From the NCBI GenBank assembly GCA_018394295.1, contig CP074573.1, positions 2,918,543 to 2,982,542 of the forward strand: a stretch of 64,000 bases of DNA, read 5' to 3'. Origin of the DNA: Mycoplasmatota bacterium (GTDB taxonomy: Bacteria > Bacillota_I > Bacilli_A > Haloplasmatales > Haloplasmataceae). A model generated the notes under the pieces. The model was not told where the DNA came from. It worked only from the letters and a program-made list of their open reading frames with translations, and ran no database searches. Shown one piece after another: positions 1 to 64,000 of this stretch; position 1 is the first letter of the stretch; the number at the start of each line of letters is the position of its first letter. The translations under genes were made by a program, and so were the position numbers.

Positions 1-1
1 T

Positions 2-877
2 TTGATGCAAGCAATTGGAAATTTTATTTTAGATAATGATCCCAATAAAAAAATTTTATATGTTAAAACAGAAATTTTTATTGAAGATTATATTAAAAAA
101 ATAAAAAATAAAGTAGATTATGAATTTAATCAAAAATATAACAACATTGACGTATTATTAATTGATGATATACAGTTTTTATCCAAAAAAGAACAATCAC
201 AATTAGAATTCTTTAAATTATTTGAGAAAATGCATAATGAAAACAAACAAATTGTTGTTACAAGTGATCGACCAACTTTTGAATTAAAAGATATGATGGA
301 TCGATTAACCTCTAGATTTGAATGGGGAGCTCAAGTTGATATTAAAGAACCTGATGTAAACACACGAATCGATATACTTAAGAAGAAATTAGCCTCAGAG
401 AAAATTGGATATGAAGAAATTCCAGTAGATATTTTAGAATATATCGCATGTAATTTTACAAGTAACATAAGAATTTTAGAAGGGGCTTTAAAAAGAGTAT
501 TATTTTATTCAACTATGATGAATAAAGAAATATCACTACAATTGACAAAAGAAGCTTTAAAAGATGTCATCCCAGAAATTAAAAGTATGAAGAATACAGA
601 AATCATAGTAATACAAAAAACTGTTTGTGAATATTATAATATATCTTTAAACAATTTACTTTCTAAATCACGCAAAGCTTGTTATGTACTACCTAGACAA
701 ATTGCGATGTATTTAATTCGAGAAATTAAAAAATCTTCTTATCCTAAAATTGGAAGTGAGTTTGGAGGCAAAGATCATACAACGGTAATGCATGCCATTC
801 AAAAAATTCAAAATTTACGAATAATTAACAATCAAGTAGATGAAGATATTAAGAAATTAATGAAACGTCTAAAATAG
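2..877 (+). CDS. dnaA: Chromosomal replication initiator DnaA (5'-truncated by window edge)
   Basis: DnaA binds DnaA boxes at oriC and melts the origin as an ATP-dependent oligomer. Only the last 290 or so residues are present; the reading frame is already open at the window edge, so the N-terminal domains and the Walker A loop lie outside. Visible parts are the AAA+ Walker B (VLLIDD, about residue 51 of this fragment), sensor regions, and domain IV with the DNA-binding signature GGKDHTTVMHA near residue 255. The next gene is dnaN, the conserved order at Bacillota origins. Nothing looks broken; the truncation is due to the window. Confidence 0.97.
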   Translation: MMQAIGNFILDNDPNKKILYVKTEIFIEDYIKKIKNKVDYEFNQKYNNIDVLLIDDIQFLSKKEQSQLEFFKLFEKMHNENKQIVVTSDRPTFELKDMMDRLTSRFEWGAQVDIKEPDVNTRIDILKKKLASEKIGYEEIPVDILEYIACNFTSNIRILEGALKRVLFYSTMMNKEISLQLTKEALKDVIPEIKSMKNTEIIVIQKTVCEYYNISLNNLLSKSRKACYVLPRQIAMYLIREIKKSSYPKIGSEFGGKDHTTVMHAIQKIQNLRIINNQVDEDIKKLMKRLK

Positions 878-1033
878 ATACTGTTAATAACTAACAGTTT
901 ATCCAACTTTTATAAACACTTATGGTTTGACAAAATTCTATGTTATATGTCAAATTATTATAGTTATACACTTTTCCACAAGACTAATAATAATAATTAA
1001 TATATAATAATAAATATATAGGAGGTAGTTAAT
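878..1033. other. dnaA-dnaN intergenic region: probable part of oriC with DnaA boxes
   Basis: TTTTCCACA at 972-980 fits the DnaA-box consensus TTWTNCACA exactly. It overlaps by one base a near-match TTATACACT (964-972). Weaker near-matches are TTATCCAAC (899-907) and TTATAAACA (910-918). Directly after the strong box come period-3 TAA repeats (about 985-1000, DnaA-trio-like) and pure A/T to 1019, suitable as an unwinding element. The dnaN Shine-Dalgarno GGAGG follows at about 1021. A role in initiation is inferred from position and motifs; part of the origin may lie upstream of dnaA, outside the window. Confidence 0.65.
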
Positions 1034-2161
1034 ATGAAGTTTAAAATAAAAAACAATATCTTCTCTGAAGCAATTAATAATGTTAATCGTGCTTTATCAA
1101 CAAAAACACCTATGCCAATATTAAAATCTATTAAGATGGATTTAACAAATGAAGGAATATTTTTAACAGCTAGTGATTCAAATATTACAATTAAACAATT
1201 CATTCCTACTTTTATAAATGATATTCAAGTTATTAATATTGATGAGGTAGGCTCTGCAGCGGTACCAGGAAAATTATTATTAGAAGTATTAAGAAAAGCA
1301 AATGATGAATTTGTTGAATTAACAATGTTTGAAGGAAAAGTTATTAATATTAATTTTAAAAATTCTGATTTTACTTTAAATTGTCTTGATGTGAAAGAAT
1401 ATCCTAATATTGATTTAATCTCAACAGATAATCCAATAGAATTAGATAGCAATCAATTAAACGAAATAATTAAGCAAACAGTTATCTCTGTATCAACTAA
1501 TGAAAGTCGTCCTATATTAACCGGTGTTAATTTTAAAATACAAAATAACATTTTATCGTGTGTTGCAACAGATAGTTATCGATTATCTGAAAAAGTAGTT
1601 TCATTTGATTTTGATTTACCTAACATTAATATTGTTGTACCAGGAAAAAGTTTATTAGAATTAGAAAAATTATTAATTACTTCACAAGGGAATGTACAGA
1701 TACATTTAACAAATAATATTATTTCATTTAAGATGAAAAATATAATTTTCCAATCAAGACTATTAGATGGAAGTTATCCCGAAACATCTCGTTTAATTCC
1801 AAAAGAATTTGGATTAACACAACAATTTAACAGACAGGAATTAATAAATGTTGTTGATCGTGTTAGTTTATTATCTCGTGAAGGAGCAACAAATATTATA
1901 AAATTTGATATTTATGAAGATAAAACAATTGTTTCTTTGGATTCACCTGAAATTGGTAAAGTAGTAGAAGAAGTTCAACCTTTATCACAAGAAGGATCAT
2001 TAATTAGAATTGGTTTTAATTCTAAATATCTGTTAGACGCTCTAAAAGTCTTAAGTGACAATAAAGTGACCATTAAATTTACAGGAGAAGTAAGACCATT
2101 TATTATTAAAACGAATGATGAATCAATTACTCAATTAATTCTTCCTGTAAGAATTGAATAA
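1034..2161 (+). CDS. dnaN: DNA polymerase III sliding clamp, beta subunit
   Basis: The beta clamp is a dimeric ring that tethers DNA polymerase III and repair enzymes to DNA. The 375-residue length is normal for the family, and three clamp-fold repeats run through the whole protein. The C-terminus (TQLILPVRIE) is a close match to the conserved LPVR ending that lines the partner-binding cleft. The ATG is preceded by a strong GGAGG. It lies 156 bp after dnaA, with oriC-like sequence between them, and ends at a bidirectional terminator. Confidence 0.97.
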   Translation: MKFKIKNNIFSEAINNVNRALSTKTPMPILKSIKMDLTNEGIFLTASDSNITIKQFIPTFINDIQVINIDEVGSAAVPGKLLLEVLRKANDEFVELTMFEGKVININFKNSDFTLNCLDVKEYPNIDLISTDNPIELDSNQLNEIIKQTVISVSTNESRPILTGVNFKIQNNILSCVATDSYRLSEKVVSFDFDLPNINIVVPGKSLLELEKLLITSQGNVQIHLTNNIISFKMKNIIFQSRLLDGSYPETSRLIPKEFGLTQQFNRQELINVVDRVSLLSREGATNIIKFDIYEDKTIVSLDSPEIGKVVEEVQPLSQEGSLIRIGFNSKYLLDALKVLSDNKVTIKFTGEVRPFIIKTNDESITQLILPVRIE

Positions 2162-2171
2162 TATTATCAAA

Positions 2172-2208
2172 AAAAAGAGCATTTTTAAATTCTAAAAGTG
2201 CTCTTTTA
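2172..2208. terminator. Bidirectional terminator between dnaN and the GNAT gene
   Basis: Inverted repeat AAAGAGCATTTTT / AAAAGTGCTCTTT, flanked by A and T runs on either side. It serves dnaN on the plus strand and the convergent acetyltransferase on the minus strand. Confidence 0.8.
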
Positions 2209-2688
2209 TATATAGAGTTCCATTTTCATATTTTTCTTAAGATAACCTAGTTTATCATAAAAATGAATTGCATTCTGATTAAAAAACCAAACGTCAAGTT
2301 CTATAATATGACATTTTTTTTCATTGGCAAAGTCTACTATTTTTTGATGAATGATTTTCCCAATTCCTAAATTTCTATAATTCTTATCAACAACAAAATC
2401 GTAAATGCTAATTAAATGTCGTTCTTTACATAGTAAAGATTTTTTTTGCGTAATATACTTAAAAAATGTATAGCCGATTATTGTATCGTTTACTTCACAG
2501 ACGATAATTTTTGAATTTTCGTCAAATAAATCCATTTTAAAATTTTCATGTGTAAAACACATTTCAGTATCGTTAAAAATATCAGATCGATTTTTAAAAT
2601 GTAATTGATAAAGTTGTACTGCTAATTGATTAATTTGATTGTAATCTGACAAGTTGGCTTCTCGTATTCTATAATTCAATTTTATCAC
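2206..2688 (-). CDS. GNAT-family N-acetyltransferase
   Basis: A single GNAT domain of about 160 residues, expected to transfer an acyl group from acetyl-CoA to an amine; the substrate cannot be told. The acetyl-CoA loop is visible as RNLGIGKIIH (around residue 110), followed by the beta5/alpha4 region ELDVWFFNQNAIHFYDKLGY typical of the fold. The start is uncertain: GTG at 2688 lies only a base or two after AAAGGATA, so the TTG nine bases further in (2679, protein beginning NYRIREA) has better spacing. The gene is monocistronic and convergent to dnaN. Confidence 0.85.
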   Translation of the reverse strand: MIKLNYRIREANLSDYNQINQLAVQLYQLHFKNRSDIFNDTEMCFTHENFKMDLFDENSKIIVCEVNDTIIGYTFFKYITQKKSLLCKERHLISIYDFVVDKNYRNLGIGKIIHQKIVDFANEKKCHIIELDVWFFNQNAIHFYDKLGYLKKNMKMELYI

Positions 2689-2784
2689 TATCCTTTTGTC
2701 TATTATATCAATTTCTTTTTTCTATAACAATCTTTTTATATTTTTAAATAATCAGGTAAATCACTACTAAAAACGGTGATTTTG

Positions 2785-2793
2785 TGATATAAT
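2785..2793 (+). promoter_or_regulatory. Extended -10 promoter for yaaA-recF-gyrB
   Basis: TGATATAAT, a perfect TGnTATAAT extended -10, 38 bp before the yaaA ATG. No good -35 is seen. The same nonamer precedes several other genes in this window. Confidence 0.6.
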
Positions 2794-2830
2794 TTATAAG
2801 GTTAGACATCAATTTAAAAGGTGATTTTAG

Positions 2831-3044
2831 ATGATTAGAAAAGTTTTTATTCACACAGAATATATTACTCTAGGACAACTATTAAAATTCGAAAACATCC
2901 TCGAATCTGGTGGTTTAGTGAAGGATTTTTTAAATCAAGTTCTGATTACAGTAAACAATGAACCAGAAAAGAGAAGAGGAAAAAAATTATATCATGGAGA
3001 TATCGTTAAAATTAAAGATTTAGGAACATATGAGATTATAAAAA

Positions 3045-3055
<11 letters not shown>
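2831..3055 (+). CDS. yaaA: S4-domain protein YaaA
   Basis: A 74-residue protein made almost only of an S4 RNA-binding domain (ITLGQLLKFENILESGG ... VNNEPEKRRGKKLYHGD). It is the small YaaA/RlbA-type protein nearly always found between dnaN and recF in Bacillota and has been linked to ribosome assembly. Shine-Dalgarno AAAGGTGA precedes the ATG. Its last 11 bases overlap recF, implying translational coupling. Confidence 0.9.
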
Positions 3056-6093
<3,038 letters not shown>

Positions 6094-6120
6094 TTTTGAA
6101 CATTTCTAAGGAGTGAAAAT

Positions 6121-8583
6121 ATGGAAACACATAATAATATTGGTGAAACTATAAAAGATATTAATATAAGTCGTGAAATGAAGACTTCCTTTTTAAACTA
6201 TGCAATGAGCGTTATTGTATCTCGTGCTTTACCTGATGTTCGTGATGGTCTAAAACCAGTTCATCGTCGAATTTTATATGCGATGTATGATTTAGGAATG
6301 CACCATGATAAACCTTATAAAAAATCTGCTCGTATCGTCGGGGAAGTAATGGGGAAATATCATCCACATGGTGATTCTGCGATATACGAAACAATGGTAC
6401 GCATGGCTCAAAATTTTAGTTATCGTTATATGTTAGTAGATGGCCATGGTAACTTTGGTTCGATTGACGGTGATGGAGCTGCAGCGATGCGTTATACAGA
6501 AGCTCGTATGTCAAAAATTGCGATGGAAATGTTACGTGATTTAAATAAAAACACAATCGATTACCGTGATAATTATGATAGTTCTGAGAAAGAACCTAAG
6601 GTATTACCAGCTAGATTTCCTAATTTGCTTGTTAATGGTTCAACAGGAATCGCAGTTGGTATGGCAACGAATATTCCTCCACATAATTTAGGTGAGGTAA
6701 TTGATGCTGTATTGGCGATTGCAGATGACCCTGAAATGTCAGTTGCTGAATTAATGGAGTACATAAAAGGACCTGATTTTCCAACTGGTGGAATTATATT
6801 AGGAAAAAATGGAATCAGAAGGGCATATGAGTTTGGACGTGGATCTATTGTTGTCCGTGCCAAATATGATATTATAGAAAATCATCATAAAAAGAGTATT
6901 ATCATTACTGAAATCCCTTATCAAGTTAACAAAGCAAGATTAATCGAAAGGATTGCAGACTTAGCGAAAGATAAGCGGATTGAAGGTATAACTGATTTAC
7001 GTGATGAAACAAATCGTAATGGAATACGAATTGTGATTGAATTAAAGAGAGATACTAATCCTGAAGTATTTATGAATAATTTGTTCAAACACACAGCTTT
7101 ACAAAGTACTTTCAGCGTTAATATGTTAGCATTAGTTGATAATCAACCGAAAGTCCTAAATGTTAAACAAGCATTGGTTCATTATTTTAATCATCAAAAA
7201 GAAATCATTGTTAGAAGAACAAAATATGAATTAGAAAAAGCAGAAGCTAGAGCTCATATTTTAGAAGGATATAAAATAGCATTAGATAATATTGATCGAG
7301 TTATAGAAATTATTAAAGCTTCTGATAATGAAAATACTGCGGTTGAAAATTTAATTAGTACTTTTAGTTTATCTCATACCCAAGCTAAAGCAATTGTTGA
7401 TATGCGTTTAAAACGTTTAACTGGCTTAGAGCGAGACAAAATTGATAAAGAATATAATGATCTATTAGTTCAAATCGCTGAATATAAAGCTATATTAGCT
7501 GATGAAGCTAAAGTGGTTGATATTGTAAGAACTGAATTAACAGAAATTAAAGAGAAGTTTTCTGACAAAAGAAGAACTGAAATTGTTTTATCTGATGAGT
7601 TCGATATTGAAGATGAAGACTTAATTCCTGTACAAGATATTATTATTACAGTAACAAGTAGAGGATATGTAAAACGTCTTCCTGTAGATACTTATAAATC
7701 ACAAAATCGTGGTGGAGTAGGAATTAAAGGAATGGCAACATATGAAGAAGATTATGTTGAACATATGATTTATACTTCAACCCATCATAAAATCTTAGTA
7801 TTTAGTAATTTTGGAAAAGTATACCAATTACGAGGATTTACTTTCCCAGAATATGGTCGAAATGCAAAAGGAATGCCTCTGGTTAACTTGTTGAATTTCG
7901 AAGATGGAGAAAGATTAAATAGTATAATCGCTATCAAAGATTATGATCCGGATAAGTTTTTAATCTTCTCAACTAAAAAAGGTATTGTTAAACGTACTCA
8001 ATTAGACCTATTTGGTAATATTCGTAGCACTGGTATTAAAGCAATTAATATTAATGTTGGCGATGAATTATTAGCCGTTAGATTAACGAATGGTCAGAAA
8101 GAAATTATCATTGGTTCTTCTAATGGGAAATTAGTTCGTTTTATTGAAACCGATGTAAGATCAATGGGAAGAACAGCAGCAGGTGTCAAAGGTATTAGTT
8201 TAGAAGACGATGAGCAAGTAGTTGGTATGGATGTTGTTGAGAATGAAGAAGCACATGTTTTATCAATTAGTGAGTATGGTTACGGTAAGTTAACACCTAT
8301 TAATGAATATCGTTTAACAAATCGTGGTGGAAAAGGTGTTAAGACAATTAATATTACTGACAAAAATGGAAAGTTAGTTTCTGTAAGAACTGTTATGAGA
8401 GAAAATCAAGATTTATTGATTGTGACAAATAAGGGAATGATTATAAGACTTCCAATCTCTCAAATCTCCATTACAGGTCGAGCAACACTAGGAGTAAGAC
8501 TAATCAATTTAAAAGATGATCAATTAGTGGCTAGTGCTGTTATTGTACCAACTGATAATGAAGAAGACGATAATATTAATTAA
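6121..8583 (+). CDS. gyrA: DNA gyrase subunit A
   Basis: Breakage-reunion subunit of gyrase, 820 residues. The catalytic tyrosine lies in [12 protein letters not shown] (about residue 125). The quinolone-resistance region reads [10 protein letters not shown], with Ser86 and Glu90 (usual Ser83/Glu87 by E. coli numbering), so no resistance change is seen. The C-terminal beta-pinwheel carries a degenerate GyrA box [10 protein letters not shown] at about 527, which supports gyrase over topoisomerase IV. The strong GGAGTG site and position next to gyrB agree. Confidence 0.97.
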
Positions 8584-8604
8584 TATATATAGGAGGTAAT
8601 ATAA

Positions 8605-9489
8605 ATGAAAAATATTGGTACTGAAAGAGTTAAGCGAGGTATGGCAGAAATGCAAAAAGGTGGCGTTATTATGGACGTAATAAACGCTGAACAAGCAAAA
8701 ATTGCCGAACAAGCTGGTGCCGTTGCTGTAATGGCACTTGAAAGAGTCCCTGCTGATATTCGAGCAGCTGGTGGTGTAGCTAGAATGGCAGACCCAACCA
8801 TTGTTGAAGAGGTCATGAATGCTGTATCTATACCAGTTATGGCTAAATGCCGTATTGGACATATTGTCGAGGCAAGAACTTTAGAGGCATTAGGTGTTGA
8901 TTACATTGACGAATCCGAAGTATTAACACCTGCAGATGAAATGTTCCATCTTAACAAAAAAGACTATACTGTTCCTTTTGTTTGTGGTGCTAAAAATTTA
9001 GGAGAAGCTGCTCGTCGTATCGGAGAAGGTGCATCAATGATGCGTACAAAAGGTGAACCAGGAACAGGGAATATTGTTGAAGCAGTTCGTCATATGAGAA
9101 TTGTTATGAGTCAAGTTCGTAAAGTAGTGAATATGAGTGAAGATGAAATAATGACATATGCTAAAGAATTAGGTGCACCATATCATGTATTATTAGAAAT
9201 TAAAAAATTAGGTAAATTACCTGTTGTTAATTTCGCTGCAGGTGGTGTTGCAACTCCAGCTGATGCAGCTTTAATGATGCAATTAGGTGCTGATGGTGTT
9301 TTTGTTGGTTCTGGTATTTTTAAATCTAAAAATCCTGAAAAATTTGGAAAAGCTATTGTTGAAGCAACAACTTACTATCAAGATTATGGAAGAATCGCAG
9401 AATTATCTAAAGGTTTGGGGGAACCAATGAAAGGTATTGACATTTCAACTTTACAAGGGATAGAACCAATGAACGGTATTGGATGGTAA
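8605..9489 (+). CDS. pdxS: Pyridoxal 5'-phosphate synthase, PdxS subunit
   Basis: PdxS condenses ribose 5-phosphate, glyceraldehyde 3-phosphate and ammonia into PLP, with ammonia from the PdxT glutaminase. The 294 residues contain the catalytic Asp24 (MDVINAEQ), Lys81 (MAKCRIGH) and Lys149 ([10 protein letters not shown]), matching the standard numbering. An AGGAGG site precedes the ATG. Its partner pdxT is not adjacent: it lies 2.1 kb downstream beyond an IS element and another gene. A terminator follows directly. Confidence 0.97.
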
Positions 9490-9503
9490 ATCATTCAAAT
9501 ACT

Positions 9504-9530
9504 AAGCGCTGAGAACAGCGCTTTTTTTTA
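9504..9530 (+). terminator. Intrinsic terminator after pdxS
   Basis: 8-bp stem AAGCGCTG / CAGCGCTT with a 4-base loop, followed by eight T residues. Confidence 0.9.
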
Positions 9531-9537
9531 TCTCCTG

Positions 9538-10640
9538 AATTGTCAATACAAATCCGACAAATAATTATGATACTTAAGCAACTGTAAGTAGTGTATCTAC
9601 ACCGGTTGTTTTATTCAACACCTTTGCAGGTGTTAAATAATTTAAAGACTTACGTGGAATGCTATTCCACTTATTTGCTATTAGGTTTAATTCTTCCTGG
9701 GTATAAACTGATAAAATAGTGGATTTAGGTAAATCTTTTCTTACAATACCATTGGAGTTTTCATTCAATCCTCTTTGTCCTGGAGAGCCTGGGTCACCAA
9801 AATAGATACCCACATCTACTAAACTCTCCTGCTCAATTTCTTTCCATTTTGAGAATTCTTTTCCACGATCAAAGGTAATTGTTATAATACAGTTATTAGG
9901 TAGTTCATTGAGCCAATTACATGTTGCTAATTTCACATCTTCACTTTTTCTACTTGCCTTTAACAAGATAATGTATTTAGTTTGTTTTTCAACTAATGTT
10001 ACAATTGCAGACTTACGTTTCTCGCCCACAATTGTATCGCCTTCAAAGTGTCCATATTCCTCATTACTACTAGACATAGGGTACTTTTCATTGCGCTCAT
10101 GAATCGTCTTACAGACGTTTATTTTACCTCTAGTTTCGTTATGCCCTTTAGGATTTCTTTTACCTTTGCGTCTTAGTTTATTCTTGTCTATTAAATCTCT
10201 TTTAACCATGTTGTATAAAGTTTTAGTTGAACATCTTTCTTCTACTTGATCTACTTTATCTCTACCAGCTATGGCATCTAGTGACCAATCAGAATCTAAC
10301 CTATAATCAATTTCTTTTAGTTTTTCTTCAGATAACTTAATATGTTTTCTTCCACATCTTTTTCTATTTTCTTGGTACTGATTATAAATTTGAATTACTG
10401 TAAGTCCTTGAATAAACAACTTATAATACGTATAAACTTTATCTTTTCCTATTTGCATTCTAAGTGCACATTCTCTAGCTTTTATACCTAATCTATAATT
10501 TGCCTCTATATTTGTTAATTCATTTATGGTAATATGTTTATATGACATGTATGATACTCCTTTATTTGTTTGGCGATGAATTAAGTGTATCATACATGTC
10601 TTTTTTTGACACTTTATTTGTCTGATTTAATTATACAATT
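9538..10640 (-). mobile_element. IS30-family insertion sequence
   Basis: Imperfect terminal inverted repeats flank the transposase. Read inward, the left end starts AATTGT and contains AAATCCGACAAATAA (9550-9564); the right end reads AATTGT and AAATCAGACAAATAA in reverse complement. The dinucleotide TG lies immediately outside both ends (9536-9537 and 10641-10642), which fits the 2-3 bp duplication of IS30 elements but is too short to prove the boundary. The element is about 1.1 kb and looks complete. Confidence 0.75.
9574..10548 (-). CDS. IS30-family transposase
   Basis: DDE transposase of about 324 residues with an N-terminal helix-turn-helix region (NIEANYRLGIKARECALRM) and the catalytic acids in GHFEGDTIVG (D), ITFDRGKEFS (D) and RGLNENSNGIVR (E). 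The ATG at 10548 is preferred because AAAGGAG lies nine bases upstream; the frame stays open 15 codons further. No frameshift or stop is seen, so the element may be active. It separates pdxS from the unknown gene and pdxT. Confidence 0.93.
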   Translation of the reverse strand: MSYKHITINELTNIEANYRLGIKARECALRMQIGKDKVYTYYKLFIQGLTVIQIYNQYQENRKRCGRKHIKLSEEKLKEIDYRLDSDWSLDAIAGRDKVDQVEERCSTKTLYNMVKRDLIDKNKLRRKGKRNPKGHNETRGKINVCKTIHERNEKYPMSSSNEEYGHFEGDTIVGEKRKSAIVTLVEKQTKYIILLKASRKSEDVKLATCNWLNELPNNCIITITFDRGKEFSKWKEIEQESLVDVGIYFGDPGSPGQRGLNENSNGIVRKDLPKSTILSVYTQEELNLIANKWNSIPRKSLNYLTPAKVLNKTTGVDTLLTVA

Positions 10641-10964
10641 TGGGTCTTAATTAATATCTGAATTGAATGAATCACAAGTTGTTTACTAAATATTTAAAAT
10701 GTGAATTAAAAATAATTTTACATAAATATAAGTTGAGGAACATTACGTAAGCAAATTAGAGAATAGGTATATTATTCATTATTTACTAACATTGTTTATT
10801 ATTTAAGTACTAAGCACTTAATATATGTATATAATTTATTTGTTTTTTATTTATATGATTACAGAAGATAGTCTATGTGGTAAACTACTGGTAATAGATA
10901 AACTTTGTATAATCAAATATATCTACCGCAAATTTTATCTAAAAAATATAGGGAGGTATTTAAA
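10641..10964. other. Gap between IS30 end and the next gene
   Basis: About 320 bp of A/T-rich sequence. Apart from the AGGGAGGTA ribosome site at the far end I see no gene, strong promoter or hairpin. Confidence 0.5.
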
Positions 10965-11411
10965 ATGGATGATTCTTTAAAAAAATTCCATTTAGAAATG
11001 GCAACATCAAATTTTAATAAAACCTGGGATTATATTGATCAAGAAAGTAGAACCGACCAAGACAATATTAATATGGTTCACCATGCACACGCTTCAAGAT
11101 ATCACTGGGGTATTATAGGACAACCAATTAATCTACAGCGTGGCGAATGGCAAATCTCTCGAGTATATTGTTTAATTAATATGGGAGAATCCGCCCTTTT
11201 TCACGCTAATGAATGTTTAAGACTGACTGAGGAAGAAAACATTAAAGGATTTGATTTAGCTTTTGCTTATGAGGCAATAGCTCGTGCGTATAAAGTTCTA
11301 AAAAACACTGATAAGATGAATCATTATAAACAATTAGGACTAAGTGTTTGTGAATTTATTGAAAATAAAGAAGATAAAGAATACACAATTTCTGAACTTA
11401 ATACCATCTAG
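10965..11411 (+). CDS. Conserved protein of unknown function
   Basis: 148 residues from the ATG at 10965, which follows GGGAGG at ideal spacing; the frame is open further upstream without a ribosome site. I do not know a function. Conserved-looking features are HHAHASRYHW (about residues 43-52), the run RGEWQISRVYCLI, and helical pairs (ALFHANECLR; FDLAFAYEAIARAYKVLKN) that resemble tetratricopeptide-like helices. It looks soluble, without a signal peptide. I recall similar His-rich small proteins as a widespread uncharacterised family, but that rests on memory. Confidence 0.7.
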   Translation: MDDSLKKFHLEMATSNFNKTWDYIDQESRTDQDNINMVHHAHASRYHWGIIGQPINLQRGEWQISRVYCLINMGESALFHANECLRLTEEENIKGFDLAFAYEAIARAYKVLKNTDKMNHYKQLGLSVCEFIENKEDKEYTISELNTI

Positions 11412-11459
11412 TCGTGCAATTTATTCAAGATTATCTGATTTAATTTATAATTACTTTTT

Positions 11460-11493
11460 TCTACAAAATGTTCCACGTAGAACATTTTGTAGA
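11460..11493. other. 34-bp perfect inverted repeat containing a parS-like core
   Basis: Arms TCTACAAAATGTTC and GAACATTTTGTAGA (14 bp each, perfect) flank the six bases CACGTA. The centre, TGTTCCACGTAGAACA (11469-11484), differs by one base from the perfect parS palindrome found 1.3 kb away inside serS. No T run follows on the plus strand, so a terminator role is weak there; on the minus strand a run of A follows, not T. Confidence 0.6.
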
Positions 11494-11519
11494 ATTATCA
11501 ATTTTATGATAATCATATA

Positions 11520-11547
11520 TTGACTTTATAATGTTATGATATACAAT
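11520..11547 (+). promoter_or_regulatory. Promoter for pdxT
   Basis: TTGACT, 16-bp spacer, TACAAT, ending 36 bp before the pdxT start. It gives pdxT its own promoter, consistent with its separation from pdxS. Confidence 0.6.
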
Positions 11548-11583
11548 ATATATGGAATAATAAATTATAGTGAGTGTGATAAT

Positions 11584-12153
11584 ATGAAAATTGGAATTTT
11601 AGCTCTTCAAGGATCTTATTATGATCATCAAAAGTATTTTGATAAATTGAATGTTGAAACAATATTGATTAAAGAACCAAAACAATTAGAAGAAATAGAT
11701 GCCTTAGTTTTGCCAGGTGGTGAAAGCACAGCGATGAGACGCTTGATAGACAGGTATCATTTCATGGATGAATTAATCACTTTCTGTACATCCAAGCCAG
11801 TTTTTGGTACTTGTGCAGGAATGGTTCTTCTCGCCAAAGAAAACATTGGTTTTCCAACCCATATTGGTGTTCTTGACGTTAAACTTAAAAGAAATGCTTT
11901 TGGTAGACAAATTGCAAGTTTTGAAGAAACAGTATGTTTAAAAGAGATAGGGAATGTAGAAGGTGTTTATATAAGAGCACCATATATTGAAGTAGCTAGT
12001 AATGAGGTAGAAGTGTTAGGTACTCATAGAGATGCAATTGTTGCTGTAAAGCAGAACAATATATTAGCGACCTCATTTCATCCTGAATTAACAGAAGATT
12101 ATAAAATTGGTAATTTTTTCATTAATATGATTGACAAACATAAAAAAGAATAA
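11584..12153 (+). CDS. pdxT: Pyridoxal 5'-phosphate synthase glutaminase subunit PdxT
   Basis: Class-I-like glutaminase that feeds ammonia to PdxS. From the ATG at 11584 (MKIGILALQGSY) it has 189 residues. The catalytic triad is visible: Cys77 in FGTCAGM, His166 and Glu168 in SFHPEL. The oxyanion loop PGGEST is present. The upstream frame is open to 11536 but family similarity begins at the chosen start. In most relatives it directly follows pdxS; here it has its own promoter. Confidence 0.95.
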   Translation: MKIGILALQGSYYDHQKYFDKLNVETILIKEPKQLEEIDALVLPGGESTAMRRLIDRYHFMDELITFCTSKPVFGTCAGMVLLAKENIGFPTHIGVLDVKLKRNAFGRQIASFEETVCLKEIGNVEGVYIRAPYIEVASNEVEVLGTHRDAIVAVKQNNILATSFHPELTEDYKIGNFFINMIDKHKKE

Positions 12154-12169
12154 TAAAATATATAATAAT

Positions 12170-12388
12170 ATTAAAAGCGATGATAAGGATTAGTAATAAT
12201 ATTAGTTATTAAAGAGAGTCAGTATTTGGTGTGAACTGATATAACGGTATTATGAATCAACCTTTGAGTAAAATGTTGAAACATTTTCGGATTAACCGTT
12301 ATCTTATTAAAGTTGAGAGTGTAAACTCTAACTAGGGTGGCAACGCGGGTAAACTCGTCCCTAATATTGGGATGAGTTTTTTTGTTTT
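12170..12388 (+). promoter_or_regulatory. T-box riboswitch controlling serS
   Basis: Leader RNA that senses uncharged tRNA. The universal T-box AGGGTGGCAACGCG is at 12334-12347. It is followed by the terminator AAACTCGTCCC / GGGATGAGTTT (12351-12380) and a T run, with which the T-box strand competes. The upstream part forms the stem I region. A TCA triplet at 12257-12259 within GAATCAACC is the likeliest serine specifier, an assignment I made by eye. The location before serS fits serine specificity. Confidence 0.93.
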
Positions 12389-12418
12389 TTCTAAATAATA
12401 ATCATTAAGGAGGCAATT

Positions 12419-13696
12419 ATGTTAGATGCAAAACTTATTAGAGAAAATTTTCATGAAGTAAAAAAACGTTTAGAATTAAGAAGTGGTGATTTTGGTTATC
12501 TAACTAACTTTCAGAAGTTAGATGATAAACGTAGAGACATTATCCTTGAGGTAGAAAAATTAAAAGCTCAAAAAAACAGTGTTTCAAAACTAATTGGTCA
12601 ATACAAAAGAGAGAAGAAGGATATAAAACCATTATTAGATGAAATGAATCTCGATACAGAGAAAATCAAAAGTCTAGATGAAGAGTTAAGACTTATTGAT
12701 GAACAAATACGGGAAATCCTATTAATGACACCTAATCTACCTAATGAAAATGTTCCACGTGGAACATCAGAGAGTGATAATATTGAAATTAAGAAGGTAG
12801 GAAAACCTACAGAATTTAATTTTACTGCAAAACCACATTGGGAGTTAGCAGAAGATCTTGATGTAATTGATTTTAACAGAGCTGGAAAAGTAACGGGCTC
12901 AAGGTTTGTAATTTATAAATCCCTTGGTGCTAAACTAGAAAGAGCGTTGATTTCTTTTATGTTAGATGTTCATACAGAACAACATGGATATAAAGAATTA
13001 ATGCCACCTGCAATTGTAAATAGAGATAGCATGACAGGAACTGGACAATTACCAAAATTTGAGGAAGATGCTTTTAAAATGTACAACAATGAAAACTATT
13101 TTCTAGTACCAACAGCAGAAGTTCCTGTAACGAATTATCATCGTGATGAAATATTAAGTGTTGATGATCTACCTATTTCATATTGTGCCTACTCACCTTG
13201 TTTTAGATCTGAAGCTGGTTCAGCTGGGCGTGATACAAGAGGAATTATCAGACAACATCAATTTAATAAAGTTGAATTGGTCAAATTTTGTAAACCTGAG
13301 GAATCATACGAAATCTTAGAACAATTAACTTCAAACGCTGAAAAAATATTGCAACTATTGGAGTTGCCATATAGAGTAATTGAACTTTGTGGTGGAGATT
13401 TAGGATTTAGCGCTGCTAAGACATATGACCTAGAAGTTTGGTTACCATCATATAATGACTATAAGGAGATATCTTCATGTAGTAATTTCGAAGATTATCA
13501 AGCTCGTAGAGCTAATATAAAATTCAGACGTACATTAAAAGGGAAGCCTGAATTTGTTCATACACTAAATGGCTCAGGATTAGCGATTGGTCGTACATGG
13601 GCAGCTATTGTAGAAAATTATCAACAAGAAGATGGTAGTATTTTAATACCTAAAGTATTACGTCCTTATATGGGTGGTAAAGAATATGTTAAATAG
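12419..13696 (+). CDS. serS: Seryl-tRNA synthetase
   Basis: Class II synthetase, 425 residues, charging tRNA-Ser. It has the N-terminal coiled-coil arm (about residues 25-100), motif 2 [17 protein letters not shown], and motif 3 [20 protein letters not shown]. The strong AAGGAGG site lies before the ATG and a T-box lies upstream. The coding sequence contains the palindrome TGTTCCACGTGGAACA at 12751-12766 (codons for residues NVPRGTS, just after the arm), a parS sequence held within the reading frame. Confidence 0.98.
12751..12766. promoter_or_regulatory. parS centromere site (ParB/Spo0J binding) inside serS
   Basis: TGTTCCACGTGGAACA is a perfect 16-bp palindrome and matches the ParB-binding consensus TGTTNCACGTGNAACA. 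It lies about 12 kb from dnaA, where parS sites are expected. ParB is not encoded in this window. Confidence 0.9.
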
Positions 13697-13702
13697 TTAT
13701 TT

Positions 13703-13733
13703 AAAAAAAGCATATTAGTTTATGCTTTTTTTG
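13703..13733 (+). terminator. Terminator after serS
   Basis: 12-bp stem AAAAAAAGCATA / TATGCTTTTTTT with a six-base loop and T run. Confidence 0.85.
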
Positions 13734-13816
13734 ATTTACTTTACTCTAGGAAATATAATGGATAAATATAATCATATTATTATATGTTTGTTTTAATTTA
13801 AAAATAGTTCAATGTA

Positions 13817-13825
13817 TGGTAAAAT
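13817..13825 (+). promoter_or_regulatory. Extended -10 promoter for walJ-rlmH
   Basis: TGGTAAAAT, a TGnTAnAAT-type extended -10, lies 25 bp before the walJ ATG. No clear -35 is seen. Confidence 0.45.
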
Positions 13826-13849
13826 AGGTTGATGTGAGGATGTGGTAAA

Positions 13850-14635
13850 ATGAAAATAACAGTTTTAGCAAGTGGTAGTAAAGGTAATTGTACTTTGATT
13901 GAAACTGAACAAAATAAATTTTTAATTGATATAGGAATTTCATATAAAGCTTTAAAAAATAAATTAAGTGAAGTGAATGTTGAAGTAGAAGATATTGATG
14001 CAATTTTTATTACACATGAACACTCTGATCATGTAAAAGGATTAGAAGTATTGATAAAGAGGCATAATATTTATATTGTATTAAGTCATGGTAGTTATCA
14101 AGCTATTGTATCACGAAAAAAAATTGGAGTAATGTATGAGTACTATAATGTAATAGATGCAGATGAAGAGGTCTACTTAAATAATACGTGTATAACCCCT
14201 TTTCATGTATCACATGATGCTTTAGAACCATTTGGTTATATAATTAAAGGGGATAATAAAAAGGTCGTGTATTTAACTGATTCAGGTTATATTAGCCAAG
14301 AGAATGAAGAGCGAATACAAGGTGCAAATGTGTATATTATGGAAACAAACCATAACATTGAAATGTTGATGTGTACGAATAGACCTTGGAGACTTAAACA
14401 AAGAATATTAGGAGATAATGGTCATTTATGTAATGAAGATGCATTACATACGCTTTTAAGAATTGTAAATGATAAGACCCAAGCTATTTATTTAGCACAT
14501 ATTAGTGAAGAGGCAAATAATGTTGATTTATTGATGTTGACTGTCAAAGATATATTTTCACAATGTATTCATAATGAAAATATAAAATTTATTATCGCTA
14601 AACAACATGAGTTAAGTGAATCAACGGTAATATAA
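13850..14635 (+). CDS. walJ: Metallo-beta-lactamase-fold hydrolase WalJ/YycJ
   Basis: 261 residues with the metal-binding THEHSDHVKG motif (around residue 58) and further His/Asp ligands (VSHDA, TDSGY, LAHISEE). It belongs to the WalJ (YycJ/VicX) group, an exonuclease-like hydrolase usually encoded at the end of the walRKHIJ cell-wall signalling operon. Here none of walR, walK, walH or walI precedes it; it stands behind its own weak promoter, 12 bp before rlmH, its common downstream neighbour. Confidence 0.9.
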   Translation: MKITVLASGSKGNCTLIETEQNKFLIDIGISYKALKNKLSEVNVEVEDIDAIFITHEHSDHVKGLEVLIKRHNIYIVLSHGSYQAIVSRKKIGVMYEYYNVIDADEEVYLNNTCITPFHVSHDALEPFGYIIKGDNKKVVYLTDSGYISQENEERIQGANVYIMETNHNIEMLMCTNRPWRLKQRILGDNGHLCNEDALHTLLRIVNDKTQAIYLAHISEEANNVDLLMLTVKDIFSQCIHNENIKFIIAKQHELSESTVI

Positions 14636-14647
14636 AATGGTGATAAG

Positions 14648-15127
14648 ATGAAAATTAAAATTATTTCTGTAGGGAAAATAAAAGAAAAATATTTAGTTAA
14701 TGGAATAAATGAGTATTTAAAACGTTTGACACCTTATGTGAAAATTGAAATAAATGAAATACCAGATGAAAAGGCTTCGGAAAGTTTAACCCAGACCCAA
14801 CTTAATCAAATTAAAGATACTGAAGGAAAAAAAATATTAACTAAAATATCTGATGATGATTATGTGGTTGCCTTAGCAATTGAAGGAAAACAAAAAAGTA
14901 GTGAGGAATTAGCGAGCTTTTTCAATCAGCATATGATCTATAATGGACGAGATATTGATTTCATTATAGGTGGTTCCAATGGTTTAAGTGAAGCGGTAAT
15001 AAGAAGATCAAACGAATTATTATCGTTTTCAAAATTTACATTTCCTCATCAAATGATGCGATTTATTTTATTAGAACAAATATATCGTTCATATAAAATA
15101 ATTAAAAATGAACCATATCACAAATGA
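14648..15127 (+). CDS. rlmH: 23S rRNA pseudouridine-1915 N3-methyltransferase RlmH
   Basis: SPOUT-class methyltransferase, 159 residues, modifying helix 69 of 23S rRNA. The SAM-binding knot motif FIIGGSNGLSEAVIRRSN and the C-terminal signature FPHQMMRFILLEQIYRSYKI ... EPYHK are clear. It ends with TGA, one of the stops showing that TGA is not Trp here. Start GTGATAAGATG gives acceptable ribosome binding. Confidence 0.96.
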   Translation: MKIKIISVGKIKEKYLVNGINEYLKRLTPYVKIEINEIPDEKASESLTQTQLNQIKDTEGKKILTKISDDDYVVALAIEGKQKSSEELASFFNQHMIYNGRDIDFIIGGSNGLSEAVIRRSNELLSFSKFTFPHQMMRFILLEQIYRSYKIIKNEPYHK

Positions 15128-15764
15128 CCTAAAACAAAGCGAGATTTTTAGTATTTAGGTTAGTGTCAGTAGTTATAAATAATACATCATAACATATTGT
15201 TGGTAAGATGTAATTTAAATAAAAGCTTAATAAAGATTATCGATGTACTTCATAAAACAAATAGTTCAACTTTCTGAGAAAAACCTATTAGAATATAGGA
15301 ACAGAGAAAAGAAAAAATACAATAAAAAGAATACTTATGGAACACAGTCCATAAGTATTTTTGTCTACTTTGAGTTTTATACCAATTCTTTCTATAGTAA
15401 TGGTATATTATTTTTTTTAGAGAGGTTGATAATATGAAAAGGTCGATTCGATTTGTACAGATATAAAGATTTTATCAAAAAAAAATAGAATCAAAAATAC
15501 TTAAATAGTTAATCATAATAAAAAAGTGTGATTGACTATAATAATATAGAGTAAATTTAATTTGTTAAAACTAAATATAGTCAAATTTAAGTAAATGTAT
15601 ATAATTAAGCAAACGTTCAATAAAGATACTTAAGCAAGGAGTATTCTTTTTTTATACGAGTGGAACATGATTTATACTGAGTTCCTAATATTTTTTAGGG
15701 CAAAGTGATTATTATCACGTTTTTGAAAACATTTATTATATTATGCTCTTGTCTTAAAAATAAA
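15128..15764. other. Gene-poor gap before the ISL3 element
   Basis: About 640 bp without a convincing gene. A 64-codon open frame from 15243 has no ribosome site and low-complexity content, so I do not call it. A strong terminator lies at 15330-15363. The rest is A/T-rich and could be debris of a lost gene. Confidence 0.5.
15330..15363 (+). terminator. Intrinsic terminator downstream of rlmH
   Basis: Perfect 12-bp stem AATACTTATGGA / TCCATAAGTATT with a six-base loop, then TTTTTG. It lies 200 bp beyond rlmH, so the transcript either has a long tail or the terminator belonged to a lost gene. Confidence 0.85.
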
Positions 15765-17252
15765 GGCTCTTTGTCAAGTAGTGTGGGTAGAGAATATCCA
15801 ATAAACTGACATTAAATCAATTACGAGGATTAAGCTGAATGACTTAGTCCTCTTTTCATTGTTCCCATTCCATGAGAAATGAGAATTCGTAGTTTAAAAT
15901 GATGATAGCTTCTATAACCAAAAGCTATACGCTTGATAACTTTAATTTTATTATTTATACCTTCAATTACACCATTTGTATAATTAGTAGACATTAGATT
16001 TAGAATATAGGATTTATTCTTACGAATAGATTTAACTGATGTTTTCATATAAGCTGATATGTTTGGGTATTCTTGTTCAATTTGATCAAGAGTAGTTGTA
16101 AAGAGTTCTGGATTTTTGTTTTTAATACTATGTAAAAGGTCCTGATATAGTTCATATGTATCTCTAAGTTCATTACTTTGATCTAGTAAATAATTTACAA
16201 TATCTTCTTCACACATCATTTGTTTAAAACAATAAACTTTTCTATAATTTTTGATGTCTAATTTAGCCCGATCTTTCAATATAAGCTTCCAATAACGTTT
16301 AAACTTATTGTAGTTCTTTTTATCTTGATTCATAATTCTAACTCTAGTTTTATTTAATGAGCGAGAGATTAATTGAATAATATGGAATTTATCCATAACT
16401 ATTTTAGCGTTAGGAAAGAGCATCTTTATAAGTTGAATGTAGGGCTTGTACATGTCGATAACGATTAATTTTACACTTCTCCTTGCTTTTTTAGTGTATC
16501 GTTGGAAATATTTGATTAATGAATTTAAGCGTCTATCTTCAACGATATCAATTATGCTTCCATTATGAGCATCACAAAAAGAAAAGACATAGCCCCTACT
16601 GATGATTTAACTGATTTAAATTCATCAAAACAAAGTTGTTCAGGTAAATAATTATAATTAGGCTTATGCACTTCATAGAAACTGTTTATAACACGATTTA
16701 CAGTGGAATGTGATACATTATGTTCTTTGGCTAAATCACACTCAGAAATCTTATTAGAAGCTGAAAGAGCAACAGCTACTTTAGTATTATTAGATATATA
16801 ACAATGTTGATTAACAATAGATGTCTTGAGAGTAAAGGTACTATTACAATGATGACATTTATAACGTTGTTTTTTAAGTTTTAAATAAGCATTCATATTA
16901 GATACTTTAGGTAAAGTTATTGTAGATGTCTTAAAGCCATGCTTTTCAAACTGGTTATCAAATACACAACCACATGAATAACAATATTGAGGCTGATATG
17001 TGAGAGTTCCATAATAGATTTGTGATCTAACACCCTTAATAATTTCTTCTGAGTAAAAGTTTTCATTAAAAGAAATATTTTCATCTTTTAAATTTAGTAC
17101 TTTTACGATACAATTGTATTGAGACATATTTCCAATCCTTTCATTAGTGATTTCGTCGTTATTAATTGTATCAGGATATTGGAAATCTGTCTCATTTTTT
17201 TATGCAAATTAAATGGTGTGAGTTTATTACCCACACCAAATATTATAGAACC
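15765..17252 (-). mobile_element. ISL3-family insertion sequence with 8-bp target duplication
   Basis: The ends are related inverted repeats: the left begins GGCTCT and reaches GTGTGGGTA at 15781-15789; the right, reverse-complemented, begins GGTTCT and reaches GTGTGGGTA at the same spacing. AAAATAAA is present immediately outside both ends (15757-15764 and 17253-17260), the 8-bp duplication expected for ISL3. The element is 1,488 bp and holds one frameshifted transposase gene. The preserved duplication suggests recent insertion. Confidence 0.93.
15830..17127 (-). pseudogene. ISL3-family transposase, split by a -1 frameshift
   Basis: Two adjoining frames make one transposase. The upstream part (17127-16552) carries the Cys-x2-Cys zinc-ribbon pairs (CYSCGC; CHHC), a helix-turn-helix, and the first catalytic Asp (CFDEFKS). 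It runs into a stop after MSFLFVM. A run of five A on the plus strand at 16576-16580 is where one missing base would restore FLFCDAHNG and join to the downstream part, which holds MYKPYIQL and the catalytic Glu region NGVIEGINNKIKVIKR. The remainder is intact. The break is one base, either a recent mutation, a sequencing error or, less likely, programmed slippage. Confidence 0.9.
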
Positions 17253-17257
17253 AAAAT

Positions 17258-17283
17258 AAAAAACCCTCTAAAGAGGGTTTTTT
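17258..17283. terminator. Bidirectional terminator beside the ISL3 insertion
   Basis: Perfect 12-bp stem AAAAAACCCTCT / AGAGGGTTTTTT with a two-base loop. The ISL3 target duplication overlaps its A/T tract, so the element inserted into the edge of this terminator. Confidence 0.85.
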
Positions 17284-17320
17284 GAGTAGAAGAGTAGTTA
17301 TAGCTTTGTAGATATTAGTA

Positions 17321-17343
17321 ATCCACCAGTTTAGCTGGTGGAT
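17321..17343 (-). terminator. Hairpin after pyrE
   Basis: 9-bp stem ATCCACCAG / CTGGTGGAT with a five-base loop, just beyond the pyrE stop. No real T run follows on the minus strand, so it may protect the mRNA end while the hairpin at 17258-17283 terminates. Confidence 0.55.
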
Positions 17344-17350
17344 AATTTAT

Positions 17351-17974
17351 TTATTTCGTCCAAGTAGTTGGATTTTCATACCAGTTCGATAATTGCTTAA
17401 ATTCTTGATTTGTTATATAGTTTTCTTCAAGAGCGACATGGATTAACACATTATAATTAGATAATGAATGATAAGATATCTGTTCTTTACTAAAGTTAAG
17501 ATTAGCTTCTTTAAATAGGTAACTAAATATTGAAACGACACCTAATACACTCACATTTTTTTCTCGTAATGTTTTTACAACTTCTAATGATGATTTACCA
17601 GTAGAAATTAAATCTTCGATTACAACTACTTTTTGGTGTTCAGTAATCTTTCCTTCAATCGCATTTGTTTTCCCATGAGTTTTAGCGCTAGTTCTTACAT
17701 AACCCATTGGTAAATCAAGGATATCTGCAACAAGAGCAGCATGGGCAATGCCAGCTGTAGCAGTTCCCATAATCATTTCAACATCTGGATAATGTTGTTT
17801 TATTAATTTAGCTAATCCTAATTCAATCTCTTTTCTTATTTTGGGATAGGATAATGTTAATCGATTATCAGTATAAATTGGCGCTAAAATACCTGATGCC
17901 CATGTATAAGGATTATTTGGCTGTAATGTAACAGCATTTATATCTAATAAATATTTCGCTATTTTTTTTTCCAT
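17351..17974 (-). CDS. pyrE: Orotate phosphoribosyltransferase
   Basis: Converts orotate plus PRPP to OMP, the fifth step of UMP synthesis. The PRPP-binding motif VVVIEDLISTGKS is clear, and the protein is about 207 residues. The ATG at 17974 (MEKKIAKYLL) is favoured because AGGAAGTGAG lies before it; a GTG twelve bases earlier is possible. The start overlaps the end of pyrF, so the two are translationally coupled. It is the last gene of a symporter-pyrF-pyrE operon behind a PyrR-type attenuator. Confidence 0.95.
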   Translation of the reverse strand: MEKKIAKYLLDINAVTLQPNNPYTWASGILAPIYTDNRLTLSYPKIRKEIELGLAKLIKQHYPDVEMIMGTATAGIAHAALVADILDLPMGYVRTSAKTHGKTNAIEGKITEHQKVVVIEDLISTGKSSLEVVKTLREKNVSVLGVVSIFSYLFKEANLNFSKEQISYHSLSNYNVLIHVALEENYITNQEFKQLSNWYENPTTWTK

Positions 17975-17975
17975 A

Positions 17976-18680
17976 TTATCTCTCACTTCCTATAAATTTT
18001 CCAACTATATGTTTATACGTATTGACAGGGTCTTTGGAATGAGTAATGCTTCTTCCAACGACAATGTAATTTGTTCCAAGAGTTTTAGCTATTTGAGGTG
18101 TAGCAACTCTTACTTGATCATTTAAATCATCATGTTCTAAACGTATTCCGGGGGTTACCGTTAAAAACGAATTTCCTAATTTTTCATGAATAAGTTTTGA
18201 TTCTAAAGGTGAACACACGATTCCATCTAAGCCTGCTTTTTTTGTATTTTCCGCATAATGCATAATACTATCATTAATAGATTTGTTAATTAATAATTCA
18301 TGTTCTACTGTTTGTTGTGATAGTGATGTCAATAAAGTCACAGCTATACACAGAGGTCTTTTATTATTGCCTTCACTTAAACCTTCTATAGCGTATTTCA
18401 TCATATCTATTCCACCTAAAGCATGGACATTAACCATATCAATGTCTAATTTAGAGAGATTTTTCATAGACTTGTACACTGTATTAGGAATATCATGAAG
18501 TTTTAAATCAAGAAAAATTTTATGACCTTTTGATTTTAACTCTTTAATAATATCAGTACCCTCTCTATAAAAAAGTTCCATTCCTACTTTTACATATAGA
18601 TTTGAATTAAACTTATTTATAAATTGAAGTGTTTCTTGTTTGCTTGGAAAATCAAGCGCGATAATAACATCTTTTTGCAT
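17976..18680 (-). CDS. pyrF: Orotidine 5'-phosphate decarboxylase
   Basis: Decarboxylates OMP to UMP. Catalytic motif DLKLHDIPNT and the C-terminal phosphate-binding VGRSIT are visible; 234 residues, a normal length. The ATG at 18680 (MQKDVIIALDF) follows AAGGGTTAAT; an upstream in-frame ATG has no ribosome site and would add residues that overlap the symporter gene. The start is 10 bp after the symporter stop, showing one transcript. Confidence 0.96.
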   Translation of the reverse strand: MQKDVIIALDFPSKQETLQFINKFNSNLYVKVGMELFYREGTDIIKELKSKGHKIFLDLKLHDIPNTVYKSMKNLSKLDIDMVNVHALGGIDMMKYAIEGLSEGNNKRPLCIAVTLLTSLSQQTVEHELLINKSINDSIMHYAENTKKAGLDGIVCSPLESKLIHEKLGNSFLTVTPGIRLEHDDLNDQVRVATPQIAKTLGTNYIVVGRSITHSKDPVNTYKHIVGKFIGSER

Positions 18681-18690
18681 ATTAACCCTT

Positions 18691-20025
18691 CTATCCATAA
18701 TATACTTCTTCATCTAATAGATTTTCTGATTTCGCAACCACAATTGCCGTCGCACTATCACCTACGACATTAAGTGAAGTTACCAGCATTTCGATTGGGC
18801 GATTAATCGCAAGGATTAAGGAATATGCCATTAAAGCAGCTTCATTATTATAACCCATCCCTGTTAAAAGGGTACATAATATAATAGCTCCTGCACCAGG
18901 GGCTGCGGGGGTACCAATTGATGCTAAAACTGTCAATAAAGATATTAGGATAATATTACCTAATGATATGTCGTAACCTGCAAACGATGCGATAAATACT
19001 GTTGCAATTACTTGCATTATCGCTGTACCGTTCATATTTACAGTCATACCTAGTGGTAGAACAAATGAAGCCACTTCACTATCTACCCCTAATTCTTCAG
19101 TAGTTGTATTGGTGTTTAGAGGTAATGTAGAAGCACTTGATGATGTTGAAAACCCAAATAAAGCGACTTTACTAATTTTTTTCACAAATGGTAATGGGTT
19201 TAATTTTCCAAATACCATTACATATACAGCGTAACCAAAGATTAAGAACAATAACAAGCAAATCACTACTACAATAACATAAGATAATGCTGGATAAAGA
19301 TGATCTACACCATAAATCGCAAATGTACGTGTTAATAATACAAAGATGGCGATTGGTCCGAATTTCGATATAACTATATTTAAAAATACAACTATGATTT
19401 GGTTAATATCTTCAAGTAATTTCTTTAAAACTAAAATCTTATCGTTTAATGTATTAATCGCTAAACCTGTCACGATTGCGACAAACACAACAGCTATAAT
19501 ACTTCCATTTGTTGAAAAAGCAGATAGTATATTACTTGGAATCGCATTTACAATTACTTGTAAAGGATTTCCACCAACTGTCCCTGATTTACTTGCAATG
19601 TTTTCAATACTTGTTTCAAATATACCTAAATGGTAACCTAATAACGCGAATGTACACGCAAGAATCAAAGCAAATAAATAGGTGGTAGAAAAACCAAAGA
19701 TTGTTTTTAATGATATTCTTCCAAGTTTTTTAGTATCTGCAATTTTGCACATTGCAAGGGTGATAGATGTAAATACCATAGGTACTATTACTAGTTGTAA
19801 TGCTCTAATAAAAAGTTGTCCTATGATATAAAAGATTCCTATTGCTTGATTGTTTTTGTGAATATCTTCAAATAAGATATTGTTGATACTATTCCAAAGT
19901 TGACTATTTCCATTTTTGATCAATTCTTCTCTTAAGAATATAAATCCTGTACCTACTAAAATACCTGCCACTAAAGCAATAAACATATGCTTAGCGAGCT
20001 TATTGTTTTTTGATTTGTTTATCAT
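18691..20025 (-). CDS. Na+/H+:dicarboxylate (SLC1-type) symporter in a pyr operon
   Basis: A DAACS-family transporter of 444 residues with about eight membrane segments and two re-entrant loops. Family motifs are SSSASTLPLN, LGMTVNMNGTAIMQ and SIGTPAAPGAG. Relatives move aspartate, glutamate, C4-dicarboxylates or, in the case of enteric DctA, also orotate. It is the first gene of the operon with pyrF and pyrE and lies behind a PyrR-type attenuator, so I infer that it brings in a pyrimidine precursor such as orotate or aspartate. Ribosome site AGGAGG precedes the ATG. Confidence 0.9.
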   Translation of the reverse strand: MINKSKNNKLAKHMFIALVAGILVGTGFIFLREELIKNGNSQLWNSINNILFEDIHKNNQAIGIFYIIGQLFIRALQLVIVPMVFTSITLAMCKIADTKKLGRISLKTIFGFSTTYLFALILACTFALLGYHLGIFETSIENIASKSGTVGGNPLQVIVNAIPSNILSAFSTNGSIIAVVFVAIVTGLAINTLNDKILVLKKLLEDINQIIVVFLNIVISKFGPIAIFVLLTRTFAIYGVDHLYPALSYVIVVVICLLLFLIFGYAVYVMVFGKLNPLPFVKKISKVALFGFSTSSSASTLPLNTNTTTEELGVDSEVASFVLPLGMTVNMNGTAIMQVIATVFIASFAGYDISLGNIILISLLTVLASIGTPAAPGAGAIILCTLLTGMGYNNEAALMAYSLILAINRPIEMLVTSLNVVGDSATAIVVAKSENLLDEEVYYG

Positions 20026-20062
20026 ACTAAAATCCTCCTATAATTTTTATAGGATACCAATA

Positions 20063-20160
20063 AAAAAAACCTTAAGCCAAAAAGATAGCTTAAGGTAAAA
20101 CTCATAATAAACTATGTACAATTTTCCTTATTAGTCTCACAGGACTATCTTAAAGGCATC
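20063..20160 (-). promoter_or_regulatory. PyrR-type transcription attenuator of the symporter-pyrFE operon
   Basis: Read on the minus strand, the leader contains AGTCCTGTGAGACT (20133-20146), a good match to the PyrR-binding stem-loop (AGTCCnGnGAGnCT) flanked by TTTAAGA and AATAAGG. Downstream lies a terminator stem CCTTAAGC / GCTTAAGG (20070-20095) and a T run. Its strand CTATCTT can instead pair with AAGATAG of the PyrR hairpin, forming an antiterminator. UMP-bound PyrR would therefore favour termination. Confidence 0.88.
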
Positions 20161-20173
20161 CTAATTCTTTTGT

Positions 20174-20202
20174 ATTCTACACTAAACCCTAACTAATGTC
20201 AA
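20174..20202 (-). promoter_or_regulatory. Promoter of the symporter-pyrFE operon
   Basis: On the minus strand TTGACA, a 17-bp spacer and TAGAAT. Transcription would start near 20167, giving a leader of about 140 nt that includes the whole PyrR attenuator. Confidence 0.88.
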
Positions 20203-20392
20203 TTCCTTTTTTATAATAATTCACTATTATTAGACGCGTATTTTTCATAAAAAACTTTAAATTTTTCTTATTAAATCATTTAAATTAAGTATATTTAAAA
20301 AATAATTTGTATCAAGTCTTATTTAATAACCCAAAAATTACCATTATAATAACTAAAAATATTAATGATGAACTGTACCATAAATGAACTAG

Positions 20393-20422
20393 AAGAATAC
20401 CGACTGAGTTGGTATTCTTTTT
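20393..20422 (+). terminator. Orphan terminator
   Basis: 9-bp stem AAGAATACC / GGTATTCTT, nine-base loop, then a T run. Confidence 0.75.
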
Positions 20423-20455
20423 TGAACTTAATATTTTATAAAAAAGATTTGTTGG

Positions 20456-20484
20456 TTTACCTTTAGTAAGGTAAATCATTTTTT
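20456..20484 (+). terminator. Second orphan terminator
   Basis: 8-bp stem TTTACCTT / AAGGTAAA with a four-base loop, followed by TCATTTTTT. Confidence 0.65.
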
Positions 20485-20623
20485 ACCTAATAAATAAATT
20501 ATAAAACAAAGTATATCTATCTCTATAATATACAAAAGAGTTATAGTAAGGTATAATTAAAAAAAAGGTAAATGAATAGTATTAAGGCTTATAATAAATT
20601 GAGAGAAATGAGGGGTTATAATA

Positions 20624-21562
20624 ATGAATGATGTGAAATTTAAACGTAAAATAGCAAATAATAAATTGTGTGCTAAAATATGCTTTATTATTTTTGCTAT
20701 ATCGGCATTACTTTTTTATATTGGTATTATTATTGAGGATACAAAATATAAAATAGAATATGCAAAATTAATGAATATAGGGATGGTCATTATATTACTT
20801 TGTGGTATTTTATTTATCATTTTATACTATTTTTTTAAAACGAAAGCAACTAAGTATAGAATCCAATTAATAATAAATATATTACTAAATACTGATTATA
20901 GTTTTACTAGTATTCCATATGTAGAAACGAATAAAGCACAAGTATTATTTAAAGAATCAGATGTTATTACTAATATGTTTTTTAAGAAATATATCCAAGG
21001 TGAAATTATTGAGACACCATTCACATGGCGTTATCTCAAAGTGATGAAAGAGTATTGGTTCTTTTATCTATGCTTGGGAACTTTTTTATTAAATTTAATT
21101 AACATTGAAGTTTTAATAGTATTAACGATTATAACCTATATGTTATTTATCTACTTCAAAGGTGATTATCTTATAATTCACTTTGAAAATCCATTTTCAT
21201 TTACAGGTTATAGTAAAAACATTAGATTTTTGAGAAAAGAAATAAAAAGCTTATCACATAAAGAGGTAGTTAATGATACTGTGATATACACTGATAATAT
21301 TAAAGGATTTAAATCTTATGTTTCTAAGGATTTCTTACAAATCATAGAAAATATATCAAATATTAGAAAAGTTGAGTTTGCATTTTATTATAACCAATTT
21401 CATCTTGCTATAAAAAATAAGTATAGTATCTTAAATAATTCTGTTTGGATTAAACTAGATCAACAACTCAATCACTACTATCTATTAAATGACAATTTGA
21501 AACAACTGGTTCAATTAATAAATAATAAAAATAGGGATTTAATGAAAAGTGAAGTAAAATAG
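20624..21562 (+). CDS. Membrane protein of unknown function, DUF3137-like
   Basis: 312 residues. Two membrane helices near the N-terminus (about 18-38 and 52-70) and a second hydrophobic pair around 145-180 separate two cytoplasmic parts. The C-terminal part (VIYTDNIKGFKSYVSKDFLQIIENI ... FYYNQFHLAIKN) resembles the DUF3137 family as I remember it; this is by eye. Function unknown. It is monocistronic with GAGGGG before the ATG, in a region bounded by orphan terminators. Confidence 0.65.
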   Translation: MNDVKFKRKIANNKLCAKICFIIFAISALLFYIGIIIEDTKYKIEYAKLMNIGMVIILLCGILFIILYYFFKTKATKYRIQLIINILLNTDYSFTSIPYVETNKAQVLFKESDVITNMFFKKYIQGEIIETPFTWRYLKVMKEYWFFYLCLGTFLLNLINIEVLIVLTIITYMLFIYFKGDYLIIHFENPFSFTGYSKNIRFLRKEIKSLSHKEVVNDTVIYTDNIKGFKSYVSKDFLQIIENISNIRKVEFAFYYNQFHLAIKNKYSILNNSVWIKLDQQLNHYYLLNDNLKQLVQLINNKNRDLMKSEVK

Positions 21563-21871
21563 ATTTTATATATTTTGAAAGAAATATAATGATACCCTTA
21601 CTCCTTAAAAAGTATCAAAAAATTATAGTAAAGGTAACTGCAGTATGCTACAGAGGTTCATCAAAGTATAAAGAAAAAAAATATTACTTGTTACGAATAG
21701 GATTTAAAAAAGTATGTTGAATAATTTTTGTTAGAAGAATGTTAAATTAGTGTTATTCAATCAATTATTCTGAATATTTACAATTTAATTGATAAAATGG
21801 GACTAGTTATGTGAAGTATGGTAATATAGGGTTTTATATAATAATTTGATAATATATAAGGGAGATTAATT
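21563..21871. other. Gap before the lipoprotein gene
   Basis: About 310 bp of A/T-rich DNA with no gene seen. The end holds GGGAGA, the ribosome site of the next gene; no convincing promoter pair was found. Confidence 0.4.
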
Positions 21872-22600
21872 ATGAGTGCAATATTTAAAATGCTAGTACT
21901 TTCTTTATTATTAGTAAGTATAACGGGATGTTACACTAGATACAATCAACGAGAAGTGGATGATGATCGGAAGTACAATCATAATGGATTCAAATGTTAT
22001 AAAGGTTTTGATTGGGTAACTTCAATTCATAGGCTATATGCAATTAATGATGAATTGAAACAAAAAAAGGAAATTCATTTTTATAAAGTGTGTGAAGAAC
22101 CATGCACTATTTTTGGTAAAGATGTAGAGGATAAACTCGAAGATGATTTAAACTCTATTAATCTAGAAGTTGCATATATTTATCCTGCATCTAATAATGA
22201 TAAGTTTCACTATTTAATCAAGAAAAAATTTCCAAATTTAAAAAAAATAATTTTTATGGAAGATATGAACAATTCTATTCCAAATTTTGATGGTATAGAA
22301 ATATATTCAAGAAATGGGATTTCTATAAAAGAAGAAGGAAATGGAGGGTATATTAAAGAATCAAGAGCTACTTTTTACATTAATTATGACTCTAATGAAA
22401 AAGTGATAAGTCCGTATTATCAAATAAGTTTTGATAATACAGATGAAATGATTACTAAGCCATCAAATCCATATAGAGAAGGTTATATATTTGATGGTTG
22501 GTATATTGAAGAAGAATGTTTAAATATGTTTAATTTTAATGATGTAAATAACAAAAAAATCGATAGTATTAATTTATATGCTAAGTGGATAAAAAAATAA
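21872..22600 (+). CDS. Lipoprotein with one C-terminal Listeria/Bacteroides-type (Flg_new) repeat
   Basis: 242 residues. The signal sequence ends in the lipobox SITGC (Cys20), so the mature protein should be anchored by lipid to the outer face of the membrane. The C-terminal stretch (about 190-240) shows KPSNPYREGYIFDGWY ... LYAKW, the hallmark of the InlB-B/Flg_new repeat found in surface proteins. The central part is acidic and unrecognised. A single repeat directly on a lipoprotein is unusual; these repeats usually come in tandem on large adhesins. Function unknown, surface exposure inferred. Confidence 0.75.
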   Translation: MSAIFKMLVLSLLLVSITGCYTRYNQREVDDDRKYNHNGFKCYKGFDWVTSIHRLYAINDELKQKKEIHFYKVCEEPCTIFGKDVEDKLEDDLNSINLEVAYIYPASNNDKFHYLIKKKFPNLKKIIFMEDMNNSIPNFDGIEIYSRNGISIKEEGNGGYIKESRATFYINYDSNEKVISPYYQISFDNTDEMITKPSNPYREGYIFDGWYIEEECLNMFNFNDVNNKKIDSINLYAKWIKK

Positions 22601-22706
22601 TATGGTTTTGTTATTGAAATTAAAAATATTATTAAAGCCAAAATCAATAATAAAACCTTATTACACACGATTGAAAGGTATTTACATAATAACTGTTAAA
22701 GAAAAC

Positions 22707-22738
22707 AAAGGATAAGTTATAATAAATTTATCCTTTTT
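22707..22738 (+). terminator. Terminator downstream of the lipoprotein gene
   Basis: 9-bp stem AAAGGATAA / TTATCCTTT with a 12-base loop and following T residues. Confidence 0.75.
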
Positions 22739-22906
22739 AATTAAATGTAATCATAACTAATGTATAGTGTAAATTAATTATACATTTAAGGAAATAATAA
22801 AATCTATTATATTCAAATGTTGATTAAAGAACATGTTTTTTTAGTAAACTAGTATAACAAAATAATATATTAAACAATTATTTAATTAAAATTATTTAAA
22901 AAAAGG

Positions 22907-22937
22907 TTGACCTAAAGTTAACTCTAGGTAATATATT
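22907..22937 (+). promoter_or_regulatory. MerR-family type promoter: 19-bp spacer with central dyad
   Basis: TTGACC and TATATT are separated by 19 bp, longer than the sigma-A optimum. The spacer is filled by CCTAAAGTTAACTCTAGG, a palindrome with one mismatched pair. This is the architecture of MerR-activated promoters. No intact gene follows; the IS110 relic lies between it and the merR gene 1.1 kb downstream. Confidence 0.8.
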
Positions 22938-23014
22938 TATAATGAGCTAACTATTTAGAATGCAAGTGTTTTTTAATAAAAATTTTAAAAAATATTTTCT
23001 AAATAAATAAGTAT

Positions 23015-23042
23015 GCAAAAAGAACTCAAGGAACTTTGAGTT
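23015..23042 (-). terminator. Terminator for the IS110 relic
   Basis: Stem AACTCAA / TTGAGTT with a six-base loop; on the minus strand it is followed by CTTTTTG. Confidence 0.55.
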
Positions 23043-23066
23043 TTAGATCTTTGATAATTTAATATG

Positions 23067-23764
23067 TTAATGATTAGTTACATAAGCTGTATTATATTTC
23101 AATATAGAATATATGGTTCTTATAACTTTCTTTCCTACATGGCTTAATGCAACAAAATGGTGTTTACCTTCATTAATCTTTTTTTGATAATATTTAGAGA
23201 ATTTTTCATCTGAATGAATGATTCTATTAGATACATGATGTATTGCATAACGCATGTATTTTGAGCCTCGTTTTGACATTTTCGAATTACTAGATTCAAA
23301 TTCACCAGATTGATAAATAGATGGTTCAGCACCAATAAAAGCAACTAGTTTATCTTCACTAGAAAATAATGAAATATCGCCAATACCGGCAATTAATATT
23401 GCTCCTGTTGTATATCCAACGCCAGGAATAGAAAGAATTATAGAAAAGTGTTTATCCATTATTTCTTTTATGTAGTTATCGTATTGATCTAGTTGTGAAT
23501 TTAAAAACTGAATTTTCTCAACAATTAATCGGATTTCAAAAGCATAATATGAAGCATCATCGCCAATAGATTCTTTCGCTAATTGTTTAATTAATTTCGC
23601 AGTGGTTAAATAGTGATGGCCCTTAGAATGCTTTTTAAGAAGATTAGATAACGCATCTATACGTGTGTTTTTGATTACAGAAGGAATAGAGTAGGTTTTT
23701 AATAATTCTAATGAACAATTTAATCATGTTTTTTCGAAGCAACATCAATACCTACATAAATCAT
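23067..23764 (-). pseudogene. IS110-family transposase relic with internal deletion
   Basis: The start survives at 23764 (MIYVGIDVASKKHD, the RuvC-like DEDD N-terminus) but stops at once. The frame then changes to sequence coding SLELLKTYSIPSVIKNTRIDALSN and continues into the C-terminal Tnp20 domain with LSIPGVGYTTGAILIAGIGD and the catalytic-Ser region GAEPSIYQSGEFES. About 170 residues are missing compared with a usual 400-residue protein, and the junction is out of frame. The element is dead in cis. Confidence 0.88.
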
Positions 23765-24000
23765 GATATATAAATCCTCCCATATAAATAGCTATTACTA
23801 GTAGCGTGTCACTACAAACTTTATAAATGTAACCTCGCTATTGATAAACAGTCTATTCGCTGTAACTAACTAATTAACATATTAAATAAAGCTGTAGCTA
23901 TAAACTCACTAAAACAGTCTTATAAGCTGTAAGGTGACAGAAAATAGTCTACTAGTTATTAAATATAATTATAATATAAAAAATGTAGTTACAGCAAATT
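23765..24000 (-). other. Non-coding end of the IS110 relic (possible bridge-RNA remnant)
   Basis: About 235 bp before the relic's start codon with no gene. It includes short inverted repeats such as AGTAGCGTGTCACT. In IS110 elements the DNA upstream of the transposase encodes the bridge RNA that selects target and donor; position fits, but I could not fold it reliably. Confidence 0.35.
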
Positions 24001-24014
24001 ATGACTGTAATTAC
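23985..24014. promoter_or_regulatory. Dyad operator candidate upstream of merR
   Basis: GTAGTTACAG, 10 bases, CTGTAATTAC: inverted arms with one mismatch, ending 19 bp before the merR ATG. Likely an autoregulatory or neighbouring-operator site. Confidence 0.5.
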
Positions 24015-24033
24015 ATTATACGAGGTGATAAGT

Positions 24034-24435
24034 ATGTTAATCAATTGTATTTCTAAAAGATGTGGTGTATCTATTGATACTTTACGATATTATGATAAAA
24101 TAGGTCTCCTTAGCCCTAGTAGAAGAAATAAAATTAGGGATTATTCGGAAGAGGATGTTGAAATACTAGATACAATAATTGCGATGAAAAACATGTTATT
24201 TAGTTTAGAAGAAATTAAAAATATATTGGATTTAGATTATCAGATTGACCAACAAATGAAAAACCAACAGATTGATTATAAGGTATGTAAAGTTTTATTA
24301 ACTGAACTTAATAATAAATATGAAGCAATGATAAAAAAAGAATCTGATATTAAAAAAATTAAAGGACAATTGAAACACTTAATATCTAAAATAAATGATT
24401 TAATTACTAGAGAGGTGAATGAAGATGGTCAGTAA
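24034..24435 (+). CDS. MerR-family transcriptional regulator
   Basis: 133 residues from the ATG at 24034, which follows GAGGTGA. The N-terminus is the MerR winged helix (CISKRCGVSIDTLRYYDKIGLLSPSR), then a dimerisation coiled coil (about 80-125). No cysteine cluster is seen in the C-terminal part, so a metal sensor is unlikely; a redox, aldehyde or drug signal is more plausible. It is followed with overlap by an aldo/keto reductase, a frequent pairing that suggests aldehyde or redox stress control. Confidence 0.92.
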   Translation: MLINCISKRCGVSIDTLRYYDKIGLLSPSRRNKIRDYSEEDVEILDTIIAMKNMLFSLEEIKNILDLDYQIDQQMKNQQIDYKVCKVLLTELNNKYEAMIKKESDIKKIKGQLKHLISKINDLITREVNEDGQ

Positions 24436-25576
24436 TTTACCGATATCTAAAATAGGGTATGGATGTTATGCATTAAGTGGTGCTTATGGTAATCAGATGA
24501 GTCATTCAGAAAAGATGACATTAATCAATCAAGCGTATGACTTAGGAATCACTTATTATGATACAGCAAGTAGTTATGATGATACAGAAAGTATATTAGG
24601 AGAAACATTAAAAAGCAAAAGGCATAATGTTACTTTTGCTTCAAAAGTTGGAATGGATGGCGTAAAAGCTAATTTAACTAAACAAGGTATTATTAAATCA
24701 TGTGAAAATAGTTTGAAAAATTTAAAAACAGATTATATTGATATATATCAAGTTCATTATAATGACCCTAATACACCTATTAGTGAAACGATTGCTGGGT
24801 TTGAGCAATTAAAAAAAGATGGAAAAATTCGATATTATGGCATTGGTCACTTACCAATATATGAAACGATTGAATATTTAAAAAACGGTAATGTATCAAC
24901 CATACTAGCAGAAATGAGTGCAATCTCATTGTTTCGTTATCGGGAGTTAGAACCGTTGTTATCTAATTATGACTTTAGGATGGTTGCATTTAGCGTAACA
25001 GGAAGAGGAATGCTCTCAGGAAAAATTACTACTGATACGAAATTTGATAAAGATGATATAAGGTCAATTGATCCCTTGTTTAAACGAAACAAATTGAAGT
25101 TTGGTATTAATATTGCTAACAATCTTAAATTAATCGGAGAAAAGCATCATAAAACAGCTGTACAGATGGCAATCGCTTGGGTTTTACAAAAAAAAGGAAT
25201 TCTTACTGCTTTAATAGGACCTACTAAATATGAACATTTGAAAGAAAATACAGAAATATTAAATCATCAATTGAGTAATAAAACCATGAATGATATAGAG
25301 ATCATGCTTGAAAAAGAACAAAAATTATTAGACAAATGTTTAAAAGATGATGTAGAATGTATCTTGAATCAATCGATGTGCACAAACTATAATCAATTGT
25401 ATGAGGATTTAGTTTATGTGTTAGAATACTGTATTGAGAATAATGAATTATCATCTGAATTAGGGATTAAACTATTTGAGAAGTTATTAATCAATAAAAA
25501 AGTGAAAAATTATTCGATAAAGGCATTAGAAAGTGTAAAAAAAGAGATTCAAGATAATAGAATAATAAAAATATAA
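24425..25576 (+). CDS. Aldo/keto reductase with unusual C-terminal extension
   Basis: An NAD(P)H-dependent TIM-barrel oxidoreductase for about residues 1-285. The AKR catalytic tetrad is visible: Asp in YYDTASSY, Tyr in SSYDD, Lys in ASKVG and His in QVHYND. Beyond the barrel lies about 95 extra residues, helical and charged, with three cysteines (CLKDDVECILNQSMC) near its start; I do not recognise it. The ATG at 24425 is favoured by GAGGTG seven bases upstream and overlaps the end of merR. Confidence 0.9.
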   Translation: MVSNLPISKIGYGCYALSGAYGNQMSHSEKMTLINQAYDLGITYYDTASSYDDTESILGETLKSKRHNVTFASKVGMDGVKANLTKQGIIKSCENSLKNLKTDYIDIYQVHYNDPNTPISETIAGFEQLKKDGKIRYYGIGHLPIYETIEYLKNGNVSTILAEMSAISLFRYRELEPLLSNYDFRMVAFSVTGRGMLSGKITTDTKFDKDDIRSIDPLFKRNKLKFGINIANNLKLIGEKHHKTAVQMAIAWVLQKKGILTALIGPTKYEHLKENTEILNHQLSNKTMNDIEIMLEKEQKLLDKCLKDDVECILNQSMCTNYNQLYEDLVYVLEYCIENNELSSELGIKLFEKLLINKKVKNYSIKALESVKKEIQDNRIIKI

Positions 25577-25591
25577 AAAGGAAGGTTAAAA

Positions 25592-26281
25592 ATGCGAATA
25601 AATAAATACATTAGTGAATCTGGTATTTGTTCTAGAAGAGAAGCAGATAGATTAATAGAAAACAAGAGGGTAAAAATTAATGGACAAATTGCGGAAATTG
25701 GGAGTCAAGTCTCTGAAAATGATAGAATAGAAGTAGATGGTAAGATAATTGAGCGAAAAGATAGATCTATTTACATAGCCTTAAATAAGCCAGTTGGTAT
25801 AACAAGTACAACAGATCGTTCAATAGAGGGGAATATTGTTGACTTCATTAATCATAAAGAAAGGATATTTCATATTGGGCGATTAGATAAAGATTCAGAA
25901 GGGCTTATTTTAATGACTAATAATGGAGACATTGTTAATGAAATCTTACGTGCTGAAAACAATCATGAAAAAGAATATATCGTAACAGTCAATAAAAAAA
26001 TTACTGATGAATTCATAATAAACATGTCAAAAGGAGTAAGAATTCTAGGAACAACAACAAAACCATGTAAAGTAAGTAAATTAAATGATCGAATATTCAA
26101 AATAATAATTACACAAGGTTTAAATAGACAAATCAGGCGTATGTGCCAAGTATTTAATTATAAAGTTGTAAAACTACAAAGAGTAAGAATCATGAATATT
26201 CACCTTGGTAATTTAAAAATAGGAGAGTGGCGGTATTTAACACCTGAAGAATTACATGAATTGATGAATTTATTAAAATAA
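25592..26281 (+). CDS. rluF: 23S rRNA pseudouridine synthase RluF
   Basis: 229 residues. An N-terminal S4 domain ([22 protein letters not shown]) is followed by the RsuA/RluB/E/F catalytic domain with [15 protein letters not shown], whose Asp is catalytic, and the C-terminal LNRQIRRMC. The sequence closely follows the E. coli RluF pattern ([25 protein letters not shown]), an enzyme for U2604, so RluF is preferred over RsuA or RluB. It lies 15 bp after the reductase, AAGGAAGG before the ATG, and ends at a terminator. Confidence 0.92.
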
Positions 26282-26363
26282 TTGATAATGATTATAATTA
26301 GATATAAAAAGTGCTATGAATTTGTGTTTAATATAACTCATAATAAAATGGTTGATAGTATTT

Positions 26364-26392
26364 AATCCTCTGTAAAAAGAGGATTTTTTTTT
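26364..26392 (+). terminator. Terminator after rluF
   Basis: 8-bp stem AATCCTCT / AGAGGATT, six-base loop, T run. Confidence 0.9.
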
Positions 26393-26493
26393 AATATTGT
26401 TTTTATATTACCTAATAATGATAAATACATCCATAATATATTAAACAAAAACATAGACAAAAAGAAACTAATCATTTATATTTGAAAAAATCA

Positions 26494-26522
26494 TTGACAA
26501 TAGGTAAATGTCATAATATACT
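26494..26522 (+). promoter_or_regulatory. Promoter of the acetyltransferase-tldDE-arsR operon
   Basis: TTGACA, 17-bp spacer, TATACT. The first palindromic operator starts four bases downstream of the -10, where a bound repressor would block transcription. Confidence 0.8.
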
Positions 26523-26525
26523 GTG

Positions 26526-26543
26526 TTTAGATGTGTATCTAAA
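26526..26543. promoter_or_regulatory. Operator 1 (TTTAGAT palindrome)
   Basis: TTTAGATGTGTATCTAAA: 7-bp perfect arms around four bases. Matches operator 2 in both arms. Confidence 0.75.
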
Positions 26544-26576
26544 TGTATTTGATTTATATACAATAATTATTACTTG

Positions 26577-26594
26577 TTTAGATAGATATCTAAA
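26577..26594. promoter_or_regulatory. Operator 2 (TTTAGATA palindrome)
   Basis: TTTAGATAGATATCTAAA: 8-bp perfect arms around GA, 51 bp (about five helical turns) from operator 1, in the leader just before the first gene. Confidence 0.78.
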
Positions 26595-26626
26595 TAACGA
26601 TAAATCAAAAGAAAGGGGGATTAAAT

Positions 26627-27877
26627 ATGAGTGTTGTTAAGAAAATTCCATCAGAAGATATAAAGAATTTTGTAATGCTTTATAGCAATGCATATCCTGG
26701 GATGTTAATTAATACTAATGAAGAGATAGAAAAGAGGGTAAGCTATTTTACTAAAATTCAAAATGATTCTTCAAGTGAAAATTTTTATGGTTTATATCGT
26801 GAAGGACAGCTACTTGGGGGGATGTTATTACATGATTTTAAAATGAATTTTCACAACAAAATAATGAATGTAGGTGGATTAGGTTCAGTAGCGGTTGAAT
26901 TTTTACATAAAAAAGAAAAAGTCGCCAAAGAATTAGTTGAAGCTTATTTAAGACATTATAAAGATAGAAATGCGAATCTTGCTTTACTGTATCCTTTTCG
27001 TCCTGATTTTTACATGAATATGGGATTTGGATATGGAACGAAAATGAATCAATATAGGCTTGAACCAGGAAGTTTTCCAAAAAGTTCTTTAAGAAAAAAT
27101 GTTTGTTTCTTAGATGAAAGTGATAAAAAGAATATTATCGATTGTTATAATTATTATGTTTATAATCATCATGGAATGATTGAACTGAAAGAACGTGAAT
27201 CAGAGAATATGTTTAAAAATCCTAATTTAAAGGTGGTTGGTTATAAAATTAATCAAAAATTAGAAGGATTTATGTTTTTTAGTTTTAAACCAGATAAAAG
27301 TAATTTTTTACAAAATGATATGGTTATTCACAGATTAGTTTATAACACTAGAGATGCGTTAAAAGGTATGTTTTCATTTTTGTATTCTCAGCTTGATCAG
27401 ATAAGACATGTTTTCATTAATACCCAAGAAGAGTCACTATATCATATCTTACAGAATCCAATGAATGATTCTAATCAAATCATTCCTCCTGTCTACCATG
27501 AAACAAATACGCAGGGTGTAGGATTAATGTATCGGGTGATTGATACAAAAGGTTTATTTATGGATTTAAAAGAGTTTAACTTTAATCATGTATCTTGCTT
27601 GTTAAAATTATCTATACATGATAATTTTGTGGAAGAAAATAATAAATCACTGTATATTGAATTCATTGATGGTTATGCACAAGTTACAAATGAAAAAGAA
27701 TTTGATGTAGAGATATCGATGAATATAGCTGAGTTTTCATCATTAATCATGGGGGTTGTAAGTTTTAAATCCCTATATGATTACTCATTAGCCGATATTT
27801 CAGATATTAGTTATTTAGAAAAAATCAATAAATTATTTGCATTCTCTGAAAAACCAATCTGTATGACAGGTTTTTAA
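26627..27877 (+). CDS. Eis-like GNAT acetyltransferase
   Basis: 416 residues in the arrangement of Eis-family proteins: an N-terminal GNAT domain (GLGSVAVEFLHKKEKVAKELVEAYL, about 84-108, and ALLYPFRPDFYMNMGFGYG), a second degenerate GNAT domain, and a C-terminal SCP2-like sterol-carrier fold. Known Eis proteins acetylate amines of aminoglycosides or of lysines; the substrate here is unknown. AAAGGGGG precedes the ATG. First gene of an operon with tldD, tldE and an ArsR regulator, behind twin operators. Confidence 0.85.
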   Translation: MSVVKKIPSEDIKNFVMLYSNAYPGMLINTNEEIEKRVSYFTKIQNDSSSENFYGLYREGQLLGGMLLHDFKMNFHNKIMNVGGLGSVAVEFLHKKEKVAKELVEAYLRHYKDRNANLALLYPFRPDFYMNMGFGYGTKMNQYRLEPGSFPKSSLRKNVCFLDESDKKNIIDCYNYYVYNHHGMIELKERESENMFKNPNLKVVGYKINQKLEGFMFFSFKPDKSNFLQNDMVIHRLVYNTRDALKGMFSFLYSQLDQIRHVFINTQEESLYHILQNPMNDSNQIIPPVYHETNTQGVGLMYRVIDTKGLFMDLKEFNFNHVSCLLKLSIHDNFVEENNKSLYIEFIDGYAQVTNEKEFDVEISMNIAEFSSLIMGVVSFKSLYDYSLADISDISYLEKINKLFAFSEKPICMTGF

Positions 27878-27907
27878 AAATAAATTAAGAATAGGTGGTG
27901 TATTAAG

Positions 27908-29335
27908 TTGGCAATGACATCTAAATATTTAACACAACAAAAAAATGTTGTGAAAGAATTAGTTGACAGACTGTCAAAAAAGTTTGAATTTGTATCTGTT
28001 CTTGGTGTAGATACAAACGGAAAAAATTTTCGTGTAAATCGTAGTGGAACATCAATTGAAGATTCGATGTGGACAGAGAGAGGATTTTTAGTAAGAGTTT
28101 ATCAAAATGAAATGTATAGTGAGTATGCATTTAATAAAATTTCAGTTGAGAAATTGGATACTATTGAAAAAGAAATAATTCTTAAAACTAAAGTTTCTGA
28201 AAATGTAAAAAGAAGTCCGTATGTAAAATTAATTAAATATCCACTTTTAGAAGAAGAAGAAGTCGTTGGTTCATTTATTAAAAACAAAGATATTGAAACC
28301 GAAAAATTAGATCATCAATTAATTGTGGATAAGTTAAATTCAATCAAGGACAATGCATTTAAAAAATCTGATCTATTGGTAAATGTTATTGTAGGATTTG
28401 AACAAGTAAATATTTCGAAAATATATATTTCAAACAGAAAGAATCTTGAACAATCTTATACATGGGGAAATGCTGTATTAGCACCGATCGCTAGAAAAGG
28501 TCAGGAAAACAAATACTTCTATGAAGGATTCTCTAGTTTAAATCCAATGGAATTATTGGATCAATTAGAGTCAAATTATGAAGAAGTAGTTAATAAATCT
28601 TTAGCGTTATTAGATGCTGAAAAAGTAACACCAGGTGTCTACGATATTATTTGTGAACCTGATATTACAGGGTTAATTGCTCATGAAGCTTTTGGACATG
28701 GTGTAGAAATGGATATGTTTGTTAAGAACAGAGCGAAAGCCGTTGAATATATTGAAAAACCTGTAGCATCAGAACTTGTAACAATGCATGACGGTGCAGC
28801 TAGTGCAGAAGATGTTTCATCTTATGCATTTGATGATGAAGGTGTATTAGCACAGGATACAGTTGTTATTGACAGGGGGATATTAAAGACAGGAATTTCA
28901 GATGTAATTTCTGCATTAAGATTAAATAAAAAGCCTAGTGGAAATGGTAAAAGACAATCATACCATAGAAAAGCTTATTCAAGAATGACAAATACTTTTT
29001 TTGATGGTGGAAAAGATAAGTTAGAAGATATGATAAAATCCATTGAATTTGGTTATTTAATTACTGGAATGATGAGTGGAATGGAAGATCCTAAAAACTG
29101 GGGTATTCAGTGTGTTGCTATGATGGGTGAAGAAATAAAAGATGGGAAATTAACTGGAAAATACGTATCACCAGTTATTATGACTGGATATGTACCAGAT
29201 TTATTAAAATCAATTTCTATGATGTCAGAAAAAGTGGAGTTGTTTGGAACAGGAGTATGTGGAAAAGGTCATAAAGAATTGGTTAAGGCTTCAGATGGGG
29301 GTCCATACATTAAAGCGAGGGTGAGATTAGGATGA
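27908..29335 (+). CDS. tldD: TldD-family metalloprotease
   Basis: 475 residues with the TldD zinc motif HEAFGH (His259, Glu260, His264) in LIAHEAFGHGVEMD. TldD pairs with TldE to make a heterodimer that degrades unfolded or leader peptides; in enterobacteria it matures microcin B17. The TTG at 27908 is used because AGGTGG lies six bases upstream; an ATG two codons on is possible. It ends in TGA overlapping tldE by four bases, as expected for subunits made together. Confidence 0.93.
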   Translation: MAMTSKYLTQQKNVVKELVDRLSKKFEFVSVLGVDTNGKNFRVNRSGTSIEDSMWTERGFLVRVYQNEMYSEYAFNKISVEKLDTIEKEIILKTKVSENVKRSPYVKLIKYPLLEEEEVVGSFIKNKDIETEKLDHQLIVDKLNSIKDNAFKKSDLLVNVIVGFEQVNISKIYISNRKNLEQSYTWGNAVLAPIARKGQENKYFYEGFSSLNPMELLDQLESNYEEVVNKSLALLDAEKVTPGVYDIICEPDITGLIAHEAFGHGVEMDMFVKNRAKAVEYIEKPVASELVTMHDGAASAEDVSSYAFDDEGVLAQDTVVIDRGILKTGISDVISALRLNKKPSGNGKRQSYHRKAYSRMTNTFFDGGKDKLEDMIKSIEFGYLITGMMSGMEDPKNWGIQCVAMMGEEIKDGKLTGKYVSPVIMTGYVPDLLKSISMMSEKVELFGTGVCGKGHKELVKASDGGPYIKARVRLG

Positions 29336-30636
29336 GGTTAGATCGATTAATAGAAATTTTAAATAATAGTGAAAGTATAAATGGATGGAAATTAGAAGAA
29401 ACTAATCAAAAATCATATGAATTGTATTATATTAGACGAGATTTAGAAATGAACCGAGCAAAAAACATACATAATATTCGGTTAACTGTATATAAAGACT
29501 TTGATATAGATGGTGTTGAATATAAGGGAAGCTCTGTAACTAAATTACATCCTACGATGACTGAAGAAGAAATCATTCAAGCAATTAATAATGCTGCTTA
29601 TGCTTCTCAATTTGCCAAGGTGCTTTATTATCCACTTGTAAAACCAAGTGAAGAAAAATTAGAAGTGATTGAAAGTAATTTTAAAGAAAAACCAATTGAA
29701 GAATATTTATCTGCAATAGTGGAAGCTATTTTTAAAGTGGATGTTTATGAAAAAGGATCAATTAATTCAACTGAAATATTTATCACTAAACTGAAAACAC
29801 GACTAGTAAATTCATGTGGAATTGATTATTCATCTGAAAAATATTTAGGAACAGTTGAGTTTATTACCAATTGGAAAGAAGAAAAAGAAGAAATAGAATT
29901 ATTCCAACATATTGATTTTGGTGATATGGATAGTGAGAAGTTAACTCAGGAAGTTAAAGAGATGCTAGAAATGAGTAGAGCTAGAGCAATTTCAAAATCA
30001 ACACCTGCTTTAGGAAAACATCGAGTGATTTTATCAGGAGAATCAGTAAAACAAATGATGGAGTACTACTACAACCAATCTGCTACAGGATATGTTTATG
30101 AGAAGTTTTCAACAGCTAAAATAGGTGAAAGTATTCAAGGTGATGAAATTAAAGGTGACAAACTATCGATAACACTAAAACCTTGTTTAAGTGGATCGAT
30201 ACACTCAGCAGTTTTTGATAATGATGGTGTAATATTAAAAGAAGTTAATATTATTAAAGATGGAATAATAAAAAGTTTATGGGGTAATCAAAGATATTCT
30301 TATTATTTAGATTTAAAGCCAACTGGAGTTATTCGTAATATGGAAGTAATGTGTGGTAAAAAATCAATTAAGGAATTAAAGAAAGATCCTTATTTAGAAG
30401 TAGTATCTTTTTCTAGTTTCCAATTAGATGATTTTACAGGTTATTTTGGTGGTGAAATCAGATTAGGTTGGTATTATGATGGTAATGAAATCATACCAGT
30501 ATCTGGTGGTTCTATTTCTGGAAATATAAAAGATAAACATGGTGAAATGTATTTATCTTCAGAAAAAATATCTATTAATGAATATTTAGGACCAAAACAC
30601 ATGGTAATAAATGATGTTACGGTTGCAGGAAATTAA
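29332..30636 (+). CDS. tldE: TldE/PmbA-family protease subunit
   Basis: 434 residues of the PmbA/TldE fold with no HExxxH motif, as in known TldE subunits, which complete the active chamber beside the zinc-bearing TldD. Recognisable C-terminal stretches are GYFGGEIRLGWYYDG and PVSGGSISGNIKD. The four-base overlap with tldD signals coupled translation. A 12-bp hairpin separates it from the arsR gene. Confidence 0.9.
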   Translation: MRLDRLIEILNNSESINGWKLEETNQKSYELYYIRRDLEMNRAKNIHNIRLTVYKDFDIDGVEYKGSSVTKLHPTMTEEEIIQAINNAAYASQFAKVLYYPLVKPSEEKLEVIESNFKEKPIEEYLSAIVEAIFKVDVYEKGSINSTEIFITKLKTRLVNSCGIDYSSEKYLGTVEFITNWKEEKEEIELFQHIDFGDMDSEKLTQEVKEMLEMSRARAISKSTPALGKHRVILSGESVKQMMEYYYNQSATGYVYEKFSTAKIGESIQGDEIKGDKLSITLKPCLSGSIHSAVFDNDGVILKEVNIIKDGIIKSLWGNQRYSYYLDLKPTGVIRNMEVMCGKKSIKELKKDPYLEVVSFSSFQLDDFTGYFGGEIRLGWYYDGNEIIPVSGGSISGNIKDKHGEMYLSSEKISINEYLGPKHMVINDVTVAGN

Positions 30637-30642
30637 AAATGT

Positions 30643-30670
30643 AGAAGGTTATTCAGGTGAATAACCTTCT
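30643..30670 (+). other. Strong hairpin between tldE and the regulator gene
   Basis: Perfect 12-bp stem AGAAGGTTATTC / GAATAACCTTCT with a four-base loop, and no T run after it. It may stabilise upstream mRNA or partly attenuate the regulator gene. Confidence 0.6.
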
Positions 30671-30686
30671 TGTCTAAGGAGTAAAA

Positions 30687-31766
30687 ATGAAACACTTGAA
30701 CAAGGACTTTAAGCTTGATGTTAATCAAGCAATTGAATTTCAAAATGTATTAGTAGCTCTTTATGGACAAAATAATTTTTATAAATTCTTAGAAGAAGAT
30801 AATATAAAATTTGATTGTTTAGTTGATAAATACATTGAAAAAATGAAAAAGAAACTCACATTATATATGAAATGGGAATTAAACTATTTTTTCAATATGG
30901 GAGAATTTACACTGTATAGTATGGGTAGAATGATTTATATGAAATATATTCTTAATCATTCACCTATAAAAAAAGTAGAAGAATTAATCCGAATTATAGA
31001 AAATAGTGATTCTATAATATTCGCCAAAGCTATATTTTTATGCCATATGTACATTAATAAGTCTAGGATAAATTTTAAAAAAGTAGAAAAAGAAGTGAAT
31101 AGTATTTCTGAGATGATAGAAATTATAAAAAACACAACCTATCAATTTGAAGATACGAAAGTAAAAATTATTGAATGTCTAGAAAATCTTGAAGAAACTA
31201 AACAACGATATTGTTTACTTCTTAACAATATATATCAAAAGATATACAAAACATATGAAGAAGATATACTAAAATTAGTAATAAAGAAAAAAACAAAATA
31301 TGAAGATCGCTTTAATCGTGATCCCGAACAATTTTGTAAAGATTGTTTTAATACAGATTTAGAAGTGTTTGGGAATAAAGTGTGTATTCACATCAGTTTT
31401 TTCTGGAATATTGGGTATGAGTATTGGCCTAAACAATTTGGTGAAGAAGTGATTATTCTTGGTGCAAACTCACATTTAAAGGATATAACTATACCTCAAA
31501 AAGAAAAAATCTTTAACTTTTTGAAGACGATATCTGATAAGAGTCGTTTAGAAATAATCCATTTATTATCAGAAAGGCCATATTATGTAAATGAGTTGGC
31601 TGAAAAATTAAATTTTAGTACAGCAACCATCTCTTATCATTTAAGTAAATTACAAGAAATTAATATAGTTGATTTTAAAAGAAGAGATCAACGATTTTAT
31701 TACTTTTTATTAGATAATCAAATTAAAAATTTATTTAAAGAAGCATCAGAACTATTTGTAGAATAA
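30687..31766 (+). CDS. ArsR-type winged-helix regulator with long N-terminal domain
   Basis: 359 residues. Only the last 90 or so form a recognisable ArsR helix-turn-helix (ISDKSRLEIIHLLSERPYYVNELAEKL, STATISYHLSKL). The first 260 are helical, rich in Lys and aromatics, without membrane segments; this could be an effector-binding region. No ArsR metal-site ELCV-x-D motif is seen. It ends the operon, so it is the natural candidate to bind the twin TTTAGATA operators, although this is inferred. Confidence 0.8.
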   Translation: MKHLNKDFKLDVNQAIEFQNVLVALYGQNNFYKFLEEDNIKFDCLVDKYIEKMKKKLTLYMKWELNYFFNMGEFTLYSMGRMIYMKYILNHSPIKKVEELIRIIENSDSIIFAKAIFLCHMYINKSRINFKKVEKEVNSISEMIEIIKNTTYQFEDTKVKIIECLENLEETKQRYCLLLNNIYQKIYKTYEEDILKLVIKKKTKYEDRFNRDPEQFCKDCFNTDLEVFGNKVCIHISFFWNIGYEYWPKQFGEEVIILGANSHLKDITIPQKEKIFNFLKTISDKSRLEIIHLLSERPYYVNELAEKLNFSTATISYHLSKLQEINIVDFKRRDQRFYYFLLDNQIKNLFKEASELFVE

Positions 31767-31771
31767 ATAAC

Positions 31772-31801
31772 AAAAAAAAGTGGAAACATTCCACTTTTTT
31801 T
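31772..31801. terminator. Bidirectional terminator
   Basis: Stem AAAAAGTGGA / TCCACTTTTT with A and T runs on each side, between the convergent ArsR and P-loop kinase genes. Confidence 0.85.
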
Positions 31802-32288
31802 ATATTATCATCTTTTTAATTTGATTGGCTACACCATCCACACCTTGATTATCAGTATTTATTTTTGTTGTGTCTAACTGTTGATACATGGAGAGTCTAT
31901 TAAGACTGGTATTTATGCTATCTACATCTCTGTTATCGTTTTTCATTCGTTTTTCTAAAGTTTCTTTACTACATACTAAAGAAATATGATATTGTTGTGT
32001 CGCTTGTAAATTGAGATTGTTTAATATTTCATTTATGATTTCTTGCTTATGCATAACCCACGAGAAGATGATGTATCGAAAATTATCATTTTGAAGATAG
32101 TTATTTAATAAATAGCATATATTTTTAATTACCATTTGTTTATTTGATTCATCAAAGTTCCATGGATTCATTTGCCAACACCAATCACCATCTAACCAAA
32201 TTGAGGGTTGAAGGATGTTATGAAGTGCCTTACTAGTTGTTGTTTTTCCAACGCCCATTGTACCGCCAATAAAGATTATTTTTTTCAT
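31800..32288 (-). CDS. Small P-loop kinase-like ATPase
   Basis: 162 residues beginning MKKIIFIGGTMGVGKTTTSK, a Walker A in the second strand position of nucleoside/shikimate kinase-type proteins. WLDGDWCWQMNPW follows, then a lid-like KRMKNDNRD. The size and layout suggest a small-molecule kinase (nucleoside, aminoglycoside or similar); substrate unknown. GAGGTGAAA lies before the ATG; single gene, convergent with the regulator. Confidence 0.75.
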   Translation of the reverse strand: MKKIIFIGGTMGVGKTTTSKALHNILQPSIWLDGDWCWQMNPWNFDESNKQMVIKNICYLLNNYLQNDNFRYIIFSWVMHKQEIINEILNNLNLQATQQYHISLVCSKETLEKRMKNDNRDVDSINTSLNRLSMYQQLDTTKINTDNQGVDGVANQIKKMII

Positions 32289-32358
32289 GTTTTCACCTCG
32301 TATTATAAGTTTATTATAGCATGTAATTAAAATTTTTAAAAAAAATGATTAAAAAAAG

Positions 32359-32387
32359 TTGACAAAGATAAATATGTGACATATAAT
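32359..32387 (+). promoter_or_regulatory. Consensus promoter of the ABC exporter operon
   Basis: TTGACA, 17-bp spacer, TATAAT: perfect sigma-A promoter. The last base is shared with the first of three palindromes, so it should be strong unless repressed. Confidence 0.9.
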
Positions 32388-32430
32388 AGACTACGTAGTC
32401 TAGACCATATGGTCTAGACCGATAAGTCTA
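32387..32430. promoter_or_regulatory. Three interlocked 16-bp palindromic operators
   Basis: TAGACTACGTAGTCTA (32387-32402) and TAGACCATATGGTCTA (32401-32416) are perfect palindromes; TAGACCGATAAGTCTA (32415-32430) is imperfect. Each shares TA with the next, giving an exact 14-bp step. Half-sites TAGAC are constant. They cover the transcription start region, typical for a TetR repressor; a tetR gene ends the operon. Confidence 0.88.
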
Positions 32431-32452
32431 TTAATTGGGGAGGAATGTAAAA

Positions 32453-33307
32453 ATGTTTAATGTTGAGAATTTAACATTTAAATATCCAAAAAACAAACAG
32501 AATACAATTAAAGGAATTAGTTTTGAGATTAAACCAGGTGAAATATTTGGTTTATTAGGTCCTAGTGGTGTAGGTAAAAGTACTACTCAGAAGATTTTAA
32601 CAAAGTTATTAACCAATTATTCTGGTGTAGTCAAGTACAAAGGTAAAAATCTAGATACATATAAAAAAGATTTTTATCAAGAAATTGGTGTTGGATTTGA
32701 AATGCCTGTTCACTTTTCAAAATTGACAGCGGAAGAAAATTTACACTTTTTTCAAAAATTATATCGAAGTCATGCTGATATTGATGAATTATTAAAAAGA
32801 GTTGGATTATATGAACACAGAAAAAAACAAGTGAATGAATTTTCAAAAGGAATGAAATCAAGATTAAATTTTGTACGTGCACTAATTAATAATCCTAAAA
32901 TTTTATTCCTAGATGAACCAACAAATGGATTAGATCCTAAAAACGCTAAAGTTATCAAAGACATAATAAGAGAATATAAAGCTAATGGAGGAACTGTGTT
33001 ATTAACAACACATCTTATGAATGATGTTGATGAATTGTGTGACCGTGTTGCTTTCTTAGCAGATGGAGTAATAGCAGAAATTGATACCCCGAAAAATTTA
33101 AAATTAAAACATGGGAAGCGTGAAGTAGAAGTAGAGTATGAACAAAATGAAAAAGTTATAAAAAATCAATACGAGTTAGATAATATAGGATTAAACAATG
33201 ATTTTATAAATGTGATTAAAAATAATAAAATTATCACAATTCACAGTAAAGAAACAACCTTAGATGATATTTTCATCAAAGTAACAGGAGTGAAACATCA
33301 TGAATAA
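32453..33307 (+). CDS. ABC transporter ATP-binding protein (exporter)
   Basis: 284 residues with Walker A GPSGVGKST, a divergent signature FSKGM in place of LSGGQ, Walker B ILFLDEPTNGLDP and H-loop TTHLM. The shape matches drug/fluoroquinolone-export ATPases of ABC-2 systems. The ATG at 32453 follows GGGGAGGAATG; an upstream ATG has no proper site. Overlaps the first permease gene by eight bases. Confidence 0.93.
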   Translation: MFNVENLTFKYPKNKQNTIKGISFEIKPGEIFGLLGPSGVGKSTTQKILTKLLTNYSGVVKYKGKNLDTYKKDFYQEIGVGFEMPVHFSKLTAEENLHFFQKLYRSHADIDELLKRVGLYEHRKKQVNEFSKGMKSRLNFVRALINNPKILFLDEPTNGLDPKNAKVIKDIIREYKANGGTVLLTTHLMNDVDELCDRVAFLADGVIAEIDTPKNLKLKHGKREVEVEYEQNEKVIKNQYELDNIGLNNDFINVIKNNKIITIHSKETTLDDIFIKVTGVKHHE

Positions 33308-34028
33308 TTTTATTGTATTGTTAAAAGGTGAATTACAAAGAATGAAAAAATACAATATTGTTGCAGCAAGTTTTCTTACAGTACTTATATGGATTGGTGT
33401 TCTTCAATTTAGTGGTCAAAAAGATGTTACACATTTGTTTCCAATCTTCATATTTGTTGATGCAACAACTATGTCGATGCTAATGATTGGGGTTACGATG
33501 TTTTTTGAAAAACAAGAAGGTGTATTGAAATCATTATTTGTTTCACCAATAAATAAAAATCAATACATTTTAGCTAAAACATTCGCAAATATTAGTTCAA
33601 ATTTATTTACATTAATTGTCCTTTATATCTATTCTATATTAGTTAAAGAAATTCACGTTAATATTTTGGGGTTAATAGGAGCGGTTGTTCTTATAGCGAT
33701 ATTTCATTCATTAATTGGTTTTATCTTAACTTACTATTCTAAAGACTTTACAAATATGTTAATAGCAATGATGAAATATATTTTTGTTTTAGGTGTTCCT
33801 GTATTACTAGAACAATTATCAATTATTAAATCAGATATAATATCAAAATTATTGTATTTTGTTCCTACAAAAGCTTCTATGAATTTATTACAGGTAGCAT
33901 CAAACACTACATTAAAGTCTTGGGAAGTGGTTATATCCCTTGCCTACATGATCATAGCTTCGATTTTGATTTTCATTTTTGTATCAAAAAGATTTGATAA
34001 ATTTGCGATAAAGGAAAGTGGTGTATAA
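33300..34028 (+). CDS. ABC-2 type permease, subunit 1
   Basis: 242 residues with six predicted membrane segments. The charged stretch after the second segment (EKQEGVLKSLFVSPINKNQYI) is the typical coupling region of ABC-2 permeases. Together with the ATPase and a second permease it should form an exporter; substrate unknown, possibly a toxic compound, since a TetR regulator is co-encoded. Confidence 0.88.
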   Translation: MNNFIVLLKGELQRMKKYNIVAASFLTVLIWIGVLQFSGQKDVTHLFPIFIFVDATTMSMLMIGVTMFFEKQEGVLKSLFVSPINKNQYILAKTFANISSNLFTLIVLYIYSILVKEIHVNILGLIGAVVLIAIFHSLIGFILTYYSKDFTNMLIAMMKYIFVLGVPVLLEQLSIIKSDIISKLLYFVPTKASMNLLQVASNTTLKSWEVVISLAYMIIASILIFIFVSKRFDKFAIKESGV

Positions 34029-34029
34029 C

Positions 34030-34752
34030 ATGTATAAAAGTTTTTTAAAAAGTGAACTAAAGAAATGGTTTAGAGACTCAATGATGAAAGTTATGTTAAT
34101 CTATCCACTAATATTATGTATCATTGGACGGTTTGTGATACCAGCTATCGCTAAAACAAGTCACTTTGAAGTTGATCCAATAGCAGACTATTTAGTCAGT
34201 GTACTAATTTTAATAACTCCATTAATATATGGTGCTTTAATTGGCTTTTCCATCTTAGATGATCGGGATGATAAAGTATTAACATCTATACGTATAACAC
34301 CATTAAGTGTTCATCAATTTATCTCATTTAGACTAATTGTTGGGACGCTATTAGCTTTTATTGGTTGCATAATTGTTATGTGGTTTTCTAATATAGGTTC
34401 ATTCACCTTTGGTGAAATTATTGCATTATCATTTTTATCAGCTTTAGCAACTCCGGTTAGCGGATTAATAATTAATGCCTTAGCGCATAATAAAATTGAA
34501 GGTTTTGCAGTAATGAAAGGGACTGGAACAATTATTATTTTTCCTATAATTGCTCTCTATTTTACTGATGCTAAAGAATTTATCTTTTCTCTAGCACCTG
34601 GATTTTGGCCAGCAAAAGCAATTAGTAGTATTGTTAGAAATGATAGTCTATTACTATCTTATACCCAATATTACTTAATAGGATTAATCTACGTAATTGT
34701 TCTAAACATTATCGTCTATCAAATTTTCTCAAAAAAAATGCAAGTAAATTAA
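34030..34752 (+). CDS. ABC-2 type permease, subunit 2
   Basis: About 240 residues with six membrane segments and the coupling stretch DDRDDKVLTSIRITPLSVHQFI. The ATG at 34030 is favoured because AAAGGAAAG lies about nine bases before it; GTG at 34018 overlaps subunit 1. Pairs with the preceding permease as a heterodimer. Confidence 0.88.
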   Translation: MYKSFLKSELKKWFRDSMMKVMLIYPLILCIIGRFVIPAIAKTSHFEVDPIADYLVSVLILITPLIYGALIGFSILDDRDDKVLTSIRITPLSVHQFISFRLIVGTLLAFIGCIIVMWFSNIGSFTFGEIIALSFLSALATPVSGLIINALAHNKIEGFAVMKGTGTIIIFPIIALYFTDAKEFIFSLAPGFWPAKAISSIVRNDSLLLSYTQYYLIGLIYVIVLNIIVYQIFSKKMQVN

Positions 34753-34856
34753 TCATTTAGGGATAAGTAATTTATCCTACTAATCATTTATTTTTTAACA
34801 TATAGATGTTATAATAAATGACAGTGATAATTTCATACAGTAGAGGTGATTACATC

Positions 34857-35468
34857 ATGGAAGATCATAAGAAAAATTTTGAGAAAAAACAGGAATTAAT
34901 CGATGCAGCTATAGAAGAGTTTGGAAATAATGGGTATGAGAAAGCATCATTAAATAATATTTTAAAAGCAGCAGGGATTAGTAAAGGAACATTTTATTAT
35001 CATTTTAAAAATAAAGAAGATCTTTATTTTTATCTATTGACCTTTATGGCAGAAGATAAACAGAAATTTTTTCAAGATAGATTAACAATGGAATTATTTA
35101 ATCAAGATTTCTTTACCATATTTGAAAAATTAATTGAATTTGCCTTAGAATTTGCGACTCAAAATCCACAAATTAATAAATTTGCAGAAAGTTATATGAA
35201 AGAAAAAAATAATCTAATTTATCAAAAGATTGTTGAACATTTTGGTGATCAAAGAGTAGACTTTTTCGATGCTATTATTGATAAAGCTTATCAAAAAGGT
35301 GAAATTCGACAAGATATATCAATTGAGTTTCAGAAAAATATGGTTTATTACTTAATGACACATGTGGTTGAAATTGCTGATATCATAGAAATAGAAGATT
35401 TCAAAAAAGCATCGATAGAATTAATTAAATTTATCCGACATGGTCTAGAAAATTCAAATAATAATTAG
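34857..35468 (+). CDS. TetR/AcrR-family repressor of the exporter operon
   Basis: 203 residues from the ATG at 34857 (GAGGTGATTACATC upstream). N-terminal helix-turn-helix LNNILKAAGISKGTFYYHFKNKEDLY is canonical TetR; the remainder is a ligand-binding helical bundle. It lies 104 bp after the permeases and is likely partly co-transcribed. The triple TAGAC operator at the operon promoter is its probable target. Confidence 0.92.
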   Translation: MEDHKKNFEKKQELIDAAIEEFGNNGYEKASLNNILKAAGISKGTFYYHFKNKEDLYFYLLTFMAEDKQKFFQDRLTMELFNQDFFTIFEKLIEFALEFATQNPQINKFAESYMKEKNNLIYQKIVEHFGDQRVDFFDAIIDKAYQKGEIRQDISIEFQKNMVYYLMTHVVEIADIIEIEDFKKASIELIKFIRHGLENSNNN

Positions 35469-35473
35469 GGTAA

Positions 35474-35510
35474 AAACTGTAAATGTGTCACATTTACAGT
35501 TTTTTTTATT
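35474..35510 (+). terminator. Terminator after tetR
   Basis: 12-bp stem AAACTGTAAATG / CATTTACAGTTT, five-base loop, long T run. Confidence 0.9.
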
Positions 35511-35522
35511 AATAGTATAAAT

Positions 35523-35552
35523 AAAAGAATCATTTCCTGTGATTCTTTTTTT
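35523..35552 (+). terminator. Second tandem terminator
   Basis: 10-bp stem AAAAGAATCA / TGATTCTTTT with a seven-base loop and T run, 13 bp after the first. Confidence 0.8.
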
Positions 35553-35618
35553 AATATTATCATTAATAATCACAAATTTAAATAAGATATAAATAGATAG
35601 TTAACTTGGAGGAAAATT

Positions 35619-36599
35619 ATGTTTAAAAAAATAGTAAATCCAGATTTATATCATGGTGAAAAGAAGAAGAAAAACTTTTTCGAGGGATGGTATTATAAAA
35701 TTACTGATAAAGAAAATAAATATTCTTTCGCGTTTATTCCAGGTATTATAAAAGGTAAAATATTGGGTGAGGGACATTCTTTTATTCAGGTATTAGATGG
35801 TAAGAATCATAAATTTTATTATTTAAAATTTACTAAAGGTAATTTTAAATCTCAACATAAACCTTTTAGTATTGAAATTAATAATAATTTATTTTCATTG
35901 AAAGAAATTAGATTAAGTCACTATGATGAAAGGTTACAAGTTGTCGGATCGTTAAAAATAGTCGATGTCATTAAATGGCCAGATTCATTAATTAATCCAG
36001 GTAGTATGGGTTTTTATAATTATCTATGGTTTATGGAATGTTACAGTCAAGTTTGTTGCTTAGATGGAAAACTTGTTGGTAAGCTGATGATTAATCATGA
36101 AGAGATTGATTTTTCTGGTGGTAAGATATATATTGAAAAAAATTGGGGATCAAATTTTCCTGAAAATTATATCTGGGTTCAAGCAAATAATTTTTTTGAT
36201 GAAAATGCTGCTTTATCTATGTCAATGGGACGTGTTCCTCTCGGGCGTTATCATTTTAATGGTTTTTTGACTGCGTTTCGCTTTAATAATAAAGTATATA
36301 AATTTACATCAATCAATCGTAGTAAGATGGATTTAGAATTTGATCAAAACAATGTTAATATTACCTTCAAAAAAGATAATTATCAATTGTCTATTGAAAC
36401 AAGATGTAAAGCATCTGATTTTATGACAATTAAAGGACCAAGTGATGGAAAAATGAATCGTGACGTGAGGGAAAGTATTATCAGTGAGGTTAGAGTTGAA
36501 TTAATTGATTTATATAAAGAAATGATTTTATTTCAAGGGATAAGTCAAAATTCAGGAGTTGAAATAATGGGAAATATCAGAACGTTATTAAGCAAATAA
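35619..36599 (+). CDS. Tocopherol-cyclase-like family protein
   Basis: 326 residues. FFEGWYYKIT near the start, SFAFIPGI, YLWFMECYSQVC and the IEKNWGSNFPENYIWVQAN stretch match the tocopherol-cyclase-like (lipocalin-related) family. In plants and cyanobacteria the family closes the chroman ring of vitamin E; Bacillota do not make tocopherol, so the actual substrate, perhaps a lipid or quinone, is unknown. No signal peptide; GGAGG before the ATG. It faces the cotJ genes. Confidence 0.82.
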   Translation: MFKKIVNPDLYHGEKKKKNFFEGWYYKITDKENKYSFAFIPGIIKGKILGEGHSFIQVLDGKNHKFYYLKFTKGNFKSQHKPFSIEINNNLFSLKEIRLSHYDERLQVVGSLKIVDVIKWPDSLINPGSMGFYNYLWFMECYSQVCCLDGKLVGKLMINHEEIDFSGGKIYIEKNWGSNFPENYIWVQANNFFDENAALSMSMGRVPLGRYHFNGFLTAFRFNNKVYKFTSINRSKMDLEFDQNNVNITFKKDNYQLSIETRCKASDFMTIKGPSDGKMNRDVRESIISEVRVELIDLYKEMILFQGISQNSGVEIMGNIRTLLSK

Positions 36600-36603
36600 A
36601 AAA

Positions 36604-36632
36604 AGTTTATAATGAAAAAATCATTATAAACT
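36604..36632. terminator. Bidirectional terminator
   Basis: 12-bp perfect stem AGTTTATAATGA / TCATTATAAACT with A and T tracts on both sides, overlapping the last codons of cotJC. Confidence 0.8.
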
Positions 36633-37220
36633 AGTATCTTTTTTAACAACAAATTGATTTCTCATGGATTGATGTAATTGTATATCATCTAATGTTTCTC
36701 CAAATCTTTGAAAATGAATTACTTCTCTAACTCTTAGAAAATTAATTGGTTTTGTGACATCTGGGTCATCTGTTAGATTTAGTATTTGTTCGTAGGTAGC
36801 TCTTGCTTTTGATTCTGCTGCTAAATTTTCATGTAAGTTAGCAACAGGGTCACTAGTATTACTCATAGAAGCAGTTGTAAAAGCTTCTCCTGACGGGCTT
36901 TGTGGGAAAATGTGATTATCCCAGACAGCATAATAACCTTGAAGGCCTGCTTCCTTAAATTCTTCAGGCGTTGCATCTCTAGATAGTTGAAAAATGATAG
37001 ATTGTATCATTTCTAGATGAGCTAGTTCTTCTGTACCAATATCATTTAATACAGCTTTAGATTTACTTGTTGGCATATTAATTCGTTGTGTTAAATAACG
37101 AATCGCTGCTCCTAATTCGCCATTTGGACCCCCAAATTGAGTTGATATCGCATTCGCTAATTTCAAGTTTGGTTTTCTGATATTAACTGGAAATTGTAAT
37201 TTCTTTTCATATACCCACAT
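36624..37220 (-). CDS. cotJC: Spore coat protein CotJC, manganese-catalase family
   Basis: 198 residues from the ATG at 37220 (MWVYEKKLQFPVNI), which follows GGAGG. Metal ligands of a dinuclear Mn catalase are visible: GELGAAIRYL, GTEELAHLEMI, NLAAESKARATYEQI and REVIHFQRFGE. In Bacillus CotJC is placed in the inner spore coat together with CotJA and CotJB. Its presence suggests the lineage forms, or once formed, spores. Third gene of a compact cotJABC set. Confidence 0.95.
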   Translation of the reverse strand: MWVYEKKLQFPVNIRKPNLKLANAISTQFGGPNGELGAAIRYLTQRINMPTSKSKAVLNDIGTEELAHLEMIQSIIFQLSRDATPEEFKEAGLQGYYAVWDNHIFPQSPSGEAFTTASMSNTSDPVANLHENLAAESKARATYEQILNLTDDPDVTKPINFLRVREVIHFQRFGETLDDIQLHQSMRNQFVVKKDTSL

Positions 37221-37221
37221 A

Positions 37222-37500
37222 TTATACCTCCATGTCTCCTTCCCATGGCCATTTGTCATCTTCAGCTACCCAATTCCAATAGTTACCACTAAAAGGAGAT
37301 TCACCAAAGTTAAAAAATGGTCCATACTTTTCATTATATAATTGTCTTAATTGTTGTAATGACTTAGAAACATAACTATAATCCTTTAATGCTTGTGGAT
37401 CATTCGGATGTGTATTTAAAAATAAATTTAAATCAACAGCAGAAAAACTTAATTCTTGTATTTTTTTATTTAACTCTTCTTTAGTTAACATATTTTCCAT
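37222..37500 (-). CDS. cotJB: Spore coat protein CotJB
   Basis: 92 residues; the C-terminal YGPFFNFGESPFSGNYWNWVAEDDKWPWEGD is characteristic of CotJB, as is the helical N-terminus ending in LQQLRQLYNEKYGP. A one-base gap separates its stop from cotJC and its start lies 16 bp beyond cotJA. A second in-frame ATG three codons on could also start it. Confidence 0.93.
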   Translation of the reverse strand: MENMLTKEELNKKIQELSFSAVDLNLFLNTHPNDPQALKDYSYVSKSLQQLRQLYNEKYGPFFNFGESPFSGNYWNWVAEDDKWPWEGDMEV

Positions 37501-37516
37501 AACCTATTCCATCCTC

Positions 37517-37717
37517 CTATGATTTAAATGGATATGGTGATTTATATTCTTGATATAAATCTTTAAATATTGTACCTTTATATAAAGCCTCATTAACATT
37601 ATATAAATTGTGATATTGTTGATAAGGTACATAAGCTTGAGCTAGTTTAGGACTATATTTATTATCTCGTGATTGCCTATAGACATGATTCATCATTTCT
37701 TGAAGCACCGCCTTCAT
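37517..37717 (-). CDS. cotJA: Spore coat protein CotJA
   Basis: 66 residues or fewer. The C-terminus (YVPYQQYHNLYNVNEALYKGTIFKDLYQEYKSPYP) follows the CotJA pattern EALxKGTLxxxLYxxY. The ATG at 37717 has no ribosome site; GAAGGCGGTG lies inside the frame before the tandem ATGs at 37696/37693, so the real start may be there, giving about 59 residues. I found no convincing sporulation sigma-E promoter. Confidence 0.85.
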   Translation of the reverse strand: MKAVLQEMMNHVYRQSRDNKYSPKLAQAYVPYQQYHNLYNVNEALYKGTIFKDLYQEYKSPYPFKS

Positions 37718-37834
37718 TATTTTTTCGATATATGATATGTGTTTATGTTTTTTTTAGTTACATATAATAAATTAATTAGTATTTTTGTCTAGTAAAGACA
37801 ATATAATATTAACGGATAAAAAAAGGAGGATAAT

Positions 37835-38932
37835 ATGAATAATATTTGTAAAGTAAAACATGTTTTTCCAGGTGGTAATACAACTCAAGGGTTTTATTCA
37901 TTTTATGATTATATACTTCCTCAAGAAGAAGCTAATCATATTTATTGTCTTAAAGGTGGACCTGGTGTGGGAAAATCTTCATTTATGAAAAAAATAGGAA
38001 AAAAAATGACAGATTTAAATTATTTTGTTGAATATCATCATTGTTCATCAGATCCAAATTCATTAGATGCGCTTGTTATTCCATCTTTAAAAATTGCATT
38101 AATCGACGGAACTAGCCCTCATATAGTTGATCCTCAAAATCCTGGTGCTGTAGATGAAATCTTGAATTTAGGTCAATTTTGGAATGAAGAGGGTATGAAA
38201 CAACATAAACATGATGTGATTAACACAAACGAAGATATCAAAAGACAATTTGATAAAGCTTATCAATATTTAAAAGCAGCTAAAGAAGTATATAATACCT
38301 ACGAGATAACAGAGAAGAAGGCTTTTGATCAAAATGTATATAATGTGGTAAAGGCTAAATTAATTTCTGAATTGTTTCATAATATCCCAATAAAACACAA
38401 ACTTGGAAAAGATCGCCATTTATTTGGATATGCATTAACCCCTATTGGGATTACAGAATTTCGAGATACTTTAATATGTAACTATGAGACAAGATATATT
38501 ATTAAAGAATCAGTTGGAGCATCAAGTGAAGAGCTTATGAATGAAATTGTAAAAGAAGCAATTAAAAAAGGGTTATATCTAGAGTGTTATCACTCTCCAA
38601 TTAAGGTAGAAAAAATAGAAGATATCTTAATTCCTGAATTAAACCTTTCAATCTCTGTGGATAATAAATATAATAACTTTGATTTTGAATATAATAAGAA
38701 AATAAATTTATTGAATTTATTAAATAAAGATACTCTTAATGATTATAATGATGAAATTAATGAAGATAAAGAACTATTTGAAGTCTTGCTCTATAAAGCA
38801 TTACATTATATAAACAAAGCAAAAAGTCTTCATGATAAACTAGAAGAGTATTATATACCAAATATGAATTTCAAAGAAGTTGACAAATATATGGAAACAG
38901 TCCTTGCTAAAATATTGAAGAACAAAAAATAA
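37835..38932 (+). CDS. P-loop ATPase of unknown role (PRK06851-type)
   Basis: 365 residues; the Walker A is CLKGGPGVGKSSFMKK at about 50. A second conserved block, HHCSSDPNSLDALVIPSLKIALIDGTSPH, matches a family of Bacillota ATPases. The protein appears to repeat its layout: near residues 240-270 LYLECYHSPIKVEKIEDILIPELNLSI echoes the first half but without a Walker A. Cytosolic; function unknown. Divergent from cotJA with AAAGGAGG before the ATG, ends at a terminator. Confidence 0.75.
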   Translation: MNNICKVKHVFPGGNTTQGFYSFYDYILPQEEANHIYCLKGGPGVGKSSFMKKIGKKMTDLNYFVEYHHCSSDPNSLDALVIPSLKIALIDGTSPHIVDPQNPGAVDEILNLGQFWNEEGMKQHKHDVINTNEDIKRQFDKAYQYLKAAKEVYNTYEITEKKAFDQNVYNVVKAKLISELFHNIPIKHKLGKDRHLFGYALTPIGITEFRDTLICNYETRYIIKESVGASSEELMNEIVKEAIKKGLYLECYHSPIKVEKIEDILIPELNLSISVDNKYNNFDFEYNKKINLLNLLNKDTLNDYNDEINEDKELFEVLLYKALHYINKAKSLHDKLEEYYIPNMNFKEVDKYMETVLAKILKNKK

Positions 38933-38935
38933 ATT

Positions 38936-38970
38936 AAAATCTCCAAGAGTGTATTCTTGGAGATTTTTAC
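38936..38970 (+). terminator. Terminator
   Basis: 13-bp perfect stem AAAATCTCCAAGA / TCTTGGAGATTTT with a six-base loop. Confidence 0.92.
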
Positions 38971-38990
38971 TTAATAAATGATTTAATTAA

Positions 38991-38999
38991 TGATATAAT
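38991..38999 (+). promoter_or_regulatory. Extended -10 promoter for pepT
   Basis: TGATATAAT, 55 bp before the start and directly behind the preceding terminator. Confidence 0.6.
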
Positions 39000-39053
39000 A
39001 AAAATGTCAATAGTTGTAAAAACAATATTAATAAAAAATACTTAGGAGGAATA

Positions 39054-40268
39054 ATGAAGGTTGAAGAAAGATTTTTAAATTATGTTAAGTTTGATACGAC
39101 TGCAAATGAAGATTCTATGGATTGCCCAAGTTCAAAAGGGCAAATTGAATTAGCAAAATATATTGTAGATGAATTAAAGAACTTAGGAATAAAAGAAGTT
39201 GCATTAGATGAATTTGGTTATATTTATGCAACGATTCCAAGCAATATAGATAAGGAAGTTCCAACAGTAGGTTTTATAGCTCATATGGATACAAGCCCAG
39301 CTATATCTGGAAAAGACATAAAACCGAGAATTGTTAAATATGATAATGAAGATATTGTATTGAATAAGGAATTAAATATTACTCTATCAAATAAGGAGTT
39401 TCCTAATTTAAAGCAATATGTTGGCAAAGAATTGATTGTTACAGATGGTACGACTTTATTAGGTAGTGATGATAAAGCTGGTGCTTCTGAGATTATTACT
39501 GCGGTTGAATATTTATTAACTCATGATATTAAGCATGGAACAATAAAGATTGGATTTACACCAGATGAAGAAATTGGTCGAGGAGCAGATAAATTCGATG
39601 TTAAATTATTCAATGCTGATTTTGCTTATACGGTTGATGGTGGTGTGATTGGTGAATTACAGTACGAAAACTTTAATGCAGCAAGTGCAAAGATCAATAT
39701 TCAAGGGAAAAGTGTTCATCCAGGTGATGCTAAAAATAAAATGATTAATGCTTCACTAATCGCAGCTCAAATCGCTTCAATGTTTCCAAAAGATGAAGTG
39801 CCTGAGAAAACGGAAGGTTATGAGGGATTTTATCATTTATCACAAATACAAGGGAATGAAGAAAAAGCAACGCTAGAATATATTATCCGTGATTTTGACA
39901 AGGATAGTTTTGAAAACCGTAAAACTTTTGTAAAAGAAGTTGTTAGTAGGATAAATGAAAAGTATGCTGAACCAATCGTCAAACTAACGTTAAAAGATCA
40001 ATATTATAATATGAAAGAGAAATTTGAAAACGCAATGTACATTATTGACACAGCAAAAGAAGCAATGATGGATGTTGGTGTAGAGCCTAAAATAATTCCG
40101 ATTCGTGGCGGAACTGACGGTGCTAGACTTTCATATATGGGATTGTTAACACCAAATATTTTTACTGGTGGACATAATTTTCATGGTAAATATGAATATG
40201 TTCCAATTGATTCAATGGAAAAAGCAGTTGAAGTCATATTAAAAATAATAGAAAAAGTTATAAAATAA
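39054..40268 (+). CDS. pepT: Peptidase T (tripeptide aminopeptidase)
   Basis: 404-residue M20 metallopeptidase that releases the N-terminal residue from tripeptides. Metal-site motifs are HMDTSP (His77, Asp79), SDDKAGASE, TPDEEIGRG, YTVDGG and the C-terminal RGGTDGARLS. Length normal. AGGAGGA before the ATG; followed by a terminator. Confidence 0.96.
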   Translation: MKVEERFLNYVKFDTTANEDSMDCPSSKGQIELAKYIVDELKNLGIKEVALDEFGYIYATIPSNIDKEVPTVGFIAHMDTSPAISGKDIKPRIVKYDNEDIVLNKELNITLSNKEFPNLKQYVGKELIVTDGTTLLGSDDKAGASEIITAVEYLLTHDIKHGTIKIGFTPDEEIGRGADKFDVKLFNADFAYTVDGGVIGELQYENFNAASAKINIQGKSVHPGDAKNKMINASLIAAQIASMFPKDEVPEKTEGYEGFYHLSQIQGNEEKATLEYIIRDFDKDSFENRKTFVKEVVSRINEKYAEPIVKLTLKDQYYNMKEKFENAMYIIDTAKEAMMDVGVEPKIIPIRGGTDGARLSYMGLLTPNIFTGGHNFHGKYEYVPIDSMEKAVEVILKIIEKVIK

Positions 40269-40276
40269 GAGGAGGT

Positions 40277-40311
40277 ACCAATTTAAGATTTCTTAAATTG
40301 GTCTTCTTTTT
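40277..40311 (+). terminator. Terminator after pepT
   Basis: Inverted repeat ACCAATTTAAGA / TCTTAAATTGGT (12 bp) then CTTCTTTTT. Confidence 0.8.
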
Positions 40312-40340
40312 AATAATATAATTTGTTAAGGAGCTATTAA

Positions 40341-40847
40341 ATGGAACTATGGGATGTATATAATAAACATAGACAAAAAACAGGACGAACACATAAACGA
40401 GGGATTCCATTAAATGAAGGAGACTATCATTTAGTGGTACATGTGTGGATTGTTAATGATCAGAGAGAGTACTTAATACAAAAGAGACAACCTTGGAAAA
40501 CCATGCCTAATATGTGGGATTGTTCTGCAGCAGGTTCAGCTATAGTAGGGGATAATAGTGAACAAGCTGCTATTCGTGAGGTAAAAGAAGAAATAGGAGT
40601 AGATTTGGATATTAATAAAGGACAAGTTCTATTTACTCATCGATTTTCATGTGGTTTTGATGATATATGGTTAGTTAAACAAAATATTGATTTGAAAGAT
40701 CTAAAATTACAATATGAAGAAGTAGCTGAGGCTAAGTGGGTAACCTATGATCAAATAAAAAGGATGGTAACTGAAGGTAGATTTATAAATTATCATTATC
40801 TAAATTATATAAACGAATTAATAAATTCTGATTTTTTATTTGGTTAA
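40341..40847 (+). CDS. Nudix hydrolase (YfcD/IDI-like)
   Basis: 168 residues. The Nudix box is GSAIVGD-x7-REVKEEIGV, with Asp in place of the first Glu. The N-terminus MELWDVYNKHRQKTG and the long insert before the box place it among YfcD/isopentenyl-isomerase-like Nudix enzymes. The actual nucleotide substrate is not clear. AAGGAGC lies before the ATG. Confidence 0.88.
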   Translation: MELWDVYNKHRQKTGRTHKRGIPLNEGDYHLVVHVWIVNDQREYLIQKRQPWKTMPNMWDCSAAGSAIVGDNSEQAAIREVKEEIGVDLDINKGQVLFTHRFSCGFDDIWLVKQNIDLKDLKLQYEEVAEAKWVTYDQIKRMVTEGRFINYHYLNYINELINSDFLFG

Positions 40848-40935
40848 TCATAACATATAAGAACATCAGTAAATTATAGGTAGTAGGTTGTGACAAAATA
40901 TAGAATATTGAAACTCAAAATAAGGGGAGGAAAAT

Positions 40936-41124
40936 TTGTCAAAATTATCAATGGTTTTATTAATTATTATGATTATTTTATTAATCATTACGACTGGATG
41001 TGGATTTGCGATTCATTATGGAAAAGATGCATTTAAAGATGCAGTTACTGGACATATGGTGTTAGGTGTTTTATGTTTGATTTTTGCAGTATTTTTATTA
41101 GGTAGTATATTAATTAAAAAATAA
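40936..41124 (+). CDS. Small two-helix membrane protein
   Basis: 62 residues with helices at about 5-27 and 40-60 and a short polar loop. The TTG at 40936 is used because AGGGGAGG lies five bases upstream. Function unknown; it starts a run of small genes that continues with the next one 16 bp later. Confidence 0.65.
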   Translation: MSKLSMVLLIIMIILLIITTGCGFAIHYGKDAFKDAVTGHMVLGVLCLIFAVFLLGSILIKK

Positions 41125-41140
41125 AAGGAGAGAAGAGTTT

Positions 41141-41515
41141 ATGAAAAAAGTAGCATCTATTTATGCAATTTTTATGGGGATTTCTATGATTGGGATGTGG
41201 ATAGTTTTTTATTTATCAAGTAGTATTCCTGAAATAAATACGAAACCAGTTGAGTTGGGTATGCATGTATTAGCAGAAATATTAACCGCGATAGTATTAA
41301 TTTTAGCTGGTATAATGATGTGGTTGAGAAAAAAGAGAGCGAAAACTATATATTTCTTAGCATCAGGGATGTTATTATACACATTGATTATGAGTCCAGG
41401 TTATTTCTTGCAGAAAAAAGAAATTGGATTTACAATCATGTTTGCTTCCTTTTTAATTATTTTAATCATTATTATTATTTCTTTAATCAAAGAATGTGAT
41501 GAAAATGGAAATTAA
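41141..41515 (+). CDS. Small four-helix membrane protein
   Basis: 124 residues with four membrane segments and a Lys/Arg loop (WLRKKRAK) in the middle, pointing to the cytosol. No family recognised. Strong AAAGGAGAG site; overlaps the start of the next gene, so likely co-translated with it. Confidence 0.7.
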   Translation: MKKVASIYAIFMGISMIGMWIVFYLSSSIPEINTKPVELGMHVLAEILTAIVLILAGIMMWLRKKRAKTIYFLASGMLLYTLIMSPGYFLQKKEIGFTIMFASFLIILIIIIISLIKECDENGN

Positions 41516-41921
41516 TAAGCTGGTAGAAGAAATCATTGATAATTGTCAAGTTTCAATGATTAGTTCAGTTGATTCTGAGGGTTATCCTAATACAAAAGCC
41601 ATGCTTCCACCACGTAAAAGAGATGGAATAAAAAGGTTCTATTTTTCCACAAATACCTCATCTATCAGAGTTAAACAATTTAAAGAAAATCAGAAAGCAT
41701 CCATATATTTTTATGATCATTCAAAATTTAAGGGAATTATGTTTAAAGGTAGAATGGAAGTAGTTAGTGATTTAAAAGCGAAAGAGATGATTTGGAGAGA
41801 TGGCGATGAATTATACTACCCTAAAGGAATAAGAGATGATGATTATTGTGTGTTAATATTTAAAGCAGAATCTGCAAGATATTATGAAAACTTTCACTCA
41901 ATAGATTTTAAAATCAAATAG
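41505..41921 (+). CDS. Pyridoxamine-phosphate-oxidase-like (general stress GsiB/26-type) flavin protein
   Basis: About 138 residues of a split-barrel flavin-binding fold: QVSMISSVDSEGYPNTKAMLPP, FYFSTNTSSIRVKQFKENQKASIYF, then IMFKGRMEVV. Typical for the general-stress/pyridoxamine oxidase superfamily, with FMN or heme likely bound. A start at 41496, 41499 or 41505 is possible; all overlap the upstream membrane gene and the ribosome site is weak, which hints at coupling. Confidence 0.85.
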   Translation: MEINKLVEEIIDNCQVSMISSVDSEGYPNTKAMLPPRKRDGIKRFYFSTNTSSIRVKQFKENQKASIYFYDHSKFKGIMFKGRMEVVSDLKAKEMIWRDGDELYYPKGIRDDDYCVLIFKAESARYYENFHSIDFKIK

Positions 41922-42107
41922 AGAATTATTTAAAGCATCTATCCTCAGAGACATATAAAAAGTAGATTATGTAACAAGTACATAATAATCGATGTTACCT
42001 TAGTGTGTATATAGTATACAAAATAAATTAATATATTGGTATTAATCACAAAAACATCACATGATTTTAATACAATATAATAAGTATAAAGATAAGGAGA
42101 TGTTATT

Positions 42108-43079
42108 ATGAAAAGATTAAGTTTTTGTATTATATTTAGTCTTTTCCTTATAATAGGATTATCCACGAAAGCTACAACAACAAATACAGATAATGACAGT
42201 GATAATCAATTGATCGATGCAGGATTAGTACCTGGAGATTTTTTCTATTTTCTAGATCGATTTTTTGAGAATGTTTCATTAAAAGTAACTTTTAGTGATG
42301 AAAAGAAAATTGAAAAGCATATTAAATTTTCTCAAGAACGACTGGCAGAGCTAAATGAAATGAACCCTGAGAAAAAACATGAATGGGTTGATAAATTATA
42401 TGATGATTATGGGGTAAATTTAAATAAGGCAAATGATATGTTAACCAATTTAATTTCTGAAGGTAAAATAAATAAAAATAAAAAGGAAAAGCTACAAATT
42501 GCCATTGAAGATGTGACTTCAAAAGAAGAGATGTTAAATGAAAAAATAAAGGACAAGATTAACGAAGAAGTAAAGGATAAAGTTAAAGAATTAAAAGTAC
42601 AAACTTATTTAACAGCGATGTGTGAAGATTTAACAGAAGAAGAGATGAATAGTTTAAGAGAAAATAATATTAAAAAACATGATATGGTAAGGATTAAGGC
42701 TTTAGCAATGCTATCAGATATGAGTATATCCGATATTTTAGATTTAGATATATTTTTACAAGATGACCCTACCAGTAAAAAAGTTGAAAAGAAAATTGAT
42801 TTTGAGAAATTAAAGACGGAATTAGATATAGATAAAGAACAGTTAATTAATGATTTAAAAGAGTATCATAAGACATTAAATCAAAATAGAAAGGCAGAAA
42901 AAGAAAAACAACATGCAGGGAATGAGAAAGGAAAATCACAGGAACAAATAGATAAAATAAGAGAAGAAGCCGAGAAAAGACAAGAGGAAGCACAAAAAAA
43001 ACGAGATGAAATAAAAGAAAGAATTAAAGATAAAATGAATGGAAAAGAAGATAATAAAGGAAATGGAAAACACCATTAA
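42108..43079 (+). CDS. Secreted DUF5667-like protein
   Basis: 323 residues with a signal peptide (about 1-24, MKRLSFCIIFSLFLIIGL). Mature part begins with GLVPGDFFYFLDRFFENVSLKVTFSDEKKIEKHIKFSQERLAEL, the DUF5667 pattern. The last 60 residues are a highly charged helix of K/E/Q repeats ending in a Gly/Asn-rich tail. Function unknown; it is placed 18 bp before a two-component system, so I infer a role in the signal or output of that system. Confidence 0.72.
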   Translation: MKRLSFCIIFSLFLIIGLSTKATTTNTDNDSDNQLIDAGLVPGDFFYFLDRFFENVSLKVTFSDEKKIEKHIKFSQERLAELNEMNPEKKHEWVDKLYDDYGVNLNKANDMLTNLISEGKINKNKKEKLQIAIEDVTSKEEMLNEKIKDKINEEVKDKVKELKVQTYLTAMCEDLTEEEMNSLRENNIKKHDMVRIKALAMLSDMSISDILDLDIFLQDDPTSKKVEKKIDFEKLKTELDIDKEQLINDLKEYHKTLNQNRKAEKEKQHAGNEKGKSQEQIDKIREEAEKRQEEAQKKRDEIKERIKDKMNGKEDNKGNGKHH

Positions 43080-43097
43080 AGAAGGAGGGATACTCAT

Positions 43098-43763
43098 TTG
43101 AAAACTAAAATTTTAGTATGCGATGATGAAAGACATATTAGACGATTAATTAGCGATTATTTAATTAATGAAAACTATGAAGTCATTGAAGCAATTGATG
43201 GTGAAGATGCAATTGATAAATTTTATGATAATCATCACATAGATTTAATTATTTTAGATGTTATGATGCCTAGGAAAAATGGATATGATGTGGCAAAAAT
43301 AATTAGAAAAGAATCGGATATCCCTATAATTTTTTTGACTGCATTAGGTAATGTCCAAAATGAATTAGAAGGATTTGAATCTGGTGGTGATGATTATATT
43401 TCAAAACCATTTGAATATTCTGTTTTTATCGCTAGAGTAAATGCTATGTTAAAAAGGAATAATACGATAAAATCACATTGTGTTAATGGCTTAGAAATTA
43501 ATGTTAATGAGCATTATGTAAAAGTAAATGAAGAAACGATTAATCTAACTCCAAAGGAATACGAATTATTATTATTTCTAATAAATAATAAAAATAATAC
43601 TTTATCTCGAGAACAGATATTAAATAATGTTTGGGGTTATGATTATTATGGAGATACACGAACGGTTGATACACATGTCAAACAATTAAGATATAAACTT
43701 AAAAATGAAGGAAATAGTATAATTACGATAAGAGGCTATGGATATAAATTTGAGGTGAAATAA
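43098..43763 (+). CDS. OmpR-family response regulator
   Basis: 221 residues. Receiver domain with acidic pocket DDE near the start, phospho-acceptor Asp54 (LDVMMPRKNG) and Lys in SKPF; C-terminal winged helix LTPKEYELLLFLINN ... VWGYDYYGDTRTVDTHVKQLRYKL. The TTG start at 43098 follows GGAGGG. Adjacent to its histidine kinase by a one-base overlap. Confidence 0.95.
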   Translation: MKTKILVCDDERHIRRLISDYLINENYEVIEAIDGEDAIDKFYDNHHIDLIILDVMMPRKNGYDVAKIIRKESDIPIIFLTALGNVQNELEGFESGGDDYISKPFEYSVFIARVNAMLKRNNTIKSHCVNGLEINVNEHYVKVNEETINLTPKEYELLLFLINNKNNTLSREQILNNVWGYDYYGDTRTVDTHVKQLRYKLKNEGNSIITIRGYGYKFEVK

Positions 43764-45196
43764 TGAAATCATCAATAAAGAAGAGATTTTTTCTAACATT
43801 TTTAATCATTTTACTCGTTTCAGAATTATCTTTATTAGCTTTATCAAAATTGTTTCTAGATGATATAGTTATTTCAGCTAACAAAATATTGATTAGAAAA
43901 GTCTATAATGAGTACAAGCCCTATCTGGAACTAAATAATGTTGATATAGAACAATTAAATAGTATATCTAGTAAAAATGATATTGGTATCGTGGTTTATG
44001 ATAATGGTACTGTTACTGCTTGTAGTTCATTATTTTTATGTAAGAATGAAAGTTCAACCTTGCCAACTTATGTAACAAATTATTTGTCTTATGTAAATGA
44101 AAATGAATCTGCATCAAGAATTATTAATTTAAAATTATTAAATGTAAACCAATTAGTTTACATGTACAATATGGGAAATGGTCGCTTCATCATTATTGAT
44201 AAAGCATTACACTCAATAGAGGAAATAAGCCAGATTATGATTGGTTTTATACAAATTACAGGGGTTTTAGTATTTATAATAGGATCTATTGTCATTTATG
44301 TTATTGGTAATGAAGTTACTAAACCAATTATTAAAATAAGTCATTACGCAAATGATATAGCTAATCTTAAATTAGATGATAAAATATCAATAACAAATCA
44401 TGATGAAATTGGACAACTTGCACAAAATATGAACTTAATATCTGAAAGATTAAATATAGCATTAAAAGAACTTAATGAAAGAAATGAGTCCTTAAAAGAA
44501 GATTTAGAGAAAGAAAAAGAATTAGACAGAAAACGTGTTAAATTTTTTTCAACAGTCTCACATGAATTTAAAACGCCTATTACAATCATCCAAGGTTATG
44601 CTGAGGGGATGAAACATCACGTCGTTAAATCACAAGAAGATATGGATGAATATTGTGATGTTATCATAGAAGAAAGCAAAAAAATGGGTCGGTTTGTAAA
44701 TGATTTATTAAATTTATCGTTATATGAATCTGGAAATTTCATGTTAAATAAAACTGATTTTGATATTGTGGAATTAATAAATATAACAAAAAATAAATTT
44801 AATGAAGCAATAAGTGATAAACAAATACATTTTCAATTCGATGGTATTCAGTCGTCAATAATTAATGCAGATAAACATCGTGTTGAACAAATTATAAATA
44901 ATTTAATAAGTAATGCGGTAAAACATGTAGAAGAAAATGGAATCATTAAGATTTCGATAAATGATGATGAAAACCATGTTATATTAAGAATTTTTAATAA
45001 TGGTGAGAGAATAGACAAGAAAGAAATAAACAATATTTGGAGTTTGTTTTATAAATTAGAGAATAACAAAAATCATATTGGAACAGGAATAGGATTGGCG
45101 ATTGTTAAATCTATTGTTGAGTTACATCATGGAAATTATGGTGTGGTAAATAAAAAAGATGGGGTTGAATTTTACATTGAACTACCTAGAAATTAG
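43763..45196 (+). CDS. Membrane sensor histidine kinase
   Basis: 477 residues: membrane helix (8-28), an extracellular sensor part (about 30-155), second helix (about 158-185), HAMP linker, HisKA with His267 in VSHEFKTP, then ATPase boxes NNLISNAVKH, and GTGIGLAIVKSIVE. Paired with the preceding regulator. The sensor domain does not match one I know. A neighbour gene for a secreted DUF5667 protein may provide the signal. Confidence 0.94.
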   Translation: MKSSIKKRFFLTFLIILLVSELSLLALSKLFLDDIVISANKILIRKVYNEYKPYLELNNVDIEQLNSISSKNDIGIVVYDNGTVTACSSLFLCKNESSTLPTYVTNYLSYVNENESASRIINLKLLNVNQLVYMYNMGNGRFIIIDKALHSIEEISQIMIGFIQITGVLVFIIGSIVIYVIGNEVTKPIIKISHYANDIANLKLDDKISITNHDEIGQLAQNMNLISERLNIALKELNERNESLKEDLEKEKELDRKRVKFFSTVSHEFKTPITIIQGYAEGMKHHVVKSQEDMDEYCDVIIEESKKMGRFVNDLLNLSLYESGNFMLNKTDFDIVELINITKNKFNEAISDKQIHFQFDGIQSSIINADKHRVEQIINNLISNAVKHVEENGIIKISINDDENHVILRIFNNGERIDKKEINNIWSLFYKLENNKNHIGTGIGLAIVKSIVELHHGNYGVVNKKDGVEFYIELPRN

Positions 45197-45228
45197 TCCA
45201 GATACATAAAAAATCTGGACTTTTTTAT
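45195..45228 (+). terminator. Terminator of the two-component operon
   Basis: 8-bp stem AGTCCAGA / TCTGGACT with an 11-base A-rich loop and T run. Confidence 0.85.
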
Positions 45229-45577
45229 ATATCAATATTACCTGAGTTTTGCAACTGTAAACATATTTAACCCAAATTATCATTTTATATAAAGGAAAAT
45301 TGGTTTTTTCATACTAACTTTTTGTTGTGTTCCATGAGATTTTTACTATAAATGTTAATAATCACCAATCTTACATTAGAATTATCAAGTAATCAATCAT
45401 ACTTAGTTAGGGTATTTCATGCTGTTGTTTTTGAAGAAATCCAATAGCGTTTAAGATGAAGTAGTTAATGAAATAACTTATTTAAGACAAAATGTGATAA
45501 ATTATAACAAGATAATATAATAATATAAAGGTATGTTAGGTAGATTTTACTCATATTATTAAAAGGGAGGATTTTTT
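45197..45577. other. Gap without gene
   Basis: About 380 bp, A/T-rich. Apart from the terminator at its left end and GGGAGG at its right end I see no feature. Confidence 0.5.
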
Positions 45578-45859
45578 ATGTTTTTAGTCCAATTTTTAGC
45601 AAAGGATTTTCATGAAACATTACTTTTTGGCTGGGTTTTTGGAGGGATATCACTGATTTATTTATTACTACCACGAAAAGTATGGTATTTTTTGCTTAGA
45701 ACACAAAAAAATATTGATGAGTGGGAAGAAGATGTTAAATCGCTAGGTACTAGAAAACATCACATTGAAGTGAACTATGAAAAATCATATACCGTAGGTA
45801 AAATAGCTGCATTCATTTTATTGTTATATTGTGTTTTTATTATTGTACGAAATAGTTGA
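45578..45859 (+). CDS. Small membrane protein of unknown function
   Basis: 93 residues with two membrane segments (about 15-35 and 72-90) joined by a charged loop (NIDEWEEDVKSLGTRKHH). GGGAGG precedes the ATG; terminator follows. No family recognised. Confidence 0.65.
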   Translation: MFLVQFLAKDFHETLLFGWVFGGISLIYLLLPRKVWYFLLRTQKNIDEWEEDVKSLGTRKHHIEVNYEKSYTVGKIAAFILLLYCVFIIVRNS

Positions 45860-45986
45860 ATAATTAGTAAAATGACCAAAATTTTGTAAAGAAAAGATAA
45901 CATAATCAGAATTATTGAATAATATTTTATATAACTTTACTTTTCATAATATTCTAATGGGATTTTATTTTTTGTCAAGTTACCAT

Positions 45987-46018
45987 AAAAAAAGTTCAGA
46001 AGATCTGAACTTTTTTTG
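45987..46018 (+). terminator. Terminator
   Basis: Stem AAAAAAAGTTCAGA / TCTGAACTTTTTTT with a three-base loop; near perfect. Confidence 0.92.
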
Positions 46019-46028
46019 TGCCAAGATA

Positions 46029-46037
46029 TGATATAAT
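46029..46037 (+). promoter_or_regulatory. Extended -10 promoter for the U32-aminotransferase operon
   Basis: TGATATAAT, immediately after the preceding terminator and 29 bp before the start codon. Confidence 0.6.
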
Positions 46038-46065
46038 ATAATAAGTTTTTGATGGAGGTAAACAA

Positions 46066-48000
46066 ATGGCACGATATTTTAACAACAAACTTGTAGAGTT
46101 ATTAGCTCCTGCTGGAACTTTTGAAATATTTAAAGAAATTATTAAAACCAAATGTGATGCTGTTTATTTTGGTGGTCGAATATTAAATATGAGAATGATA
46201 AGACCAGGTTATAATTTAATTGATAGTGAAGTAATAGAAGCGATAAAGATAGCTCATCAATATGATAAGAAAGCATATGTAACCATTAATAATCTAAATG
46301 GTCAAGAAGATATAGATGCTGCAAAATCATACTTAACCTTTTTAGATAAAGTGGCTAAGCCTGATGCAATTATTGTTCAAGATATGGCAATTATAGAACT
46401 CATAAAGGAAATGAAATTATCGCTAGAAATACATTCATCTGTTATGATGAATGTTCATAATTTAGAAACTGTAAAAGCACTTGATAAAATTGGAGTAAAA
46501 CGTATTGTTGTATCACGAGATTTTTCTTTAAACACTGTACGTTATTTTAAAACAAAAGTACCTCATATGGAATTTGAATACTTTACACATGGAGATATGT
46601 GTACTGTTCATGGGTCTCAATGTTATTATAGTTCATTATTATTTGGTATGAGTAGTAACCGTGGTAGATGTTTAAAACCATGTAGATGGTGGTATCAAGT
46701 TAAAAAAGATGGAAATGTTCATGATCCTAAATTTCCGCTAGCGTCTAAAGATATGTATATGTATGAGCATTTACCTGAGATGATAGAAGCTGGTGTTACC
46801 TCATTTAAGATTGAAGGTCGAATGAGAGAAAAGGATTTTATTGTAAAATTAGTAAATTGGTATGGTGATGCATTAGATAGATATATTAAAGATCCACTTC
46901 ATTTTGATCGTTATCAGGATAAAGAGGAAATGTATAAGATGAGAAAAAGAGATTTATCGACTTGTTATGCATTATCAAAACCTGGTTTAGATAATATTAA
47001 TACGCGATATGAAGGAACAGGAAAATTTTATAGTACCGGTAAAATGTTTTCAAAACCGACTGTTGAAAAAGAGATTAATGAAGTTAAAATTAAAGAAATT
47101 AAAGGTATAATTAATCATTATCCTAAAAAACCTAAGCAATTAAAATTATCTGTAAAAGTTAATAATATAAAGCAAGCATTGTTATGTATTCAGAAAAAAG
47201 TAGATATTATCTACTTATCAGGTAATGTATATCAACCTGATAAACCATGGTGTGTTGATGATATAAACATGATTTGTAAAAATAAAGGAAATTCAAAAAT
47301 ATTATTAGGTACACCTAAAATTTTTGACGAGTTAGATTTCGAAAGGTATCATCATTTATTAAAGTATAATCAATTTAATCTTGATGGAATTAGTGTCACA
47401 AATATTGGTGCTTTATCATTTTTTAAATCATTTGGTTATGATTTATATGGAGATTATGCATTTAATATATATAATGATTTAGCATTAAAATTTTATAATA
47501 AATATGATTTGAAACAGAGTGCTTTATCTATTGAAATGCCTATTAATGATCTATGTGCAACCATTAATAAATCACCCATAAAGACTGAATTAATTGTTCA
47601 TGGGTTAATAGATGTTATGCACCTAGAACACGATTTATATGAGAATACATTAGCTTTTGATATAATAGGTAAGGAAAATAATCTTTATGTTGATAATCAA
47701 ATATTAGTGTTAAAAAATGAGGCAGGAGAATATCCTATTTATAAAGATGATAGAGGTCGTAATCATCTACATAATACAAAAGAAATCAACTTAATTAAAA
47801 TAATGGATAATTTAGCAACAATTGGTTTAGATTGTGTCAGAATTGAAGCACAGACTTATACATTAAATCAGATGGATTGTATTTTAGATGTATATTCAAA
47901 GTATTTAAGTAAAGATATCACAGTAGAAGAAGCGTCAAAACGCTTAAAACCAAATTATTATGGGTACACATTAGGTGCACTCTATCATGAGGTGAAATAA
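46066..48000 (+). CDS. U32-family 'peptidase' with Fe-S cysteine motif
   Basis: 644 residues. N-terminal U32 TIM-barrel-like domain (KLVELLAPAGTFEIFKEII; DAVYFGG; LEIHSSVMMNVHN) followed by four cysteines in HGDMCTVHGSQC ... SNRGRCLKPCRW, the 4Fe-4S motif of U32 proteins such as RlhA and UbiU/UbiV. Those known relatives perform oxygen-independent hydroxylations of rRNA or quinone precursors, so proteolysis is doubtful. A C-terminal extension of about 250 residues has no clear match. GGAGGT precedes the ATG. Stop directly abuts the TTG of the next gene. Confidence 0.85.
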   Translation: MARYFNNKLVELLAPAGTFEIFKEIIKTKCDAVYFGGRILNMRMIRPGYNLIDSEVIEAIKIAHQYDKKAYVTINNLNGQEDIDAAKSYLTFLDKVAKPDAIIVQDMAIIELIKEMKLSLEIHSSVMMNVHNLETVKALDKIGVKRIVVSRDFSLNTVRYFKTKVPHMEFEYFTHGDMCTVHGSQCYYSSLLFGMSSNRGRCLKPCRWWYQVKKDGNVHDPKFPLASKDMYMYEHLPEMIEAGVTSFKIEGRMREKDFIVKLVNWYGDALDRYIKDPLHFDRYQDKEEMYKMRKRDLSTCYALSKPGLDNINTRYEGTGKFYSTGKMFSKPTVEKEINEVKIKEIKGIINHYPKKPKQLKLSVKVNNIKQALLCIQKKVDIIYLSGNVYQPDKPWCVDDINMICKNKGNSKILLGTPKIFDELDFERYHHLLKYNQFNLDGISVTNIGALSFFKSFGYDLYGDYAFNIYNDLALKFYNKYDLKQSALSIEMPINDLCATINKSPIKTELIVHGLIDVMHLEHDLYENTLAFDIIGKENNLYVDNQILVLKNEAGEYPIYKDDRGRNHLHNTKEINLIKIMDNLATIGLDCVRIEAQTYTLNQMDCILDVYSKYLSKDITVEEASKRLKPNYYGYTLGALYHEVK

Positions 48001-49275
48001 TTGGATAATATTGGTGCAAAGAAAATAATTGAAAAGAAAAAGGCTTATTATATGCCATGTTCCTATCATTTTTATCAAAACCCACCACAAATAGTAAAAG
48101 CATTAATGCAGTATTATTATGATGAGAAAAACAATCCTTATCTTGATTTTTTTGGAGGAGTTTCTGTTGCTAATTGTGGTCATTGTAACCCAGAAATAAC
48201 AAAAGTGACAATCGAACAATTACAAACTTTACAACATACAACAACCATTTATTTAACTCAACCAATGTATGATTTAGCTGAAAAATTAGCTGAAGTAATG
48301 CCAGGAGACATTAAGAGAAGTTTCTTTTGTAACTCTGGAAGTGAGGCTAATGAAGGGGCTATGTTATTAGCTCGTCTATACACTCAAAAGAAAGAGTTTA
48401 TCTATCTAGAAGGTGGATTACATGGTAGAACATTTTTAACAACAAATGTAACGGGTATTTCGATGTGGAGAGGTGATCCATTTTTAGATGAAAATAATTT
48501 TCATATGGTAAAAAGACCATGGGATATAAATTTAGACATTGAAGAAGCTGCTAAGATATCACTGCAAGAAATTAGACATTTATTGGAAAGTAGAGGAGAT
48601 AAAATCGCTGGATTTATCGCTGAACCGATTCAAGGTAATGGTGGAATTATTATTCCTCCTAAGTGGTATTTTAAGGAAGTTAAGAAATTATGTAAAAAAT
48701 ATCATGTATTAATGATTGTAGATGAAGTACAAACAGGATTTGCTCGTACAGGTAAAATGTTTGCGATTGAACATTTTGATGTTGTTCCTGATATAATGGT
48801 GGTTGCCAAAGCATTAGGAAATGGGATTCCAATAAGCGCATTTTGTTCAACTGATGAAATAGCTAATGTGTTTACAAAACCTTCAGCATCAACATTAGGA
48901 GGAAATGCTGTGTCATCAAAAACAGCAATTGCAGTACTTGATTATATTGAAAAACATCAATTAATTAGTCATGCTGAAAAAATGGGAAGTATATTAAAAA
49001 ATAAACTAGTAATATTAAAAAAAAAATTCCCACTAATTAAAGAAGTACGAGGGAAAGGATTAATGATTGGGGCTGAGTTAAGAGAAATAGATGGCAGTGA
49101 AGCTAGTGATAAAACAGATATCATTTTAGAAAAAATGAAAGACAGAGGAATTATGATAGGGAAGAATGGTTTTGGTCGAAATGTACTAGCTTTCCAACCC
49201 CCACTGATCATTACAGAAGAAAATATAGAATATCTAATCAGTAGTTTTGAAAGTGTTCTAAAAGAAATAAAGTAA
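48001..49275 (+). CDS. Class-III aminotransferase (AGXT2/GabT-like)
   Basis: 424 residues, PLP-dependent transaminase using omega-amino substrates. Lys for PLP sits in VVAKALGNGIP, the acidic partner in MIVDEVQTGFARTGK and the phosphate site in NSGSEANE. Overall it looks most like alanine-glyoxylate/beta-aminoisobutyrate type enzymes; the exact amino donor cannot be told. The TTG start follows GAGGTGAAATAA with no gap to the U32 stop; thus coupled translation. Confidence 0.88.
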   Translation: MDNIGAKKIIEKKKAYYMPCSYHFYQNPPQIVKALMQYYYDEKNNPYLDFFGGVSVANCGHCNPEITKVTIEQLQTLQHTTTIYLTQPMYDLAEKLAEVMPGDIKRSFFCNSGSEANEGAMLLARLYTQKKEFIYLEGGLHGRTFLTTNVTGISMWRGDPFLDENNFHMVKRPWDINLDIEEAAKISLQEIRHLLESRGDKIAGFIAEPIQGNGGIIIPPKWYFKEVKKLCKKYHVLMIVDEVQTGFARTGKMFAIEHFDVVPDIMVVAKALGNGIPISAFCSTDEIANVFTKPSASTLGGNAVSSKTAIAVLDYIEKHQLISHAEKMGSILKNKLVILKKKFPLIKEVRGKGLMIGAELREIDGSEASDKTDIILEKMKDRGIMIGKNGFGRNVLAFQPPLIITEENIEYLISSFESVLKEIK

Positions 49276-49285
49276 AACTAAAATT

Positions 49286-49322
49286 TAAAAAAACGAATTG
49301 TGTCACAACAATTCGTTTTTAT
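49286..49322 (+). terminator. Terminator
   Basis: Stem AAAAACGAATTGT / ACAATTCGTTTTT with a five- to seven-base loop and T run. Confidence 0.88.
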
Positions 49323-49390
49323 TTATTGTCAAATATTGTAAAAATTTGGAATTTAATGTACAATTAAATTAAAGAAATGAGGAGGGAATT

Positions 49391-50125
49391 ATGAATAAGA
49401 AATTTGTTATTTTAGTTTTATTAATATTATCAATTATAATTGTATGTCCATTACCGTTTGATAATGGAACTTTTTTAGTAGGAGTATTAAATAATCAGGG
49501 ACATATTAATCAACTAGATTATTTGTTTAGATTAATCGGGATGACTTCAGGATTTAATATCATATGTTATGTTCTTATATTAGTAGGAATGATTTTTTAT
49601 TTTAAATGTTATAGTTGTAGTAGTGATTTTGTATTCACTAGTTTTATAGTGATTTATGTAATATTATTAATTACTCAGGCAAAAGGATTTGAATTTCTGA
49701 TGAGATTTAGTTCATCGAATAATTTATCTGAACATGTCATATCAGTTGAAACAATGACTAAAATTTTGTTAATTATCACTTTATTATTAATGACAATCCT
49801 TACTATATTATTTATAAAATTAGTAATGGACAGTTATAGCAGGGATTATCAAACTCCTGTTATTATTTTCACTATATTAGTGTATATTACACAAAGTATT
49901 TTATTTATAGGATCACATGTTTATACTACTAAAATCGCAAATTTAAATATTTCTAATAGATATACATCTAAACCATCACCAATATTTCAAAATTTTCTAA
50001 ATTTTAGCGATGTGATGAGTATCATATCTTTGTTAGTAATTACAACTATGAAGATATTATTTATATTAGTAGTTATAAAAGAAGGTATTTTCATTAAAGA
50101 AGAACATAATACCAATATTGAATAA
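49391..50125 (+). CDS. Multi-pass membrane protein of unknown function
   Basis: 244 residues with about six membrane segments (starting at 5, 52, 77, 123, 157 and 208). The loop between the fifth and sixth helices (ANLNISNRYTSKPSPIFQNF) is polar. No family recognised. GAGGAGGG before the ATG; probably single. Confidence 0.65.
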   Translation: MNKKFVILVLLILSIIIVCPLPFDNGTFLVGVLNNQGHINQLDYLFRLIGMTSGFNIICYVLILVGMIFYFKCYSCSSDFVFTSFIVIYVILLITQAKGFEFLMRFSSSNNLSEHVISVETMTKILLIITLLLMTILTILFIKLVMDSYSRDYQTPVIIFTILVYITQSILFIGSHVYTTKIANLNISNRYTSKPSPIFQNFLNFSDVMSIISLLVITTMKILFILVVIKEGIFIKEEHNTNIE

Positions 50126-50199
50126 AATGCATCATAATATAAAAGGAGGTGTTGGTAAATAAGGTTTATGAACTGAATCTTTACTGATACCTCGTAAAC

Positions 50200-50249
50200 A
50201 AAACTCGTGGATCACTATTTTGTGATTTTCACGAGTTTTTATTTTTTTT
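50200..50249 (+). terminator. Terminator downstream of the membrane protein gene
   Basis: Outer stem AAAACTCGTG / CACGAGTTTT (10 bp), inner ATCAC / GTGAT, then a long T run. Confidence 0.85.
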
Positions 50250-50293
50250 AGAATAATTTTTTAGAAATAAAGAGTACACAAATATAAATTCTT

Positions 50294-50619
50294 TTATACA
50301 AAGTTCTTATCTTTAAATTCAATTAAAGAACCTGACATAAATCGATGATACTTGTTAATATTTCTAGCGAACACATAAAACATTACTTCTTTATATACTG
50401 GTTGATTTATGGTTGAATCTCTTTAAATCATCACTAATTAAATGCCTTACGTCCTCTTTGTTTATACGTACTTAGAAACATAGTAAAATCTAATTCCTTC
50501 ATAACTTCTTTAAGTGTATAATCAGGATCATTTTCTGGTAATCCAATTTCATATAAATTATAATTAAAAAACTGTTACCCTATTTCGAAAAATTGCTTAT
50601 AATAATTATTGGTAATCAT
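50294..50619 (-). pseudogene. Transposase relic (IS1182-like), both ends joined by deletion
   Basis: On the minus strand, from ATG at 50619, broken frames read MITNNYYKQFFEIG, then LKEVMKELDFTMFLSTYKQRGRKAFN, resembling the start of IS1182-type transposases. Further down comes FYVFARNINKYHRFMSGSLIEF ending at 50294, like the C-terminus. The roughly 400 intervening residues are missing. The family call is by eye from short pieces and is uncertain. Confidence 0.5.
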
Positions 50620-50640
50620 AGTTATATTTTAACAAATATA

Positions 50641-50664
50641 ATAGCAACTCCAAGGAGTTGCTAT
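50641..50664. terminator. Bidirectional terminator between the relic and ubiX
   Basis: 11-bp perfect stem ATAGCAACTCC / GGAGTTGCTAT with a two-base loop; serves the minus-strand ubiX operon. Confidence 0.75.
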
Positions 50665-50711
50665 TATTGTTTTTATAGGTCTTTGTTATTTAATTTACCG
50701 ACAGGACTTTT

Positions 50712-51284
50712 TTATATGCCTTCCCAGACTATTTTATCCTCTGTTGAAACATCAAAATAGGATAGTATACGGAAAACAATTTGATTGATGACTTCATCTA
50801 AATCTTTAGGGTGATGATAAAATGCTGGAACTAATGGAAAAATAATAGCACCTGCTTGTTGTAAAGTTAATAAATTATTAAGATGTATAGAAGATAAAGG
50901 TGCTTCACGGAAGGCGATGAGTACTTTTCTTTTTTCTTTTAATTGAACATCACATGCTCTAATCAATAGATGATCACTTGTACCATTCGCAATTTTTCCG
51001 ATAGTTCCCATACTACATGGTAAGATAATCATCCCATCAACTTGAAAGGAACCACTAGCTATTTTATTGAACATATCATTAATTGGGCATAAGTGTAGAT
51101 GTTGATAATTAAGTGACTCAATATATTTTTTAAAGTCATTTTTAATTTCATATTCAAATACTTCTTCACCTGTTTTTGTAGCTACTACATAAATTTCACA
51201 CTTTTCTAGTATCAATATTTCAAGCAATTTTTTAAAGAAAACAGAACCTGTTGCACCTGTTAAACCGATAATAATTTTTTTCAT
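50712..51284 (-). CDS. ubiX: Flavin prenyltransferase UbiX
   Basis: 190 residues. Makes prenylated FMN, the cofactor of UbiD-type decarboxylases. Motifs: GLTGATGSVFFKKLLE for FMN binding, PCSMGTIGKIANGTSDHLLIRACDV, and FREAPLSSIHLNNLL. Last gene of the ubiD-ubiA-ubiX cluster, 15 bp after the prenyltransferase; its product is needed directly by the UbiD encoded two genes upstream. Confidence 0.95.
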   Translation of the reverse strand: MKKIIIGLTGATGSVFFKKLLEILILEKCEIYVVATKTGEEVFEYEIKNDFKKYIESLNYQHLHLCPINDMFNKIASGSFQVDGMIILPCSMGTIGKIANGTSDHLLIRACDVQLKEKRKVLIAFREAPLSSIHLNNLLTLQQAGAIIFPLVPAFYHHPKDLDEVINQIVFRILSYFDVSTEDKIVWEGI

Positions 51285-51299
51285 GTAATCATTCCTTTC

Positions 51300-52226
51300 C
51301 TAGAATAAGAAAATATCAAGGCAAGTAAAAGTAAAAATTGAAATACTAATCAACTGATTAAGTTTATATGAAGCTAATTTCATTAAAATACTATTATGTG
51401 GATTTACGATTTTATGTTCAAATAATAATAATATTGAACTGATAAATATTCCTATAAGATAAATTAATGACAGTTGAGGAACAACAAAGACTAGAGATAG
51501 TAATAGTAAAATCATTAGTAAATGAAATATTTTCGCTATTAGTAGTGCTTTTTCTAATCCGAATTTTGCAGGAATAGAATAAATTTTGTTTTCACGATCA
51601 AAGGTAATATCTTGAGTACCATAAATAGTATCAAAACCAGCATTCCATAATGCTACGGCAACAAATAAAATGATTGGAATAATATTAATATCAACAAAAG
51701 CAATGGGAATTGTTTTTGAATTAAAGGTGATAAAAAAGAGTTCATTTGTTACTGCCATCCATGCACCTAAAACTGCAAAAGCACAAGCGATACCTAGGAA
51801 TAAATGACAATAGGACGTAAAGCGTTTAGTATATGGATATATGGTAAAAAAGAGAATTGGGATTGGGGATAAATAAAAACATATTTCATTTATCTGAGAT
51901 GCTGCATAAAAGTATACTAAATAAGATAATATAGTTACTAAAATAGATTCCATACTTTTTATTTGCCCACTTGAAATATGTCTAGATTCGGTTCGTGGGT
52001 TTTTAGCATCAATTAGTCTATCTGCATAGCGATTAAAAGCATTGGCTCCTGTTCTTGCACCAACTAATGCGATTAAACCATAAATGATGATTTTGATTTC
52101 TGGTAGTCCATTTGCGGCAATAAACATTGTAATTAAGGCAAATGGAAGTGAAAACAAGGTGTGACTGAACATCACCATTTCTCCATATAAATAAATTCTT
52201 TTAGTTATTCTCTTCATTAAAACCAT
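51300..52226 (-). CDS. mqnP: UbiA-family prenyltransferase, menaquinone type (MqnP-like)
   Basis: About 308 residues with eight to nine membrane segments. The two Asp-rich prenyl-PP sites are NAFNRYADRLIDAKNPRT and DTIYGTQDITFDRE. The first site with RxxD and DAKNPRTESR is typical of UbiA/MqnP enzymes of the futalosine menaquinone route. It would join the polyprenyl tail to a naphthoate ring. It starts overlapping the end of the UbiD gene (ATG at 52226, or the ATG three codons on). Confidence 0.88.
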   Translation of the reverse strand: MVLMKRITKRIYLYGEMVMFSHTLFSLPFALITMFIAANGLPEIKIIIYGLIALVGARTGANAFNRYADRLIDAKNPRTESRHISSGQIKSMESILVTILSYLVYFYAASQINEICFYLSPIPILFFTIYPYTKRFTSYCHLFLGIACAFAVLGAWMAVTNELFFITFNSKTIPIAFVDINIIPIILFVAVALWNAGFDTIYGTQDITFDRENKIYSIPAKFGLEKALLIAKIFHLLMILLLLSLVFVVPQLSLIYLIGIFISSILLLFEHKIVNPHNSILMKLASYKLNQLISISIFTFTCLDIFLF

Positions 52227-54066
52227 ATTTTAACCACTTCAAATCTACTTTATTTTTTATATCATCAGTCATAATAATATCATTAGGCCATTGTCTATTT
52301 CCATTTTCACTAGGCAATTTTCTAGTTGCATCGATTGTAACAACTTTAAAAGAAATAGAGTTAATAACAATTTCATTAAAGTATAAATCACGATTAGCAT
52401 CAATATTGTTAAATAATCGCCAAAAACATTGCCAATCTTTATATATATTAGTATATTGATCAAAAATACTAATCCATTTAAACTGTTGTAATTGTGGACT
52501 TTTTCGTAAATAGTTATAAAGTTCTTTTACCTGTTGATCGTTAGATTTATTAATTTGAATCACTAACAATTTAAAATCATCGTTATTTTGGGGTAAGCGG
52601 ATGTCTAGAATAAAATTAAATTGTGTATTTAAAATTTTCAATAACTCTTCTTTTTCTAAGTGTTTGTAAAATAAATATTTTTTTTCATTAGATAAATCAT
52701 ACGAAGATTCTTCGTTAAATTTAGTCGTTGCATCAATTCCCAATCGTGAACCAAAAAAAGCATTTTTTGATGAATGATCTAAGGCATCTAATGGACCTTC
52801 AGTAATCACGATATCTTCATCTAAATTGACTGTATCAATCACAGTCCAGAAGATGTCTTGATAATCTTTTATATTTTTATCAGCATCAACGGTACAAACA
52901 AATTTTTGATACATCATCTGTCCTGTACCCCAAAAAGAATTCATGACTTTATGGGCATGCTTTGGATATTGTTTTTTAATTGATGTAATCGCACAATTGT
53001 GGAAAACACCTTCAAAAGGCAGATGTAAATCAACGATTTCTGGGACAGGCATTTGCATTAATGGTAAGAATATTTCCTCTGTTGCTAGTGCCATATAGCA
53101 ATCTTCCATAGGTGGAATCCCCACAATTGTTGCATGGTAGATGGGATTTCTTTTACGTGTAATTTTTTCAATATGGAAAACAGGATAAAAATCAGGTAAT
53201 GAATAGTAACCAGTATGATCACCAAAAGGTCCCTCTAATCGGGTATCTTCATTAATATCGACATATCCTTCAAAGACAAATTCGCTATTTGCTGGTACAT
53301 ATAAATCATTGGTAATACATTTTACAATAGGGAGAGACCTTCTACGTAGGAAAGATGCAAACATCATTTCATCGACCATTTTTGGTAATGGAGCAGTTGA
53401 AGCATACACTGTAGCTGGGTCTGAACCTACTACGACGCTAACAGGCATCTTACTCATTCCTAACTTGCGATATTTATCATAAATTTCTCTTCCATCTTTG
53501 TGCCAATGCCAATGCATCCCAGTTGTTTTTTTATCGTATACTTGCATACGATACATCCCCATGTTTTGTTGATTTGTTTCAGGATCCTTTGTGATAACAA
53601 GTGGTAAAGTAAAGAATCGTCCACCATCTTCTGGCCAACATTTTATAATGGGAATTTTATCTAAATCAGGTTCTTCAATCACTTCATGACAAGCTGCTTT
53701 TTTCACTTTATGTGGAAAAGAGAAATAAAGTCTTAACAATTTAGGTAATGATTTAATTTGTTTAGGTAGTGTTTTGTAGTTAGATATATCAATAAAATCA
53801 TTGATATCTTTTGCGATGGATTCAAGATTATCTACCTCTAGTGCTAATGACATTCGCTCTAAAGAACCAAAAGCATTGATTAATAATGGATAGGGTGAGT
53901 TTTTAATATGATTAAATAATAATGCTTTGTTTTGCGTGGTTGATTTCATAATTCGATTCGCTATTTCTGTTATTTCTAAATCACGACTCACCTCTTCATT
54001 GATTTCAATGAGTTGATCTAAGGATTGTAATTTTTTCATATATGATTGTAAATCACTATAAGCCAT
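52201..54066 (-). CDS. UbiD-family decarboxylase, menaquinone type (MqnL-like)
   Basis: 621 residues. The prFMN/metal-site region RLEGPFGDHTGYYSLPDFYP (about 282-301) with downstream PPMEDCYM and EIVDLHLPFEGVFHNC matches UbiD/MqnL. The cofactor comes from UbiX encoded in the same operon. Long C-terminal part (about 430-621) is present as in MqnL. Expected reaction: removal of the ring carboxylate on the naphthoquinone precursor. The gene starts a divergent operon from an extended -10 (TGTTATAAT at 54095-54103). Confidence 0.9.
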   Translation of the reverse strand: MAYSDLQSYMKKLQSLDQLIEINEEVSRDLEITEIANRIMKSTTQNKALLFNHIKNSPYPLLINAFGSLERMSLALEVDNLESIAKDINDFIDISNYKTLPKQIKSLPKLLRLYFSFPHKVKKAACHEVIEEPDLDKIPIIKCWPEDGGRFFTLPLVITKDPETNQQNMGMYRMQVYDKKTTGMHWHWHKDGREIYDKYRKLGMSKMPVSVVVGSDPATVYASTAPLPKMVDEMMFASFLRRRSLPIVKCITNDLYVPANSEFVFEGYVDINEDTRLEGPFGDHTGYYSLPDFYPVFHIEKITRKRNPIYHATIVGIPPMEDCYMALATEEIFLPLMQMPVPEIVDLHLPFEGVFHNCAITSIKKQYPKHAHKVMNSFWGTGQMMYQKFVCTVDADKNIKDYQDIFWTVIDTVNLDEDIVITEGPLDALDHSSKNAFFGSRLGIDATTKFNEESSYDLSNEKKYLFYKHLEKEELLKILNTQFNFILDIRLPQNNDDFKLLVIQINKSNDQQVKELYNYLRKSPQLQQFKWISIFDQYTNIYKDWQCFWRLFNNIDANRDLYFNEIVINSISFKVVTIDATRKLPSENGNRQWPNDIIMTDDIKNKVDLKWLKYGFNEENN

Positions 54067-54094
54067 ACTATATTAACCTCCATTTTACTATTTG

Positions 54095-54103
54095 ATTATA
54101 ACA
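54095..54103 (-). promoter_or_regulatory. Extended -10 promoter of the ubiD-mqnP-ubiX operon
   Basis: On the minus strand TGTTATAAT; no clear -35. About 30 bp before the start codon. Confidence 0.55.
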
Positions 54104-54140
54104 TAAATCAAAATTTTATATAAACATTTATCTTCATTTA

Positions 54141-54149
54141 TGATATAAT
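54141..54149 (+). promoter_or_regulatory. Extended -10 promoter of the ABC importer operon
   Basis: TGATATAAT, divergent from the ubiD promoter and only about 40 bp from it, so the two operons could share regulation. Confidence 0.55.
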
Positions 54150-54177
54150 TCATTTGTATTGTAAAGGAGCGAACAGA

Positions 54178-55149
54178 ATGAAAAAACTAATAACATTATT
54201 ATTTTCCATCGCATTATTAGTTGGAATAACAGGATGCAAAAAGGAAAAAACAGAGTCACTACATATAGGGTTAATGAAAAGTTTATTATCTGTACCTTAT
54301 TATTATGCACAAGAACAAGGTATCTTTGAGAAATATGGTGTTGATGTTAAATTAGAACTCTATAATAGTGCTAAAGATAGAGATGCAGCATTTAAAGGAA
54401 ATAAAATAAATGGAGTAAGTACTGATTTAGTCGCAGCGTTATTGTATTTAAATTCAGGTAAAGATATTGTGATTACTTCCCAAACAGAAGAGAAATTCAG
54501 ACTAGTCACAAGAAAAGATTATGGTGTAACATCTGTTGAGGATATTCAAAAAGCAAAAATTGGATTATCTGAAAATACAGTAATTGATTATTTAGTTGAC
54601 TATGTTATGAAAGAAAACAATATTACATTAGTTGAGCAAAATAACATTGATGAAAATAATCAAGATAAGGTTTATGCTAGAATTCCAATTCCAGTTGTAC
54701 CTGATCGTTTTTCCTTATTAAAAGAAGGAAAAATCGATATGGCAATCATTCCAGAACCATTTCCTTCTTTAATGATTGCTGAAGGTGGCGTTGAATTATG
54801 GAATAATATAGATGAAGATTTATATGTTACATGCTTTGTTGTTGATAAGAATTTCGCTGAAAGTAATTATGAAATGATTAAAAACATGAATTTAGCACTA
54901 AATGAAGCTATTAAAGAGATGATGGAAGGAAGTTATGAAGATTACAAACATATTATTACCGATCCTGCCCATGTCTTAATTCCTGAAAAAAGTTTAGGAA
55001 TTGTTGAACAACAAGTTTTTCATCCACTAAAAAATCCAAGCCAAGATACATTTGAGGATGTACTTGCATGGTGTAAAGAAAAAAATATAATCAGCAAAGA
55101 TTATCAATTAAAAGAAATTTTATTCCCGTATCAATTAGAAGATCAATAA
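54178..55149 (+). CDS. NitT/TauT-type ABC substrate-binding lipoprotein
   Basis: 323 residues from the ATG at 54178 (AAAGGAGC upstream). Signal peptide with lipobox GITGC, then the NMT1/THI5-like binding fold: LHIGLMKSLLSVPYYYAQEQGIFEKYGVDVKLE, and the ligand-region DMAIIPEPFPSLM. Relatives bind sulfonates, thiamine precursors or small aromatic acids. As it is divergent from the menaquinone module, I infer that the ligand may be a quinone precursor. Confidence 0.85.
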   Translation: MKKLITLLFSIALLVGITGCKKEKTESLHIGLMKSLLSVPYYYAQEQGIFEKYGVDVKLELYNSAKDRDAAFKGNKINGVSTDLVAALLYLNSGKDIVITSQTEEKFRLVTRKDYGVTSVEDIQKAKIGLSENTVIDYLVDYVMKENNITLVEQNNIDENNQDKVYARIPIPVVPDRFSLLKEGKIDMAIIPEPFPSLMIAEGGVELWNNIDEDLYVTCFVVDKNFAESNYEMIKNMNLALNEAIKEMMEGSYEDYKHIITDPAHVLIPEKSLGIVEQQVFHPLKNPSQDTFEDVLAWCKEKNIISKDYQLKEILFPYQLEDQ

Positions 55150-55156
55150 TAAAATT

Positions 55157-55180
55157 AGCCATCATTGATGGCTTTTTTTT
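55157..55180 (+). terminator. Terminator/attenuator inside the ABC importer operon
   Basis: Stem AGCCATC / GATGGCT with a short loop, followed by eight T residues, placed between the binding-protein gene and the ATPase gene. Likely lets the binding protein be made in excess. Confidence 0.85.
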
Positions 55181-55197
55181 GAAATGAGGTTATAAAA

Positions 55198-55923
55198 ATG
55201 ATAAATATTAATCATTTAACTTATCAGTATTTGGATAATCAACCTGTATTAAGTAATTTAAATCTTAAACTAGCTAGAAATGATAAAATAAGCATTATTG
55301 GTCGATCAGGTTGTGGAAAAACCACTTTATTACTATTATTAGCTGGTTTATTAAAACCAACTGATGGTGAAATTGAAATAGATGGAGAACCTTTACATGA
55401 TGTTAGAAGTAAAACAGGTATCATCTTTCAAACTGGTGGTTTATTCCCTTGGAAGACCGTCTATGGAAATTGTGCATTAGGACTAAAAGCAAGAAATATA
55501 TCAAAAAAACATATAGATTTAAAAATAAATCAAGTATTAGATCAACTTGAAATAAGTCACTTGAAAAATAAATATATTAAGGATCTTAGTGGTGGAGAAA
55601 AACAACGTGCAGCGATTGCTAGAACGCTTGTTTTGGATTCTGATATTTTATTATTTGATGAACCATCTTCTTCTTTAGATGCTTTCACAAAGGAGAATTT
55701 TCAAGATTTATTATTAAATATTTATAAACAGTATGAATTGTGTTCTGTTATTGTCACACATGATATCGAAGAAGCAGTTTATTTGGGTCAAAAAATCATC
55801 GTCATGAAAGATGGACAAATCGTTGAGGAAATTAATAATGATTCATTGTTTGGGGATAAAGACGCTAGAAAATCAATTGCATTTTACGAAAAATGTATAG
55901 AAGTTAGAAAAAGATTGGAGTAA
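55198..55923 (+). CDS. ABC importer ATP-binding protein (SsuB/TauB-like)
   Basis: 241 residues with Walker A GRSGCGKTT, Q-loop GIIFQTGGLFPWKTV, signature LSGGEKQR, Walker B ILLFDEPSSSLD and H-loop VTHD. The Q-loop with FPW is typical for NitT/TauT transporters. One-base overlap with the permease gene. Confidence 0.95.
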   Translation: MININHLTYQYLDNQPVLSNLNLKLARNDKISIIGRSGCGKTTLLLLLAGLLKPTDGEIEIDGEPLHDVRSKTGIIFQTGGLFPWKTVYGNCALGLKARNISKKHIDLKINQVLDQLEISHLKNKYIKDLSGGEKQRAAIARTLVLDSDILLFDEPSSSLDAFTKENFQDLLLNIYKQYELCSVIVTHDIEEAVYLGQKIIVMKDGQIVEEINNDSLFGDKDARKSIAFYEKCIEVRKRLE

Positions 55924-56642
55924 TGCATATGAAAAAAAGTATTGGGTTAATTATTATTATTTTAATTTGGTATTTATTTTCGATTGTTTTCCCTCAACAA
56001 ATTCCTTATCCACAGGATGTTATCATTAATTTTTTTAAAATATTTAAAACGCATTTATTAATACCAACAAAAGAATCAGTAACCCTTTTATTTACTGGAT
56101 TATTACTGTCTATCATAGTAGGTGTTCATATTGGAATATTAATGGGATTATCTAAACGAGCGAATCAAATGCTTGATCCTGTGGTATATGCCATCTATCC
56201 AATTCCTAAATCAACTTTGGTACAAGTACTTATTGTCATCTTTGCTTCAATGTTTTGGATGAAGACAACATTAATATTTATAATTGTTGTATTTCCAGTT
56301 ATTATCACTGTTAAGGATGCGATTAAAAATATTCCTAAAGAAGTTTTTTATCATGCAAAAAGTCTTTCGTTAAATAATAAGGATATGTATAAAGAGATAT
56401 TGATTCCAGCAATTTTACCAAATTTGTTATCAACAACAAGAATAAGTATTGGAACTTCAATTGCTGTATTATATTTAAGTGAGACTCGTGGAATTGGGAG
56501 CGGATTAGGTTATTTTATCGATAATAGTATCCACACAAGTAACTTAAATATGTTTACTGGTATCTTTTTGCTAAGTTTAATTGGTTATGTATTATTTGTA
56601 GTAATTGACATTTTAGAACACAAATTATGTAAATGGATTTAA
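55923..56642 (+). CDS. ABC importer permease (SsuC/TauC-like)
   Basis: 239 residues with about six membrane segments. The EAA-type coupling loop YHAKSLSLNNKDMYKEILIPAILPNLLSTTRI matches the sulfonate/nitrate permease group. ATG at 55923 or the second ATG two codons later. Confidence 0.93.
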   Translation: MHMKKSIGLIIIILIWYLFSIVFPQQIPYPQDVIINFFKIFKTHLLIPTKESVTLLFTGLLLSIIVGVHIGILMGLSKRANQMLDPVVYAIYPIPKSTLVQVLIVIFASMFWMKTTLIFIIVVFPVIITVKDAIKNIPKEVFYHAKSLSLNNKDMYKEILIPAILPNLLSTTRISIGTSIAVLYLSETRGIGSGLGYFIDNSIHTSNLNMFTGIFLLSLIGYVLFVVIDILEHKLCKWI

Positions 56643-56769
56643 TAATGGAATATTTTACAAAATTAATGTATTTAATAATTATATTTAGGAATTTATTCAA
56701 AAAGATTGCATTTTCATACTATTTTAGGTATATATAGAATATCTAGTAATTAAAGACGGGGAGAATAAA

Positions 56770-57486
56770 ATGTTAGAAATTAAAGAGTTAACTAAACGTT
56801 ATGGTGAAAAATTAGCTGTTAATAAAATTAATTTTTCAGTAAAACCAGGTGAAATCTTTGGTTTTTTAGGACCGAATGGTGCCGGAAAGACAACAACTAT
56901 TAAAATGATTGTTGGATTACTAAAACCAGATGAAGGACAAATTCTTATTAATGGGTTTAATAATCAAGTTGACATTTTAGAAGCTAAATATCAATTTTGT
57001 TATGTGCCTGATAATCCAGAAGTATTTGAAAAAATAACTGGATATGATTACTTACAATTTATGTGTGATGTATTTAAAGTACCATTCGAAGAAAGAGAAG
57101 AAAAAATAAACAACTATTTAGAAAAATTAATGTTAAAAGACGATGTAAATGGATTTATTTCTGGATATTCACATGGGATGAAACAAAAAATTGTTATAAT
57201 AGGTGCTTTAATCGCTAATCCGAAAGTTTTGATTTTAGATGAACCAATGGTAGGATTAGATCCAAAAGCGCAACATACTGTTAAAGAATTATTAGCTGAA
57301 CATTGTAGTCGTGGAAACAGTGTGTTTTTCTCAACACATGTTTTAGAAGTTGCAGAAAAAGTGTGTGATAGAGTTGCTATTATTAATAAAGGAGATATCA
57401 TTGCTTTAGGAACATTAGAGGAGATTCGTTCAAAAATAGGAAAAGAAGAATCTCTTGAAAATATCTTCTTGGAGTTGACTGAATAA
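56770..57486 (+). CDS. ABC-2 exporter ATP-binding protein
   Basis: 238 residues; Walker A GPNGAGKTT, signature YSHGMKQK in place of LSGGQ, Walker B VLILDEPMVGLDP. Overlaps the next gene by one base, and with it forms an exporter of unknown substrate. GGGGAGA before the ATG. Confidence 0.92.
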   Translation: MLEIKELTKRYGEKLAVNKINFSVKPGEIFGFLGPNGAGKTTTIKMIVGLLKPDEGQILINGFNNQVDILEAKYQFCYVPDNPEVFEKITGYDYLQFMCDVFKVPFEEREEKINNYLEKLMLKDDVNGFISGYSHGMKQKIVIIGALIANPKVLILDEPMVGLDPKAQHTVKELLAEHCSRGNSVFFSTHVLEVAEKVCDRVAIINKGDIIALGTLEEIRSKIGKEESLENIFLELTE

Positions 57487-59198
57487 TGAAAGAATTTTTA
57501 AACACATTTAATTTTCTTTTAAAACAAAGTTTATCACTATCACACATAATCAACAAAGTAAAGACAGATAAAAAATATCGTAATATGTTAATTTTAGTTA
57601 TTGCTGTTCTTCTTATTTGTATTCCAAGTTATACGGTTTTTATTAGAACATTTATTAAATTATTTGAAACATTTGAACTATTAGGTATTCAATTATTTCT
57701 ATTTATCGTAATGGCCATAATCTTATCCATATTATTCATTCTATTCTTTGGAATGTTTCAAATCATTGCTTATTTTTACTTTTCAAATGATGTTAAAGTA
57801 CTGACTCCTCTACCTATAAAACCAAGTTATTATCTGATCAGTAAATTTTTCGTCATTTATATTTGGGAATTAATCTTTAGTGTATTCCTTGTGTTACCAT
57901 TTTTTATCATCTATGGGATTTACCAACATATTTATATTTATCAATGGGTAACGATGTCGCTTAGTTTTATATTACTACCGATAATTCCCCTTGTAATAGT
58001 GAGTATCCTCACTGTATTACTGATGAGTTTAACCAATGTTTTTAAAAATAGAGATGCCTTAAGAATGGTTGGTTATACGATTTTAGTTCTTGGATTACTT
58101 ACGATTCAAATGTTCATATTTAAAAATATTATCTTTGAAGGTTCACAAGATCCATTAGAGGGTTTAAAAAACTTAGTTGATAATATTTCGAGTTTCTTAG
58201 ACCAGTTTTCTCTATATTATCCTGTAACTAAATTAATTGAATATTCAATACATGGTAATCTTATGCAAGCCATTTTAAGTGTAATTATATATTTAATTAT
58301 ATCGTTAGTCTTTGTTTATCTATTGTCTAAAGTATTACAGGCACTATTTATTAAGAGTTATTTAAAAGAACAAAATAATCCTTCTAGAAAGAAAAAGGTT
58401 AATAGAAAAAGTATTAGTAATAAACAGGGGGATGGGAATGTAGGCTTATCAATCGCTAAAATTGATTTTATAACGCTATTAAAAGTTCCGATTTATGCTT
58501 TTAATTCATTATCGATTATCGTTTTATTACCCTTGTTATATATTATTGCAACAACAGTTATGCAAAGTACAACAGATGCACAACAGTTAAATCGATTTTT
58601 ATCACTTTATAATCAATATAAAAATGAATTTTGGTTAGCAGTTACTTTGTTTTTAATTGTCTCAAGTGCATTAATGCCTATTTCATCAACAACATTTTCT
58701 CGTGAAGGGAAAACAAATTGGATTATGCGAACTCTACCAATAAAACCAAGGGATCATATCCTAGGTAGAGTTTATACACCATTTTTTACTCAATTGGTTT
58801 TCAATGTAGTGATGACTGTTTTGTTAATCATTACATTGGTTCAAAGAGGTAGCTCTGTTTTAGAAAATATTGGGTTTGGATTAGTTGTAATATTATTATC
58901 ATTAATAGCTGGTTTACCATTACTATTAATGGGCGTTTATATTGATTTAAAAAGACCAATGTTAAAATGGGATAATCCGCAACAGCCTGTGAAACAAAAT
59001 ATGAATGTAATAATTTCAATGGGTCTTGGAATCGGTTATGGTACTTTGTTATATATTTTATATCAGTTTGTATTTAGCTTATTCCTACCTAGTTATATGA
59101 TGTTTATTGTATTATTGATAATTGGACTTGTGCTAACTTATATAACTTATCGAATACTTGAAAAACAATTTAATAAGAGTCTTGTTGTCATGGACTAA
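57486..59198 (+). CDS. Large ABC-2 permease with internal duplication
   Basis: 570 residues with about 12 membrane segments in two halves. VLTPLPIKPSYYLISKF (about 102-118) and MRTLPIKPRDHILGR (about 416-430) are the same coupling motif repeated, so one polypeptide carries both half-permeases usually supplied as two. A cytoplasmic linker rich in Lys/Arg/Asn (about 298-318) joins them. Substrate unknown. Confidence 0.85.
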   Translation: MKEFLNTFNFLLKQSLSLSHIINKVKTDKKYRNMLILVIAVLLICIPSYTVFIRTFIKLFETFELLGIQLFLFIVMAIILSILFILFFGMFQIIAYFYFSNDVKVLTPLPIKPSYYLISKFFVIYIWELIFSVFLVLPFFIIYGIYQHIYIYQWVTMSLSFILLPIIPLVIVSILTVLLMSLTNVFKNRDALRMVGYTILVLGLLTIQMFIFKNIIFEGSQDPLEGLKNLVDNISSFLDQFSLYYPVTKLIEYSIHGNLMQAILSVIIYLIISLVFVYLLSKVLQALFIKSYLKEQNNPSRKKKVNRKSISNKQGDGNVGLSIAKIDFITLLKVPIYAFNSLSIIVLLPLLYIIATTVMQSTTDAQQLNRFLSLYNQYKNEFWLAVTLFLIVSSALMPISSTTFSREGKTNWIMRTLPIKPRDHILGRVYTPFFTQLVFNVVMTVLLIITLVQRGSSVLENIGFGLVVILLSLIAGLPLLLMGVYIDLKRPMLKWDNPQQPVKQNMNVIISMGLGIGYGTLLYILYQFVFSLFLPSYMMFIVLLIIGLVLTYITYRILEKQFNKSLVVMD

Positions 59199-59202
59199 TT
59201 TA

Positions 59203-59235
59203 AAAAGAAACGATAGTTGCTTATCGTTTCTTTTA
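59203..59235 (+). terminator. Terminator
   Basis: 13-bp stem AAAAGAAACGATA / TATCGTTTCTTTT with a six-base loop. Confidence 0.92.
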
Positions 59236-59398
59236 GATTTTTAAGATTTTATAAATTTTATGAATTTAAGAAGGTACGAAAGTATAAATATTATTTCACT
59301 ATTACTATCAAATAAACAAATTTAGTTAAAAACTAAACAATAATTTAATGTAGAAATTCTTAGAAACGCAATATATGAAAACTAAAACTTTAAATATC

Positions 59399-59426
59399 TT
59401 TACATATATCTATATAAGTGTATAAT
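59399..59426 (+). promoter_or_regulatory. Promoter of the leucyl aminopeptidase gene
   Basis: TTTACA, 16-bp spacer, TATAAT. Confidence 0.65.
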
Positions 59427-59444
59427 ATAGTAGAGGTGATGAAT

Positions 59445-60866
59445 TTGAAAGAATATATTAGTAATTTAAAATTAGAAACTGAAACAAAGGCAATTGTAAT
59501 GGGGATTCATGATGAAAATCAAAATAGAATAATTGAACCCATTATTAATAATTTAAGTGAAAGAAAAGAAATATACCGTTTTGGAGAAATAACAGTTTTT
59601 TATCCAATTGATCAATTTAAAACAAAGAAGTTCATTTTTATTGGTTTAGGTAAAAAAGAAAAGTATTATCTTCAAGATATTCAAAGCTTGTTTTCTAAAA
59701 TTGCGAAAGCAATTGATTGTGATACAGTAATTGATATAGATTCTTTTCAATGTTTAGAAAGTAATATTCATTTATTATGTGAAAAAGCAGTAGAAACGAT
59801 TGATTTAGTCAATTATCGTTTTAATGACTATAAAACTAATAATGTTAAGGAAGAAAGTTTTGAGATTAGCATTTATAGTAAAGAGGACGTATCTCAAGCG
59901 ATTTTAACAGGTAGTATTTATGCTAGAGGGACAAATAGTGCTAGAAACCTTGTAAATGAACCAAGAAATAAAATGACGCCTTCAATTTTAGCAGATTATG
60001 CGAAAGATTTAGCAAAAGAACATAACTTATCATGTGATATTTATAATAAAAAAGAGATTGAAGCATTAGGTATGGGTGCTTTCTTAGCTGTAAATCAGGG
60101 ATCTAAAGAAGAAGCAAAGTTAATTCATTTAAAATATCGTAATGCAGAAAATGATCCTGTAACTGCCTTGATAGGTAAAGGACTTACTTATGATTCTGGT
60201 GGTTATTCTCTTAAACCTAAAAACGGAATGGCTGGAATGAAATCAGATATGGGGGGTGCTGCCTCTGTATTAGGAGCAATTGAGATTATTGCCCGTAAAC
60301 AAATGAAAGTCAATGTTGATGTAATTATTGCAGCCACAGAAAATCTGATCAATAGTGAAGCAATTGTTCCAGATGATGTTATTGTAACAATGAATGGTAA
60401 AACAATAGAAGTATTAAATACAGATGCTGAAGGAAGACTAACACTAGTAGATGCAGTAACATATGCAAAAGAAAATAATGCAAGTAAAATTATTGATGTA
60501 GCAACCTTAACAGGTGGAGTAGTAACAGCACTTGGAACAGATATTACAGGTGCATTTACAAACAATAATGACTTACTCAGTGAAATAAAAGAGACATCTG
60601 TTAAAGCAGGAGAGGCAATTTGGCAATTACCAGTTGATGCATTTAGAGAAAAATGTAAAAAAAGTGATGTAGCAGATTATAATAACTCGCCTGGACGTGA
60701 AGGACACGCTTCATTTGGTGCTGCTATTATCGCAGAATTTGCTGAGGAGACACCTTGGGTGCATTTAGATATCGCAGGGACTTGTACTAAAAAAGCTTCT
60801 CATTTGTTAGGACCATCTGGTGCTACAGGAGTAATCGTTAGAACATTAGCGAAAATATTTGAATAA
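59445..60866 (+). CDS. pepA: Leucyl aminopeptidase (M17 family)
   Basis: About 473 residues. Dinuclear zinc site: GKGLTYDSGGYSLKP, MKSDMGGAA, and the family signature NTDAEGRLTLVDA. TTG at 59445 is preferred because GAGGTG lies six bases upstream; an ATG two codons earlier overlaps that site. Releases N-terminal residues in protein turnover. Followed by a terminator and then a group II intron. Confidence 0.92.
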   Translation: MKEYISNLKLETETKAIVMGIHDENQNRIIEPIINNLSERKEIYRFGEITVFYPIDQFKTKKFIFIGLGKKEKYYLQDIQSLFSKIAKAIDCDTVIDIDSFQCLESNIHLLCEKAVETIDLVNYRFNDYKTNNVKEESFEISIYSKEDVSQAILTGSIYARGTNSARNLVNEPRNKMTPSILADYAKDLAKEHNLSCDIYNKKEIEALGMGAFLAVNQGSKEEAKLIHLKYRNAENDPVTALIGKGLTYDSGGYSLKPKNGMAGMKSDMGGAASVLGAIEIIARKQMKVNVDVIIAATENLINSEAIVPDDVIVTMNGKTIEVLNTDAEGRLTLVDAVTYAKENNASKIIDVATLTGGVVTALGTDITGAFTNNNDLLSEIKETSVKAGEAIWQLPVDAFREKCKKSDVADYNNSPGREGHASFGAAIIAEFAEETPWVHLDIAGTCTKKASHLLGPSGATGVIVRTLAKIFE

Positions 60867-60893
60867 AAAAATGACCTTTATGGTCATTTTTCT
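60866..60893 (+). terminator. Terminator after pepA, target of the intron
   Basis: Stem AAAAATGACC / GGTCATTTTT with a five-base loop. The group II intron starts seven bases beyond it. Confidence 0.88.
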
Positions 60894-60899
60894 TTATAA

Positions 60900-62758
60900 G
60901 TGTGCCAGGCATGTCTATTAACTAGGTGGTGAAAGTCCACTACACGGGAAGATGACTAAAGTGTTAGCCAAGTACAAGGGCGCCTATTGGGAAGTAGGGT
61001 CTGAAGGAAGTAGGAGGCAAAATTTTGGCTCGAGGAACACGAATCACATCAGGCGGGTATTATGGATGAGTTTGCTTAACAAAACAAAGTCCGTAGTCAT
61101 CAAAGCAATAATACACGTAAATGTGGCGAGTATATGAAATGAAAGTGAATAGACTTACCCTGGGAGATCTCATGGACACGTCACGAGCGTGGTTGAAAAA
61201 GATTTATCGTGAGAAGTCAGCAGAGCCATAGTAGGGTCCAAACCGAAGGGCGAAACAGTATGTTTAATTGTAAATGTAAATTATAAGACTATATGAACAG
61301 TAGAAAATCAGGATTACCTACCTAACTTCGATGGTATCGTAAGGAACCTAGGAGCCTTTAGGACAAACAGTATGGTCTTAACAATGAAAGGAGCAATTAC
61401 TAATGGAAAATCTTCTAGAATTAATCTTAAGTAACTGCAATTTAAATGAAGCCATCGCTAGAGTAGTGAAGAATAAAGGTGCTGCTGGAATTGATGGGAT
61501 GAATGTTGAACAAGGAAGATTACATTTTATGAAACATGGTGATGAAATTAAAAGAGCCATAAGAAATAGAAAGTATAAACCTAACCCCGTTAGGAGAGTA
61601 GAAATACCAAAACCTGATGGTGGGGTAAGACTACTAGGAATACCAACGGTTATAGATAGAATCATTCAACAAGCCATTAATCAAGTGCTATCACCAATAT
61701 TTGAGAAACAATTTAGTGACTCTAGTTTTGGATTTAGACCAAATCGAGGTTGTCATATGGCAATTGAGAGAAGTTTAATGTATTTAAATGATGGTTACAA
61801 AGTAATAGTTGATACGGATTTAGAGAAATTCTTTGATAAGGTTAACCATGATAAACTCATGCAAATATTATCTTTAACAATTAAAGATAGTGATTTAATG
61901 AGTTTGATAAGGAAATATCTAGTTAGTGGTATCATGATAAATGGAGTCGTAATAGATAGTGAGGAAGGAACACCACAAGGAGGACCATTAAGTCCATTAT
62001 TATCAAATATCATGCTTAATGAACTAGATAAAGAGTTAACTAAAAGAGGATTAAGATTTGTACGATATGCCGATGACTGTAATATATATGTAAAAAGTAT
62101 ACGTGCAGGACAAAGAGTAATGGAGAGTATAACTAACTTTATTGAAAAGAAGTTAAAACTCAAAGTTAATCAGAGTAAAAGCAAAGTAGATTACTATAAT
62201 AAAGGAATCAAATTTTTAGGCTTTGGCTTTTACTACAATCCCAGGCACAGACAAGTTAGAATCAAAGTACATCCAAAATCAATTAAAAGAATAAAAGAAA
62301 AGATTAAGAAATTAACATCTAGAAGATGGAGTATCAGTTTAGATTATCGGTTACTCAAAATAAAACAACTTATAACAGGTTGGGTTAATTATTATAAAGT
62401 AGCCGATATGAAATGGTTATTGATGAAATTAGATGAACAAATAAGATTTCGTGTAAGAATGTGTATTTGGAAAGCATGGAAAAGGATTGGGAAACGATTT
62501 AAATCCCTAAAGAAACTAGGTGCAAGTCGTCAAAAGGCTTGGGAATACGCAAACAGTAGAAAAAGCTATGCGCGAATCGCACATAGCTTTATCTTAACAA
62601 CTACGATTACAAATAAAAGATTAGAACATCGTGGTCTAATATCAATGACCGAATATTATTTATCTGTTAGATAACATATTGAACCGCCGTATACCGAACG
62701 GTACGTACGGTGGTGTGAGAGGTCTGAAATGAATAGAAAACTATTTATTTCTTCCTAC
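60900..62758 (+). mobile_element. Group II intron
   Basis: 5' end GTGTGCCAGGCATG fits GUGYG; ends with a domain V hairpin (about 62683-62718: ACCGCCGTA, CCGAACGG, TACGGTGGT, triad CGC instead of AGC) and a domain VI (GAAATGAATAG / CTATTTATTTC) up to about TAC at 62758. An intron-encoded reverse transcriptase is inside. It lies just after an intrinsic terminator, like group IIC introns; the exact class is uncertain. Size about 1.86 kb. Confidence 0.9.
61403..62674 (+). CDS. ltrA: Group II intron reverse transcriptase/maturase
   Basis: 423 residues. RT domains: VRRVEIPKPDGGVRLLGIP, FGFRPNRGCHMAIE, GTPQGGPLSPLLSNI and the catalytic RYADDC (Tyr222-Ala-Asp-Asp). The C-terminal third is a maturase (X) domain with a group II maturase-like ending KRLEHRGLISMTEYYL. 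No HNH endonuclease domain, which fits introns that insert at replication forks or terminators. AAAGGAG before the ATG. Frame intact, so the intron may still be active. Confidence 0.95.
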   Translation: MENLLELILSNCNLNEAIARVVKNKGAAGIDGMNVEQGRLHFMKHGDEIKRAIRNRKYKPNPVRRVEIPKPDGGVRLLGIPTVIDRIIQQAINQVLSPIFEKQFSDSSFGFRPNRGCHMAIERSLMYLNDGYKVIVDTDLEKFFDKVNHDKLMQILSLTIKDSDLMSLIRKYLVSGIMINGVVIDSEEGTPQGGPLSPLLSNIMLNELDKELTKRGLRFVRYADDCNIYVKSIRAGQRVMESITNFIEKKLKLKVNQSKSKVDYYNKGIKFLGFGFYYNPRHRQVRIKVHPKSIKRIKEKIKKLTSRRWSISLDYRLLKIKQLITGWVNYYKVADMKWLLMKLDEQIRFRVRMCIWKAWKRIGKRFKSLKKLGASRQKAWEYANSRKSYARIAHSFILTTTITNKRLEHRGLISMTEYYLSVR

Positions 62759-63177
62759 TCGATTTGCTCTTGTATTCTTAAAGCTATGTTTTCTAAATCT
62801 TCTTTAGAATATTTATCCATATGACAGGTGTAAATCGCTCTAAAACCATCATTATCATTGTATCTTGGAATTAAATGAACATGATAGTGGAAAACAGTTT
62901 GTCCTGCGGCTTCACCATTGTTATTTACTACATTTAAGCCTTTTGCTTGAAAAGCATTCATAATTGCTTTTGCAATTTTAGGGACTTGTTTATATAAATG
63001 TGATATTGTCTCTTCATCGATTTCAAATACATTTTCGTAATGTTTTTTTGGTATAATAAGCGTATGTCCCTTAGTTATTTGTGAAATATCTAAAAATGCA
63101 ATGATTTTTTCATCTTCATATATTGTTACACCAGGTATTTCTTTATTTACTATTTTACAAAATAAACAGTTATTCAT
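62755..63177 (-). CDS. HIT-family nucleotide hydrolase
   Basis: 140 residues with the HIT triad FHYHVHLIPRY and LFCKIVNKEIPGVTIYEDE at the start. Hint-type adenosine phosphoramidase or dinucleotide hydrolase. Its stop codon overlaps the 3' end of the group II intron; before insertion the frame would have run for two to six further codons into the exon. AGGAGGA before the ATG. Confidence 0.93.
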   Translation of the reverse strand: MNNCLFCKIVNKEIPGVTIYEDEKIIAFLDISQITKGHTLIIPKKHYENVFEIDEETISHLYKQVPKIAKAIMNAFQAKGLNVVNNNGEAAGQTVFHYHVHLIPRYNDNDGFRAIYTCHMDKYSKEDLENIALRIQEQIE

Positions 63178-63242
63178 TATTTCCTCCTAATATTTGGATG
63201 TATATACATATATTATATCAAATATCATTTTTAAATGAAATA

Positions 63243-63251
63243 TGATATAAT
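63243..63251 (+). promoter_or_regulatory. Extended -10 promoter for the Gx-transporter gene
   Basis: TGATATAAT, 34 bp before the start codon; no clear -35. Confidence 0.6.
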
Positions 63252-63284
63252 ATTAAAGTTAGAAATGAAGAAAGGATGAGAGCT

Positions 63285-63857
63285 ATGGGAAATAAAAAAG
63301 ATGTAGAAAAATTAATATTTATAGCTCTTTTAGTCGCATTAAGTGTTGTTTTAGGAATAGTTGATACCTTTTTATCTTCTTTTGTCTCTGCTCAAGGTGT
63401 ACGAATAGGACTAGCAAATATCGTTATATTAACCGGTCTTTATTATTTGAACTTTCGTGAATCTTTATTATTAATAATTTTAAAATCATTATTAACTGGA
63501 TTATTACTAGGAAATCCAATGATTTTTTCTATAGGATTTTCTGGCACATTATTGAGTTTTTTGATTATGTATGGTTTACTTCATTGTGCAAAAAAGATGG
63601 TTAGCTTGACTGGTGTTAGTATTGCAGGGGGAATTGGGCATAATATAGGACAAGTTATCGCTTTGTTTTTTTATTGGGGTATTACAGTTGTTTTTAGTTT
63701 GTTTTGGTTAATCCCAATTGGAATAGGAACTGGAATTTTTGTTGGTAGTGTCGTATCAGTTTTAAGAGGTTATTTAAATAAGGGACAAGTGTTTAAGTCA
63801 ATTACTCAAACAGAGGATAATAAAATTACATTGGAGCAGTTAATAAATGAAGAATAG
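63285..63857 (+). CDS. Gx transporter / HepS (heptaprenyl-PP synthase component I-like)
   Basis: 190 residues with about five to six membrane segments (ALLVALSVVLGIVDTFL, GLANIVILTGLYY, GNPMIFSIGFSGTLLSFLIM, AGGIGHNIGQVIALFF). It matches the Gx transporter family, often annotated as heptaprenyl diphosphate synthase component I; a substrate-binding ECF-like role is also considered. ATG at 63285 follows AAAGGA at good spacing. Overlaps the start of ung. Confidence 0.82.
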   Translation: MGNKKDVEKLIFIALLVALSVVLGIVDTFLSSFVSAQGVRIGLANIVILTGLYYLNFRESLLLIILKSLLTGLLLGNPMIFSIGFSGTLLSFLIMYGLLHCAKKMVSLTGVSIAGGIGHNIGQVIALFFYWGITVVFSLFWLIPIGIGTGIFVGSVVSVLRGYLNKGQVFKSITQTEDNKITLEQLINEE

Positions 63858-64000
63858 TATAATTTTTGAAAATGACTGGGATTTAGTTCTAAGCGAAGAA
63901 ACTAATAAGCCATATTTTATTGAATTAATGAGGCTAGTCGAAGAGGCGTATCAGGATGAAATAGTATATCCAAAATATGAAAACTTATTTAATGCTTTAA
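63847..64000 (+). CDS. ung: Uracil-DNA glycosylase (3'-truncated by window edge)
   Basis: The first 51 codons, MKNSIIFENDWDLVLSEE then YFIELMRLVEEAY and IVYPKYENLFNAL, match the N-terminus of family-1 uracil-DNA glycosylases, which excise uracil from DNA. Starts inside the preceding gene (11-base overlap) with TTGGAG upstream. The catalytic residues lie outside the window. Confidence 0.85.
   Translation, partial: MKNSIIFENDWDLVLSEETNKPYFIELMRLVEEAYQDEIVYPKYENLFNAL

Follow-up and report, generated by a model that had tools for sequence, protein, structure and literature searches.

The locus described here lies in a window of 64,000 nucleotides (the whole stretch of DNA that was analysed) from a Haloplasma genome of 3.29 Mb, assembled in 2 contigs and 98.75% complete. 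Three genes for late steps of quinone synthesis, mqnL, mqnP and mqnM, occupy its minus strand (50712-54066), mqnL being transcribed first. Genes for a substrate-binding protein (SBP), an ATPase and a permease run divergently from them on the plus strand (54178-56642). An earlier sequence-only reading of the window had described UbiD-, UbiA- and UbiX-type genes divergent from a complete ABC importer, with promoters about 40 bp apart, and the present analysis bears this out. All six genes are intact open reading frames at the coordinates given in that reading, scores with TIGR03701, TIGR01475 and TIGR00421 place the enzymes in the three families, the importer has its full set of lipoprotein SBP, ATPase and permease, and candidate divergent -10 sites are spaced about 45 bp apart. 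The features are collected in Table 1.

Table 1. Genes and candidate signals at the locus (coordinates of the window)
Feature	Position	Strand	Basis
Two-barrel U32-family protein	46066..48000	+	PF01136, 262 bits
Class-III aminotransferase	48001..49275	+	PF00202, 343 bits
Candidate terminator after mqnM, 13-pair hairpin and T-run	50638..50667	.	Scan
mqnM/UbiX flavin prenyltransferase	50712..51284	-	TIGR00421
mqnP-type UbiA prenyltransferase	51300..52226	-	TIGR01475
mqnL-type UbiD decarboxylase	52201..54066	-	621 aa; TIGR03701
Divergent promoter region	54067..54177	.	Consensus matches only
Candidate -10, TATAAT	54100-54095	-	Sigma-70-like
Candidate -10, TATAAT	54144-54149	+	Sigma-70-like
NMT1/SsuA-type substrate-binding lipoprotein (probable extent)	54178..55149	+	PF13379/PF09084; start in list of open reading frames, TTG 54154
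Terminator-like hairpin between SBP and ATPase genes	55157..55173	+	Scan
NitT/TauT-type ABC ATPase	55198..55923	+	PRK11248 taurine ATPase family, 195 bits
ABC permease (BPD)	55923..56642	+	PF00528, 66.7 bits

MqnL passes the equivalog cut-off of its family (615.8 bits against 495.9). It is composed of a core (residues 1-450) and a C-terminal, partial second UbiD_C-like repeat, and PF20696 matches it in two stretches. It is the sole UbiD of the genome, 81% identical to MqnL of another genome of the genus (Haloplasma contractile isolate B5_bin.1, G001) and 53% identical to MqnL from a futalosine operon that also contains MqnE and MqnC. MqnP, the only UbiA over the cut-off genome-wide, scores 275.5 bits with TIGR01475, which is above the cut-off of that model, and 252 bits with MqnP_DT against 118 bits with the model of proteobacterial UbiA (TIGR01474, UbiA_proteo); the "exception" cut-off of 430 bits for MqnP is not reached. 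MqnM reaches 187.9 bits, with a cut-off of 108.9.

The SBP gene probably starts at ATG 54178 rather than at TTG 54154, because this ATG is preceded by a good Shine-Dalgarno sequence (aaaggagcg) and yields a lipoprotein signal, which ends in the lipobox GITGC. Alignment of 17 members of the SBP family reveals an AKDRDA-like region and invariant residues R76, D77, S139, T142 and R185 (window numbering, counted from TTG 54154). The structure model of the protein (pLDDT 88.3) has a fold like those of SsuA, Thi5, TauA and the PQQ binder PqqT. Fold and family are thus shared with the NMT1/SsuA/TauA/ThiY/PqqT group, from which the Haloplasma protein differs by sequence identity of at most 18% among the fold matches listed, by invariant residues of its own and by its position next to mqnL. 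Proteins of this fold family also bind sulfonates, pyrimidines, nitrate and PQQ. The modelled fold would fit a small anionic or aromatic ligand and names none, so that it is gene context from which we infer the ligand. The ATPase scores below the PRK11248 equivalog cut-off, and a counterpart 79% identical to the permease adjoins mqnL at another locus (L033).

Sigma-70-like sites in the region between the two transcription units are overall no more frequent than in shuffled sequence, and each TATAAT site is therefore a mere candidate. The hairpin between the SBP and ATPase genes is a possible attenuator that would favour excess of SBP.

Enzymes acting upstream of MqnP and MqnL were sought in the Haloplasma genome by family (profile) searches. 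PF02621, which covers both MqnA and MqnD, has no match, and the model for MqnE, by which MqnC is detected too, yields a stray best score of 16.2 bits; a genuine MqnC attains 396 bits with this model. The lack of mqnA-D at the locus, noticed in the sequence-only reading, thus extends from the window to the genome as a whole. As the first half of what would refute it, that reading had named a full mqnA-D pathway at another place; this was looked for genome-wide, and with neither MqnA/D nor an MqnE/C-like enzyme found, the reading was not refuted on this point. For the classical Men pathway, the search covered the MenA-type prenyltransferase, and none was found in the genome, its sole above-cut-off UbiA being of MqnP type. 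The same reading had the three enzymes finishing a naphthoate to menaquinone. Its late enzymes stand, but as the end product demethylmenaquinone is likelier, because no MenG/UbiE above the TIGR01934 cut-off occurs in any of the 19 genomes tested (the best match has 79 bits, the cut-off being 158); a divergent methyltransferase is possible.

Conservation of the neighbourhood, proposed earlier as a check, is evident: linkage of the importer to mqnLPM is kept in several bacterial families, mostly in genomes without MqnA/D. Among 149 relatives, Haloplasma itself included, MqnL exceeds its cut-off in 8 genomes (Haloplasma again counted) and PF02621 in none of these 8, one of which (G050) has a single sub-threshold match. 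Relatives of mqnL were present in 16 records, from Haloplasmataceae, Clostridium celatum, C. cuniculi, C. gasigenes, Faecalimicrobium dakarense, four Enterococcus, a Turicibacter metagenome-assembled genome (MAG), a Streptococcaceae MAG and others; 15 of the 16 genomes are without PF02621 and one (Faecalimicrobium) has a borderline match of 26.5 bits. Of all 97 loci examined, 37 have a member of this SBP family next to mqnL, and these belong to Haloplasmataceae, Turicibacter-like genomes (that is, genomes of the family, f11, to which the Turicibacter MAG contig belongs), Clostridium, Faecalimicrobium, Enterococcus and the Streptococcaceae MAG. The SBP gene is followed by ATPase and permease genes in Clostridium, Faecalimicrobium, E. 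canis, two single-contig f11 genomes and Haloplasmataceae; it stands at mqnL with neither of them adjoining in three Enterococcus loci, one f11 genome and the Streptococcaceae MAG. Orientation varies as well: in Haloplasmataceae the importer is divergent, and it shares the direction of mqnL-P-M in Clostridium, Faecalimicrobium and Turicibacter-like genomes.

The wider part of this survey was a phylum sample of 398 genomes around Clostridium gasigenes, 106 of them with MqnL over the cut-off. Eighty neighbourhoods were mapped and the same 80 genomes searched for PF02621. The SBP lies beside mqnL in 19, and 15 of these genomes have no PF02621 match above 21 bits; the other four (Clostridia G444, G529, G668 and G602) contain a cluster of mqnE, a PF02621 gene and mqnC, MqnE and MqnC being assigned by 59-64% identity to those of locus L131. 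The remaining 61 loci are without SBP, most of them in genomes with PF02621, and L131, with the order mqnL-mqnP-mqnE-(PF02621)-mqnC, is typical of them. For all 97 loci, PF02621 is missing from 33 genomes and present in 4 where the SBP is linked, and missing from 13 and present in 47 where it is not, a genome with merely a weak 44-bit match being counted as lacking (Fisher p 4e-11; 7e-6 for the Clostridia sample alone).

We do not take these Fisher values as independent evidence, since a tree-aware pair test is not significant (1.9 agreeing, 0 opposite and 4.1 uninformative pairs). In the MqnL tree, 30 of the 37 SBP-linked proteins fall within one clade of 33 rows (SH-aLRT 96). The association of the SBP with the absence of MqnA/D is therefore consistent, yet has few independent origins behind it. 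Members of the clade come from several bacterial families, an indication of horizontal spread. A strict rule that the importer means no upstream pathway was rejected on account of the four clostridial exceptions, and, since 13 SBP-free loci also lack PF02621, there are exceptions the other way too.

The substrate of the SBP-linked enzymes was approached by comparing alignment columns conserved to at least 90% in both of two groups. Between 30 SBP-linked MqnL and 47 from SBP-free loci in PF02621-bearing genomes, the residue is identical in 146 of 147 such columns; between SBP-linked and canonical MqnP, it is identical in 53 of 54, while DmkA of MenA type has just 10 of 57 conserved columns in common with MqnP. 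Because these residues match those of the futalosine-pathway enzymes, the SBP-linked enzymes probably act on the same compound, 1,4-dihydroxy-6-naphthoate, which these cells are unable to produce along the known route. The late steps of the futalosine (Mqn) pathway are thus represented by the same MqnP, MqnL and MqnM according to family models, and for MqnL and MqnP also according to conserved residues; where that pathway has MqnA/D and MqnC/E, the Haloplasma module has an importer in their place.

We consider it likely that the locus is a salvage module for quinone precursors of the futalosine branch, equipped with an importer of its own. Neighbouring bacteria with the futalosine pathway would release 1,4-dihydroxy-6-naphthoate, and the lipoprotein, ATPase and permease would take up this soluble compound or a very close relative. 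MqnP would then prenylate the imported naphthoate, MqnM would make prenylated FMN for MqnL, and MqnL would remove the carboxylate to give demethylmenaquinone. In many such organisms, the quinone may serve to pass electrons of an Ndh2-type NADH dehydrogenase on to flavin-based extracellular electron transfer (FLEET).

The last step is suggested by gene neighbourhoods. Of 36 SBP-linked loci, 10 have a FLEET marker (Ndh2 or EetA/EetB) next to them, against none of 60 others; the positive loci are clustered by descent. An Ndh2 homologue is present in all 19 genomes tested. At three Clostridium loci (L036-L038), genes in the vicinity of the module encode heptaprenyl-PP synthase, ApbE, an Ndh2 whose C-terminus is DoxX-like, a NusG_II protein (EetA type) and an Hpre_diP_synt_I protein (EetB type), and on L036 and L038 a weakly FMN_bind-like protein was identified too. 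The FLEET locus of Listeria and Lactiplantibacillus includes DmkA (locus contents: PMC9888254); in full, this type of locus, found in Listeria and lactic acid bacteria, comprises Ndh2, DmkA, DmkB, EetA, EetB, PplA and FmnA/B. L036 and others share with it Ndh2, the prenyl synthase, EetA, EetB, ApbE and FMN_bind genes and differ in having MqnP/L/M where it has DmkA, so that by gene content the three Clostridium loci appear to be FLEET loci with this replacement. In Haloplasma, Ndh2, heptaprenyl-PP synthase, ApbE and an FMN_bind-like gene (31 bits by phmmer, unrecognised by Pfam) lie together at about C1:2867000-2875000 (L091), a FLEET-like locus about 100 kb from the mqn module, and neither EetA nor EetB was identified there. 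An EetB-like gene at 63276 was rejected as belonging to a FLEET locus in the window, its neighbours being housekeeping genes.

An importer that brings in cargo other than a quinone precursor, such as riboflavin or FMN for prenylated FMN and FLEET, the pyrimidine of thiamine, or a sulfonate, while the ring is made inside the cell by an unrecognised route, is the strongest of the alternatives, and we hold it to be unlikely. Ligands of this kind are familiar from SBPs of the NMT1 family, and the model of the SBP is closest in fold to Thi5, SsuA and TauA. The 13 SBP-free loci from genomes without PF02621 leave room for an unrecognised upstream route, which is thereby conceivable in some genomes. 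On the other hand, no Rfam family, and hence no riboswitch that would point to a thiamine or flavin role, occurs within 44000-60000, and MqnA/D are missing from 33 of the 37 SBP-linked genomes. Moreover, FLEET loci situated away from mqnL (L091-L100) have no matching SBP, from which it follows that the importer accompanies mqnL/P and not the flavin machinery.

Salvage of a futalosine-branch precursor in its simple form does not explain two companions, the U32 protein and the class-III aminotransferase, which travel with the mqn module. The U32 gene is found near mqnL in Haloplasma, Clostridium, Faecalimicrobium and Enterococcus, and within the operon itself at L191; the aminotransferase gene adjoins it in Haloplasma, Clostridium, Enterococcus and L191. 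U32 relatives include TrhP and UbiU/UbiV, and the latter two add a ring hydroxyl in an oxygen-independent manner in ubiquinone synthesis. One could therefore imagine a different prenylated quinone, for which a hydroxyarenecarboxylate (for example 4-hydroxybenzoate) is imported, UbiA-, UbiD- and UbiX-type enzymes prenylate and decarboxylate it, and the U32 protein hydroxylates the ring without oxygen. Besides the recurrence of the two companions, the N-terminal barrel of the U32 protein agrees with this in being related to UbiU (130 bits) and in keeping four cysteines (179, 186, 202 and 206, invariant in all 11 homologues). The protein, however, fits TrhP better than UbiU and lies below both cut-offs (172 bits against 534 for TrhP, 440 being required for UbiU), many importer loci have no U32 gene nearby, and MqnL and MqnP both score far higher as Mqn than as Ubi enzymes and retain nearly all residues conserved in their counterparts from genomes with MqnA/D. 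We regard a different quinone as still less probable than a different cargo. The spacing of the cysteines, C-x6-C-x15-C-x3-C, is presumably that of TrhP-like U32 proteins and not of UbiU. A second barrel was detected by hhalign (98%); fusion of UbiU and UbiV was nevertheless rejected as a description of the protein, because the four-cysteine motif occurs in the first barrel only and neither cut-off is passed.

Importers of the NitT/TauT type occur widely, and annotation is a poor guide to their specificity, yet a generic one placed by chance beside the late quinone genes of Haloplasma is very improbable when the same SBP family recurs at mqnL in more than a third of the loci, in several bacterial families and varied gene orders and often in one operon.

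Ravcheev and Thiele (2016, PMC4746308) reported mqnPLM from no genomes other than those with the Mqn pathway. The same study proposed exchange of precursors of the Men route and noted that transporters for exchanged quinone precursors must be predicted, and according to Fenn et al. 2017 transporters for menaquinone or 1,4-dihydroxy-2-naphthoate (DHNA) were yet to be described. In Lactiplantibacillus plantarum, extracellular electron transfer draws on DHNA from outside the cell (PMC10746273). Bacteria with only MenA/DmkA are, as the carriers of the present module would be, quinone auxotrophs that complete an external naphthoate, and their salvage is likewise tied to FLEET; they use MenA, whereas the module employs MqnP and MqnL, a ring of futalosine type (carboxylate at C6) and a dedicated candidate ABC importer. 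Within the literature collection searched, no description of an importer-mqnLPM module was found.

Salvage by the Haloplasma module would mean that the principle holds for the futalosine route as well as for the DHNA/MenA route, and would link it to extracellular electron transfer. Probably, gut and environmental bacteria with this arrangement take a half-made quinone ring from their neighbours and finish it, often for export of electrons. More tentatively, and with somewhat less than even confidence, we propose that the SBP and its partners form a dedicated ABC importer family for futalosine-branch precursors, spread horizontally among Haloplasma, Turicibacter-like bacteria, Clostridium and Enterococcus; fermenters devoid of the upstream route would make demethylmenaquinone from the 1,4-dihydroxy-6-naphthoate of a neighbour for extracellular electron transfer, and the U32 protein and aminotransferase would contribute one more reaction, on the ring or on its precursor. 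Cross-feeding with quinone precursors in the gut had already been put forward, and in part demonstrated; the locus names one candidate importer family for it. The named species Clostridium celatum, Clostridium gasigenes and Enterococcus asini are among the carriers of the SBP family, so that the question is open to direct experiment.

Another gene recurs in Clostridium and f11 loci and codes for a PF21758 protein, similar to bacterial proteasome-assembly chaperones; proteins of this type may act as chaperones of prenylated FMN.

In six neighbourhoods encoding MqnL (L145, L147, L161, L171, L173 and L187), mqnP was not detected between mqnL and mqnM or the prenyl synthase gene, and the genomes carrying these loci lack a strong match to the MqnA/MqnD family (PF02621). 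An SdhE/HdrB-like gene lies upstream of mqnL in L145. The mqnL-adjacent importer co-occurs with an mqnE-PF02621-mqnC cluster in four Clostridia genomes, where the substrate-binding proteins reach lower scores of 214-234 bits against their family profile.

Enterococcus asini encodes a MenA/DmkA-type prenyltransferase in its locus for flavin-based extracellular electron transfer (FLEET) and, away from this locus, an MqnL/MqnP pair with a substrate-binding protein; two salvage routes possibly exist side by side in this one genome. A FLEET-like locus is also present in the genome of the window, containing genes for ApbE, an FMN_bind-like protein, heptaprenyl-PP synthase and an Ndh2 with DoxX-like C-terminus.

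The UbiD protein of the window carries a C-terminal extension, a partial second copy of the UbiD_C domain. Its homologues are of similar length in Turicibacter-like and some Clostridium genomes and shorter in Enterococcus and C. gasigenes.

In several bacterial families, the quinone salvage module is accompanied by genes for a U32 two-barrel protein and a class-III aminotransferase. The exporter-like pair downstream of the importer is kept in the other Haloplasmataceae loci (L033-L035). A Clostridium protein (L036) similar to the reverse transcriptase of the window has RVT_1 and GIIM domains.

Coordinates of the features discussed
Feature	Locus	Position	Remark
U32 two-barrel protein and class-III aminotransferase	window	46066-49275	
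Same pair	L036	5010-8224	
Same pair	L042	13376-16640	
Same pair	L191	2932-6303	
UbiD	window	52201-54066	
Exporter-like pair: ABC ATPase with a membrane protein of 570 aa	window	56770-59198	immediately 3' of importer
Reverse-transcriptase ORF, 423 aa, group II intron type	window	61403-62674	by sequence
FLEET-like locus, genome of the window	L091	3723-10459	G000:C1, about 2867700-2874500
MenA/DmkA-type prenyltransferase, E. asini	L094	5111-6067	
MqnL/MqnP pair with substrate-binding protein, E. asini	L042	9998-12302	
Importer-linked mqnL loci, Clostridia	L195, L197, L202, L207		genomes G602, G444, G529, G668
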